Shown here: positions 1 to 48,275 of the stretch, one piece after another
Layout of the letters: each line of letters starts with the position of its first letter
How positions within the stretch are numbered: position 1 is the first letter of the stretch
Assembly: GCF_900167015.1 (NCBI RefSeq)
Contig: NZ_FUXX01000017.1
Location: forward strand, 1-48,275
Reading direction: 5' to 3'
From: Succinivibrio dextrinosolvens DSM 3072
GTDB lineage: Bacteria > Pseudomonadota > Gammaproteobacteria > Enterobacterales > Succinivibrionaceae
DNA length: 48,275 bases
Program-made: the position numbers and the translations under genes
Notes under the pieces: model-generated
Database searches by the model: none
What the model was told of the DNA's origin: nothing
What the model saw: only the letters and a program-made list of their open reading frames with translations

Positions 1-455
1 ATCTGACTTACGGTTACAGACTTAAGAATATATCCATCAGGAATTTCTCGGTGCTGCTTTATTCTTACTAAGCCTGCCTTTGGAAGTTTCAGCTTCCCTT
101 CCTTAAGTTCTATATTATTGTTTACAAGATTGGTTGTATAAGCTCTTCTGGAATTCTTCTTTGATTTGAATTTTGGAAAACCAGTCTTAGGATTCTGGAA
201 GAAGTTTTTATATGCTGTCTGTAGATTTATTTGAGCATTTGCCAATGCAAGACTGTCTACTTCTTTGAAATATGGAAATTTCTTCTTGTATTGCGCTGGT
301 GTGTTATTGAGCATTTTTTGTGTTTTCTTGTAATGCTCAATCTTGTCCGCAAGCATTTTATTGTAGATGGAACGTGCACAGCCGAAAGTCTTTACAAAAA
401 GCTCTTTCTGTTTGTCTGTTGGATAGATTCTGAAACAATAAGCTGTATGCTGCAT
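1..455 (-). CDS. tnpB: IS200/IS605-family TnpB (OrfB) RNA-guided nuclease, N-terminal part
   Basis: The reverse strand from an ATG at 453-455 encodes about 151 residues with no stop before the window edge. It begins MQHTAYCFRIYPTDKQKELF, the usual opening of the OrfB/TnpB N-terminal domain (hydrophobic strand, then YPT-x-x-Q), and continues with a basic segment containing FPKFKSKK. TnpB proteins are RNA-guided DNA nucleases of IS200/IS605 transposons that favour element retention; they are not needed for transposition chemistry. The RuvC-like catalytic half lies outside the window, so activity cannot be judged. It follows tnpA by 12 bp on the same strand, the usual arrangement. The family call is secure; completeness is unknown. 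Confidence 0.88.
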   Translation of the reverse strand, partial: MQHTAYCFRIYPTDKQKELFVKTFGCARSIYNKMLADKIEHYKKTQKMLNNTPAQYKKKFPYFKEVDSLALANAQINLQTAYKNFFQNPKTGFPKFKSKKNSRRAYTTNLVNNNIELKEGKLKLPKAGLVRIKQHREIPDGYILKSVTVSQ

Positions 456-467
456 ACGATAATAGTT

Positions 468-866
468 TTATCTCTGTCCCTGAGTCTGAATGTATTCCTT
501 CACTATTTCAAGTGGAGCGCCTCCGGTTGTCAGAAGACAGAAACTTTGACTCCAGAACTGCTCTTTCCATAATTTTTCTCTGATTGAAGGATACTCTTTT
601 TTTAGTAATCTGCTGCTGGCACTTTTATAAGCATTTATAAATTTACTGATTGCTGTTTTGGGGTGAGCACTGAACAGGATATGAACATGATCCTCATCAT
701 GTCCCCACTCCTGCAGACTGATATTGTAATTAGGTGCGATTCTGGAAAATATTTCTTTTGCTCTTTCTGATATTGTGTCGTCAAATACTTTTCTTCTGTA
801 TTTTACAACCAGTATCAAATGATAATTCAGTAGAAAGACTGAATGAGCATTACTATCAAATTCCAT
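468..866 (-). CDS. tnpA: IS200/IS605-family Y1 (HUH) transposase TnpA
   Basis: This 132-residue protein has the complete Y1 transposase fold signature. It has the opening MEFDSNAHSVFLL, the metal-binding H-V-H motif at residues 60-62 (DEDHVHILF), the conserved LWKEQFWSQSF stretch, and the catalytic tyrosine at about residue 125 in VKEYIQTQ. Such proteins act as dimers and move single-stranded DNA by a peel-and-paste mechanism at subterminal hairpins. A suitable hairpin lies upstream at 947-983. Length matches intact family members and no frameshift is visible, so the enzyme may be active. The start has only a weak ribosome-binding site, which is common in these elements. Confidence 0.93.
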   Translation of the reverse strand: MEFDSNAHSVFLLNYHLILVVKYRRKVFDDTISERAKEIFSRIAPNYNISLQEWGHDEDHVHILFSAHPKTAISKFINAYKSASSRLLKKEYPSIREKLWKEQFWSQSFCLLTTGGAPLEIVKEYIQTQGQR

Positions 867-946
867 TGAATAATAACCTATTCACAATATATCGACTGAT
901 TATATTTTACTATAATTCAATATTATTTACAGCCACTATTGTGGAG

Positions 947-983
947 CAATTCATCCCAACCGCCTATAGAGGCGGGGGAATTC
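947..983. repeat. Subterminal hairpin of the IS200/IS605 element (tnpA-side end)
   Basis: CCGCC (960-964) pairs with GGCGG (971-975) around a TATAGA loop, and AATTC (948-952) pairs with GAATT (978-982). Imperfect GC-rich hairpins of this kind at an element end are what TnpA recognises in IS200/IS605 transposons. Its position just outside tnpA marks the right-hand boundary of the element at roughly 985. The exact cleavage site cannot be set without the other end. Confidence 0.6.
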
Positions 984-1004
984 TTGCTAGATAAAGTTAA
1001 ACAG

Positions 1005-1055
1005 AAAGGAGTCGATGAAATGGTTTTTAAACCATAAGAAGACTCCTTTTTATTT
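1005..1055. terminator. Two-level stem-loop terminator
   Basis: AAAGGAGTC (1005-1013) pairs with GACTCCTTT (1041-1049) and encloses a second inverted repeat ATGGTTT/AAACCAT. The plus strand ends in a T-rich run and the minus strand in a weaker one. It lies directly after the stop of the M15 peptidase gene on the minus strand and just outside the IS end, so it may serve as a two-way terminator. Confidence 0.7.
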
Positions 1056-1079
1056 TGTTAGTTTATTTTGTTAGAACGG

Positions 1080-1831
1080 CTATTCCTTTATGACTTCTTC
1101 AGCTTTCTCAAAATGCTGATAGTCCTTAACAGATATCCAGTCTCCTCCCCAAAGAAAACCATGAGCAGTGAAAAGCTTATAGGCTAAATCATTCTTATCG
1201 ATTTTATGACTGAAAGATGCCTCACGATCGCAGTACTGTGAGTTGCAGTGCTAGGCTGAACATACAGTGTTCCATCTTTTCTTACTTTGCAGTAAGGATT
1301 GTAGAGAGTATTTATATCGACAGCCATGCCTTTAGCGTGATTTGACAGAACAGCTGTTCCTGCAACTGGTCTGTAGCAGAAGCTGGAAGTATTATTTGCC
1401 TGCATCTGCTTCTCATCATCGGCATCATAATAATCAGGAAGAACAGCTCTTTCAATTAGATAATTATTCAGATAAAGTTCATAGAAGATTTCGCTTAGAT
1501 CTCTTGCAATAGCCTTATTGCAGATCATTTCTCCTACACGCACTTTGCCTTCAAAATCATGATGCAGAAACTTTACATATCTTAGATCCTCGCGCTTTAT
1601 ATAAGGATTATCCTTGTATGTTTTTCCCTGCATCTCACTCCAGATAGAATCTGGAATTGTAGAATAAGTAAACAGTTCGTTTAATCTGCTCTCATTAATA
1701 CCTGTTGTGGAAACAATCGCTCCTGCTCTTAGCTTCTGCATAGAACTGGAATTGAACTCACCAGATGTACAAGCAGAAATCAGACATGACAATAACAGAA
1801 ATGAAAGTGATTTGATTATTGAACTACGCAT
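1080..1831 (-). pseudogene. Frameshifted M15-family D-Ala-D-Ala carboxypeptidase-like lipoprotein
   Basis: The uninterrupted reading frame runs from 1831 to 1184 (215 residues). It has a lipoprotein signal (LISAC, Cys21), the HHDFEGKVRVGEMI segment typical of VanY-like M15 proteins, and the SxHxxGxAxD zinc motif (SNHAKGMAVD, His165 and Asp172). After THS (residue 199) it runs into unrelated sequence and stops. Reading from TGC at 1230-1232 in another frame restores CDREASFSHKIDKND..., then HGFLWGGDW and DYQHFEK, ending at 1080. That tail carries the third zinc ligand (His in DYQHFE). The simplest reading is loss of one base near 1233-1237 in a gene of about 250 codons. Family members trim cell-wall peptides in the periplasm. 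Either the gene is recently broken or there is a sequence error. Confidence 0.85.
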
Positions 1832-2006
1832 AACTTTTTTTCCTTTATCTCTAACAATTCACACACAAAATTAAGTCTGTAGACAATAATACACAGCTTC
1901 TTATTTTGATCTTTTGGAACTAATCACAATAAATAGAAAATGTACTTAGTATCTTACTTAGATAAGTCTAGACTTAAGTTTGGGAGTTTTAGTTTCCGGA
2001 TTCAAA

Positions 2007-2840
2007 ATGCTAACAAATAAGTTTTCACTTACAGTTTTTTCATGTTTACTTGGATTATCTCTATGCTGTTCCGTTTCTGCTGATGAAAGTCAGCTGCAGA
2101 AAATAAGGGATAACGAAGAGTTTAGAGTTGCAGTAAACAATGATTTACAGGCCCTGTCCATACAGGATGAAAATTCCGGTGAATATAAAGGGCTTGAACC
2201 TACTATTGCCAATCTGATAGCAAAAGAAATAGGTGAGGATGTAGAGGTATCCTTTATCGCAATTACACCAGCTAATCGAGAAAGTGTCCTAGAATCAGGC
2301 TACGCTGACTGTATGATCGGAACCTATACCATTTCAGAAGATAGAAAACTAAAATACGATATTTCTTCACCTTACTTTGTTACCAACGTTTCTCTTCTTG
2401 TAAACAGTCAGTCAGGAATCAATTCTGTTGAAGATTTGGTAGGAAAGAAAATTGGTATTGTCCGTAATTCAAACTCAGCAAAAGAACTTGTAAAGTACAT
2501 GATTACAAAAGGCCTAATTGAAGAGAACCTGTTTGACGAAAGCTCCTTCAAACCACAAGACTGGAATGATCAGATAAGTTTTGAGCTATATGAATCTCAC
2601 GAAGCAATTGTAGATGCTTTAGATAAAAACAAGATTCAGGCATTCTGTAATGACAAGATTATTCTGAATACATTTGCCGGAGAAAAAAGAAAGATTATCA
2701 AAGATGAGTTTGCACCTCAGGAATACGGCATCGTAACCAAGCAGGACTCTGATTTGTCCCCTTTCATCGACGGACTGATCAGAAAATGGCATGATGATGG
2801 AACTTTAGAGAGTCTGATATCAGAGAATATTGGAAATTAA
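2007..2840 (+). CDS. Periplasmic amino-acid-binding protein (SBP family 3)
   Basis: The mature protein has the family 3 solute-binding pattern: an N-terminal lobe with EYKGLEPTIANLIAKEIG, the ligand-loop region YADCMIGTYTISEDRK, and the hinge segment VGKKIGIVRNSNSAKEL. A signal peptide (MLTNKFSLTVFSCLLGLSLC..., probable cleavage after SVSA) directs it to the periplasm. I place the start at the ATG at 2007 because it gives a normal signal peptide; an upstream TTG at 1980 adds nine unlikely residues. Relatives bind glutamine, glutamate or other polar amino acids for ABC importers. No permease or ATPase gene is adjacent, so it is an orphan that either shares a distant transporter or is a scavenger. 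A strong terminator follows. Ligand unknown. Confidence 0.85.
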   Translation: MLTNKFSLTVFSCLLGLSLCCSVSADESQLQKIRDNEEFRVAVNNDLQALSIQDENSGEYKGLEPTIANLIAKEIGEDVEVSFIAITPANRESVLESGYADCMIGTYTISEDRKLKYDISSPYFVTNVSLLVNSQSGINSVEDLVGKKIGIVRNSNSAKELVKYMITKGLIEENLFDESSFKPQDWNDQISFELYESHEAIVDALDKNKIQAFCNDKIILNTFAGEKRKIIKDEFAPQEYGIVTKQDSDLSPFIDGLIRKWHDDGTLESLISENIGN

Positions 2841-2861
2841 CTTATATCGTAAAATCCAGAG

Positions 2862-2890
2862 ATTCGGGGACTAGGCCCCGAATTTTTTTT
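2862..2890 (+). terminator. Rho-independent terminator after the binding-protein gene
   Basis: ATTCGGGG and CCCCGAAT form a perfect stem with a short ACTAGG loop, followed by a run of T. It sits 20 bp beyond the stop codon at 2840. Confidence 0.93.
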
Positions 2891-2913
2891 ACATACAAAC
2901 AAGGAGTTTAAAA

Positions 2914-3627
2914 CTAGTAAAGCTTGGTACAAACAGACAGAGTCTCTGATTTAACCTCACCTACGTTTGCAAAATGACACTCATATGAATGTCCCTGCTC
3001 ATCCCTAACCTTGAATAAACCATTTCTGGTCTGGGTTGGAACATTGTTTACAGCAGGATCAGAAGATAAGGTTGGAACAGCAGTATTCTCTGTGCCACCT
3101 ACATAGGTTGGATCTGATGAAGATACAGCTGGCTGAGCAGTCTTAACCTTTGCCTTATTTGCTTGATTATGCATTTCTGCATCACGGGTATGTTCTCTTT
3201 CTAAAGAGTATCTTGGGTCACCAACAGTAATGAAGGACTTGCTTTCAGCGTTCTCCCCGCTTTCCCCTTTCTTAGCCTCTTCTTCTTTTATTTTCTTTGA
3301 TAATTCGACAGATTTACCTACGTATTCCCATTTACCTTCGCTAGTTCTTACCTGACAAAGAGCTTCATCAGATGAGCCTCTTACACCGGTATTAACCTGG
3401 CATTTGTAACGTTTGCCATCTTTGGATTTAAGTTCGTAGGTTACGTAATTCAGACTTGGGTGTAATGTTTCCTGATTTAAGGTAAGAGTATCAGCATTAA
3501 CACCTATGTTATTAGCAGCAATCTGAACATATTCGTCATTTGTTGTTACCATTGAACCAACAACAGCACAACCGGAAATATTAGACGCAACAAATGCTCC
3601 TATTGCTAGGAAAATCTTCTTCTTCAT
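2914..3627 (-). CDS. Hypothetical lipoprotein with a duplicated cysteine-pair module
   Basis: I do not recognise a named family. The N-terminus is a clear lipoprotein signal (MKKKIFLAIG...SNISGC, Cys20). Two segments resemble each other: residues about 64-92 (DGKRYKC...ALCQ) and about 205-234 (QGHSYEC...SVCT). Each has two cysteines 14-15 residues apart that could form a disulfide in the periplasm. Between them lies a low-complexity linker rich in Glu, Lys, Ser, Thr and Pro (about 105-200). The layout suggests two small globular domains on a flexible tether anchored in a membrane. It is flanked by terminators and seems monocistronic; the start has a plausible purine-rich site upstream. Function unknown. 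Confidence 0.8.
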   Translation of the reverse strand: MKKKIFLAIGAFVASNISGCAVVGSMVTTNDEYVQIAANNIGVNADTLTLNQETLHPSLNYVTYELKSKDGKRYKCQVNTGVRGSSDEALCQVRTSEGKWEYVGKSVELSKKIKEEEAKKGESGENAESKSFITVGDPRYSLEREHTRDAEMHNQANKAKVKTAQPAVSSSDPTYVGGTENTAVPTLSSDPAVNNVPTQTRNGLFKVRDEQGHSYECHFANVGEVKSETLSVCTKLY

Positions 3628-3785
3628 TTTTTTATATCCCTTTGATTATTTATTATGTATTTTGCAAGATTTTATCTTATTGTTTCACTTTCTTGGGAAA
3701 ATAGTCAAAATCTTGTATCACAGATCACAAGTTTGCTCAAAAAAGAGTTAATTCTGTGTAAAAGAATAGTCAAGATTAGACACAA

Positions 3786-3823
3786 CAAAAAAGCGCCATA
3801 AACTTACAACTATGACGCCTTTT
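3786..3823 (-). terminator. Terminator downstream of pgm
   Basis: Read on the minus strand, GCGTCATA pairs with TATGGCGC (one G-T pair) across a 10-base loop, followed by TTTTTTG. It lies about 27 bp past the pgm stop codon. Confidence 0.85.
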
Positions 3824-3849
3824 AGAATTATTCAGTTAAAAGAGGTTGA

Positions 3850-5499
3850 TTAAACACCAGCCTTCTTTAGAGCTGCACTTACGATCTGCTCAGCTTCACT
3901 ACCGATTCTCTTTAAGTGATCCTCGCCCTTGAAGCTTTCCATGTAGATCTTATAAACGTTCTCTGTGCCTGATGGTCTTGCAGCGAACCAGCCGTTCTCG
4001 GTTACAACCTTTAGACCGCCGATAGCAGCACCGTTGCCAGGAGCACAGGTTAGCTTATCAATAATCTTCTCACCTGCAAGCTCTGATGCTTCAACATCTG
4101 AAGGAGACAGTTTCTTTAATGCATCCTTCTGAGCTGTATTAGCAGGAGCGTCAACACGGTCATAGTATGGTCTGCCGTACTTGGCAACCAGCTCCTCATA
4201 GTGCTGAGCAGGATCCTTCTCGGTTACAGCCAGCATTTCAGCTGATAGTAATGAAGCAATAATACCGTCCTTATCAGTTGTCCATACGCTGCCATCCTTA
4301 CGTAGGAATGAAGCGCCTGCAGACTCCTCACAGCCAAATGCAAGTGACTTGTCAAACAGACCAGGAACGAACCACTTGAAGCCAACTGGAACTTCGTATG
4401 CCTTTCTGCCAAGACCTGCAGCAACTCTGTTCATCAGATTTGAAGATACAACAGTCTTGCCAATCATGGCATCCTTAGGCCACATATTTCTGTGGGTGTA
4501 GATGTAGTTGATTGCAGCTGACAGATAGTGATTTGGATTCATCAGACCTGAATGGCAAACGATACCGTGACGGTCGTAGTCAGGATCGTTACCCCAAGAG
4601 ATATCAAAATCATCCTTCATTTTGATCAGACCAGCCATTGCATATGGGCTTGAGCAGTCCATACGGATCTTGCCGTCTCTATCGATGCTCATGAATGAGA
4701 AGGTTGGATCAACAGCATAATTTACAACCTTAAGGTTCAGATTGTATCTGTCTGCGATGCGATCCCAGTAGTAAAGACCTGAACCACCTAGTGGATCAAC
4801 GCCCATCCTGATGCCTGAGTGAGAGATTGCATCCATATCGATGATCTCACCTAAAGCCTCAACGTACTGGGTCATCATGTCGTATTCTTTTACATTAGGC
4901 AGTTTGATAGCCTGAGTATAAGGAACTCTCTTAACCCCCTGAAGCTTGTTCTTTAAAATCTCATTTGCTCTGTTCTGAATTACAGAAGTGATTTCTGGGC
5001 CTGCAGGACCACCATCAGTTCCGTTGTACTTGAAACCGCCGTTTGAAGGAGGATTGTGTGAAGGGGTGATAACAATACCGTCAGCTAAACCTGAAGTACG
5101 ACCCTTGTTGTAGTTTAAAATTGCGAAAGAAACTGATGGAGTTGGAGTATAACCGTGGTTAGTCTCAACTCTAACCTCAACACCGTTTGCACCTAACACC
5201 TCTACTGCGGTTGCAAGTGCAGCCTCGGATAAGGCATGGGTATCCATACCAATGAATAAAGGACCGGTAATGCCCTCTTTCTGACGATACTCAGCAATAG
5301 CCTGAGAAATAGCAATAATGTGAGACTCAGTGAATGAGCCATTTAGAGAAGTGCCTCTGTGACCTGAGGTTCCAAAGCTTACAAGCTGCTCAGGATCATC
5401 TAGATCAGGTGCATTCAAATAATATGCGGCCATTAAACGAGGAATATTGTCCAAATCCTCATAGGTTGCTCTTTTTCCTGCTTTCTGATGCAATGCCAT
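3850..5499 (-). CDS. pgm: Phosphoglucomutase (alpha-D-glucose phosphate specific)
   Basis: It interconverts glucose 1-phosphate and glucose 6-phosphate in the cytoplasm, linking glycogen, UDP-glucose and galactose metabolism to glycolysis. The 549-residue length matches E. coli Pgm, and similarity runs end to end. All four signature loops are present: the phosphoserine loop ITPSHNPP, the metal-binding loop DPDYDRHG, the sugar-binding loop [10 protein letters not shown], and the phosphate-binding loop [12 protein letters not shown]. The start ATG at 5499 is preceded by AGGAAAG. It is a single gene with its own terminator. The nearby galactan locus would feed glucose and galactose phosphates toward this enzyme, but no regulatory link is visible. 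Confidence 0.97.
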
Positions 5500-5656
5500 G
5501 ATACTTTCCTTTGTTTATCTATATAGTTATGATTTAAGTTTTATTCTGATTATTATATAGACAGGGCAAAATCAAAAGCCACAAAAAAATGAAAATAAAC
5601 GCAAATTTGCAAAGTTTGTTGGATTATTTTTGCAGAAATGAACTGTTGTGGGGATA

Positions 5657-5690
5657 CTAAAAAGCCCTCTAATTTTTTTTGAGGGCTTCT
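5657..5690 (-). terminator. Terminator downstream of hup
   Basis: On the minus strand, AAGCCCTC and GAGGGCTT form a perfect stem around an A-rich loop, followed by TTTTTAG. It lies about 30 bp past the hup stop. Confidence 0.92.
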
Positions 5691-5717
5691 TGAAATAATT
5701 TTGATATCGAGATCAGA

Positions 5718-5993
5718 TTATTTGTTTACTGACTTCTTTAATTCTGCACCAGCGCTGAATGAAGGAGTCTTAGTTGCAGGAATGTTAATAACTGCACCAG
5801 TCTGTGGATTACGACCTTCACGCTCCTTACGCTCGGTAACCTTGAAAGTACCGAAACCAACTAACTGAACACGGTCGCCTGAAGCTAAAGCTTCGCTAAC
5901 AGTGCTTAGTAATGCATCTAAAGCATTACGTGAACTAACTAAAGTTAAACCAGAACGCTTTGCAATCTGCTCAATAAGCTCAGACTTGTTCAT
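5718..5993 (-). CDS. hup: HU-family DNA-binding protein
   Basis: HU is a small dimeric nucleoid protein that bends DNA and supports replication and transcription control. The 91-residue product begins MNKSELIEQIAKRSGL and contains the family signature VGFGTFKV and the beta-arm GRNPQTGAVINIPA, with Pro at the arm tip. An upstream in-frame ATG at 6050 would add 19 residues unlike any HU. I choose the ATG at 5993 because AAGGAAA lies at the right distance before it. In E. coli hupA also sits in the purHD-yjaG-rsd region, so this is likely its ortholog, although the sequence alone does not separate HupA from HupB. Confidence 0.96.
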   Translation of the reverse strand: MNKSELIEQIAKRSGLTLVSSRNALDALLSTVSEALASGDRVQLVGFGTFKVTERKEREGRNPQTGAVINIPATKTPSFSAGAELKKSVNK

Positions 5994-6641
5994 ATTTATT
6001 ATTTTCCTTAAATTATTTGCTCCGTCTTTCGGAGTAATTATTGTAGACAAACTATTTTTTGATAAAAAATTATCGTCAAATATCTTTAATACGCGGAATT
6101 CTAAGCCTTCCTGTCTTAAAGCGGGACTTAGTATACGCTATTTTCAATAGAATTAAGATAGATTTTTTTTTGAAAACTACTTGAAAAGGCTTATATTTCC
6201 GTATCATAGCATTTTTAATAAATATAACTATTTGATTTATAAGGATTTTGATTTTTTAAATTTTTTCAAAAAAAAATATAAAAAAAAATGTAGACAAAAT
6301 GCACTCTTATGCCTTATATAGCGGTATTTTTCGATGCACAAAATAGTGGCAGATTTGGTTTACAAGATCTGAGGTCAAAAATAAGAATGTGCAAAAAAAC
6401 ATAATGTTTCCGCTCACTTTAAAAACAAAGGTGAGAGAAAAAAAAAACAAACAGTCCCCCAACACATCTCAGAAAAAAAATCAGTTAAAAATCATAGCAT
6501 TGAAAGGTTTTGCACAAAGATATGGCAATGACATTATTTTAAGCGATTTTCGTCACATAAATTGTTACAATATACGCGCTTTTTAGGGTAACCACCCTCC
6601 ATTAAAGTCACTCACATAATCTATAGGAGCATATCTTAATT
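5994..6641. other. Divergent regulatory region between hup and purH
   Basis: About 650 bp of very AT-rich DNA with long A and T runs and no convincing gene. In the hup leader CTCCG (6020-6024) and CGGAG (6030-6034) form a five-bp hairpin around TCTTT. Before purH, GCGATTTTCGTCAC and TACAAT near 6568 could form a promoter region. A half-site TTTTCGT resembles one arm of the PurR box, but the other arm is poor. I see no riboswitch. Confidence 0.5.
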
Positions 6642-8231
6642 ATGGAACCCCTCTTACGTCCAATCAAAAGAGCCTTAATAAGTGTTTCAGATAAGGAAGG
6701 CATTGTTGAGTTTGCACAGGAACTTGAAAAACGCAATGTTGAAATTCTGTCCACAGGCGGTACCGCAAAGTTGCTGACAGAAAAAGGAATTAAGGTTATA
6801 GAGGTATCTGATTACACCAAATTCCCGGAAATGATGGATGGCAGAGTCAAGACACTTCATCCAAAGATTCACGGAGGAATCCTGGGTCGAAGGGGAATTG
6901 ATGAAGACGTAATGAACGAACATGATATCAAGCCTATCGATCTAGTTGTTGTAAATCTCTATCCTTTCGTAAAAACTGTTTCTGATCCTAACTGTCCTCT
7001 TGAAAAAGCAATTGAAAATATCGACATCGGCGGCCCAACCATGGTTCGTGCTGCAGCTAAAAACAACAGAGATGTTGCAATTGTAGTAAGAGCTTCTGAT
7101 TACGCTCGTGTTCTATCAGAGATGGACCTGAACAACGGTTCTTTAACATGGGCAACCCGTTTTGATCTTGCAATCGCAGCTTACGAGCACACTGCAGCAT
7201 ATGACAGTGCAATTGCAAACTACTTCGGCACCAAGGTTCCAGATTACGGTATTACCGACGGAACCCAGTCAACTCTTCCAAGAACCTTAAATCTTAACTA
7301 CACCAAGCTGCAGAGCATGCGTTATGGTGAAAACCCACATCAGAAAGCAGCATTCTATGCCGATATTAATGCTCATGATGCAGGTATTTCAACCGCTAAG
7401 CAGATTCAGGGTAAAGAGCTTTCATACAACAACATTGCTGATACAGATGCTGCAATCGAGTGTGTTCGTCAGTTTGACGAGCCTTGCTGCGTAATTGTTA
7501 AGCATGCAAACCCATGTGGCGTAGCTTTAGGCAAGAATTTAACAGAAGCATATGAAGATGCTTTCAACTGCGACAGCGAGTCAGCTTTCGGTGGTATTAT
7601 TGCCTTCAATAAAGAGCTTGACGGAGCAACTGCAAAAGCAATCGTTGACAGACAGTTCTGTGAGGTTATCGTAGCACCATCAGTTACCGAGGAAGCAAAG
7701 GCAGAAGTTGCACGTAAGAAAAACATCCGTCTTCTTGAGACCGGCGAACTTGGTCAGGCTAAGCCTCGTTATGACTTCAAGAGAGTAAACGGCGGACTGC
7801 TGGTTCAGGAAGCAGATCTTGAGGTTGTAAACAAAGAGAATCTTAAGGTTGTAACCAAGAGAGCACCAACCGATGAGGAAATGGATGAGCTGTTATTCGC
7901 CTGGAAGGTATGTAAGTTCACCAAATCAAATGCTATCGTTTACACCAACCACAAAAAGACTCTGGGTATTGGCTGCGGTCAGACCAGCCGTGTGTTCTCA
8001 GCAAGAATCGCATGTCTGCGTGCAGAGGACGCCAAGCTATCATTAGAGGGTGCTGCACTGGCATCAGATGCATTCTTCCCATTCCGCGATGGTGTAGATG
8101 CAGCAGCAGCTTCAGGCATTAAGTGCATTATTCAGCCAGGCGGTTCAATCCGTGATCAGGAAGTAATCGATGCTGCTGACGAGCATGGAATTGCAATGGT
8201 GTTCACTGGAATGCGTCACTTCAGACACTAA
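6642..8231 (+). CDS. purH: Bifunctional AICAR transformylase / IMP cyclohydrolase
   Basis: It carries out the last two steps of de novo purine synthesis: formylation of AICAR with 10-formyl-tetrahydrofolate, then ring closure to IMP. Residues 1 to about 150 form the MGS-like cyclohydrolase domain ([39 protein letters not shown]). The transformylase domain follows, with the active-site motif [12 protein letters not shown], then [10 protein letters not shown] and KSNAIV. The 529-residue length is normal for the family. A GGAG lies somewhat far (about 12 bp) from the ATG. purD starts 12 bp after its stop, so the two form the same purHD operon as in E. coli. Confidence 0.98.
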
Positions 8232-8243
8232 TACGGAGCGCAC

Positions 8244-9524
8244 ATGAAAGTTTTAATTATCGGAAACGGCGGCAGAGAACATGCTCTTGCATGGAGAGCT
8301 GCAAAGTCTCCTTTAGCCGAGAAGGTGTATGTAGCACCTGGTAATCCTGGTACCGCATCAGAGGACAAAATGGAGAACGTTAACATTGCTGTTAACGACA
8401 TTAAAGGTCTTGTTGAATTTGCTAAAAAAGAAAACATAGGCCTTACCATTGTTGGACCAGAGGCTCCTTTAGTAGAAGGTGTAGTTGATGAGTTTGAGAA
8501 GAATGGACTGAAGATCTTCGGCCCATCAAAGGCAGGAGCTCAGCTTGAAGGCTCAAAGTCATTCACAAAGCATTTCCTAAAGCGTCACAATATTCCAACT
8601 GCAGCCTATGAAGTATTCACCAAGGCTGATGAGGCTGAGGCATACATCAGAAAGATGGGCGCACCAATTGTTATCAAGGCTGACGGTCTTGCTGCAGGTA
8701 AAGGTGTAGTTGTTGCCATGACTGAAGCTGAGGCTATTGAGGCTGTTCACTCTATGCTGGATGAACACCAGTTCGGCGATGCATCAGCAAGTGTTGTGAT
8801 TGAAGAATTCATGGAAGGTGAAGAGGCTTCATTCATTGTTATGTCTGATACCATCAACGCTCTTCCAATGGCAACCTCACAGGACCACAAGCGTGTAGGT
8901 GATGGTGATACCGGTCCAAACACCGGAGGTATGGGTGCATATTCTCCTGCTCCTGTTGTTACCGATGAAGTTTACAAGCGTGTAATGGAAAGAATTATCT
9001 ACCCTACTCTTAAGGGTATGGCAGAGGATGGAATTCCTTACCGTGGCTTCCTGTATGCAGGACTAATGATTGACAAGGAAGGTAACCCTCGCGTAGTTGA
9101 GTTCAACTGCCGTTTCGGTGATCCAGAAACACAGCCAATCATGATGAGAATGCAGTCAGATTTAGTTGATCTGTGTTTACATGCATGTGAAAACGACGGC
9201 TTAAAGGGAATGGATATCAAATACGATCCAAGACCAGCTATCGGTGTTGTTCTTGCAGCAGAAAATTATCCAGCCTCACCTCGTAAAGGTGATAAAATAT
9301 CTGGACTTGATCACAAAACTGCAGACGATATCAAGGTTTTCCAGGCAGGAACCAAACAGGTTGGCTCTGATATCGTAACATCAGGCGGTCGTGTTCTGTG
9401 TGTGACAGCTTTAGGCGATGACGTAGCCCAGGCACGAGCAAAAGCCTATGAGCACCTTAAAAACATTCACTTCGATGGCATGTTCTTCAGAAATGATATT
9501 GCATGGAGAGCACTGAATCGATAG
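8244..9524 (+). CDS. purD: Phosphoribosylamine-glycine ligase (GAR synthetase)
   Basis: It joins glycine to phosphoribosylamine with ATP in the second step of purine synthesis. The 426-residue ATP-grasp protein shows GNGGREHALAW at the N-terminus, the nucleotide-binding loop DGLAAGKGVVVA, the EEFMEGEEASF segment, NTGGMGAYSPAP, and the catalytic metal site VEFNCRFGDPETQP. CGGAG is well placed before the ATG. It is the second gene of the purHD operon, and a transporter gene follows after 20 bp with its own GTG start and AGAGG site, so co-transcription is likely. Confidence 0.98.
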   Translation: MKVLIIGNGGREHALAWRAAKSPLAEKVYVAPGNPGTASEDKMENVNIAVNDIKGLVEFAKKENIGLTIVGPEAPLVEGVVDEFEKNGLKIFGPSKAGAQLEGSKSFTKHFLKRHNIPTAAYEVFTKADEAEAYIRKMGAPIVIKADGLAAGKGVVVAMTEAEAIEAVHSMLDEHQFGDASASVVIEEFMEGEEASFIVMSDTINALPMATSQDHKRVGDGDTGPNTGGMGAYSPAPVVTDEVYKRVMERIIYPTLKGMAEDGIPYRGFLYAGLMIDKEGNPRVVEFNCRFGDPETQPIMMRMQSDLVDLCLHACENDGLKGMDIKYDPRPAIGVVLAAENYPASPRKGDKISGLDHKTADDIKVFQAGTKQVGSDIVTSGGRVLCVTALGDDVAQARAKAYEHLKNIHFDGMFFRNDIAWRALNR

Positions 9525-9544
9525 ACATATAAAGAGGTATATAC

Positions 9545-10321
9545 GTGACAGAAGAAATCATAAAACAAGCTATTCTTTTTTGTGTAACTTTTGTCGCAAA
9601 CCTCTTTGCCAGTGTCTCCGGAGGAGGCGCTGGATTCATTCAGTTCCCGATGCTGATTCTATTAGGTTTGCCTTTTGCGACCGCATTGGGAACTCATAAG
9701 GTTGCCGTAGTTTTTTTAGGCATCGGAGCCATTTCAAAGAAAAAGTTTGATCCTACCTTTAAATTCGACAAGACTGTTTCCATTATCATGCTGCTGGCAG
9801 GATGTACCAGTGTTGTTGCAGGTTCAGTTATCATTGTCTCCGTTCCTTCCGATATTGCACAGATTGTACTGGGCTTTATTGTGATAGCCTCAGGTATCTA
9901 TACACTTGTAAAGAAATCCTTCGGTGCAACAAACCTGGAGAACAGATCAAAGCTTAGAACCATAATTGGAACCATCTGCATTATTCTTGTGGGATTATTC
10001 TCAGGCTCTCTATCCTCAGGAGCAGGATTATTTGCAACTCTAACTCTTGCAGGAGTCTTTGGACTTGAACTAAAACGAGCAATCATGCACACCATGATTT
10101 TCGTGGCAACAATCTGGAATGCTGTAGGAGCAGTAACTGTCGGAGCTTTGACCGAAATTCACTGGCAGTGGGTACCTGCAATGATAATCGCTGCTTTTAC
10201 TGGAGCATACATAGGTACAACTCTACTGACAAACCTACCTACAAAGAAGGTTAAATTCATCTTCTCTATTGTTTCAATTCTGTCAGGAGTAATTCTGATC
10301 GTAGAAGGCTACTTAAAGTAG
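9545..10321 (+). CDS. TSUP-family membrane transporter (TauE/SafE-like)
   Basis: The 258-residue protein is almost entirely hydrophobic, with about seven or eight membrane segments and an internal repeat. The N-terminal motif SGGGAGFIQFPMLILLGLPFATALGTHK and the matching second-half motif SGSLSSGAGLFATLTL are hallmarks of TauE/SafE. Family members export sulfite, sulfoacetate or other small anions across the inner membrane; the substrate here cannot be read from sequence. It starts with GTG after AGAGG and lies 20 bp after purD. That places it in the purine operon's transcript, an unusual partner with no clear metabolic link. Confidence 0.88.
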   Translation: MTEEIIKQAILFCVTFVANLFASVSGGGAGFIQFPMLILLGLPFATALGTHKVAVVFLGIGAISKKKFDPTFKFDKTVSIIMLLAGCTSVVAGSVIIVSVPSDIAQIVLGFIVIASGIYTLVKKSFGATNLENRSKLRTIIGTICIILVGLFSGSLSSGAGLFATLTLAGVFGLELKRAIMHTMIFVATIWNAVGAVTVGALTEIHWQWVPAMIIAAFTGAYIGTTLLTNLPTKKVKFIFSIVSILSGVILIVEGYLK

Positions 10322-10342
10322 GCTTTGATATTTACAGGAAGG

Positions 10343-10374
10343 TCTGACTCTGAAAACTAGATGACAGAGTCAGA
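10343..10374. terminator. Stem-loop between convergent genes
   Basis: TCTGACTCTG (10343-10352) pairs perfectly with CAGAGTCAGA (10365-10374) across a 12-base loop. It has no strong T-run on either strand, so it may be a rather weak two-way terminator or an mRNA 3' end stabiliser between the TSUP gene and yjaG. Confidence 0.6.
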
Positions 10375-10396
10375 TAATTGTAACGAGAAATAGATT

Positions 10397-10993
10397 CTAG
10401 TCTTTCTCAACAGCAATACCGATATTGCTTAAACCATTGTTGAAAGCAAGAACCTTAAGCTTCTTTACCAGCTCCTCGCCTCTTGAGGATTTTTCAAGCA
10501 GCTCGTATAGAGAAACCTGGAAATTAACCTCATCATCAACACTCTGCATTTCGCGTAGCTCTTCATCAGAGTATTCTCTGTCAGATTCCTGTTCAATTTT
10601 ACGAACAACGCCGCTTAGAGAAGCACGGCTAGCCATTTCAGCCTCTTCTCCCTCATGCAGAATAATGGCAATGATTGCAGCAGATAGAGATAAGGTTGCA
10701 TCCAATGAGAAAAGATCACCTACAGAGAGGTCATTCTTTTCATCATCTAGCATGTATGGTTCAAATTCATCTAAAACCTTTTCCAGATCTATTGTATTGA
10801 ACTTGTCGGTGTGAAACTCCCATAGAGTATCTAAAGTTTTATTGAAGGCATGAATACCGCCACTGATATTCTCAACCTCTGCCCACAGAGCATAATTAGG
10901 ATACTGTCTTTGTGCCAGTACTAATGCAAATAAGCTCTGACGCCATGGAGACATCTTTCCGAGCATATCATAAAACTTCTCACCGAAAATCAT
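10397..10993 (-). CDS. yjaG: YjaG/DUF416 family protein
   Basis: The 198-residue cytoplasmic protein matches the length and pattern of E. coli YjaG. It shares an N-terminal LxxMSPWRQSLFALVLAQRQYPNYALW segment, a central aspartate-rich region, and the C-terminal NGLSNIGIAVE. The family is all-helical and its biochemical role is unknown. The gene follows GAGGTTTCT, a usable ribosome-binding site. In E. coli yjaG is next to hupA in the region that also holds purHD; the same neighbours occur here, which supports orthology beyond sequence resemblance. Confidence 0.88.
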   Translation of the reverse strand: MIFGEKFYDMLGKMSPWRQSLFALVLAQRQYPNYALWAEVENISGGIHAFNKTLDTLWEFHTDKFNTIDLEKVLDEFEPYMLDDEKNDLSVGDLFSLDATLSLSAAIIAIILHEGEEAEMASRASLSGVVRKIEQESDREYSDEELREMQSVDDEVNFQVSLYELLEKSSRGEELVKKLKVLAFNNGLSNIGIAVEKD

Positions 10994-11475
10994 AGAAACC
11001 TCATAAAAAAACTGTTGGCTAATATTAACACTCGAAGGGAGAAAATAGAAACAAATCTGAAAAAGGCAGCATAGTTTTTTTTACGAAACACAACAAAAGG
11101 TGTCCGAAAATTTCAAAAATTTCATTTCCCGTCTTGGAAAAATTTAACTTTACATATGCGTTTTTATATAAGCGCATCAAAAAACAAACCGCTTATATAA
11201 GCCTGTTTATTCCAAAAATAATTTCAGAATCCTCACTGTATTTTTTACAAAAGATTATAAAAAATTAGATAAAAGTTTGCGCTTCGTCATAATTTAAGGT
11301 ATAAACACTAAAAAGTATTTGTAAATTATGGCATTAAGCCACTTATACTGAAGATGTATGATATAATAATAACCAAATACAATAATTTAGCAGAATATAA
11401 CTAAAGAAGTCTTAACTACCGCAAAAATTACCAGCAGGCATATCAGTGCATGTAGGTCGATGAAGGTATTGTGTT
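10994..11475. other. Divergent intergenic region between yjaG and the mepM-like gene
   Basis: About 480 bp, AT-rich, with no gene seen. It contains the inverted repeat at 11164-11200 described separately and a TATAAT box near 11362 that could serve the mepM-like gene, though no good -35 box accompanies it. Confidence 0.5.
11164..11200. repeat. Inverted repeat TTATATAAGCG / CGCTTATATAA
   Basis: Two perfect 11-base arms lie 15 bases apart. The right arm is also part of a 12-bp palindrome, GCTTATATAAGC. The spacing and symmetry suit a pair of protein-binding sites upstream of the mepM-like gene, or a cruciform. No regulator is indicated. Confidence 0.6.
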
Positions 11476-13161
11476 GTGGATAGTAAAACTATAAATAGAA
11501 AAGACTTCTGGCAAGATACAAGAATGATTTCAGAAGACTACGTTTCAAAAGAGGCGATTGCAAATTCCTCATGGAAGGGACCTCTATCAAAAGGTCACTA
11601 CAAGGCAATTTTCTCTACTATTGCCCTGGCCTTATCGCTGGCAATCGCTACCAATCAGAATCTATACAGCTTTTCAGGCTTCTCATCTGAGGAATCCGTG
11701 CCTGAAAATAATGAGGTAATCGCTAGCACCGTTGCTGAACCAAACGAGGAAATTCCTCTGGCTCAGGCTTTTGGTATTACATCAAACAAGTCAAAAGAGC
11801 AGTTCGAAAACTACGATGATACTTTAAATGAGGCTGATCTTGCAGACTCGGATGATCTGCTGGATAAGGAAGTCTCAGCACTGGCATCAAAAACCGATAA
11901 GGCAGATGCTGAAACCTTTGGAGCCAAATGGGTCACTGAGAATGTACAGAAAGGAGACAGTATTTCATCACTGTTTGAAGACCTGAACATTCCTGCTTCA
12001 ACCCTTGCAAATATCATCGAAACAAATAAGCCTGTATCAAAGAAAATCAATTCTCTGAAGATTGGAGAAAAGCTCTCCTTCCTGGTTGACAGCAAAGGTG
12101 AACTGATTGTTTTCATCAAACCAATCTCTGATAAGGAACAGCTGCGTTTCTACAAGGTCGATAACACCGGTAAATTCGCCTGCACCACAGAAAAGCTAAA
12201 CTCCTATGTAATGGATGACGATGCGGTTAACGCTGCAAAGGCTTTAGCAGAGGCCCCTTCAGCAAAAACAGATACAAAGGTTGTTGCATCTGCAGAGAAG
12301 CAGGCAGTACCTTCAGTTGCAGCAGAACAGAAAGAAAAGAAAGAAGTTCCTGCAGGCAACAAGAGAGGTCGTCTGGTTGTTGTTACAATCAACAAGGGTG
12401 AGACCTTCTCAACAGCAGCTAATCACGCAGGTATAACCTATACAGAAATCAACAGAATACTTCAGATGTTTAAGGGTAAGATCCAGTTCTCAAGAAATAT
12501 TCAGGCTGGTGATACTATGAGAGTTCTGTTTACCGATGCCAATGGTAAGGGAAAGATTTGCGCTGTTGAATTCCAGCTGGCAAAAGGCGGCAAGATTGCC
12601 AGCTATCTGAATGCAGCTGATGGCAAGTATTATGATGAAAAGGGACTGAATGCAACTCATTCATCATTCTCAAGATTCCCATTCAGATCTCGTGTGAGGG
12701 TAACTTCACAGTTCAATCCTTCAAGAAAGCATCCTGTAACAGGTATACGTCGTCCTCATAACGGTGTTGATTTCGGTTTACCTGTAGGTACCATGGTAAC
12801 AGCTCCTGCTGATGGTATTGTTGATAAGGCAACCTTCTCAAGATCTGCAGGTTACTGGTTGACAATCCGTCATTCAGGTGGTCTATCAACCGTTTATATG
12901 CACTTATCCAAGATTAACGTAAGACCTGGACAGAGAATTAAACAGGGAACTGTAATTGCCCGTTCAGGAAACACCGGTTTATCAACAGGACCACATCTAC
13001 ACTATGAAATCCGTGTAAATGGTCGTGCAGTAAACCCTCTGCGTATTAATCTTGATAACAGAAACTACAACATTAACAGTAAAGCTCGTAAAGCTTTCGC
13101 TGCATCTGTTCAAAGATACAAGAAAGAATTACATCAGAGTAATCTGATCGCTAAGCGTTAA
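11476..13161 (+). CDS. mepM: MepM-like murein DD-endopeptidase (M23 family)
   Basis: The protein probably cuts D-Ala-mDAP cross-links in peptidoglycan to allow wall growth. A single N-terminal membrane segment at about residues 40-60 (ALALSLAIATN) anchors it, with the rest in the periplasm. Two OapA/LysM-like domains follow (about 155-220 and 298-360), then the M23 lysostaphin-type domain. The zinc ligands are visible in PHNGVDFG (about residue 428) and in GPHLHYEIRVNG (about residue 506). At 561 residues it is longer than E. coli MepM (440), mostly from an acidic Ala/Glu/Lys-rich linker. The GTG start is preceded by GAAGG; an ATG 16 codons later is possible. A hairpin follows the stop. Assignment to MepM rather than another M23 paralog is likely, not proven. 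Confidence 0.88.
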   Translation: MDSKTINRKDFWQDTRMISEDYVSKEAIANSSWKGPLSKGHYKAIFSTIALALSLAIATNQNLYSFSGFSSEESVPENNEVIASTVAEPNEEIPLAQAFGITSNKSKEQFENYDDTLNEADLADSDDLLDKEVSALASKTDKADAETFGAKWVTENVQKGDSISSLFEDLNIPASTLANIIETNKPVSKKINSLKIGEKLSFLVDSKGELIVFIKPISDKEQLRFYKVDNTGKFACTTEKLNSYVMDDDAVNAAKALAEAPSAKTDTKVVASAEKQAVPSVAAEQKEKKEVPAGNKRGRLVVVTINKGETFSTAANHAGITYTEINRILQMFKGKIQFSRNIQAGDTMRVLFTDANGKGKICAVEFQLAKGGKIASYLNAADGKYYDEKGLNATHSSFSRFPFRSRVRVTSQFNPSRKHPVTGIRRPHNGVDFGLPVGTMVTAPADGIVDKATFSRSAGYWLTIRHSGGLSTVYMHLSKINVRPGQRIKQGTVIARSGNTGLSTGPHLHYEIRVNGRAVNPLRINLDNRNYNINSKARKAFAASVQRYKKELHQSNLIAKR

Positions 13162-13461
13162 TAGAAATTCCTTCTAAATTGTGCACTTAGGATTTTTTCC
13201 TGGTGCACAAATATTGCTCCCCTCAACTTTTATATCAAAATCGATTTTTCTAATTTTCTGAATTTTCATATTTATTTTTTTTCAATATTTACATAAATCA
13301 GAATTTTCGAAAAACTTTAACAGTTTTTGATGAATATTTGATCTTATCTCCAATCGCAAATAATAGATTTTTTTCTGAGTATTAATCAAAAAAACCTCCT
13401 CTATAATAATTAATGAGAATTAATATTATTTAATAAAAAACTAGTCGATGAGGTATGTGAT
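13162..13461. other. AT-rich intergenic region with a TATAAT box
   Basis: Apart from the hairpin at 13179-13210, this 300-bp stretch holds a good -10 box, TATAAT at 13402-13407, about 55 bp before the start of the small gene. A clear -35 box is missing. I see no other gene. Confidence 0.45.
13179..13210 (+). terminator. Stem-loop after the mepM-like gene
   Basis: TTGTGCAC (13179-13186) pairs with GTGCACAA (13203-13210), and AGG with CCT inside the loop. It starts 18 bp after the stop. No T-run follows, so it may stabilise the mRNA end or work with Rho rather than act as a classical terminator. Confidence 0.5.
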
Positions 13462-13737
13462 ATGTTAACCGCAGAAGATATGCTGCGCATTGGAGAAGGT
13501 GTCGCAGAGTCAAACGATACTACAGCAAAAGAAGTACATTTAAATCAAAAGGTTGTACCAAGACAGGTATTTGATGAAGATGAAAGCTTTGATGTGCCTG
13601 AAGCTTATATTTCCCCAGATTTAAAGTCTATGATTGATGTAGCTCAAACTGAGATTAATAAGATCAAAGCAATTGGTATGACCCAGTATCTGAAGACAAA
13701 ATCAGATGCGAAAACAAAGTCGGTTATCAAGATTTAG
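13462..13737 (+). CDS. Small hypothetical protein (91 aa)
   Basis: I do not recognise this protein. It is hydrophilic and acidic in the first two thirds (DEDESFDVPEAY) and basic at the end (KTKSDAKTKSVIKI), with no membrane segment, signal peptide or metal motif. Support for it being real: GAGG at a fair distance before the ATG, a TATAAT box upstream, and a strong terminator right after the stop. These make it a self-contained transcription unit. The middle helix-like segment (about 55-80) could mediate an interaction. It may be lineage-specific. Confidence 0.7.
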   Translation: MLTAEDMLRIGEGVAESNDTTAKEVHLNQKVVPRQVFDEDESFDVPEAYISPDLKSMIDVAQTEINKIKAIGMTQYLKTKSDAKTKSVIKI

Positions 13738-13758
13738 AGTGTGTGTGAGAAAACAGGG

Positions 13759-13793
13759 AATCCGCGTTACCAAAAATAACGCGGATTTTTTTT
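13759..13793 (+). terminator. Rho-independent terminator after the small gene
   Basis: AATCCGCGTTA (13759-13769) pairs perfectly with TAACGCGGATT (13777-13787), followed by a T-run. The tail touches the stop codon of the convergent ABC gene at 13792. Confidence 0.94.
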
Positions 13794-15582
13794 AAACAGC
13801 GGATGCTTCAGTAAACTTCCAGGTCGCATTGTCCTCAGATATAAGCGCATATCTGTGAACCCCCAGAAGAGTTGAGCGATGACCAACACTAATCATAATA
13901 GTATCAGGCAGATTCTCCTTTAAAAGTTTATAGGACTTCTGCTCAATATTCTCGTCCATGGCTGAACTGGCCTCGTCCAGGAACAACATCTGAGGCTTAA
14001 TCAGAAGAGCTCTTATAATAGCAATACGCTGCTGTTCACCTAAAGACAGGATTGATGACCAGTTATCCTTAACATCAAGATTTTCAATCAGATGAGACAG
14101 GTTCAGCTCATTTAGGTAATGCTCAATTGAACCGTCAGTTGAAATCTGACCAGGATAAGAAATAGCCTCACGCAGTGTTCCTAAAGGCAGATATGGACGC
14201 TGAGAGAGAAACAGAGTGCTGTCATTCTTCGGAATTACCACATCACCGTCAGCATAAGGCCAGATGCTTGCAAAAGTCTTTATCAGAGTTGACTTGCCAC
14301 AGCCTGATGGGCCTCTGATAAGTAAAGAATCACCCTTTGCTAGTTTGAAGTCAATGTTCTTCCACAGATTGGTACCAGCTGGAGAGTTTACATTCAGCTT
14401 TGAAACCTCAAAGTCAGAGCTCTCCCCTTTCTTTGACTCAAGACAGATGATACCAAGGCTTGAATCCATACTGTCAAAGAATAAAGCAAGACGGTCTGTT
14501 ACAGCCTTATAGCTTGCCCATGAAGAGAATGAACTGATAACAGTTGACAGAGAATCCTGTACTCGTCCAAATGCTGAATTAATCTGCATAATGCTGCCCA
14601 TGGTAATTACCTTGGCAAAATACATAGGAGCAGAGATCAGAATTGGGAAAATAACAGCTGTCTGAGCATAGCCTAAAGTAAAGAAGCCTAGTTTCTTTTC
14701 TCTTTTAATCAGCTTGATATAGTTTTTTACAACATCTAAAAAGCTTACATTCAGAATCTTTTCCTCTGAGTCTGTACCCTTATATAGAGCAATTGATTCG
14801 GCATTCTCACGAACTCGGATTAAGGAGAAACGGAAATCCGCCTCATAACGCTGCTGACGGAAATTAAGCTTAACAAGAGGCTTTCCGATCCAGAAGGTCA
14901 GAAGAGTACCGATAAAGGCATAGGCACATGCAAGATACAGCATATAACCATCAGGAAGATGAAGCTCGTAGCCATTCCATAGAGTCATGGTTACCGCATG
15001 AGATAAGTCCCAGAGAACTACACCGAATGTTCCAAGCATTGCAAGGTCTGAGGCGGTACCTAATATTAGGGAAATACTGCTGCCCACAAAGCCGTTAAGA
15101 TCTTCTGAAATACGCTGATCAGGGTTTTCAGTCTTGCGATCTTCAAGCTGCATCTTATAGTAGGTATCTGCATCGATATAATCGTGAATAACCTTATTGG
15201 TAAACCACTTACGCCAGTGGATGGCAAGCTTTGATCTCAGATATGAGTTGTAAACCGATACGACTACATGGATAGTTGCAAGAATAGCAAATACCATCAG
15301 CTGATATTTAAAACCTTCCAGATCATAATTCTGAATGGTGTCCCAGAACTCCTTGTACCAGGTATTTATAACCTTGGCAAGATAAATGGCACCGCCTGTC
15401 AGAGCAACAATGCACATTAAAAGGAACCAGGCAAAAAGACTGTCTCTTGAGCCCCAGTACAGTTTAATCATTCTCCAGCCGGCCTTGATTGAAACCTTCA
15501 GAGGCAGACTGTCTGCACCGTGGAACTTCTCTCTTAGTTTTTCAGAATTATCTTCGTTTTTAAAAATGGAAAGTTTAAACAT
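13792..15582 (-). CDS. YddA/SbmA-type ABC transporter, fused permease and ATPase
   Basis: The 596-residue protein has an N-terminal membrane domain of the ABC_membrane_2 type with about six helices (residues about 45-345), including NTWYKEFWDTIQNYD, typical of the YddA/BacA-related group. A C-terminal ATPase domain follows, with Walker [10 protein letters not shown], signature LSLGEQQRIAIIRAL, Walker B MLFLDEASSAMDE and the H-loop SVGHR. Relatives have been linked to vitamin B12, peptide or antimicrobial uptake; the substrate here is open. It lies 3 bp after a HAD phosphatase gene on the same strand, so the two form an operon. Confidence 0.9.
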   Translation of the reverse strand: MFKLSIFKNEDNSEKLREKFHGADSLPLKVSIKAGWRMIKLYWGSRDSLFAWFLLMCIVALTGGAIYLAKVINTWYKEFWDTIQNYDLEGFKYQLMVFAILATIHVVVSVYNSYLRSKLAIHWRKWFTNKVIHDYIDADTYYKMQLEDRKTENPDQRISEDLNGFVGSSISLILGTASDLAMLGTFGVVLWDLSHAVTMTLWNGYELHLPDGYMLYLACAYAFIGTLLTFWIGKPLVKLNFRQQRYEADFRFSLIRVRENAESIALYKGTDSEEKILNVSFLDVVKNYIKLIKREKKLGFFTLGYAQTAVIFPILISAPMYFAKVITMGSIMQINSAFGRVQDSLSTVISSFSSWASYKAVTDRLALFFDSMDSSLGIICLESKKGESSDFEVSKLNVNSPAGTNLWKNIDFKLAKGDSLLIRGPSGCGKSTLIKTFASIWPYADGDVVIPKNDSTLFLSQRPYLPLGTLREAISYPGQISTDGSIEHYLNELNLSHLIENLDVKDNWSSILSLGEQQRIAIIRALLIKPQMLFLDEASSAMDENIEQKSYKLLKENLPDTIMISVGHRSTLLGVHRYALISEDNATWKFTEASAV

Positions 15583-15585
15583 AGT

Positions 15586-16470
15586 TTACTTTAAAAATTT
15601 CTTAATAACTTCTGCAACACCGTCTTCATCATTAGTCTTGGTTACAACATCAGCTGCAGCCTTAACCACATCAAAGCCGTTCGCCATGGCAACACCAAGG
15701 CCTGCGGTCTGAATCATGTGAAGATCATTCTCGGCATCACCAAAAGCAATAGATCTCTCAACAGCGTAGCCTAATCGGACACATAGACTCTTAAGACCAG
15801 TTCCCTTTGATGATTTGTTAGGGATAAACTCTAAGAAATTAGGATTTGAACGAACAATATTGAAAATACTGGTCAGGCGTTCAGGAAGATGCTTTCTGAT
15901 TTTATCAAGAAGCTGCTCTTCACCAACAATCATGACCTTGAAGAATTCTTCATGATCATCGCACTTCATGAAATCGATTTCTTCAAAACCAACATCTGAA
16001 GTATCAATCTCAATCTGAGTATATGGGTTGTGATCCTCAATAACCAGACCGCGTGTTACAGAATAACCGTGGACTCTTGCCCCATCGAAAGAATGAGCAA
16101 AGGCAGCAACAGTCTTTACCAGTTTTCCGTTAGCTGTAGTACGAAATACGGTTGGATAACCTACGATATCGTTATGTTTTATATAATCGGACAGTCTGAC
16201 TACACATGAACCATTAAAACAGACTGCATATGAATTCTCATTCAGACATCCTAACTCATTCATAACACGAACTGCGCTCTTTGGGTGTCTGCCTGTGGCA
16301 ATAGCAATTGAGAAGCCCTGCTGCTGCGCTTTCTGAAGGATTTTCTTGTTGGTTTCGCTGATACTCTTATCTGAACGGAGTAACGTGTCATCAAGATCTA
16401 AGGTGATTACTTTATATTTATCTAATTCTACAGGAAGTGAATCCAGTGTATATTTTGCCAATTTAAACAT
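15586..16470 (-). CDS. Cof-type HAD-superfamily sugar-phosphate phosphatase
   Basis: The 294-residue cytoplasmic protein has the HAD motif I LDLDDTLLRSD with the nucleophile Asp, motif II in IAIATGRHP, and motifs III/IV in FGDAENDLHMIQTAGLGVAMANG. The C2-type cap between them places it in the Cof/YidA subfamily, whose members dephosphorylate sugar phosphates or flavin/pyridoxal intermediates with broad specificity. It is the first gene of an operon with the YddA-type ABC transporter. Which substrate is physiological cannot be told. Confidence 0.9.
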   Translation of the reverse strand: MFKLAKYTLDSLPVELDKYKVITLDLDDTLLRSDKSISETNKKILQKAQQQGFSIAIATGRHPKSAVRVMNELGCLNENSYAVCFNGSCVVRLSDYIKHNDIVGYPTVFRTTANGKLVKTVAAFAHSFDGARVHGYSVTRGLVIEDHNPYTQIEIDTSDVGFEEIDFMKCDDHEEFFKVMIVGEEQLLDKIRKHLPERLTSIFNIVRSNPNFLEFIPNKSSKGTGLKSLCVRLGYAVERSIAFGDAENDLHMIQTAGLGVAMANGFDVVKAAADVVTKTNDEDGVAEVIKKFLK

Positions 16471-16863
16471 CCTCTAAACAACAGCAGTTATTATATTTAA
16501 AAAACAGTTCTTTTTCACAAGTATTTGTATATTTAATTGCCACCAAAAAAGTTTACAAAACAGAAGTTTTCAATAGCATTAAATTCAATTTTTTCACAAC
16601 AGAATTATCTGTTAATGATAACTGAACTTCATCTGATTATGAAAATTTATTTCAATTTATCTGTTAAAAAAATTACAAATGAACTTTTTTAACTCAAATA
16701 TCCGATTAGAAAGCCTTTTTTTTTTATCTCAAAAACTTCGATTTAATCTACATTTTTGACTTTTGATGTTTCATTAGTTTTCATTCTTTGAACTTTGACA
16801 CGTTTTACTATCTGATTTTTATGTTAATTTTAATTCAACAACAATAACAAAAAGGAGGTTCGT
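16471..16863. other. Promoter region between the HAD gene and rsd
   Basis: About 390 bp, very AT-rich, without a gene. A perfect -35 box TTGACA lies at 16795-16800 on the rsd side, with only poor -10 matches (TTTTAT or TATGTT). AAGGAGGT at 16852-16859 is an exceptionally strong ribosome-binding site for rsd. Confidence 0.5.
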
Positions 16864-17367
16864 ATGTCCTCAAAACAATTTGGTAAGAACTTCAATACTA
16901 CCCTACAGAAAGTTGACGATAAGTACAGCTGGATCAATGACATGATCAAGGCCCGCAAGGAGCTGGTGATTCAGTACATGAATATGCTTAACGCCTCGAT
17001 GCCTCGAAGTTCGAACAAGAATGAAGTCTGTTATCCTTCCTATGGAGATATAACAAAGTTCTGTGATCATCTGGTTGATTACATGTCTCACGGTCACTTC
17101 GACCTCTTCCCTAAAATTCTTGAACTAATCGAAAACGCATCCGGCCGTTCACTTTCCATAGCAAACAGAACTCTGCCACGCATTGAAGACACTACAGAAT
17201 ATCTAATGAAATTTACCGATAAATATGCGGAAGATCTAAATGAAGCCAAAATGGCAACTGTTCAGAAAGATCTCTCCTCTATCGGTAAAGCTCTTGAGGT
17301 AAGATTTAAAAATGAAGATCGACTGATCATTGCCCTAAGGCTGGTCCACTCGATTGTCTCTGGTTAA
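16864..17367 (+). CDS. rsd: Rsd/AlgQ-family anti-sigma-70 regulator
   Basis: Rsd binds region 4 of the housekeeping sigma factor and shifts RNA polymerase toward alternative sigma factors in stationary phase. The 167-residue helical protein shows the family landmarks: W...ARKELVIQYMNML near the N-terminus, FCDHLVDYMSHGHFDLFPKIL in the middle, and SIGKALEVRFKNEDRLI near the end. It has an unusually strong ribosome-binding site (AAGGAGGT) and a two-way terminator directly after. rsd lies close to hupA, yjaG and purHD in E. coli too. Confidence 0.88.
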   Translation: MSSKQFGKNFNTTLQKVDDKYSWINDMIKARKELVIQYMNMLNASMPRSSNKNEVCYPSYGDITKFCDHLVDYMSHGHFDLFPKILELIENASGRSLSIANRTLPRIEDTTEYLMKFTDKYAEDLNEAKMATVQKDLSSIGKALEVRFKNEDRLIIALRLVHSIVSG

Positions 17368-17372
17368 GAGGA

Positions 17373-17402
17373 AAAATCTCCCTACTAGGGAGATTTTTTT
17401 TA
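17373..17402. terminator. Bidirectional terminator between rsd and radA
   Basis: AAATCTCCCT and AGGGAGATTT form a perfect stem with a 3-base loop, with T-runs on both strands (A-run to the left, T-run to the right). It can end rsd transcripts and those of the convergent prfC-tatD-serB-radA operon. Confidence 0.94.
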
Positions 17403-17404
17403 AC

Positions 17405-18781
17405 TTAAATCAGGTTAAAAAGATCGGTAACTCTGCTGACAGGGATCACATCAACATTGCTGAGCTTACGTCTTGGAGCATTGTCATAAGGAACAACGAT
17501 TCTGACAAAGCCCTGTTTTGCAGCCTCAGCAATTCTCTCCTGACCATAAGGAACAGGACGGATTTCTCCAGTCAGACCAATTTCACCAAAAGCAATCGTG
17601 CCCTTGTCTATAGGTCTGTCTTTGAATGATGAGATTAAGGCCATGGCAAGAGGAACATCTGCAGAAGTATCCTCAACCTTGACGCCTCCTACGATATTAA
17701 CAAACACATCCTGATCTCCCAATGAGAACTCGGCATGTCTGTGTAATACAGAGAGCAGCATGGATAAACGGTTCTGATCAGTTCCCAAAGAAAGTCTTCT
17801 TGGATTTGAGTATAGAGATAAATCAACCAGCCCCTGCAGTTCAACCAGTAAAGGTCGTGTGCCTTCCCAGGTAACCATGGCAAGAGAGCCAGGAGCAACT
17901 GTTTCCTGTCTGCTTAAAAATATAGCCGAAGGATTCTTTACTTCCTTTAGACCTTCATCGGTCATGGCAAATACGCCGATTTCATTGACAGCACCAAAAC
18001 GGTTTTTCTGACAGCGCAATGTTCTGTAACGCATATCTGTTCCTGCCTCAAGAATGATTGAGCAGTCAACGCAGTGCTCCAGAATCTTTGGACCTGCTAA
18101 GGTGCCATCCTTGGTTACATGTCCAACCATGAAGACAGCAATACCGGTACGCTTAGCAAACTGAGTTAATGCAGCTGCACCTTCACGCACCTGAGATACC
18201 GAGCCAGGAGCTGATTCTATGCCGTTTACATGCATCACCTGAATTGAGTCAACTATCAGAACCTGAGGCTGTTCAGAACTTGCCATCTCGCAGATAGCAT
18301 CAATTGAAGTTTCTGCGGCTATACGAATTCTGTCTGTACCGATTTTAAGTCTGGCAGCTCGTATGGCAACCTGCTGTAAAGACTCCTCACCGGTTACATA
18401 TAGAATCTTGTGAGACATACATAATCTGCCGACAGTCTGCAGCAGCAGAGTTGACTTACCTGCACCTGGATTACCACCAATCAGGGTCACAGAACCGCTT
18501 ACAATACCGCCGCCTAGAACTCTGTCAAATTCACTGAATCCAGTAGAAATTCTTGGTCGTGAGGTTAAATCAACACTTGAAAGATTACAGATTCCACTGC
18601 CGCTTACACCGGCAAAACCGTTTAGGGCTCGGGCTGCAACCTTTGCACCCGGATTAGGAGCATTGTCAATCAGGGTTTCACTGATAGTAGCGGCTTCTCC
18701 GCATTCAGAACAGATACCCTGCCAGCGGGAATATCTGGCACCGCAGGCAGAACAGATAAATATACTTTTAGGTTTAGCCAT
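17405..18781 (-). CDS. radA: DNA repair and recombination helicase RadA (Sms)
   Basis: RadA is a RecA-like ATPase that drives branch migration of recombination intermediates. The 458-residue protein begins with a C4 zinc finger (CSACGARYSRWQGICSEC). The RecA-like core follows with Walker A GGNPGAGKST, then the RadA-specific KNRFG motif and a C-terminal Lon-protease-like domain (PLAMALISS, FGEIGLTGEIRPV). It is the last gene of a four-gene operon, one base after serB. serB-radA adjacency is widespread in gammaproteobacteria. Confidence 0.98.
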   Translation of the reverse strand: MAKPKSIFICSACGARYSRWQGICSECGEAATISETLIDNAPNPGAKVAARALNGFAGVSGSGICNLSSVDLTSRPRISTGFSEFDRVLGGGIVSGSVTLIGGNPGAGKSTLLLQTVGRLCMSHKILYVTGEESLQQVAIRAARLKIGTDRIRIAAETSIDAICEMASSEQPQVLIVDSIQVMHVNGIESAPGSVSQVREGAAALTQFAKRTGIAVFMVGHVTKDGTLAGPKILEHCVDCSIILEAGTDMRYRTLRCQKNRFGAVNEIGVFAMTDEGLKEVKNPSAIFLSRQETVAPGSLAMVTWEGTRPLLVELQGLVDLSLYSNPRRLSLGTDQNRLSMLLSVLHRHAEFSLGDQDVFVNIVGGVKVEDTSADVPLAMALISSFKDRPIDKGTIAFGEIGLTGEIRPVPYGQERIAEAAKQGFVRIVVPYDNAPRRKLSNVDVIPVSRVTDLFNLI

Positions 18782-18782
18782 A

Positions 18783-19664
18783 TTAGGAATTCAGTATGAG
18801 CAGAAGTGCAACTGCTGTCAGATCAGAGTGATTTATGCAGGCTGGAGCCATCTTCTGAACAATTGGTTTTGCATGATAGGCAATTCCCAGTGCTGCGCCA
18901 TCGATCATTTTAAGATCATTTGCGCCGTCACCTAACACAATTATCTGAGAAGCATCGATGTTTTCACGTTTTTTAAGCTCCATGACGCCTTCAAGCTTAA
19001 CATCGGCATCAACAATTCTCTTGTCTACCCTGCCGGTAAGTTTACCTTCCTTAATCTCAAGGGAATTGGCGCATACCATATCAAGATTGTATTTCTTCTC
19101 TAGAACACAGATAAGCTGTTCAAAACCGCCAGAACAGATTGCTTTCACCCAATTGTGTTCTGATACGGTATTCATAAGAACATCAAGACCATCGGTTTCG
19201 ACCATGATTTTCTTAACGTCTTCAATAACAGACTCAGAACCGCCCTCAAGTAATGCCACACGCTGCTTTAAGGACTCAGAGAAATCCATACCGCCATGCA
19301 TTGCCTGCTCGGTGATTTTTGAAACCTTGCCGAAGACACCAAGCTGTCTTGCAATCTCATCAATTCCCTCAATCTGTACTGAGGTCATATCCATATCAAG
19401 ACAGATTTCACCTCTGCGCTTTAAGGTTGGGAAAGAATCATTGCACCAGACATCAAAATCAAGAGACTCCTTTTCAATCAGCTTTTTGATTTTTGCTCTT
19501 ACATCAGACTCAGAGGCTTCACAGGAAAACAGTCCGCCGACATGAGAATTTAATTTTTTGGATTTAATCTTTGTAAGCTTAAAGGAAGACAGCTTTTCAA
19601 AGTGTTCCCCAGCAGCATCTATATTAAAGTGATCAGCTTTTTTAACAATAAAAACATAACTCAT
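18783..19664 (-). CDS. serB: Phosphoserine phosphatase
   Basis: It removes phosphate from O-phosphoserine, the last step of serine synthesis. HAD motif I is LDMDMTSVQIEGIDEIA (DxDxT, with Met where E. coli has Ser), motif II is CSGGF, and motif IV is GDGANDLKMIDGAALGIAYHAKP. An N-terminal region of about 90 residues precedes the catalytic domain, as in E. coli SerB. It lies 3 bp after the TatD-like gene and one base before radA, in a tight operon with prfC. Confidence 0.96.
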   Translation of the reverse strand: MSYVFIVKKADHFNIDAAGEHFEKLSSFKLTKIKSKKLNSHVGGLFSCEASESDVRAKIKKLIEKESLDFDVWCNDSFPTLKRRGEICLDMDMTSVQIEGIDEIARQLGVFGKVSKITEQAMHGGMDFSESLKQRVALLEGGSESVIEDVKKIMVETDGLDVLMNTVSEHNWVKAICSGGFEQLICVLEKKYNLDMVCANSLEIKEGKLTGRVDKRIVDADVKLEGVMELKKRENIDASQIIVLGDGANDLKMIDGAALGIAYHAKPIVQKMAPACINHSDLTAVALLLILNS

Positions 19665-19667
19665 TTT

Positions 19668-20396
19668 TTAAATTCTCAATAGATTTTTTATATTTAATTC
19701 AACAAGATGCTCTATCTTATCAGCAGTTATGCCTAAAATCGAACCTAATGATTTATAACAGTTTTTGAGCAAATCCGGAGCATAATCACCGGTATGAACG
19801 TAATCATAATCAGTCTCAAGCAGAATATGTTCTGCTCCAACCGACCTTAGGACCTCAGTCATCTTTAATGAAGGTTTAATTATATGATGTCCGACTGAAA
19901 GATACATACCTAAATCGAGATATTTTTTTGCCACCTCCAATGAGAAGGTGAAATTATGAACCACACCTCTTATTCTTCCATTATAGGATTTTAGTACACG
20001 GACGAGTTCCCCATGATAGCCTCGTATATGGAGGTTTACAGGAAGATCGTGTTTTACAGCCTCATCAAGATGTAAAGATAAAAGCTCAATCTGAGTATCC
20101 AGAGGCACATCAATCTTGTTATCAAGACCGCACTCGCCGATACCTAAAACAAGAGGAGATGAAAGGAGTTTTTCAAATAGAATCTCATCAAAACTGTGTT
20201 CCTTAAGATACCAGGGATGAATACCTACAAATACGGGAACATTTATTGAAGAGTTTGCAAGAGCCTTAAGAGTATTCTCACTTTCCTGCAGATGAATACC
20301 CACAAGGACAGGAGTAACTGATGAATTAAGAGCACACCTCACCGCAGCTTCCACATCAGGATACATGCCGGCATGAAGGTGTGCGTCGTAATACAT
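19668..20396 (-). CDS. TatD-family metal-dependent hydrolase (YjjV-like)
   Basis: The 242-residue protein has the TatD pattern: metal-binding DAHLH at residues 4-8, FVGIHPW, GIGECGLD, NLHIRG, and LLETDYDY near the C-terminus. Family members are metal-dependent nucleases acting on DNA ends or damaged DNA, or editing D-aminoacyl ends. E. coli yjjV lies near prfC and serB, which favours YjjV over TatD or YcfH. Its ATG follows the prfC stop with no gap, suggesting translational coupling. Confidence 0.88.
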   Translation of the reverse strand: MYYDAHLHAGMYPDVEAAVRCALNSSVTPVLVGIHLQESENTLKALANSSINVPVFVGIHPWYLKEHSFDEILFEKLLSSPLVLGIGECGLDNKIDVPLDTQIELLSLHLDEAVKHDLPVNLHIRGYHGELVRVLKSYNGRIRGVVHNFTFSLEVAKKYLDLGMYLSVGHHIIKPSLKMTEVLRSVGAEHILLETDYDYVHTGDYAPDLLKNCYKSLGSILGITADKIEHLVELNIKNLLRI

Positions 20397-21989
20397 TTAG
20401 TGTTCTCTGGTTGAACTGAACTTAACCTTTGGATAACGCTCCATGTTAAGGTTCAGGTTAACTCCCGAGGTTGCCAGGAAGGTCAGATTGTCACCGCCAT
20501 CAAGTGCTATGGACTGAGGTACCTTATCAGAGATTTCCTTTAAGGCTTTAGGATCTTTAGAACTTAGCCATCTTGCTGTGGTTACAGCTACAGCCTCATA
20601 CTTGGCATCAACGTTATATTCATGTTTCAGTCTTGAAACAACCACATCAAACTGCAGAACACCAACTGCGCCTACAATCAGATCATTATTAATTATAGGT
20701 CTGAATACCTGAACAGCGCCTTCCTCAGATAACTGCATCAGGCCCTTCTGAAGCTGTTTCTGCTTTAGAGGATCCTTCAGATGAATACGTCTAAACAGTT
20801 CTGGAGCAAAGTTAGGAATACCGTTGAAGTGCAGTGATTCACCTTCTGTAAAGGTATCGCCGATACGCATGGTTCCGTGGTTATGAAGACCGATGATGTC
20901 ACCGGCTACAGCAACCTGAGCCTGCTCACGCTCACCTGCCATAAAGGTAACCGCATCAGATACGATCATCTCACGGCCAAGACGTACATTGTACAGCTTC
21001 ATTCCCTTGTGATATGAGCCTGATACAATACGCATGAATGCAATACGATCATGGTGTTTTGGATCCATGTTAGCCTGAATCTTGAAGATAAAGCCTGTAA
21101 GCTTATCCTCAGATGCAACAACCTCGCGCTCATCAGCAACTCTTGAAAGAGGTGATGGAGCCCAGCTTGTCAGACCGTCCAGCATGCAGTCAACACCGAA
21201 GTTACCCAAAGCTGTACCGAAGAATACAGGAGTCAGCTTACCCTGCAGGAACAGCTCAAGATCAAACTCATTTGAAGCCCCCTTAACCAGCTCAATATCA
21301 TCACGAAGCTTCTGAGCCTCATCCTCACCGATAATTGAGTCAAGCTCAGGATTATCCAGACCTTTAACAGTCTGAGCCTTCTGAATGTGGTAACCCTCAC
21401 CTGAGTGGTATAGCATAACCTCATCGTTTAACAGATGATAGATGCCGCGGAAGGTCTTGCCTGAACCGATTGGCCAGGTAACAGGAGCACACAGGATATC
21501 AAGCTCGGTCTCAACCTCATCTAAAAGGTCCAGAGGATCACGAGTTTCTCTATCGAGCTTGTTCATGAAGGTTAGAATTGGAGTGGTACGTAATCTTGTA
21601 ACTTCCATCAGCTTGCGGGTACGTTCCTCAACACCCTTTGCAGCATCAATAACCATCAGGCATGAGTCAACTGCAGTAAGTACACGGTAGGTATCCTCAG
21701 AGAAGTCCTCGTGACCTGGGGTATCTAGAAGATTTACAGTACAGCCGTTATATGGGAACTGCATAACAGATGTAGAAACAGAGATTCCACGCTCTTTTTC
21801 CATATCCATCCAGTCTGAACGGGCAAAGGTTCCGGTTGAACCACGGGCTTTAACCTCACCTGCTCTCTGAATAACAGAACCGAACAGCAGAACCTTTTCG
21901 GTAATGGTGGTCTTACCAGCATCTGGGTGAGAAATAATGGCGAAGGTTCTACGCTTGCCAATTTCATTTAAAAGATTTTTATCAGCCAT
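20397..21989 (-). CDS. prfC: Peptide chain release factor 3
   Basis: RF3 is a translational GTPase that recycles RF1 and RF2 after peptide release. The 530-residue protein has the G1 loop [13 protein letters not shown], the switch segment [14 protein letters not shown]3 [15 protein letters not shown]4 MNKLDRE, and a C-terminal RF3-specific domain ([19 protein letters not shown]). It heads the prfC-tatD-serB-radA operon; the leader (21990-22293) contains a TATTAT box but nothing else I recognise. Confidence 0.98.
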
Positions 21990-22293
21990 TTTACTTTTCA
22001 GATAAATTCAATTTTACAAAGAAAACTTAAGGATCTTTTCTGACTCGACCACCATGACAAATGTGCTTTACAGTGGCCTACCCTTAACAGGTACAGATTA
22101 AACCGCCTGAAGGGCTAAATAATACTCATTTAATTGTGATATCGGATTCTTTTGGATAACAGTAGAAAAAAAGATCCTACACGCTGTTATGAAAACAGCG
22201 TGTATTTTCTCTTATTTATGGGATATAAACAACCTTTTTTGAAAATATTAAGCAAATACCGCGCAAAAGGCTGTTATTTACTGCAGAGGAAGG
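21990..22293. other. prfC leader and intergenic region
   Basis: About 300 bp between prfC and the acid phosphatase gene. The part nearer prfC contains, on the minus strand, TATTAT as a possible -10 box and a moderately GC-rich leader (22030-22120) without a recognised fold. The part nearer the phosphatase holds the terminator at 22179-22203. Confidence 0.45.
22179..22203 (-). terminator. Stem-loop downstream of the acid phosphatase gene
   Basis: ACACGCTGTT and AACAGCGTGT form a perfect 10-bp stem with a 5-base loop. On the minus strand a T-run follows after AGGATC. It lies about 90 bp beyond the phosphatase stop codon. Confidence 0.75.
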
Positions 22294-23127
22294 TTACTTT
22301 GAAATAGCCTCTTTCAGAACAGGCTCGTGCTTTACAGATTTATCTACAAGCTCAACCATTTTCTTATGGGACTGCTTCAGAAGATTTGGATCGATCTGAC
22401 TGTACCACTCTCCATAAACAGGATTTGGCAGAACAAAGTACTTCACACCAAACTGGTTGGAGTTCTTATCTACAAGCTTATTTCTGTCATCACCGCTGAC
22501 ACCGTAGATATTGATTGGGAAATCGGTGGCATTGTCACCTAGGAAGGCAACAACATTATATTTCTCCATAACATTGTCAAATCTAACCTTCTTGTTGGAA
22601 GTGTTGTCCTTACATTTAACAGCGTTTTTGAATGGGAACTTAAGAGCCTTAAGATTCTTGTTTGTAAATTCTACATTTCTGCAGCTGCGGTTACTTACAT
22701 AGAAGATATCCACTCCCAGCTTGTCAACCTTCTTTAAGAACTCTACCGCGCCAGGCATTGCATCCGCACGGGCCATGCTCTCCCATGACAGCCATGAGTC
22801 ATTGAATGACTGACCATCCTTTATAACAGAGTTGATTGAAGCCTCTGCAGGAATGTTGTTTATAACAGTCTCATCAAGATCCAGAATAATTGCACGAGGC
22901 TTTGATGACTTCTGCTTTAAGGAAGCCTTGATGTGTTCATAGGCACCATTATATGCCTGATAGCACAGAGCTCTGTACTCTGCAGAATTCTCCATCCATG
23001 AAATGGCAAGAACATTACGCTTGTACAGCTCAGCACTGGCATTACTATTATTTACACCATTAGAGCATCCGCACATCATGGCTGCTGAGCAGGCGCAAAC
23101 AATCAAAGCTTTACTAAAACTCTTCAT
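22294..23127 (-). CDS. Lipoprotein e(P4)-type class C acid phosphatase / 5'-nucleotidase
   Basis: The lipid-anchored enzyme would remove phosphate from nucleotides outside the inner membrane; the Haemophilus homolog does this for NMN during NAD scavenging. I start at the ATG at 23127, since AAAGG lies seven bases before it and it yields a lipoprotein signal (MKSFSKALIVCACSAAMMCGC). A longer TTG-start frame from 23160 gives an odd hydrophilic leader. The class C motif is seen in ILDLDETVINN, and later NRSCRNVEFTNKNL and FLGDNATDFP. A terminator follows. Substrate preference is inferred from the family. Confidence 0.88.
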   Translation of the reverse strand: MKSFSKALIVCACSAAMMCGCSNGVNNSNASAELYKRNVLAISWMENSAEYRALCYQAYNGAYEHIKASLKQKSSKPRAIILDLDETVINNIPAEASINSVIKDGQSFNDSWLSWESMARADAMPGAVEFLKKVDKLGVDIFYVSNRSCRNVEFTNKNLKALKFPFKNAVKCKDNTSNKKVRFDNVMEKYNVVAFLGDNATDFPINIYGVSGDDRNKLVDKNSNQFGVKYFVLPNPVYGEWYSQIDPNLLKQSHKKMVELVDKSVKHEPVLKEAISK

Positions 23128-23349
23128 AACAGACCTTTGCTCCTTAGATTTCTTCAACAACTAGTTCTAGTTTAGATTCAGTTAATTCCACTATAAGAAA
23201 AAAAGCCCTGATTTGTGACTATATTCAAATGGAAGATCCTCATGATCTGAGCTCATTAAAAAAACACCAGACCTTTTTTTAATCTATTTAAGCTCAATTG
23301 GTATATAATGCCCCGTTGGTCGTTCTTTTAAATAATAATCAGAAAAATT

Positions 23350-24030
23350 ATGAAATCTCTACTACACATCATTAGTTCATCTTTTACCGCAGGACTGTGC
23401 ATCGGTATTGCAGGTCTTGCCTATCTTAAGAACCCAGATATCATCGGCGCAGTTTTATTCGGATTCGGATTATTAACTGTTGTTCACTACAAGCTAAAGC
23501 TTTACACCGGTACTGCCGGATTTTTCACCAATAAAAAAGAATTCTTTGCACTTCTTCCTATTCTGTTAGGAAATATTTTAGGCTGTGCGGCTGCTGCAGC
23601 ATCATTCAGATACTGTATGGAAGTAACCTCTTTAAGTGCAGGCATTGTTGAAAAGAGACTGTCTACTGATATTCTTGGCTGTATTATTCTTGGTATCGGC
23701 TGCGGATTTATCATGACCACTGCAGTTCAGTTTGCAAGAGAAAACAAATTCCTTCCTCTGCTGTTTGGTGTTCCTGTATTCATCATGTGTGGTTTCTACC
23801 ACTCAATTGCAGATGCCTTCTATTATGCAACCTGGCTTTCAATGGAAAATATCGCCAGAGCTCCAGATGTTTTTGTAAAATGGGCTGTAACTGTATTCGG
23901 TAATTTTATCGGCTGCAATCTTTACAGAATTCTGCTTTCAAAGTGGCTGACCTCAGAAGATAAGGATAAAACTGCAAAGGACAAGCTTGCAATTGATGCC
24001 AACGACAGCACTTACAAGAAGGCAAGCTAA
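23350..24030 (+). CDS. Formate/nitrite transporter (FNT) family channel
   Basis: The 226-residue protein has six membrane segments in two related halves. FNT signatures are visible: FTAGLCIGIAG in the first helix, KLYTGTAGFF (the L-x-TG motif), GNILGC in the first half with GNFIGC as its partner in the second, and CGFYHSIADAFYYAT with the central-pore histidine. FNT channels pass formate, nitrite, lactate or hydrosulfide across the inner membrane. The protein is shorter than FocA (about 285), lacking long termini. It is followed after 21 bp by a TusA-like gene. A TATAAT box at 23304-23309 lies upstream. Confidence 0.85.
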   Translation: MKSLLHIISSSFTAGLCIGIAGLAYLKNPDIIGAVLFGFGLLTVVHYKLKLYTGTAGFFTNKKEFFALLPILLGNILGCAAAAASFRYCMEVTSLSAGIVEKRLSTDILGCIILGIGCGFIMTTAVQFARENKFLPLLFGVPVFIMCGFYHSIADAFYYATWLSMENIARAPDVFVKWAVTVFGNFIGCNLYRILLSKWLTSEDKDKTAKDKLAIDANDSTYKKAS

Positions 24031-24051
24031 TATAACTGGAATAAATAAAGC

Positions 24052-24279
24052 ATGGATACTATCGTTCTTGACTGTAAGGGACTTAAATGTCCTGAACCGC
24101 TGACTCTGTTGAGAAATGCAATCAGAAAGGCAGAGGATGGTCAGATTGTAGAGCTTCTATCTGATGATCCTGTATCCCTGCGCGATGTGCCGGCATTCTG
24201 TAAATTCATGAAGCACGACCTTTTGAGAATGCCGGATGACCAGCATCCAAACAGCTTTCTTGTAAAAAAGAAAGCTTAA
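24052..24279 (+). CDS. TusA/SirA-family sulfur carrier protein
   Basis: The 75-residue protein has the family's CPxP motif in CKGLKCPEPL, where the cysteine at residue 13 carries a persulfide sulfur. SDDPVSLRDVPAFCKFMKHDLL matches the second half of TusA. These proteins pass sulfur to tRNA thiolation, molybdenum cofactor or other acceptors, or pair with membrane transporters. Here it follows an FNT channel gene in the same direction, so the pair is likely co-transcribed. It may be a transporter-associated paralog rather than the tRNA-modifying TusA itself. Confidence 0.88.
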   Translation: MDTIVLDCKGLKCPEPLTLLRNAIRKAEDGQIVELLSDDPVSLRDVPAFCKFMKHDLLRMPDDQHPNSFLVKKKA

Positions 24280-24283
24280 ATTC

Positions 24284-26482
24284 CTATTTGAATCTGAAGC
24301 AGAGCATAGTGATATCATCAAACTGTTCTGCTTCTCCAGCAAACTCCAGAATTCTGTTATAGACTCCCTTAACAACTTTTTCAGGCTTAGCAGTCTTCAT
24401 CTCGTCATTCATTACTTTAAGAAGTCTTGTTTCACCAAAAAGCATCTCGTTAACATTGATAGCCTCGGTTACACCATCTGTATACAGGAACAGACAGTCT
24501 CCCTCATCTAAACTTATTGTATTCTGCTCATATTCGATTAAATCTGAAACACCAAGCATAGGGAAAATTCTAGGAACTTTCAGATACTCATACGCAGATG
24601 TTTTTTTAGTCAGTAACAGAGGAGGATTATGGCCTCCGCTTACATAGGTCATTTCTCTGGTCTTAAGGTTAATAACTGCAGTGAACAGTGTTACAAACAT
24701 GCCTTCTTTATTGTTGTCACAGAGCTGAAGATTAGTCTGTGTAACAACATTTGCAAGATCGTTGTTATCCTTAAGCATCATGTGGGAAAGATTTTTCAGA
24801 ATAGTCATAGATGTAACCATGAATAGAGCTGCTGGAATTCCCTTTCCTGACACGTCTGCTATAGTGACGATAATTCTGTCATCATCAACCATGAACAGAT
24901 CATAGAAATCTCCACTCACACTCTTTGCAGGAAGATTCATAGCAAAGAGGTCAAAATTATCGTGACTATTTGAAATATCAAATTTCTTAGGCAGCATATT
25001 CGACTGAATGGTCTTGGCCACACTCATGGTAGCTTCCATCTGAGCCTTTTCAGAGGTAACTTTGGAGATGGAATCAATCTTCTTTTTAATCTCCACTACC
25101 ATGTTATTAATGTTTTCGGCAAGATCCTCAATCTCATCACCGCTGTTAACGCAGATCCGCTTTTCGAAATCACCAGTTGCAAGAGATTTGATTTCCTGGG
25201 AAATACGTTCAATAGGACTTGTGTATTTTTTTACTATCCTGTAGGCAATGGTTAAAGAAATAAGCAGTATCAGTGTAAGGAAAACACCTGACATAATTCT
25301 GTATCGGCCGATAATCTTGAAAATCTGCTCATTCTTTTCTGTAAGCAGCCCGAAAAGCTGTTCGCTTGATGATTTTAATGCTTCTTTAATATCATCCTCA
25401 AAGAAAACATCTGCAAGATAACCATCTAAAGAAGGAACAGGAGAGAATGCTACATAATAGCTTGTGCCATCCATTCTGATCCTGGAGATACCAGAGCGGT
25501 CATTATTCACATTGGAAACAAGTTCCTTAATATCTACACTGGCAATCTGCTTTAAGGAAAGATCGGCTGAAACTGAAAAAATCCCCTCTTCAAATGAGGA
25601 CATCTTGATTTTTCCTGACTTATCCATGAAGAAAAACTTCCATTCATGATCTTTATCAGCTCTATAGGAAAACCTGACAAGATCAGTCAGACTTATATCA
25701 AATGCCACAACTCCAGCAAAACCTTTTCTGTCAAAAAAAGGAGTAGAGTAGCTGACGACAGGCTCGCCATTATTATAGAAAACATCGGTTATAAGACCAT
25801 GTCTAACCTTTACATTACTGTTATCGTGAATTGTGTAGGCTGGAAGAGATCTGCTATCGAAATTTGTTTTTCCCTGCTCTAAGGACAGAAACGAGAATTG
25901 TTTTCCGCCGTAGCTTAAGACATTGGAATTTATGCTCAGACAATAGCCACTCTTTGAGATTACATAAAAGCAAAGCGGTAACTTTTCATACTGGGATGCA
26001 ACAATTCTAAGAAGATCCTTCATGTTATTAACCGCAGTCACATCTTTCTTGACGGCTGGTGAATTTAAGTTAACACCATTGCTGTACTCGGTATAGAAAA
26101 ACTTATTATCCAGGCTGACATTGTCTGTGGAGACATTCTGGGAGATATAACGCTCTGGGTTATTTACATAAAGTGACAATGTTCCTGCAAGCAGATCGCA
26201 GTCATCCATTGGTTTTTTAAAGTTCAGTTCCAAGGTAGAGGCATCTGCAACCACATGGTTTTCATACAGCTGCATCTTGGACTCACTTGTATGTTCTGCA
26301 ATCTCCTCGCTGAGTTTATCCTTCAGCTGAGGAAGCCAGTCAGAAAGAGTTTCATTTATAGAGAAAATAGAAAACATAAATACACATAATATGCACAGAA
26401 AAGCCATACAGGCTCCGCCTAAAGACAGAACCATAATCTTTCTTCTGATACTGTTAGCTATTTTTTCTTTCAGATCTTCCAT
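24284..26482 (-). CDS. Membrane receptor with HAMP and SpoIIE/PP2C phosphatase output (copy 2)
   Basis: The protein has one membrane segment at about residues 14-38, an extracytoplasmic Cache-like sensor region to about 390, a second membrane segment (VFLTLILLISLTIAY), a HAMP linker (YTSPIERISQEIKSLATGDFEKRI), a short coiled coil, and a PP2C-type phosphatase. Metal-binding acidic residues are in SGDFYDLF, IADVSGKGIPAALFM and DDITMLC, with SGGHNPPLLL between. RsbU/SpoIIE enzymes dephosphorylate anti-anti-sigma (STAS) proteins, so an outside signal may set sigma-factor or partner-switch activity. No STAS or RsbW-like gene is nearby. It follows its paralog after 18 bp and ends 4 bp from tusA. 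Confidence 0.92.
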   Translation of the reverse strand: MEDLKEKIANSIRRKIMVLSLGGACMAFLCILCVFMFSIFSINETLSDWLPQLKDKLSEEIAEHTSESKMQLYENHVVADASTLELNFKKPMDDCDLLAGTLSLYVNNPERYISQNVSTDNVSLDNKFFYTEYSNGVNLNSPAVKKDVTAVNNMKDLLRIVASQYEKLPLCFYVISKSGYCLSINSNVLSYGGKQFSFLSLEQGKTNFDSRSLPAYTIHDNSNVKVRHGLITDVFYNNGEPVVSYSTPFFDRKGFAGVVAFDISLTDLVRFSYRADKDHEWKFFFMDKSGKIKMSSFEEGIFSVSADLSLKQIASVDIKELVSNVNNDRSGISRIRMDGTSYYVAFSPVPSLDGYLADVFFEDDIKEALKSSSEQLFGLLTEKNEQIFKIIGRYRIMSGVFLTLILLISLTIAYRIVKKYTSPIERISQEIKSLATGDFEKRICVNSGDEIEDLAENINNMVVEIKKKIDSISKVTSEKAQMEATMSVAKTIQSNMLPKKFDISNSHDNFDLFAMNLPAKSVSGDFYDLFMVDDDRIIVTIADVSGKGIPAALFMVTSMTILKNLSHMMLKDNNDLANVVTQTNLQLCDNNKEGMFVTLFTAVINLKTREMTYVSGGHNPPLLLTKKTSAYEYLKVPRIFPMLGVSDLIEYEQNTISLDEGDCLFLYTDGVTEAINVNEMLFGETRLLKVMNDEMKTAKPEKVVKGVYNRILEFAGEAEQFDDITMLCFRFK

Positions 26483-26500
26483 GTGTATCCAATGTCCATG

Positions 26501-28669
26501 TTATTTTTTTCGTTTTAAACACAACAGAGCAATATCATCATTAAACTCAGGATGACCGGCAAACTCTACTGCAGCCTTATGGCTTGCCTCTACAATCTCT
26601 TTTGATGACATGCCTGCCTTAGCTGCCTCAAAAACCGCGTCTGTCAGCATATCCTCATCAAATTTCTCACCACTGTTTGAGAGCTCTGTTGTTATACCGT
26701 CCGTGTACATAAATACTATGTCACCAGGATTTATTACTGTCTCACGTGTACGGAAAGTTGCATCCGAAGTTAAAGCCATAATCGGATCTATTGATTCATC
26801 CATCAGGAAATTACCGGTTTGACTCTGGTCTCTGAAAATGTAAGGAGCAAAATGACCGGCATTTACATACTTCATTCTGCCGGAGCTAAGCTCAATAACG
26901 CCGAAGAAAACTGCAACATACATTTTTTCGGTATTGTGTTTATGAAGACGATCATTAACCATTGTGAAAAGAGAGCCTAAATCCTGGTTAGGATTCATCT
27001 TACTGAAGCTCTTGATAACTGACTTTGAAATCATCATAAACAGAGCTGAAGGAACTCCTCTGCCAGAAACATCACCGACACTTATAGCCATATGATCATC
27101 ATCCAGCATGAAGAAATCAAAATAATCACCGCCTGATGTCTTTGCAGGGTACTCAACAGCAAAGAGATCAAAATTGTGTTTATCAGCAATGGAGAAATCA
27201 TCTGGCAGATAGTTGACCAGAATTTCGTTTACAACATTGATTTCAGCATCAAGCCTCATTTTCTCGGCTGATACTACGGACAGATCTCTGATGGTATCCT
27301 GAAGTCTCTGAGCAAGAGAATTAAAGTTATCGCCTATATTCTGAATTTCATCTTTCGATTTAAAATCTACTCTTTTATCCAGATCTCCTGATGCGAATTC
27401 ATTCACACTGCGTGTCAGCTCCAAAATAGGCTTAACTACACTGTCAGACAGAGGAATAATACGTTTGAAGATTACAAACAGAAGAAGCAGAACAAATCCC
27501 AGAGTAGAAGCTGCGACGATTACAATAAAATTTTCAATCTTTTCGTAAAACTGATCCTGAACTTTAGTCAGATGCTGTCTGATAACTTTTGCAGGAGCAT
27601 AAACCTTCTCCACAGGAATCAGAGATGCAAAACTCCAATTAACCTTTTTTACAGGAGTGTATGCAATGAAATATTCTTTTCCCTTAATAGTTACTGACTC
27701 AAATCCGCTTTTCTGAGCAGTCATATATTTTGCAACTTCAGCTAATGACTCCTCTTCAGAATTGCGAATATCCTTGCCTAAGGAGACACTCAGGGCATCA
27801 GAATCAAAATTAACAAACAGAATTTCACCTTTTTGGCTTAAGATAAAATAGAGTTCACTTTCTTCAACTGCAATAGATTTAACAAGCTCGTATATTTTAT
27901 TTGGATTGCAGTCAACTCCCATGATGCCCCTAAATTCTCCGTTTACATAATAAGGAGATATGCAGGAAACAACCATATCACCAGACTGAGCCTGGTAAAT
28001 GTCAGTAAATGAAGGTTCTTTAAATTTCTTGCCATTCTGATACCAGATACGGGTAACAGGATCGTAGGTTGTTCGTGATGGTTCAGTACTTACAGGAACA
28101 AGATCATCCTGATGCTCCATAACATAAAGACCAATCGAATAACCGCGTTCAGAGCCGAAGAATATACAGTTGTAGTAATCTGAGTAGAATGGAGAGAAAT
28201 CCGCGATATTGGAGGCGATCCTGACTTCCTTCTCTATCTGTGGAGTCAGCCCCTCTTTTAAGAGTCTCTGGCTGTAATGGACGTAGGGAACCTTTGAAAT
28301 CACATCCTTATATAGAGCATTTGGAAGAATTCTTTCCTTATATTTTTCAGGCTGCTCAAGGAAATTTTCAAAAGTATCGCGCAACAGAGCAACATCTTCA
28401 GTGATTTGTTCAAGTTCGGTACCCAAAAGTTCAGAAACAGACTCATTAAGATTGGTAAGACGTCTTTTCTCTTCTTTTAATGCCTGTTCTTCAGCACGGC
28501 TTGTAATTCTGAACAGATTGTTTTTTTCAATGTCGTCTATGGTAGTCAATAGAAAATAGTTTCTGATTGGCGAGAAAACAGCAAAGCCCAAAATAAAAAG
28601 CAGACTTCCACTAAGAGCCGCAAAGGTTAATTTTTTTCTCAATGACTTTGTCTTAAACACAAAACTCAC
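26501..28669 (-). CDS. Membrane receptor with HAMP and SpoIIE/PP2C phosphatase output (copy 1)
   Basis: Same layout as its downstream neighbour: membrane segment at about 14-34, a large Cache-type sensor (including TYDPVTRIWYQNGKKF and GVDCNPNKIYELVKSIAV), a second membrane segment near 380, HAMP (VVKPILELTRSVNEFASGDLDKRV), and a PP2C domain with GGDYFDFF, VGDVSGRGVPSALFM, NAGHFAPYIF and NDDIALLCL. The dCache motif suggests it senses a small molecule in the periplasm. The two copies differ strongly in the sensor but share the output domain, as expected if they read different signals into one pathway. The start is GTG at 28669, or GTG at 28660 where AGGTGAG is better placed. Confidence 0.92.
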   Translation of the reverse strand: MSFVFKTKSLRKKLTFAALSGSLLFILGFAVFSPIRNYFLLTTIDDIEKNNLFRITSRAEEQALKEEKRRLTNLNESVSELLGTELEQITEDVALLRDTFENFLEQPEKYKERILPNALYKDVISKVPYVHYSQRLLKEGLTPQIEKEVRIASNIADFSPFYSDYYNCIFFGSERGYSIGLYVMEHQDDLVPVSTEPSRTTYDPVTRIWYQNGKKFKEPSFTDIYQAQSGDMVVSCISPYYVNGEFRGIMGVDCNPNKIYELVKSIAVEESELYFILSQKGEILFVNFDSDALSVSLGKDIRNSEEESLAEVAKYMTAQKSGFESVTIKGKEYFIAYTPVKKVNWSFASLIPVEKVYAPAKVIRQHLTKVQDQFYEKIENFIVIVAASTLGFVLLLLFVIFKRIIPLSDSVVKPILELTRSVNEFASGDLDKRVDFKSKDEIQNIGDNFNSLAQRLQDTIRDLSVVSAEKMRLDAEINVVNEILVNYLPDDFSIADKHNFDLFAVEYPAKTSGGDYFDFFMLDDDHMAISVGDVSGRGVPSALFMMISKSVIKSFSKMNPNQDLGSLFTMVNDRLHKHNTEKMYVAVFFGVIELSSGRMKYVNAGHFAPYIFRDQSQTGNFLMDESIDPIMALTSDATFRTRETVINPGDIVFMYTDGITTELSNSGEKFDEDMLTDAVFEAAKAGMSSKEIVEASHKAAVEFAGHPEFNDDIALLCLKRKK

Positions 28670-28844
28670 CTGCCTATTATGCCAATCTTATTTGAATTTT
28701 ATGACAATTATTAAGAAGATGAGTTTGTTATCTACGCAATATTTGAGTCATGTAAAAAAAAATGTCCCTTTTTCATATTTTTGGTAACTAATTGATCTCT
28801 CTTAATTTAAGAAATCAGTAGTCTACAAAAAATGACAAAACAGA

Positions 28845-29231
28845 TTAGATTACGCTTCTGTATCCTGCGTAGGTGCATAGAAGCCCAAGTACAACAGTGG
28901 TTATTAAGTAGACTATACCCTGAAAGGTTCTGCCTTCGTGAATCATGGTGAAGGCTTCAAGATTGAAGGTACTGTAGGTGGTGAGTCCGCCTAGAAAGCC
29001 TGTTACTACCAGAGGCTTTGGAATGTAGGTGAAGATTGCAAATTTCTGCGTAAAAAGAACTGCAAGCAGACCGATTAAAAAACAGCCCAGAAGATTGCAG
29101 CATAAAGTTCCGTAAACAGAGTGAACAAAGATTTTTCGTGAGAATGCGGTAATAAGGAAGCGTAAAGCGGATCCGATGCCTCCGCCGATAAACACGCACA
29201 ATAGCTGCATCATCATGAAACCACCAGACAT
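28845..29231 (-). CDS. crcB: Fluoride ion channel CrcB (Fluc)
   Basis: Fluc channels form dual-topology dimers that let fluoride leak out of the cell. The 128-residue protein has four membrane segments and the signature motifs GGGIGSALRFLIT, GTLCCNLLGCFLIG and GFLGGLTTYSTFNLEAF, including the Asn and Phe-box residues of the pore. Its ATG directly follows the stop of the AEC transporter gene, so translation is probably coupled; further in-frame ATGs at residues 6-8 are alternatives. I see no fluoride riboswitch before the operon. Confidence 0.95.
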   Translation of the reverse strand: MSGGFMMMQLLCVFIGGGIGSALRFLITAFSRKIFVHSVYGTLCCNLLGCFLIGLLAVLFTQKFAIFTYIPKPLVVTGFLGGLTTYSTFNLEAFTMIHEGRTFQGIVYLITTVVLGLLCTYAGYRSVI

Positions 29232-30185
29232 CTACTTCAGAATAAAGAATACAATCGGGAAGATTACCACAAGAAACAGCGCTGTGGTAGAAACAAATGA
29301 TGCTACCGGAAGATTTACGTTTAGCTTGTAGAGTTTAGCGGTAAGTACTGCGTTAATTGCAGTTGGAGCAATCGCACAGATTAAAAGAGAGTTTAAAAGT
29401 ACCCTGTCAGAAAAGAAGATATGAGCTGTTATATAGATTGAGGCTGGTACAATCAGGAATCTGACAATCACAATATCAAAGACCTTAAAGTAATAATGAC
29501 GGATCTTTGAAAAGTTGATTAGATATCCAACCGGAACCAGTGCTACCCAGGCTCCAAAATGAACCAGAAAATGGAAGAAGGTGGTAAGAGCTTCAGGTCG
29601 TTCAACTCCCCTAGCATTGAGGAACAGACCGATACAGATTCCGACTACGCTGATCTGATTCCAGCTTATAAACTTCTTTAGAATACTTGTCTTTTTAAGC
29701 TCGGTTGAAAATGCAGATATATGTCTGTTGTAATAGTACTGAGCCAGAGGGAAGCATAGCACCACCAGAAGAAAATTCTGGCATGAGGCGATAATCTGGC
29801 TATAGGCAAAACCTACGTCACTGTAAAGAATAAAGGCACATACTCCGCCCAGGGTTCCGACATTGGAAAGCATAACACTCATTATGTATGAGCCCTGTGA
29901 GAGCATATTCTTATAACGTTTTGCAAAGGTCAGATAGCCGACAACTCCAGGCACAATAACAAAAAGAGAGCCGAATGGCAGCAGAATCAGAACATCCCAG
30001 TTCAAAGGCAGAGCCCAGAAGCTGAATAAGGCTGTCAGAGTACAGATTCCAAGAATATTGAATTTGATTATAAAGTAGTTGATTCTGTCTGTAATTAGAT
30101 GATTCTTATGCAGAAAATATCCTACTATGAGAGGAAGGATCAGATCTGTCAGCACAAACAATAGTCTGTAGTTATCTTCAAGCAC
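29232..30185 (-). CDS. AEC (auxin efflux carrier) family permease
   Basis: The 317-residue inner-membrane protein has about ten hydrophobic segments in two halves. The N-terminal LILPLIVGYFLHK motif and the MSVMLSNVGTLGGVCAFILYSDVGFAY segment are typical of AEC permeases, which move organic acids such as malate or malonate in bacteria. It starts with GTG (30185) after AGG and is coupled to crcB. For a succinate-producing anaerobe an organic-acid carrier would make sense, but the substrate is not shown. Confidence 0.85.
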   Translation of the reverse strand: MLEDNYRLLFVLTDLILPLIVGYFLHKNHLITDRINYFIIKFNILGICTLTALFSFWALPLNWDVLILLPFGSLFVIVPGVVGYLTFAKRYKNMLSQGSYIMSVMLSNVGTLGGVCAFILYSDVGFAYSQIIASCQNFLLVVLCFPLAQYYYNRHISAFSTELKKTSILKKFISWNQISVVGICIGLFLNARGVERPEALTTFFHFLVHFGAWVALVPVGYLINFSKIRHYYFKVFDIVIVRFLIVPASIYITAHIFFSDRVLLNSLLICAIAPTAINAVLTAKLYKLNVNLPVASFVSTTALFLVVIFPIVFFILK

Positions 30186-30392
30186 GATACATACCTAAAT
30201 CGTTAAAATCGCAAATATATCACAAGCGTGTAACTATACACCTATTATCACGTATTTATGATGCTGATAAAAAAAATAATTGTCAGATGAGAAAAAAATA
30301 CAGATTTAAGAAAATAGCTTAATAACAAAATACGCATGTTCTTTTCAGAAAAAAACAAGCTTATAAGCCATTTTCAGACTTAACTATGAGTA

Positions 30393-30830
30393 TTATCTAT
30401 AGCAGCTGGCAGGAACAGATCTCTTAAAGCAAAGATAAATGAGGTAAATTTGACCAACTATTGGCATCATCACTAAAAGTGAATAGGAAGGATTCTTTCC
30501 GATATCTCTTATTCTTCTGCGTACACAGAAAAAACAGTAAAGCAGAGTCAGAACAGCTGGTAGCATAGATGAGAGTTTTAGAAAACACAGAGATACCCCA
30601 TCTGTGTACTTTTCAGGATAAAGTACAGCAGACTGCTCCACCACCATACAGGAAAGAATTGACACAACCAGAAGAACTGTAAACAGAGCAAAAGGAGCCC
30701 TCTTCATAACCTTTTTCTGTTTTTTTTCCAAATAATCGTGCTTTTCAACAATATCTATTAAAGGGCGGCCACACATAGAACAGAATTCAGCTTTTGCGCT
30801 GACAGGATTGCCGCAGTATTTGCAGATCAT
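30393..30830 (-). CDS. Zinc-ribbon membrane protein with DUF805-like segment
   Basis: The first 25 residues form a zinc ribbon with CKYCGNP and CSMCGRP. Two to three membrane helices follow (about 48-70, 85-105 and 120-140). The segment RRRIRDIGKNPSYSLLVMMPIVGQIYLIYLCFK resembles the end of DUF805 membrane proteins (RRxxDIGKS...). The role of such proteins is unknown. It begins at an ATG at 30830 and seems to stand alone. Confidence 0.78.
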   Translation of the reverse strand: MICKYCGNPVSAKAEFCSMCGRPLIDIVEKHDYLEKKQKKVMKRAPFALFTVLLVVSILSCMVVEQSAVLYPEKYTDGVSLCFLKLSSMLPAVLTLLYCFFCVRRRIRDIGKNPSYSLLVMMPIVGQIYLIYLCFKRSVPASCYR

Positions 30831-31153
30831 TTATTTGCCTTGACTCATTTTTTTCCGCGAGAATATATCACAGAAGAAATAGATTTCACATAGAAAAACA
30901 TGTGAAGCTGTACTTCCCCAAAACACTCAGAATGCTTACCGGTTCAGTGATTTCATAGTATGTAACAATTTTTTTTCAAGGTAAAACTTAAATTTTGTAA
31001 ATTAAAATGTACACACGGTCAAGATTTAAAAGTTCGTACCTTGATAACTTGAAAAGCTAATTTAAGATTAAAAATGCAACAAAAGTTACACCTATCCACT
31101 TTTGTCATTTCATAAAAAAAATCATATAAATCAAACAAACATAAGGAGTTCTT
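30831..31153. other. Leader and promoter region of the large lipoprotein gene
   Basis: About 320 bp without a gene. TTCACAT (30885-30891) and ATGTGAA (30900-30906) form an inverted repeat with 8-base spacing. ACAAAAGT (31079-31086) and ACTTTTGT (31098-31105) form a second hairpin 48 bp before the start of the lipoprotein gene. AAGGAG precedes that ATG. Confidence 0.5.
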
Positions 31154-32971
31154 ATGAACTTTAAACCTCTAAAACTCTCTGCCTGTGCAGTGATAGTCGC
31201 AATGACTCTTGCCGGGTGCACCTGCAAACAGACAGCTGATGATAATGGTCGAATCAGAGTAATTCACAGTCAGTCTCAGATGGATGCTCTACTTGGTTTT
31301 GACGGAGAATGGAACAGCGCAACCGCAACTGGATTCCTATCAGGAGATGTCAGGGAATGGAGAGCTGCTGATACAGGACTTCCTTTTGATGGTGTAATTA
31401 TCGCATCTGGTGCTAATGTAAAAGTATGTCTGCCAGGTGAAATTCAGAAAGAAAAGAATACCTTCTACATTCCTGCAGGAAAATTTGTTCTGGTACAGAA
31501 AGGAGGAAAGCTCCAGGTTCACAGCGGACTTAACAAAAAAGACTTTGACCATACCACGCTGATTGTCGGAGGAACAGGCACAGCTAATACATCAGTTTCA
31601 AAAGCTCCTACGGACAAGGATGCACAGAACGCTGGAAGTATATTCAATCCTAACTATACCCACGCTCTTGAAATTCAGGAAGGCGGAACCTTTATCCTGG
31701 GCTCTGATATGGCAGATGCAAAGAATACAAAGGGACCTGATGCAAAGAAATTAGGCGAGGCAGACAATGCAGTTTTATGGCTGGCTGATGGTCGATCCAT
31801 TGCCGAAAATGGAAAGAAGAGTCCATATGCAGGAGATATTAAGGTTGATGGTCTTCTGAAAGTCTCAAGTGCTGCAGGAGCAGGTGTTGCCAAGATCAGA
31901 ACTGTTAGAAATCTTCAGGGAAAAGGAACTACGCTGACTGGTAAAGGAAAGCTTTTAATTGAAGGATTGAACCAAACTCATGGCAATGCGATTTTTGCAA
32001 TTAACGAGTTTGACCGCGGTGCTTTATCTGACGGATTTGATCGAAAAGATGTTCCTGAAATTTCTTTAGGTGCAATAGAGATCATCGGTCATGGTGTAGA
32101 GGGAATCTACAATCCTGACGGCTCTGTTGACGGCAGTCCTGGTTACAGAAACAATGCAAACGCAGGCTTCTACTATGTGGGAGCAAACGGAACCATTGAT
32201 GTTGGAAGTATGATCGTAAAGAGTACCAATCCGGGTGTAACCGCAGACTCAACGGTTGCTCTTGCAAACTTCAACACTGCTGCAGGAATTCTAGGTGGCA
32301 AGGTCACAAAGAAAGGACCAAAGGTAAAGCTTGGAGAAGTCATCATTGAAAACCAGGCTAAAGATGATCATGACGGTCCTCTATCTGCTATCTACACAGT
32401 ACAGGGTGTTATCGACTCTACTGTAACAGGAAAGATCAGTGTAACTGCACCTGGCGGTGGCGCTGCAGCTATCGTTTCAACAGGACATGCACGCTGGACA
32501 GGACCTGAGAAAACAAAATCCGTAATGGGTGATGTTACCGTAACCTCTAAGGGCAGAAACGCATTCTTCCAGACCAATACCTTTGGAGGATACGATACAA
32601 CAGTTAACGGCAATCTCTATGTTCAGGGATATGACGACGGTACAATTGCCAAGTTCGTGGGTTCTGTTCCTCCAGGACCAGACATGGGCAAGGCAGTTAA
32701 GCTGGGACAGGCTCCAAATGCCGAGGATGTAAGACACGAACAGCTGCTTGTTCAGGGAGGAAAGCTGACTGTTACAGGAGAAGTCAGTGTTGAGAATACA
32801 GCAAAGGAGAAGCCTACTATAATCAGAGTCAATCGCAAGGCTCGCGCTCAGTTAGGCTCCCTTAAGGTTAACAACGAACAGATTCAGCCTGTGAAGAATC
32901 TGAAAAAACTGATAACCACTGATTCAAAACTAATAAACAAAGGAGTTTTAACGATCGAACAAACAAAATAA
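31154..32971 (+). CDS. Large repetitive surface lipoprotein, probable beta-solenoid
   Basis: I do not recognise a named family. The signal peptide ends in LAGC (Cys22), so it is lipid-anchored. The remaining 580 residues are rich in Gly, Val, Thr, Asn and Lys and repeat short strands such as LIVGGTG, EIQEGGTFILGS, IKVDGLLKV, GKGKLLIEG and GAIEIIGHG at intervals typical of parallel beta-helix coils. The N-terminal part, DGVIIASGANVKVCLPGEI then GGKLQVHSG, loosely recalls the G8 domain found at the start of some beta-helix proteins. No glycosidase residues, autotransporter barrel or anchor motif is visible. AAGGAG precedes the ATG and a terminator follows. Possible adhesin or glycan-binding surface protein; that is inference. 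Confidence 0.75.
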   Translation: MNFKPLKLSACAVIVAMTLAGCTCKQTADDNGRIRVIHSQSQMDALLGFDGEWNSATATGFLSGDVREWRAADTGLPFDGVIIASGANVKVCLPGEIQKEKNTFYIPAGKFVLVQKGGKLQVHSGLNKKDFDHTTLIVGGTGTANTSVSKAPTDKDAQNAGSIFNPNYTHALEIQEGGTFILGSDMADAKNTKGPDAKKLGEADNAVLWLADGRSIAENGKKSPYAGDIKVDGLLKVSSAAGAGVAKIRTVRNLQGKGTTLTGKGKLLIEGLNQTHGNAIFAINEFDRGALSDGFDRKDVPEISLGAIEIIGHGVEGIYNPDGSVDGSPGYRNNANAGFYYVGANGTIDVGSMIVKSTNPGVTADSTVALANFNTAAGILGGKVTKKGPKVKLGEVIIENQAKDDHDGPLSAIYTVQGVIDSTVTGKISVTAPGGGAAAIVSTGHARWTGPEKTKSVMGDVTVTSKGRNAFFQTNTFGGYDTTVNGNLYVQGYDDGTIAKFVGSVPPGPDMGKAVKLGQAPNAEDVRHEQLLVQGGKLTVTGEVSVENTAKEKPTIIRVNRKARAQLGSLKVNNEQIQPVKNLKKLITTDSKLINKGVLTIEQTK

Positions 32972-33003
32972 ATGAATTCTTAACCATGTAGATATCGGCT
33001 CAG

Positions 33004-33033
33004 ACGGGGATTAAAAATCCCCGTTTCTTTTTC
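33004..33033 (+). terminator. Rho-independent terminator after the large lipoprotein gene
   Basis: ACGGGGATT and AATCCCCGT form a perfect stem with a 3-base loop followed by TTCTTTTTC. Confidence 0.9.
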
Positions 33034-33227
33034 CTCTTTCGCCATTTCCTCTATAGAAAATACAGCGGCTTTTCATTGAAAATAAAGATTATTTTAAAAA
33101 ATGTGACACTAACATATTGTTTTTACTATGTTTCACCTTGAAAACATAGAATCAATATCTAATCTTAAAATTATAAGCAGATTATTTCTTGAGTTAACAG
33201 GATATTTTGGACCAAAAGGAGACAGCG

Positions 33228-34214
33228 ATGAGTATAAAGAACGCCCCACAGATCATTCTTATTTCCGCAATACTTACCGGCTGTGTAAATACAATTGATA
33301 CCACAGATCTTGAGGTTGTTCCGTCCAATGAAACCCTTATGTCAATAGAAACAGACAACATTCAGCAGATTCAGGATAAAAAGACTGAATACAGATTTCT
33401 AAAATTACAGCCTGCTAATAAAACAGAGAAATGTGAAATTGCATATATGACCAATGAAGGTGATCTTTCTGTACAGAACGGTCAGTTCTTCTGGGATGGA
33501 AACTGTATCAAAGGTAAAGCTGACGGTATTGGCCGACTGTTCGTTAAATATGAGACAACTGATAGCGAACAGATTGTCGAGTACAGTGACAATCAGACTC
33601 TGATAAACATATATCTTATCAATGACAAAAAGAACGGAACGCTTTATAAGGGACAGGCTGAAATCGACCTAGATGAGAAAACTCAGTTTGGTTACTTCAG
33701 ATCGGTAACACCTAAAAAAACTAAGTACGGGGAGCTTATAACAGACATACTTGAGACCAGGGATGTAACCTATATATACAGATACAATCAGGACAATTCA
33801 TTTGAAGAATATACAAAATCATACTGTGCCTTAGAAAACGACAATGAAACCTGCTTCAACATTACTACGCAGGTCAAGCCTGATCTTGAAAGAATCAGCT
33901 TTAGCAATACTGTAAACAATGGAAAAGCAAAAGAGATTGGATATGTACATGAGTCTAATCCTGCAAATCCAGATGAAAAGGCTGTAAAACTGATTACAGA
34001 AAAAGGAACAGTAACAACTAAGAATGCAGAATTTCCTCTGGAGTATTTAACCTATATCAGAGAAATCAATAACGAAATTAAAAACAGAGTGTCCTATGTA
34101 CCAGAGTCAGTAGCACTCTCTGAAAATAAAATCGAAGAATACAAAAATAAAGCATGCGCAGTTACCAGTGTGGATTTTATGCCTCTGAATGATTACCTGA
34201 AAATCTGCAATTAA
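33228..34214 (+). CDS. Hypothetical lipoprotein upstream of adenine deaminase
   Basis: No family recognised. The ATG at 33228 follows AGGAGACAGC and yields a lipoprotein signal (MSIKNAPQIILISAILTGC); an upstream TTG frame from 33207 is unlikely. The mature part (about 310 residues) is hydrophilic with scattered cysteines and segments such as NGQFFWDGNCIKGKADGIGRLFVKYET that faintly recall MORN-type repeats (G-x-x-x-G-x-G). It ends 27 bp before ade, with a new GGGGGAAAG site between them, so the two may be co-transcribed although no functional link is obvious. Confidence 0.75.
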   Translation: MSIKNAPQIILISAILTGCVNTIDTTDLEVVPSNETLMSIETDNIQQIQDKKTEYRFLKLQPANKTEKCEIAYMTNEGDLSVQNGQFFWDGNCIKGKADGIGRLFVKYETTDSEQIVEYSDNQTLINIYLINDKKNGTLYKGQAEIDLDEKTQFGYFRSVTPKKTKYGELITDILETRDVTYIYRYNQDNSFEEYTKSYCALENDNETCFNITTQVKPDLERISFSNTVNNGKAKEIGYVHESNPANPDEKAVKLITEKGTVTTKNAEFPLEYLTYIREINNEIKNRVSYVPESVALSENKIEEYKNKACAVTSVDFMPLNDYLKICN

Positions 34215-34241
34215 AAGATAACTGCGCCTTCGGGGGAAAGA

Positions 34242-35954
34242 ATGGATAGACAGAGCTACCTTAGAATCAAAGAGGTCATGGATGGAAATGAGCCAGCGGA
34301 TCTACTACTTAGAAACTGCAATATAGTTAACGTCTTTACAGGTGAAATCATCCATTCCAATCTTGCTGTAAGTGCAGGTCATTTTGTCTTCTGGTCCCAG
34401 ACCGGACGTGGTAAAAAGGAGATTGATGTTAAGGACAGGTATGTTGTGCCAGGACTGATTGATGCGCATATGCATTTCGAATCAACCATGGTACAGCCTC
34501 GTGATCTGCTTGCAGTAGCAGTTATGCACGGTACTACAACCTTAATTGCAGATCCTCATGAAGCAGCTAACGTCAGCGGTATTCAAGGAATTAAGTATAT
34601 TCTTGACCAGACAGAGGATGCACCTGCCAACGTCTATGTAACTATGCCATCCTGTGTTCCGGCAACTAATCTTGATGATAACGGCTGCGATCTTACTGCT
34701 GAAGATATGAAGCCTTATGTACATCATCCAAGAGTACTGGGACTTGCAGAGGTTATGGATGCAGAGGCAGTGCTCAACGCTGATAATAAGATGTTTAAAA
34801 AACTGGAACTCTTCGACCAGAACCATATTATTGACGGACATATTCCTTCCCTATCAGGCATAAATCTGATGAAATACAGTGCGGCTGGTATTGATACCGA
34901 TCATGAATCAATAGACTTTGAAAGCGCACTTGAAAAAGCTCGACTTGGAATTCAGGTTCTAATCAGAGAAGGAAGTGCGGCCCATAACGTTGAGAATCTG
35001 ATTAAGGGGATCCTGAAGTCTGAAATTGATAATTGCAATTTCAGCTTCTGCACAGATGATCGTCATGTTGAAGATATTGTAAAAATCGGTCATATCGATA
35101 ACAACGTCAGAATCGCAATTTCACTTGGAATGAAGCCGATTGACGCCATCAAGATCGCCACAATCAATACTGCACGCCGCTATGGACTAAAGCATTTAGG
35201 TGCGATTGCTCCTGGTTATCAGGCAGATTTTATCATTGTGGATAATCTCAAGAAGTTCAATGTTGAGAGAGTTTTCGTAAAAGGCAAGGAAATTAAAGGT
35301 AAGGAATCCTTTAAAAAAGGACCTGCCTGTCCAAAGGAACTGAAACATACAGTTAATATCTCAAAAATAACTCCAGAACAGTTCAGGCTGCCTATTGATG
35401 ACGAGCCTGTTCATGTAATCAGCATTGTTCCAAGACAGATTACAACTGAAGATGTTCTGATAAGATTCAATCCTACAGAAAATTTCAAATCATATGGCGA
35501 CTTCAAGAAAATTGCCTCAATTGAATGCCATAAAAATAAAGGACTGATTGGAGTTGCTATCACCAACGGCTATGGAATTCAGAACGGAGCAATAGCAATT
35601 TCTGTCGCTCATGACTCCCATAACATCATAGTTGTAGGTGATAACGATAAAGACATGGCTGTTGCTGCAAACGAAATCAGAAGACTTCAGGGTGGAATTG
35701 TTATTGTCGAAAATGGAAAGGTATTTGATTCCCTGCCCCTTCCTATCATGGGACTGATTTCCAATGAAAGCCTGGATAATGTTAGCGCAAAGATTGAACG
35801 TCTTAAGAATAAAGCCTACGAAATGGGAGTTTACAAAGATATTGATCCTTTTATTACCCTCTCATTCCTCTCTCTGCCGGTTATTCCAAAACTCAGAATC
35901 ATCCCAAGAGGTCTTGTAAGTATTGGAGATTTAGGACCAGAACTAATCAAATAG
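34242..35954 (+). CDS. ade: Adenine deaminase
   Basis: It converts adenine to hypoxanthine and ammonia in purine salvage. The 570-residue amidohydrolase has metal-binding motifs DAHMHFEST and HGTTTLIADPHEAANV, the DGHIPSLSG loop, DTDHESID, and CTDDRHVED. The C-terminal part with GDNDKDMAVAANEIRRLQGGIVIV and an ending in PRGLVSIGDLG fits the family. The ATG at 34242 follows GGGGGAAAG. A terminator lies 20 bp after the stop. Confidence 0.97.
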   Translation: MDRQSYLRIKEVMDGNEPADLLLRNCNIVNVFTGEIIHSNLAVSAGHFVFWSQTGRGKKEIDVKDRYVVPGLIDAHMHFESTMVQPRDLLAVAVMHGTTTLIADPHEAANVSGIQGIKYILDQTEDAPANVYVTMPSCVPATNLDDNGCDLTAEDMKPYVHHPRVLGLAEVMDAEAVLNADNKMFKKLELFDQNHIIDGHIPSLSGINLMKYSAAGIDTDHESIDFESALEKARLGIQVLIREGSAAHNVENLIKGILKSEIDNCNFSFCTDDRHVEDIVKIGHIDNNVRIAISLGMKPIDAIKIATINTARRYGLKHLGAIAPGYQADFIIVDNLKKFNVERVFVKGKEIKGKESFKKGPACPKELKHTVNISKITPEQFRLPIDDEPVHVISIVPRQITTEDVLIRFNPTENFKSYGDFKKIASIECHKNKGLIGVAITNGYGIQNGAIAISVAHDSHNIIVVGDNDKDMAVAANEIRRLQGGIVIVENGKVFDSLPLPIMGLISNESLDNVSAKIERLKNKAYEMGVYKDIDPFITLSFLSLPVIPKLRIIPRGLVSIGDLGPELIK

Positions 35955-35974
35955 AATTATCATTTCCTGCACAG

Positions 35975-36006
35975 AGCCATCAACATATGATGGCTTTTCT
36001 TTTTTA
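35975..36006 (+). terminator. Terminator after ade
   Basis: AGCCATCA and TGATGGCT form a perfect 8-bp stem with a 5-base loop, followed by a T-rich tail. Confidence 0.92.
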
Positions 36007-36098
36007 ATTGACTGAAATATTAGAGAAAATTCTCTCTTCCAGATGTTACAATCGTCAGACACAATTCCTAAAACAGAACAGCATCTCTGGAGAATACT

Positions 36099-36362
36099 AT
36101 GAGCAGACCAGAACCAAAGAACGGTGAGATATTCAAGCATTTCAAAGACAACTACTACCACATCATCTGTGTTGGTCATCATTCAGAGACTGAAGAGCGA
36201 ATGGTCGTATATGAGAGAATCTCAAAGGACGATTACCTTATGGATAAATCAGTAAATCCTGTAATGGAGCCATGCATCAGACCTTTGGACATGTTCATGT
36301 CTGAAGTTGATCATGTGAAATATCCTGATGTAAAACAGAAATATCGCTTTGAGAGAATATAG
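36099..36362 (+). CDS. DUF1653 family protein
   Basis: The 87-residue protein has the DUF1653 layout: IFKHFKDNYYHIICVGHHSETEERMVVYERI, then RPLDMFMSEVD. The fold is a small beta-rich domain of unknown function. GGAG lies seven bases before the ATG. It is convergent with the GH42 gene; no clear terminator of its own is visible on the plus strand. Confidence 0.85.
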   Translation: MSRPEPKNGEIFKHFKDNYYHIICVGHHSETEERMVVYERISKDDYLMDKSVNPVMEPCIRPLDMFMSEVDHVKYPDVKQKYRFERI

Positions 36363-36441
36363 ACGTACTGAAGAGAGTTTACGATTCCAATTAGGATTTG
36401 TCGGGGAAGCCCTTTGTATTGAAAAAACGATGCTTCCAGAC

Positions 36442-36469
36442 AAAAAAAGGCTCTTCAGTTTGAAGAGCC
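36442..36469 (-). terminator. Terminator of the galactan operon
   Basis: On the minus strand GGCTCTTCA and TGAAGAGCC form a perfect 9-bp stem with a 3-base loop, followed by TTTTTTTG. It lies 18 bp after the GH42 stop codon. Confidence 0.95.
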
Positions 36470-36486
36470 AGAATATGGAAACATTG

Positions 36487-38517
36487 TTATTTTTTCTTTT
36501 TCAGAATTCTAAAATCGTATGACTTTAAAGTAACTGCTCCTGTTAACTTCTGACCTGAAAGCAGATCATCATATGACTCTTTTAAAGTTACATCAGCTGA
36601 CTTATCAGAATAGTTTCCTATGAACAGATACTCTGTATCAGCGTTATATCTGGTATGACAAGTTACAGCAAAAGGAAGACTCTCGATTGGAGATTCTACT
36701 CTGCAGTCTCCTAAAATCTTGCTTAACAGTTTATCGAGATAGCTGTATTCAATTCTGCTTGCTACATAGTAGGCATTGCCATTTCCAAAACTGTTTACAG
36801 TTACCGCTGCATAATCCTTAAAGAAATCACTATTAAATGTACCTAATACCTTAGTATCCCCATGAGGGTGAATCAGAGCACATAGATGAGTTGCATCAAA
36901 CTCTTCTGCTCCAACTTTAACTTTAACTGTTTCATCATCTTCAAGGCATTCAATTTCTTCATCCCAGATACCTAGAACTTCACTTAAAGGACCAGGGAAA
37001 CCTCCTAGGAATGTTAAGTCATTATCATCAACGATTCCTGACCAGAATGAAGAAACATATGTTCCGCCATTACGAACAAACTCGGTTACTCTCTTGGCAT
37101 AATCACCACGAATCATATAGGTCATTGGTGCAATTACCAGTTTGTAGTTATCTAAAGGACAGGTTTCGTCGATTACATCGACGTTGATACCATGTTTCCA
37201 TAGTACCTTGTAGTAATCCTGAACAACCTCAAGATACTTCTTACCAACGTTACGAGGTCCCATAGCGTCATCAATTGCCCACCAATTCTGGGTATCAAAC
37301 ACTACAGCAACTTTGGCATCAACACGGGAACCAGCGATTTCTCCAAGTTTCTCAAGAATAGAGCCAAGCTCACATACTTCCTTTCCTACTCGAGTATTAA
37401 GATGACCTACGTGATCAACTACAGCTCCATGGAATTTTTCTGATGCCCCCCTGCTCTTTCGCCACTGGAAATACTGTATGTTATCAGCACCGTGGGCTAA
37501 AGCCTGCAGGGAAGACAGTTTATGCATTCCTGGCTTCTTAAGTTTTGAGGTATCACGCCAGTTGGTCAGGCTTGGAGTTGACTCCATAAGCACAAAAGGC
37601 TGTCCACCTTTTAGTGATCTCATCAGATCATGATTCATAGCTGTATACAGAGGAGTCTGTTCCTGATCCTTAAATACATGCCACTGAGGATATGAATCCC
37701 ATGAAACAAAATCGAGAATCTTTGCAAATTCAAAGTAATCATAATCATAGAAATATTCCATGAAATTCGTGGTTACAGGAAGATCAGCTCTAACACTTTT
37801 CACGGTATCAATTTCATGTTTACAGAAATCCATACACAACTCAGTATTAAAACGAGCCCAGTCAAGATTTAACGCATGAACAGCATTTTCACCTATGGAA
37901 GATGGAGACTCAATTTCACTCCAATCTGTGTATACATGAGACCAGAATACAGACCAGTAGGATTTATTAAGATTATCCAGTGTCTTATATTTATTTTTCA
38001 TCCAAATTCTAAAGTTCTTCTGACATAATTCACAATGACAGCTGCCAGAGAATTCATTTGAAATATGCCATCCGATAACAGCAGGATGATTAGCGTATCT
38101 CTGAGCTAGTTTTAAATCTATATCATGAACCTTCTGACGGTATACTGGTGAAGAACTGCAGTGGTTATGTCTGCCTCCGTGTAACGCTCTTACACGATTT
38201 TCCCAGACACGCAGTACCTCTGGATATTTTTTTGACATCCAGGTTGGTCTTGCACCACTTGGAGTTGCAAGAAATACCTTAATTCCATTCTCATTTAGCT
38301 TATCAAGAATTTTATCAAGCCACTCGAAATTGTAACGACCTTCCTCCGGCTCAAGCATTGACCAGGAAAAAATGCCTACAGACATGATATTGCAGTGAGC
38401 CTGTTTCATCATCTCTATATCTTTTTCAAGAATTTCCGGTGAATCAAGCCACTGCTCTGGATTATAGTCACATCCATGGAAAATCTTATGCTGTTTGAAT
38501 AAAGGATCGAATTTCAT
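36487..38517 (-). CDS. GH42 beta-galactosidase
   Basis: The cytoplasmic enzyme cuts beta-galactosides and short galacto-oligosaccharides to galactose. The product shows GCDYNPEQW at the N-terminus, the acid/base Glu in WHISNEFSGS, a metal-binding cysteine cluster (CHCELC plus an earlier HNHCSSS), the nucleophile Glu in FVLMEST, and the trimer and C-terminal beta-sandwich domains. There is no signal peptide. I take the ATG at 38517 (MKFDPLFKQ) since TGGGAA precedes it; an ATG at 38529 lacks any ribosome-binding site. It is the last gene of the galactan operon, after GH53. Confidence 0.95.
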   Translation of the reverse strand: MKFDPLFKQHKIFHGCDYNPEQWLDSPEILEKDIEMMKQAHCNIMSVGIFSWSMLEPEEGRYNFEWLDKILDKLNENGIKVFLATPSGARPTWMSKKYPEVLRVWENRVRALHGGRHNHCSSSPVYRQKVHDIDLKLAQRYANHPAVIGWHISNEFSGSCHCELCQKNFRIWMKNKYKTLDNLNKSYWSVFWSHVYTDWSEIESPSSIGENAVHALNLDWARFNTELCMDFCKHEIDTVKSVRADLPVTTNFMEYFYDYDYFEFAKILDFVSWDSYPQWHVFKDQEQTPLYTAMNHDLMRSLKGGQPFVLMESTPSLTNWRDTSKLKKPGMHKLSSLQALAHGADNIQYFQWRKSRGASEKFHGAVVDHVGHLNTRVGKEVCELGSILEKLGEIAGSRVDAKVAVVFDTQNWWAIDDAMGPRNVGKKYLEVVQDYYKVLWKHGINVDVIDETCPLDNYKLVIAPMTYMIRGDYAKRVTEFVRNGGTYVSSFWSGIVDDNDLTFLGGFPGPLSEVLGIWDEEIECLEDDETVKVKVGAEEFDATHLCALIHPHGDTKVLGTFNSDFFKDYAAVTVNSFGNGNAYYVASRIEYSYLDKLLSKILGDCRVESPIESLPFAVTCHTRYNADTEYLFIGNYSDKSADVTLKESYDDLLSGQKLTGAVTLKSYDFRILKKKK

Positions 38518-38602
38518 TTTTATTCCCATTTGTTATGATGTTATGAAATTTTTTTAAGTTAATTTCTAATACAAAGTAAGTTAACTCTATACGTAAACAT
38601 AA

Positions 38603-39826
38603 TTAGTTGTTGAAGACCTTAATTGAAGGCAGTACTTTTCCTGTTTTATCAAATAGGGCCTGATTCTCTCGAGCATTACCCTGCTGACAGTCTGCACCGC
38701 ACTTTATGTAGGCCATACCTGCAGGACTTGCCCAGCTTATTCCAGGAGCTGTCTTCCATGCAGCTTCCCAGTAGAAGAATCCGGTTCCGCCTGCTTTATC
38801 AACGTTCTCCATCAAATCTTTTAAATACTGATACTGACCGTTAACAGAAGCTTCGTATCCAGATTTTTTTACACCTTCAGCATCAATATCCTGAGCCAGA
38901 GAATCATCACTTTCCAGAGTATATGGGTAGCTTCCCTCTACAACCATTACCTCTTTGCCATACTGGTTCTTAACCCATTTGATATTGTCTGTCAGAGCTG
39001 AAATTGGACCATCCCACCAGGTGTACATGGACATACCAATTACATCAAAATCTACATCTCTCTTGGTTATTTCATCGAACCACCATTTAAAAGCGCCGTT
39101 ATCAGGCCCCTTTGCAAGATGCAGCATGATTTTTGAATCAGAACCAACAGCTTCCTTTACACCTTTAATTGCAGATTTTAAAAGCAGGCTTAAGCGATCA
39201 AACTCATGACCATCCCCTCCCCAGCTCTTGCCGTCAGGCCAGAGAATTCCAGAATTAACTTCGTTGCCAATTTGGACCATTTCTGGAGTTAAGCCAGCAT
39301 CCTTAAAAGTGGTCATAACATCCTTTGAATACTTATAAATGGCATCGTTAAGTTCTTCAAAAGACAAGTTCTCCCAGGACTTAGGCTTAAACTGTTTACC
39401 AGGATCAGTCCAGAAATCTGAATAATGGAAGTCTAGCAGCACCTTCATGCCAAGCTTTTTGGCTCTGCGAACAAGCTCAAGATCTGTAGCAAGATCATTG
39501 TTACCAGCACCGTATACATTTCCGTTCTGATCTTTTGGATCGACCCAGAGTCTTACACGGATATAGTTAATACCATTATCACGAAGGATCTTTAAACAAT
39601 CCTCAGCCTCACCCTTCTCATTTCTGTAGACAAAACCAGCCTGCTCCATTTCAATCAGAGTTGAAATATCTGCACCTTTGATGAAGTCTTTTGAAAGGTC
39701 AGCCTTTTGGAATGAAGATGATGTATGAGATAACATCTGTTCATTGTTGGTCTGAGTCATTTCACAACCGCACATTAGACAGGCAATAACAGCCGTAGTC
39801 AAAACCTTGGTTTTGATATTTTTCAT
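38603..39826 (-). CDS. ganB: GH53 endo-beta-1,4-galactanase lipoprotein
   Basis: It cuts beta-1,4-galactan side chains of pectin (type I arabinogalactan) into galacto-oligosaccharides. The lipoprotein signal ends at MCGC (Cys21), so the enzyme is membrane-anchored outside the cytoplasm. The GH53 pattern is clear: FIKGADISTLIEMEQAG, NGINYIRVRLWVDP, LLDFHYSDFWTDPGKQ, the acid/base Glu in VQIGNEVNSGILWP, and the nucleophile Glu in MVVEGSYPYT. It lies downstream of the two permease genes in the same operon. Whether it sits in the inner or outer membrane cannot be read reliably. Confidence 0.95.
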   Translation of the reverse strand: MKNIKTKVLTTAVIACLMCGCEMTQTNNEQMLSHTSSSFQKADLSKDFIKGADISTLIEMEQAGFVYRNEKGEAEDCLKILRDNGINYIRVRLWVDPKDQNGNVYGAGNNDLATDLELVRRAKKLGMKVLLDFHYSDFWTDPGKQFKPKSWENLSFEELNDAIYKYSKDVMTTFKDAGLTPEMVQIGNEVNSGILWPDGKSWGGDGHEFDRLSLLLKSAIKGVKEAVGSDSKIMLHLAKGPDNGAFKWWFDEITKRDVDFDVIGMSMYTWWDGPISALTDNIKWVKNQYGKEVMVVEGSYPYTLESDDSLAQDIDAEGVKKSGYEASVNGQYQYLKDLMENVDKAGGTGFFYWEAAWKTAPGISWASPAGMAYIKCGADCQQGNARENQALFDKTGKVLPSIKVFNN

Positions 39827-39879
39827 ATGATTATTTCCTTAAATATGTTTGTTTGAAGAGTAACTGTCTAGTTTTATGT

Positions 39880-40731
39880 TTAACCCTTTGAACCACCCGC
39901 AGTCAGACCTGATACAAAGAACTTCTGTAACCACAGGAATAGTAAGGCAACCGGTACAGAAATTAGTACCGCACCTGCAGCATAGGTGGTATAACTTGCG
40001 CCCATCTTCATGGAAACAAGGTTATAGAGGCCAATTGGTAAGGTGAATTGATCTGGAGTTCTTAAAATAGTTGTAGATAAAATGAAGTCGCCTAAAGGAC
40101 CTGTAAATGAAAACAGTGCAATTACAGCAATAATTGGCTTGGATAAAGGCATAATTATTTCAATGAAAATTCTGAAATGACCTGCACCATCCATTCTTGC
40201 AGATTCATCAAGATCACGAGGAATAGCATCAATGTAGCCTTTCATCAGATATGTATTCATTGGAATCATGCCACCAACATAAATCAGAACCAATGCAAGA
40301 TGACTGTTAACAAGACCTAACATCTGAGATAGAACAAAGATTGCAATCAGAGCAGAGAACTGAGGAATCATCTGCAGCAGAAGAAACAGGATAAGTCCAT
40401 TCTTTCTTCCAACGAAACGGAATCTTGAAAAAGAGTAAGCGGTAAAACTTACAAAAATCAGAGTCAGAATCATTGTGAAAAAACTGATCTTCATGGAATT
40501 TAAATACCAGGTTACATAGTCAACCTTGCCATTGAACAGATCTGCGTAATGCTCAAATGAAATATTCTTTGGAATGATTGAAGAACTCATCAGGCTGTTA
40601 CCAGGATTTAACGAGGCTCCAACAGTCCAGACTAAAGGGTATAGGATCAGAAGGCTTACAAAACCTACCAGAAGCCAGGTTAAAGTTAGTCGAATCTGAT
40701 TCTGACGCTTAATACTTCTTTTCTTATTCAT
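39880..40731 (-). CDS. ganQ: Galacto-oligosaccharide ABC permease, MalG type
   Basis: The 283-residue inner-membrane protein has six hydrophobic segments and the permease EAA loop ESARMDGAGHFRIFIEIIMPLSKPI, which contacts the ATPase. It matches the MalG/GanQ branch of carbohydrate permeases (IPKNISFEHYADLF near the N-terminus). It starts 13 bp after the MalF-type gene and is followed by GH53. The galactan substrate is inferred from context. Confidence 0.93.
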   Translation of the reverse strand: MNKKRSIKRQNQIRLTLTWLLVGFVSLLILYPLVWTVGASLNPGNSLMSSSIIPKNISFEHYADLFNGKVDYVTWYLNSMKISFFTMILTLIFVSFTAYSFSRFRFVGRKNGLILFLLLQMIPQFSALIAIFVLSQMLGLVNSHLALVLIYVGGMIPMNTYLMKGYIDAIPRDLDESARMDGAGHFRIFIEIIMPLSKPIIAVIALFSFTGPLGDFILSTTILRTPDQFTLPIGLYNLVSMKMGASYTTYAAGAVLISVPVALLFLWLQKFFVSGLTAGGSKG

Positions 40732-40744
40732 AATCTTTCCCCTA

Positions 40745-42061
40745 TTACCTCATTTCGTCATTCTTAAAGGCACTTGAGCGTCTGAACTGCCATAAAGCGA
40801 CACCAACCACGAATATTGAAAGAAGGATGGTAATTGCGGCTGCTACAGAGTACTGAGATGAACTCATTGTCAGCTTGTAAATCCATGACACCAGAATGTC
40901 AGTACCACCAGCATTTGAACCTGGTACTGCAGGACCACCGTTGTTGAATAGGTAAATAATATTGAAGTTGTTAAAGTTAAAGGTGTACTGAGTAATGATG
41001 ATTGGTGCAATTGAATACAGTACCAGCGGTAGAGTTATAGTTCTGAATTTTGTATATGAACTTGCTCCATCCATAGTTGCCGCTTCATATAGATCCTCAG
41101 GAATTGCCTGAAGAACACCTGTTGTCATTGCAAAGACAAATGGGAATCCAAGCCAGGTCTGCATTAAGATTAAAGCAGTCTTTGTCCAGAAAGGATCGGT
41201 CAGCCATGCTTTAGGCTCAATACCAAGCATAGGCAGAATGGTGTTGTTGATTACACCGAAAGAATCATTAAACATACCTGCAAACACAAGAATAGTTACG
41301 AATCCAGGTACCGCCCAAGGCAGAATAAAGATTGTTCTGATGATTCCCTTATATTTAAGATCCTTCTGGTTTACAACGATAGCCAGCATAACACCGACAG
41401 CACACTGCAGAGTTGTTGCAAGAACAGTCCATACTACAGTCCACTGCAGTACATCAAAGAATGTTGATCTCCATAGTTTTAATGCAAAGATGTTTTCAAA
41501 AACCTTTAAACCAACCCACTGAACAAGTTTTGCTGGAGGTGCGTTATAAAGATTGTAATTGGTAAACGCAATTGCAAAACCGAAAATGATTGGGAAGATT
41601 ACTACGAAAACCAGAATGATAAAGCCAGGAGCAATCATCAGATAAGGAAAACCGTTATCAAGCAGATTCTTGTACTGTCGTCTCAATGTATACAGCTGGC
41701 GACCTTCATCACGAACTTTACCGCAGACATAGCCGTCATGAAGGGCAACTCCCCACATACATAAAGCTAATAACACCATTAGAACGGTGATGATTCCTTC
41801 TGCCAGCAGGAATATGGAGTTATCTCTTGGAAGCACTTCGCCAAGGGTAACAAGTCCCCATAGACCGTGAGTAATCAGATCCTTACTGCAGCTGAAAAAA
41901 CTTACAAGAAAAACAAAAAAGATAAGCCCTTTGACAATCTGTCTGTTATAAAACTGACCGCCACCAGGGAAAATTCCACAGATTAGAGCTGTAATGGCGT
42001 GATTTGTTTTTATATTCATTATCATTGATGGAGTTGTTCCTACAGATTCCACTTTAATCAC
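40745..42061 (-). CDS. ganP: Galacto-oligosaccharide ABC permease, MalF type
   Basis: The 438-residue protein has about eight membrane segments and the EAA loop YEAATMDGASSYTKFRTITLPLV. An N-terminal extension (GIFPGGGQFYNRQIVKGLIFF) is common in the GanP/MalF group of Gram-positive type transporters. The start is uncertain: GTG at 42061 has AAGGA only a few bases away, while GTG at 42052 has that site at normal spacing. The upstream hairpin at 42072-42093 separates it from the binding-protein gene. Its partner is the MalG-type gene that follows. Confidence 0.92.
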   Translation of the reverse strand: MIKVESVGTTPSMIMNIKTNHAITALICGIFPGGGQFYNRQIVKGLIFFVFLVSFFSCSKDLITHGLWGLVTLGEVLPRDNSIFLLAEGIITVLMVLLALCMWGVALHDGYVCGKVRDEGRQLYTLRRQYKNLLDNGFPYLMIAPGFIILVFVVIFPIIFGFAIAFTNYNLYNAPPAKLVQWVGLKVFENIFALKLWRSTFFDVLQWTVVWTVLATTLQCAVGVMLAIVVNQKDLKYKGIIRTIFILPWAVPGFVTILVFAGMFNDSFGVINNTILPMLGIEPKAWLTDPFWTKTALILMQTWLGFPFVFAMTTGVLQAIPEDLYEAATMDGASSYTKFRTITLPLVLYSIAPIIITQYTFNFNNFNIIYLFNNGGPAVPGSNAGGTDILVSWIYKLTMSSSQYSVAAAITILLSIFVVGVALWQFRRSSAFKNDEMR

Positions 42062-42071
42062 CCTTCCTTTT

Positions 42072-42093
42072 AAGAGGGGATTTCTCCCCTCTT
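42072..42093 (-). promoter_or_regulatory. Intergenic hairpin between the binding-protein and permease genes
   Basis: AAGAGGGGA and TCCCCTCTT form a perfect 9-bp stem with a 4-base loop. Similar hairpins after malE-type genes protect the upstream mRNA or partly end transcription, so that binding protein is made in excess over permease. That role here is inference. Confidence 0.7.
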
Positions 42094-42106
42094 TTATAAT
42101 TTGCTT

Positions 42107-43318
42107 TTACATTCCAGAACGGAAAGCTTCAATCTGGTTGTTAATATGCTCAGTAGCACCTTCTAATGCTGATTTAACATCCTGCTTGTCTGTCACGATT
42201 AGCTGTAAAGCTGCATCAATAGGTCCCCAGACTTCAGACATTTCTGGAATAGAAGGCATAGGCTCAGCACGTGAAGCTTGCACTGCAATTGCAGAAGCAA
42301 TTGGATTCTCCTTGAATTTAGGATCGTTCATAACTTCCTTTACAGGAGGAATTTCCATGGTTTTCTCAAAACGGATTGCAGCATATTTAGGCTGATTGAT
42401 ATAGTTGATGAATTTCTCTGCCAGTTCCTTATCCTTAGACCAGGTTGAGACAACATAGCCTTTTACGCCCATAAATGAACTCATTGGCTGACCATTTGGC
42501 AGCTTAGGTAGAGGAACAACACCGAAGTTGATTCCTGCCTTCTGATATGGCTCTACAGCCCATGGTCCATTGATAACAGCAGCAGCCTTTTTCTCTGTAA
42601 ACAGAGAGTCAATTGCGTTTACACCGTTCTCACCGATAATACCGGTTGGGAATAAGCCATCCTTATAGAATTTCTTTATGTATGTCATTCCTTCAACAGC
42701 ACCGGCATTTGATAAACCTACATCTGTTGCGTCATAGTCTCCGCTATCATTTCTCTTGAATACATATGCGCCATAAGGTTTGATTGCACCATATACGTAA
42801 TAGGTAGAATCAAATTTAGCAAGTAAGCCATAATTACCGTCTTTGGTATGCTCTTTTGAATATGTGTAGTAATCCTCAAGATTCTCAAAAGGCTCTTTAA
42901 TAAGGTCTTTGTTGTAGAACATGGCAATTGTTTCAACAACTTTAGGTGCACCGTATACATTACCGTTGGTTGTAAAAGCAGATAAAGAAGATTCTGTGTA
43001 TATTTCCTTGTTTAGTTTATTTAGAGGAGAGATTAGATTCTGTACTACAGCAGCTCCAAGCTGATCATGAGGAATAACCATCACATCAGGACCGATACCT
43101 GCAGGTCCATCCAGGCGTAGTTTTTCAATCTGTGTTGTATAAGGCATTTCCTGAATCTTTACATCAACATCGAACTCTTTTTCAAAATCAGCTACAGCCT
43201 GTTCAATACCTTTAGATTTTTGAATATCTTCCCATACGCTTAATTCTGTTTTGGCATTAGCCATACCTGCAGAAATAATCATGGCTACAGAAAAAGCCAG
43301 TTTTGTAATATTTCTCAT
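42107..43318 (-). CDS. ganS: Galacto-oligosaccharide-binding protein (MalE type)
   Basis: The periplasmic protein delivers sugar to the permease. A signal peptide (MRNITKLAFSVAMIISAGMANA, cleavage after ANA) precedes a mature protein with MalE-like features: ELSVWEDIQKSKGIEQAVADFEKEF, GIGPDVMVIPHDQLG, and AAAVINGPWAVEPYQKAGINFGVVPLP. It is the first gene of the galactan operon. A lac-like operator lies 19-35 bp before the start and AAGGAGATATC gives a strong ribosome-binding site. The ligand is inferred from the GH53/GH42 neighbours; maltodextrin binding cannot be ruled out by sequence alone. Confidence 0.92.
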   Translation of the reverse strand: MRNITKLAFSVAMIISAGMANAKTELSVWEDIQKSKGIEQAVADFEKEFDVDVKIQEMPYTTQIEKLRLDGPAGIGPDVMVIPHDQLGAAVVQNLISPLNKLNKEIYTESSLSAFTTNGNVYGAPKVVETIAMFYNKDLIKEPFENLEDYYTYSKEHTKDGNYGLLAKFDSTYYVYGAIKPYGAYVFKRNDSGDYDATDVGLSNAGAVEGMTYIKKFYKDGLFPTGIIGENGVNAIDSLFTEKKAAAVINGPWAVEPYQKAGINFGVVPLPKLPNGQPMSSFMGVKGYVVSTWSKDKELAEKFINYINQPKYAAIRFEKTMEIPPVKEVMNDPKFKENPIASAIAVQASRAEPMPSIPEMSEVWGPIDAALQLIVTDKQDVKSALEGATEHINNQIEAFRSGM

Positions 43319-43336
43319 TGATATCTCCTTTATGTT

Positions 43337-43353
43337 TTGTGAACGTTATACAA
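43337..43353. promoter_or_regulatory. Candidate GanR operator before ganS
   Basis: TTGTGAACGTTATACAA lines up with E. coli lac O1 (TTGTGAGCGGATAACAA) at 12 of 17 positions. It lies 19-35 bp before the ganS start codon. The regulator in the locus has LacI-like recognition residues. Confidence 0.55.
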
Positions 43354-43482
43354 ATATATTAACAGATTGAAAACTAAAGATTTTATGCATTAACAGTGTT
43401 ATTCTTTCTGTATGTTGTTTTGTATAGTATTGCACATTTAAAAAGAATGGATACAAGATTTGTTTAAAAAGATGTATTTTTT

Positions 43483-43498
43483 TGGGATAACCATCACA
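43483..43498. promoter_or_regulatory. Candidate CRP (cAMP receptor protein) site
   Basis: TGGGA-TAACCA-TCACA matches the CRP consensus TGTGA-N6-TCACA at nine of ten core positions with correct spacing. It is central in the divergent control region, as expected for catabolite control of sugar genes. Confidence 0.5.
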
Positions 43499-43707
43499 CA
43501 AATGTATATTTTTGCACACAACAACTAGTCATTTATGTATATTTACAAACAACAAATGTTACGAATGATACATATCATACATTTTAAATGTTTAAATACA
43601 TACATTTTATATGTAATGTATATTCAAAAGTTTTACATATAATGTGAGTTGTCATAGTATATGTTAAATATATCTTGTTGATATACAAACAACATCGGAG
43701 ATTATTA

Positions 43708-44847
43708 ATGGCCAGTATCGAATTAAGAAATGTAACAAAAGCTTACGGCAAGGTTGTTACATTAAAGAATATAAACCTGCGTATTGAAGACGGTGAACTT
43801 GCTGTCTTCGTTGGACCCTCAGGCTGTGGAAAATCTACAATGCTCAGAATGATAGCTGGTCTTGAAGAAATTTCTGATGGAGAGCTGCTTATTGATAATG
43901 ATGTTGTAAATGATGTAACTCCAGCAGATCGCGGTGTTGCAATGGTATTTCAGTCATATGCTCTATATCCTCATATGACCGTTGCCGAGAATATGTCTTA
44001 CAGCCTGAAAATTCATAAAGTACCAAAAGATGTAATTAAATACGAAATTTCTAAGGTTGCAAAAGCTCTTCAGATAGAACATCTTCTTGACAGAAAACCA
44101 AAACAGCTCTCTGGAGGCCAGAGACAGCGTGTTGCTATTGGCCGAGCAATTGTAAGAAAACCAAAGGTCTTTACCTTTGATGAGCCTTTATCAAACCTTG
44201 ATGCAGAACTTAGAGTTGAAATGCGACTTCATATCGCAAGAATGCATCATGATATGAAAACAACCATGGTATACGTTACACACGATCAGGTTGAAGCAAT
44301 GACTCTTGCAGATAAGATTGTGGTTATGAACTTTGGTAAGGTTGAGCAGGTAGGATCTCCAATGGATCTTTACTACAATCCATGTAACAAATTTGTGGCC
44401 GGATTCATTGGCTCTCCTAAAATGAATTTTATTCCAACAGAGATAACCAAGGTTAATCAGAATTCAGTATGTGTGAAACTGGATGAAAACGACATTGAAC
44501 TTCCAGCTTTAACTTCTAACCTGAAAGTAGGAGATAAGGTGACAGTTGGTATTCGACCTGAATATATAACAGTAGGTTCATTACAGAAAGCACTTGAAGC
44601 TTATGGTGGTGAGCCAGGATTTACAATGTCGTTTGATTCTGACGTCGTAGAAAGACTTGGTAACAATACATACATATACGGAACCTGCTGCGGTCAGGAC
44701 AATTTTAAAGTTATTCTGCCTGGAGATGTTCATACAAAGCCACGTCAAACAACAACGGTATCAGCACTTATTAAAAATGTAATGCTCTTTGATGAAAACG
44801 ATGAGCGTATTTATCCGAATTTAGAAGAAAAATCAAAGAATTCTTAG
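43708..44847 (+). CDS. MsmX/MalK-type carbohydrate ABC ATPase
   Basis: It powers the sugar importer from the cytoplasmic side. The 379-residue protein has Walker [10 protein letters not shown], the Q-loop [12 protein letters not shown], signature [16 protein letters not shown], Walker [16 protein letters not shown], the H-loop THD, and a C-terminal regulatory TOBE domain. The start at 43708 (MASIELRNV) follows CGGAG; a longer frame from 43675 has no ribosome-binding site and adds 11 odd residues. It is transcribed away from the binding-protein operon. It probably serves GanSPQ and could be shared with other sugar importers. Confidence 0.94.
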
Positions 44848-44880
44848 TTTACTCTAGTGTTTTGTTTGTATTAAGTTTTA

Positions 44881-44910
44881 GGGAGAGTCTGTCGGCTCTC
44901 CTTTCTTTAC
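44881..44910 (+). terminator. Terminator after the ABC ATPase gene
   Basis: GGAGAG (44882-44887) pairs with CTCTCC (44896-44901) with further pairing in the loop, followed by TTTCTTT. It lies 34 bp after the stop. Confidence 0.8.
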
Positions 44911-44974
44911 GCGTCTATGAATAACCTCTACTTAGAGAATCACGACATTGATTATCCAAGCAGAGGCCCTGCGA

Positions 44975-46045
44975 CTATTTTTCAAGAAGATTTGCAGCTT
45001 CTCTTAAAGCTTTTACAAGATTCTTTACATTTGAATTGCGCAGATTGGTATTGGCAGTAGATTGTCTGATTACCAGCGTAGTTGGCAGAACAGATGAAGC
45101 TTTTGGCTCATTCTCATTGATTAGTTTAGAGATCGTAAGCTTGCACTGCATATCTCTGTCAAGATGAACGGAGGTTAGTGGAGGCAGATAAAAAGCACTG
45201 TCCTGATAGTCATCGTAGCCTATAACAGATACATCTTCCGGTACAGAAAGATTATTCTGACTTAGTGCGCTTATTGCGCCTAGTGCCATCTGATCGTTTG
45301 CAACAAGAATAGCAGTAAAATCGCGATTATCTCTGAGCATTTTTAGGGTGGCAAGATATCCACTCTGAGTTGACCAGTCTCCCCTCTCAAAACATACTTC
45401 CTCAAGATTGTTAATTCTAATGCCCTCTCTCCAGCATTTTAATCTTGATTCGGATGAAGAAATTCCTTCAGGGCCCGCAAGAATTGCAATTTTATGATGT
45501 CCAAGTTCTCTTAGGTGAGAAACAGAAAAAAGAGTTCCGTCAGCAGGGTTGAAGGTCACATTAAACACAGGACAGTAAGGATCGACATCAATAAAAATCA
45601 AAGTGACATCAGGGAATTCCTCTGTAAGCTTTATGGCATCACTTGAATCTACAGGCATATTGATTACAACTTTAGTAATTATCTGAGCCTTTAGTTCTAA
45701 AATCGCGTCAGAAATACTCTGATAATCGTTAGCAGATGCAAGAGTTAATGCAATATGATAACCAGCCTCCAGAGCATATTTTCTGCATAAAGACGATACT
45801 TCAGTGACTGCAACGGATGGAACAGAAGTATTTACTATTCCAATAACATTGCGATCCTTTTTTGCCAGCTGCTGAGCTAAAAGATTTGGCACATATTTTA
45901 ACTCTGCAATTGCATTCTCAATTTTTTCCTTTGTGGAAGGAGATACATTACAAGAGTTGTTCAATACTCTTGAAACTGTCTGATACGAGACGCCAGCTTT
46001 TTTAGCCACATCCTGCATCGTTACTTTCTTGTTTTTATCTTCCAT
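44975..46045 (-). CDS. ganR: LacI-family repressor of the galactan locus
   Basis: The 356-residue protein has an N-terminal helix-turn-helix VTMQDVAKKAGVSYQTVSRVLNN, then the hinge helix (ELKYVPNLLAQQLA) and a periplasmic-binding-like sensor domain (VSVIGYDDYQDSAFYLPPLTSV). The recognition helix has YQT..R in the same positions as E. coli LacI (SYQTVSR), predicting the same operator half-site TTGTGAGC. Candidate operators of that kind occur in front of ganS, the porin gene and the gene itself. The likely inducer is a galactose-containing sugar. It ends with a C-terminal stretch of about 25 helical residues. Confidence 0.93.
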   Translation of the reverse strand: MEDKNKKVTMQDVAKKAGVSYQTVSRVLNNSCNVSPSTKEKIENAIAELKYVPNLLAQQLAKKDRNVIGIVNTSVPSVAVTEVSSLCRKYALEAGYHIALTLASANDYQSISDAILELKAQIITKVVINMPVDSSDAIKLTEEFPDVTLIFIDVDPYCPVFNVTFNPADGTLFSVSHLRELGHHKIAILAGPEGISSSESRLKCWREGIRINNLEEVCFERGDWSTQSGYLATLKMLRDNRDFTAILVANDQMALGAISALSQNNLSVPEDVSVIGYDDYQDSAFYLPPLTSVHLDRDMQCKLTISKLINENEPKASSVLPTTLVIRQSTANTNLRNSNVKNLVKALREAANLLEK

Positions 46046-46068
46046 TTATTTGTTCTCTAAAATAGTAA

Positions 46069-46085
46069 TTGTGGCCGTTATTATA
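46069..46085 (-). promoter_or_regulatory. ganR -10 box overlapped by a candidate operator
   Basis: On the minus strand TATAAT (46085-46080) is a consensus -10 box, with AGTCAA 17 bp upstream as a weak -35. On the plus strand the same bases read TTGTGGCCGTTATTATA, sharing TTGTG-N2-CGTTAT with the site in front of ganS. Binding here would block the ganR promoter, i.e. autorepression. Confidence 0.5.
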
Positions 46086-46306
46086 CATTACCCTGTTAAT
46101 TTTTGACTAAATTAATACACATTGTGAGCAAATATATATTTGTTTCTTTTAAAACTGTTAACTAACTCATTAAAATTAAAGATTTATTTTTAGTACTCTT
46201 GTTTCATATCATGTATACAGTATTACAAAAATATGTATAATTAAATACAAAAAATATCTAAAAATTTTTGATTAAGATCATATTTTCCATTTATTTCATT
46301 TGCAGA

Positions 46307-46334
46307 TTGATTTATTTAATATGAATATTATAAC
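46307..46334 (+). promoter_or_regulatory. Sigma-70 promoter of the porin gene
   Basis: TTGATT (46307-46312) and TATAAC (46329-46334) are separated by 16 bp. The symmetric operator starts at the next base, so transcription would begin inside it. Confidence 0.6.
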
Positions 46335-46354
46335 AAATGTGAGCGTTCACATTT
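46335..46354. promoter_or_regulatory. Symmetric lac-type operator of the porin gene
   Basis: AAATGTGAGCGTTCACATTT is a palindrome with perfect 8-bp arms around GCGT. It matches the symmetric lac operator AATTGTGAGCGCTCACAATT at 16 of 20 positions, including the whole TGTGAGCG core. It covers the start of transcription, the classical place for repression. The arm spacing (TGTGA-N4-TCACA) excludes a standard CRP site. Confidence 0.75.
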
Positions 46355-46407
46355 TACTGAGTGTTTTAATACAGTCTTTTAAACAAACATCAAGTAACAA
46401 TTTAATT

Positions 46408-47745
46408 ATGAGAAAGTTTTCACTTATAGCAGCTGCTGTAATTTCCTCCGTTTACGCTGCATCAGCATTGGCAACTCCAACATTTGATTTCCACGGCTAT
46501 TTCCGTTCAGGTTTAGGTCTTTCAAAAGATGGCTCTCAGACTTCATATCAGCTTAAGAATGTTGGTCGTCTGGGTAACGAAAAAGATACCTATGCAGAAC
46601 TTGAGTTTGGTTCAGAATTATTCAAAAAGGGTGATTTAAGCTTTTATGTCGATTCAATGGTTTCTATGACCTCTGATGGAGCTAATGATGGCGAAACAAC
46701 ATCTAAGACAGATAAAGATAAGGCTGATTTTGGTTTAAGACAGTTAAATCTACAGATTAAAGGTTTACTTGATTTTGATAAAGATGCTGTATTGTGGGCA
46801 GGTAAGAGATATTATCAGAGACATGATATCCACATTATCGACTACAAATACTGGGATGTTAGCGGTTCAGGTGCCGGTTTGGAGTACCTGTCATTAGGAC
46901 CAGGTAAACTTTCATTAGCATGGGTTCGTAAACAGTCAAATGATATTGACTACCGTTATGACGACATGGAAGATGCAAATAATGTTTGGGCTACCAAAAA
47001 GAGCGTTAATGTAAACTTCTTCGATGCTCGTTATGCGTTATCTCCTTGGGAAGGAGGCTGGGCAGAGTTTGGTGTAGACTATGCTGTTCCTCGTGGTACA
47101 ACTAGATCTGAGAACAATGGCAGACCAGTTGTTATTGCAAAAGGTTATGATATTGATAACAGCTTAATGCTTACCGCCCTACTCTCACAGAAACATAATT
47201 ATGGCTGGAATGAGACTGTTCTGCAGTTCTCCAACAAGGGTTTAGCTCACCACGCAGTAGACAGTGATGGTTCATGGTTTGATCACTGGAGTGACTGCAA
47301 TAATGCAAAAGGATACAACATCATCGATCACGGTGACTTAGACTTCACAAAAGACTTCCACATGACCTATGTTGCTTCATATGGTTATGCAAAAGACTTA
47401 AGTGAAACCATCGACAACAAGAAACTGGCTAAGTTTGTTGTAAGACCTTGGTATCAGTTAACAGAGTACACAAAGGCTTATGTAGAGGCAGGTACTTACG
47501 TTCAGTCAACCAAATATTTATCTGGCGATAAGGATGTTGAGAGAGGTCACAAGCTAACCTTAGCATACGCAATTGCTCCTGATATTGGTTATAAGGCACG
47601 TCCAGAGCTGAGATTCTTTGTATCTTATTTACATGCAAGAGATTTCAACCCAGAACTGAAAAAAGGAATTCAGAGCTACGATGATACCAATAAGTACTAC
47701 AAGAGAGACTACTGCATTGGTGTTCAAGCTGAAGCATGGTGGTAA
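46408..47745 (+). CDS. LamB-like sugar porin
   Basis: It forms an outer-membrane beta-barrel that lets oligosaccharides in. The ATG at 46408 gives a good signal peptide (MRKFSLIAAAVISSVYAASALA) and a mature start with TPTFDFHGYFRSGLG, as in maltoporin. An upstream TTG frame from 46300 would be translated across the operator and is rejected. Further matches are YAELEFGSELFKKGDLSFYVDSMVS, WAGKRYYQRHDIHIIDYKYWDVSGSGAGLE, and the terminal AEAWW, the aromatic end required for barrel insertion. At 445 residues it is of normal length. Its likely cargo is galacto-oligosaccharides given the locus, though LamB homologs usually carry maltodextrins. The ribosome-binding site is weak. Confidence 0.92.
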   Translation: MRKFSLIAAAVISSVYAASALATPTFDFHGYFRSGLGLSKDGSQTSYQLKNVGRLGNEKDTYAELEFGSELFKKGDLSFYVDSMVSMTSDGANDGETTSKTDKDKADFGLRQLNLQIKGLLDFDKDAVLWAGKRYYQRHDIHIIDYKYWDVSGSGAGLEYLSLGPGKLSLAWVRKQSNDIDYRYDDMEDANNVWATKKSVNVNFFDARYALSPWEGGWAEFGVDYAVPRGTTRSENNGRPVVIAKGYDIDNSLMLTALLSQKHNYGWNETVLQFSNKGLAHHAVDSDGSWFDHWSDCNNAKGYNIIDHGDLDFTKDFHMTYVASYGYAKDLSETIDNKKLAKFVVRPWYQLTEYTKAYVEAGTYVQSTKYLSGDKDVERGHKLTLAYAIAPDIGYKARPELRFFVSYLHARDFNPELKKGIQSYDDTNKYYKRDYCIGVQAEAWW

Positions 47746-47781
47746 TCCACTCTCCTAGCAAATAATGACGATTTTCTTTTG

Positions 47782-47818
47782 ATGGTGATATTTAAACAGT
47801 ATCACCATTTTTCTTTTT
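47782..47818 (+). terminator. Terminator after the porin gene
   Basis: ATGGTGATA and TATCACCAT form a perfect 9-bp stem with a 9-base loop, followed by TTTTTCTTTTTT. Confidence 0.93.
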
Positions 47819-47889
47819 TAAATAATGACAGATACACATATAACAGCCGATGACAAAATAACGGAAACCGCAGAAAACGAAGGATCCTG

Positions 47890-48005
47890 TACTTTGCAAA
47901 GTAGGTACAACATATTCTAATCAAATCTCACAAAAAATTTAAATAACAATCAGTTAGATATTTTTTTTAGTGCTATAATGTAGGTATTATATAGTTGTAC
48001 CTACA
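47890..48005. repeat. GTAGGTA/TACCTAC repeats and palindromes in front of the right-edge gene
   Basis: TACTTTGCAAAGTA (47890-47903) is a perfect 14-bp palindrome. GTAGGTACAAC (47901-47911) and its complement GTTGTACCTAC (47994-48004) are perfect inverted repeats about 80 bp apart. TGTAGGTA (47979-47986) and TACCTACA (47998-48005) form a hairpin immediately after a TATAAT box (47974-47979). Together they may be a terminal repeat of an insertion element plus an operator. Confidence 0.6.
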
Positions 48006-48019
48006 AAGATATTTTATTA

Positions 48020-48275
48020 TGAGTAAAATTGCTCCTCTACCAACAGTTTATTGTTGTAAATCAAAGAATAGAACCTATATTCGCACCTATAAGAACTCTC
48101 GTGTTGAAGGTAAAAATTATCCTGTTAAAACAGATATTCGTAATATTGCTGAAATTGCAAATGGTGAAGGTGTCGGAAGACTTATTTTCAGAGAGGATTT
48201 CTTAAAGGAGAATCCTAAGTTTATAGATAGACCTGTTGTTAGAGTCTTTGATGAGCATTCCAATAAATACGTGTT
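48020..48275 (+). CDS. Probable insertion-element protein, N-terminal part
   Basis: An ATG at 48020 opens a frame that stays open to the window edge (85 codons), beginning MSKIAPLPTVYCCKSKNRTY and including TDIRNIAEIANGEGVGRLIF. The opening with short aromatic strands followed by a basic region and GKNYPVKT resembles the start of some IS1634/IS4-type transposases, but the DDE catalytic part is not in view. Flanking inverted repeats at 47890-48005 support a mobile element. I hold the transposase call with low confidence; a lineage-specific protein is possible. Confidence 0.4.

Follow-up and report, generated by a model that had tools for sequence, protein, structure and literature searches.

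A predicted symmetric lac-type operator precedes the porin gene of a galactan locus in Succinivibrio dextrinosolvens

A 20-bp palindrome that precedes a LamB-like porin gene of Succinivibrio dextrinosolvens DSM 3072 is very probably the operator of the adjacent GanR-like, LacI-clade repressor, for which a galactan-derived β-galactoside would serve as the inducer. This reading draws on the sequence itself, on its conservation as an operator, on its co-occurrence with the repressor, and on the clade and pocket residues of the repressor. The window analyzed is one whole contig (G000:C88) of 48,275 nucleotides, from a genome of 2.67 Mb in 104 contigs. The features discussed are collected in Table 1.

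The palindrome, AAATGTGAGCGTTCACATTT, shares 17 of 20 positions with the symmetric lac operator (a recount; the first-pass annotation gave 16), with mismatches at positions 3, 12, and 18. Eighteen of its own 20 positions are palindromic. Like a lac-type operator, it has two TGTGA-type half-sites at lac spacing and lies near a promoter. No second place with up to three mismatches to AAATGTGAGCGTTCACATTT was found in the window, where shuffles expect 0.01. The genome search suggested with the first-pass annotation was run, and the exact form TGTGANCGNTCACA occurs in the 2.67 Mb only at the porin palindrome, with one-mismatch matches at four other places. Six of the other operator-like places in the genome (L135, L136, L137, L139, L140, and L144) were rejected, as no gene there could be linked to galactan; the matches in L139, L140, and L144 fall inside reading frames. 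The one at L136:1501-1514 (G000:C44:25559-25572) is a near lac-type TGTGAGCGATAACA with a RibB-like gene on one side and, on the other, a sugar-kinase-like gene and then an RbsD-like gene, all named by eye.

The hexamers TTGATT (46307-46312) and TATAAC (46329-46334) do stand directly 5′ of the palindrome with 16-bp spacing, as described at first pass, but they are absent from the list returned by a consensus promoter scan, which found 6 promoter-like sites compared with 4.3 in shuffles. This putative promoter is therefore weak evidence. TTG 46300 is no more than a mechanical start of the porin reading frame, and the signal-peptide-like start is ATG 46408. Because the palindrome ends 53 nt upstream of this likely ATG, it would overlap the start of transcription and not, as originally described, the start of the gene.

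Table 1. Predicted genes and regulatory sites of the galactan locus (window coordinates)
Feature	Position	Strand	Basis
GH42 beta-galactosidase, GanB-like	36487..38529	-	Glyco_hydro_42, 514 bits
GH53 endo-beta-1,4-galactanase, GanA-like	38603..39826	-	Glyco_hydro_53, 416 bits
ABC permease, MalG/GanG-like	39880..40731	-	BPD_transp_1; best model MalG, below cutoff
ABC permease, MalF/GanF-like	40745..42061	-	BPD_transp_1; best model MalF, below cutoff
Galactan-oligosaccharide binding protein, GanS/GanE-like	42107..43318	-	SBP_bac_8; NF053763 GanS 522 bits, below cutoff 700
Second operator TTTTGTGAACGTTATACAAAT, predicted	43335..43355		16 nt before binding-protein ATG; enterobacterial matrix 20.4
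Weak candidate site TGTGAGTTGTCATA before ATPase gene	43643..43656		3 mismatches to TGTGANCGNTCACA; matches at chance frequency
MalK-type ABC ATPase, GanK-like	43708..44847	+	ABC_tran and OB_MalK; UgpC subfamily model above cutoff
LacI-clade repressor, GanR-like	44975..46045	-	NF007075 (NCBIfam subfamily model) 405 bits, above cutoff 340; gan clade in tree
Weak candidate half-site CATTGTGAGC, repressor side	46120..46129	+	only 4.2 bits, half-site matrix
Putative porin promoter TTGATT-N16-TATAAC	46307..46334	+	by eye; not in consensus-scan list
Symmetric lac-type operator, predicted	46335..46354		17/20; TGTGANCGNTCACA unique exact; symmetric half-site matrix 19.9
LamB-like porin, GanL-like	46408..47745	+	Pfam LamB 319 bits; NCBIfam LamB models below cutoffs

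The interval 36487-47745 holds genes for a GH42 and a GH53 enzyme, two permeases, a binding protein, a MalK-type ATPase, a LacI-family protein, and a LamB porin, which by Pfam and NCBIfam models together make up the gan gene set. Of the 21 loci compared, nine intact enterobacterial ones (L049-L056 and L085) have these genes too, with regulator and porin likewise transcribed divergently; their sources are named Enterobacter, Pantoea, Erwinia, Phytobacter, Dickeya, and Kluyvera. Judged by gene content, the window locus is of the gan (galactan) type known from Dickeya. A tenth enterobacterial locus, L060, has the same set with broken frames. In this stretch (L060:1-11061; Enterobacter sp. EA-1), the gan locus, including its regulator, is split over many frames, by decay or sequencing errors. 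Elsewhere in the window, 24284-28669 (minus strand) encodes two adjoining SpoIIE-type phosphatases with HAMP and sensor domains, a possible signaling pair, and 31154-32971 (plus strand) is a lipoprotein-like frame of 605 amino acids with glycine-containing repeats seen by eye and no Pfam match.

The tree places the window repressor in a clade sister to that of E. coli LacI. Its best solved-structure match is the E. coli lac repressor (1lbg, E=1.5e-74), to which it can be aligned over residues 6-356 with 37% identity. In a midpoint-rooted tree of 55 rows, the 19 gan rows group together (100/97) next to 9 LacI rows, and the LacI and gan regulators (29 rows) share one branch (100/99) apart from other LacI-family proteins. 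The window repressor falls in the gan clade and is flanked by gan genes, and thus has neither the lac-clade placement nor the lacZ neighbor of LacI proper. Among the matches listed, lacZ adjoins six of the eight lac-clade loci other than that of E. coli, and the remaining two contigs end there. The closest relatives by repressor are G013, G015, and G005, all of the same genus. A class-level search gave one other match, 38% identical, which has an exact lac O1 and is therefore of the LacI type.

The recognition helix of the window repressor reads V-S-Y-Q-T-V-S-R. The YQT..R recognition residues of LacI are thus present, as the first-pass annotation held (Y17, Q18, and R22), but they are common to the GanR and LacI clades, so the motif does not single out LacI. 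The three residues are kept in 28 of 29 rows of the LacI/gan branch (L057 has Q at position 17) and YQT is found in 1 of 26 outgroup rows, in each case among the matches listed by a retrieval pattern that itself contained the YQT motif. Four other LacI-type regulators were seen in the genome; none has YQT, and their helix residues differ.

Seven galactoside-pocket residues, N125, D149, F161, R197, W220, N246, and D274, are kept in 19/19 gan rows among the matches listed. Again among the matches listed, position L296 is Q in 19/19 gan rows and L in 8/9 lac rows, I79 is replaced by V in 18/19 gan rows, and H29 by N in 18/19. One study assigns N246 to the non-reducing-sugar pocket, and I79, F161, and L296 to the reducing-end pocket (PMC5384092). 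The pattern of L296Q, I79V, and H29N fits a galactoside that has another reducing-end part. GanR is also listed among galactoside regulators in a second source (PMC4052901).

The control that we judge to carry the most weight compares porin genes within the genus. There are 19 LamB-like places, of which 3 are beside GanR and 16 are not, and one of the latter was dropped since it has only 49 bp upstream. All three GanR-adjacent porins have a predicted operator scoring 16.1-19.9 at -62 to -73 from the ATG, whereas the 15 other LamB-like genes score 10.1 or lower and have no operator; among these 15, one has only 74 bp upstream and two share one divergent stretch. In the same-genus relatives L038 and L039, the porin operator is kept as a 15-bp, less symmetric form, and no exact TGTGANCGNTCACA occurs in G013, G015, or G005. 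Loss of the palindrome from related genomes that keep the porin had been named in advance as evidence against a lac-type operator. An operator is indeed kept in these relatives, but its symmetric form is replaced by the 15-bp forms of L038 and L039. Two operator-like sites 113 bp apart lie between porin and repressor in G013 (L038:8240-8260 and 8353-8373); the corresponding interval of the window has one strong site only.

Results obtained with weight matrices depend on the form of the matrix. When the center column is removed from the enterobacterial matrix, the porin palindrome scores 10.8, less than the mean of 13.5 for shuffles, and this result counts against the palindrome as an operator. 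A symmetric matrix consisting of two copies of the strong half-site, made after the palindrome was seen, gives a score of 19.9 that is reached by 1 of 300 shuffles. This matrix also detects a similar site at the G038 porin (L045; score 19.2, 0/1000 shuffles), and G038 has exact TGTGANCGNTCACA only at its porin. With the complete enterobacterial matrix, seven of ten family loci have their best hit in a gan intergenic region (the window, L038 with two sites, L039, L040, L041, L042, and L043). The intergenic site of L045 is the second-best hit, and no hit was found in the gan intergenic region of L044 or L046. The best hit of L044 (15.2) is downstream of the regulator gene, and no other gan gene is shown in this locus; that of L046 (11.5) is elsewhere, in a locus whose edge cuts into the binding-protein gene. 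The repressor and porin genes of L041 are adjacent, yet no convincing operator is seen there by match to the E. coli operators (p 0.198); the loose-pattern match of this locus is at -355.

Enterobacterial gan loci carry TGTGAACGTANTACA or a sequence close to it before the porin gene. More generally, TGTGAACGTA-N-TACA or a near form is found 5′ of the porin, and a mirrored relative 5′ of the binding-protein gene. With loose patterns (up to two mismatches), a site is present in 10/10 enterobacterial porin regions, one of them from the locus with broken frames. In leave-one-locus-out matrix scans, the porin and binding-protein sites are the top two hits in all seven loci scanned of the nine intact ones. 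In five of five further gan-type loci, the regulator is preceded by the site with 0 or 1 mismatch, and an exact lac O1 is found in three LacI-type loci. When regions were searched for their best match to the E. coli operators, p values of up to 0.022 were obtained for 9 of 14 porin regions, with the L056 match lying away from its operator, and of up to 0.024 for 5 of 13 binding-protein regions; the binding-protein regions of L049, L050, L051, L052, and L056 end ∼4 bases inside the operator, so that the p values understate the match. Pooled p values, in which related regions count as independent, carry no weight here. A third operator-like site, displaced by ∼140 bp from the porin operator toward ganR, was seen in four of seven enterobacterial loci (L051:9888-9908, L052:9888-9908, L055:9886-9906, and L085:9887-9907; scores 17.9-21.7). 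It is weaker in L049 and L056, is not in the best six of L053, and may serve autoregulation or a short loop.

The enterobacterial matrix, built from 13 enterobacterial sites only, has its best hit in the window (20.4; runner-up 11.8) at the predicted second operator before the binding-protein gene. The best score in 150 shuffles of the window has a mean of 12.7 and a maximum of 20.4, so the score alone is within chance for 48 kb, and position is the stronger argument. The pattern TTGTGANCGTNNTACA, written after the site was seen, occurs exactly once in the genome, at this site; with up to two mismatches it is as common (24 and 24) as a reversed control (28 and 21). The site is not the best match to the E. 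coli operators in its region (p 0.116). Because the best window site of the matrix lies before the binding-protein gene, the porin and transporter promoters are probably under one regulator, and the control originally proposed with the porin as its target does not appear porin-specific.

Other explanations for the palindrome can be considered. Its TGTGA and TCACA half-sites resemble the CRP (cAMP receptor protein) consensus, in which half-sites of this type are 6 bp apart, and the palindrome might therefore function in catabolite activation. However, its half-sites are separated by 4 bp, it is not among the 34 CRP-like matches of the window (29.9 are expected, so these are at chance level), and it co-occurs with the repressor and not with LamB-like genes generally, all of which leave a CRP site extremely unlikely. 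One CRP-like match, at 46267-46282, was rejected as a member of the chance-level set. Operator function for a different regulator, such as another LacI-family protein, is conceivable since further members of this family exist in the genome. This is very unlikely, however, given that the four others seen have different helix residues, that among the LamB-like genes of the genus the operator goes with the GanR-adjacent porins and is lacking at the 15 others, and that the code is common to enterobacterial gan loci.

A role in RNA is hardly to be expected either. An 8-bp stem could form at the start of the porin transcript and affect stability or attenuation, but the predicted fold of the 81-nt stretch is not better than that of shuffled sequences (z -0.88; 37/200 as good), no terminator-like site was found, and most relatives have a pseudo-symmetric site instead of a strong stem. 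A chance match without function is suggested by the AT-rich genome and by the fact that the symmetric matrix was made after the site was seen. Against this, the expectation for the window is 0.01 at three or fewer mismatches, the position relative to the ATG is the same as for the operators of two same-genus relatives, and a like site is present at the G038 porin, which makes coincidence a very slim prospect.

If the palindrome is the operator of the GanR-like repressor, we infer the following scheme for binding and induction. Without inducer, the repressor would occupy the porin operator just 3′ of the -10 element and shut the porin promoter down, and it would also occupy the second operator and block the importer/galactanase operon. 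A galactan-derived β-galactoside, probably a short β-1,4-galacto-oligosaccharide, would occupy the conserved pocket for the galactosyl unit and free the operators of repressor, leading to joint induction of porin, ABC importer, GH53, and GH42. In Bacillus subtilis, GanR is a LacI-family protein with another operator and is induced by β-1,4-galactobiose (PMC5472308), which makes this disaccharide the first inducer candidate here. The sequence of the window repressor parallels that of LacI to residue 355, which takes in most of the C-terminal tail. This leucine-rich tail, only partly like the tetramerization helix of LacI, suggests that loops could form between the operators 3.0 kb apart. We also consider, as a tentative and rather doubtful idea, that a 15-bp GanR operator became symmetric and center-less, with two strong half-sites, at the porin in two genera of this family, with the porin more tightly repressed than the importer under the same repressor and possibly a 3-kb tetramer loop between the two operators.

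The first-pass annotation had proposed that a lac-type DNA code was reused for a porin in a galactan locus. Comparison supports the repressor, operator, and locus, and an operator is kept at the porin in most relatives. The code itself appears to have been inherited and not reused, since the regulator groups in a clade sister to LacI and 7/7 lac loci examined have TGTGAGCG operators before lacZ.

The galactan locus, the LacI clade, and the lac-type half-site are already known kinds. Our literature search did not find this operator described for a proteobacterial gan regulator, and RegPrecise or supplements may record the code. As far as was searched, two things are apparently new, the operator code that the clade uses in this family and the occurrence of a symmetric-type operator in nature. 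The findings link an experimentally known galactan locus to the closest relatives of the lac repressor and offer a testable operator code for the GanR-like clade in two bacterial groups. Natural operators of 14 and 15 bp that one LacI-type protein probably reads should be useful for studying the evolution of LacI-family specificity and operator spacing.

The gan locus of Dickeya dadantii (Erwinia chrysanthemi), reportedly described by Delangle and colleagues in 2007, is said to hold porin, ABC importer, endogalactanase, and exogalactanase genes. In aphids, the ganL, ganE, ganF, ganG, ganA, and ganB genes of D. dadantii are down 53-, 42-, 28-, 24-, 17-, and 7-fold (PMC3544676). Dickeya undicola (L055) has the same genes and the same divergent regulator-porin order as the window, with 46% identity for both porin and regulator. 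Its porin operator is the 15-bp TGTGAACGTAGTACA, whereas the window has the symmetric 14-bp form. The E. coli lac repressor is alike in its sister-clade position, YQT..R helix, pocket residues, and TGTGA(A/G)CG half-site; in contrast, the window repressor is beside galactan genes and not lacZ, has N for H29 and Q for L296, and is only 37% identical. B. subtilis GanR is likewise a LacI-family repressor of a galactan operon, but its motif, AGTAAA-N4-TTTACT, is another DNA code (PMC5472308). The symmetric lac operator Osym, called synthetic for E. coli (PMC4402528), also has two half-sites without a central base pair. The predicted window operator is natural, however, and has AAA/TTT flanks instead of AAT/ATT, and the presence of such a symmetric-type operator in two genera is an unusual detail of these loci.
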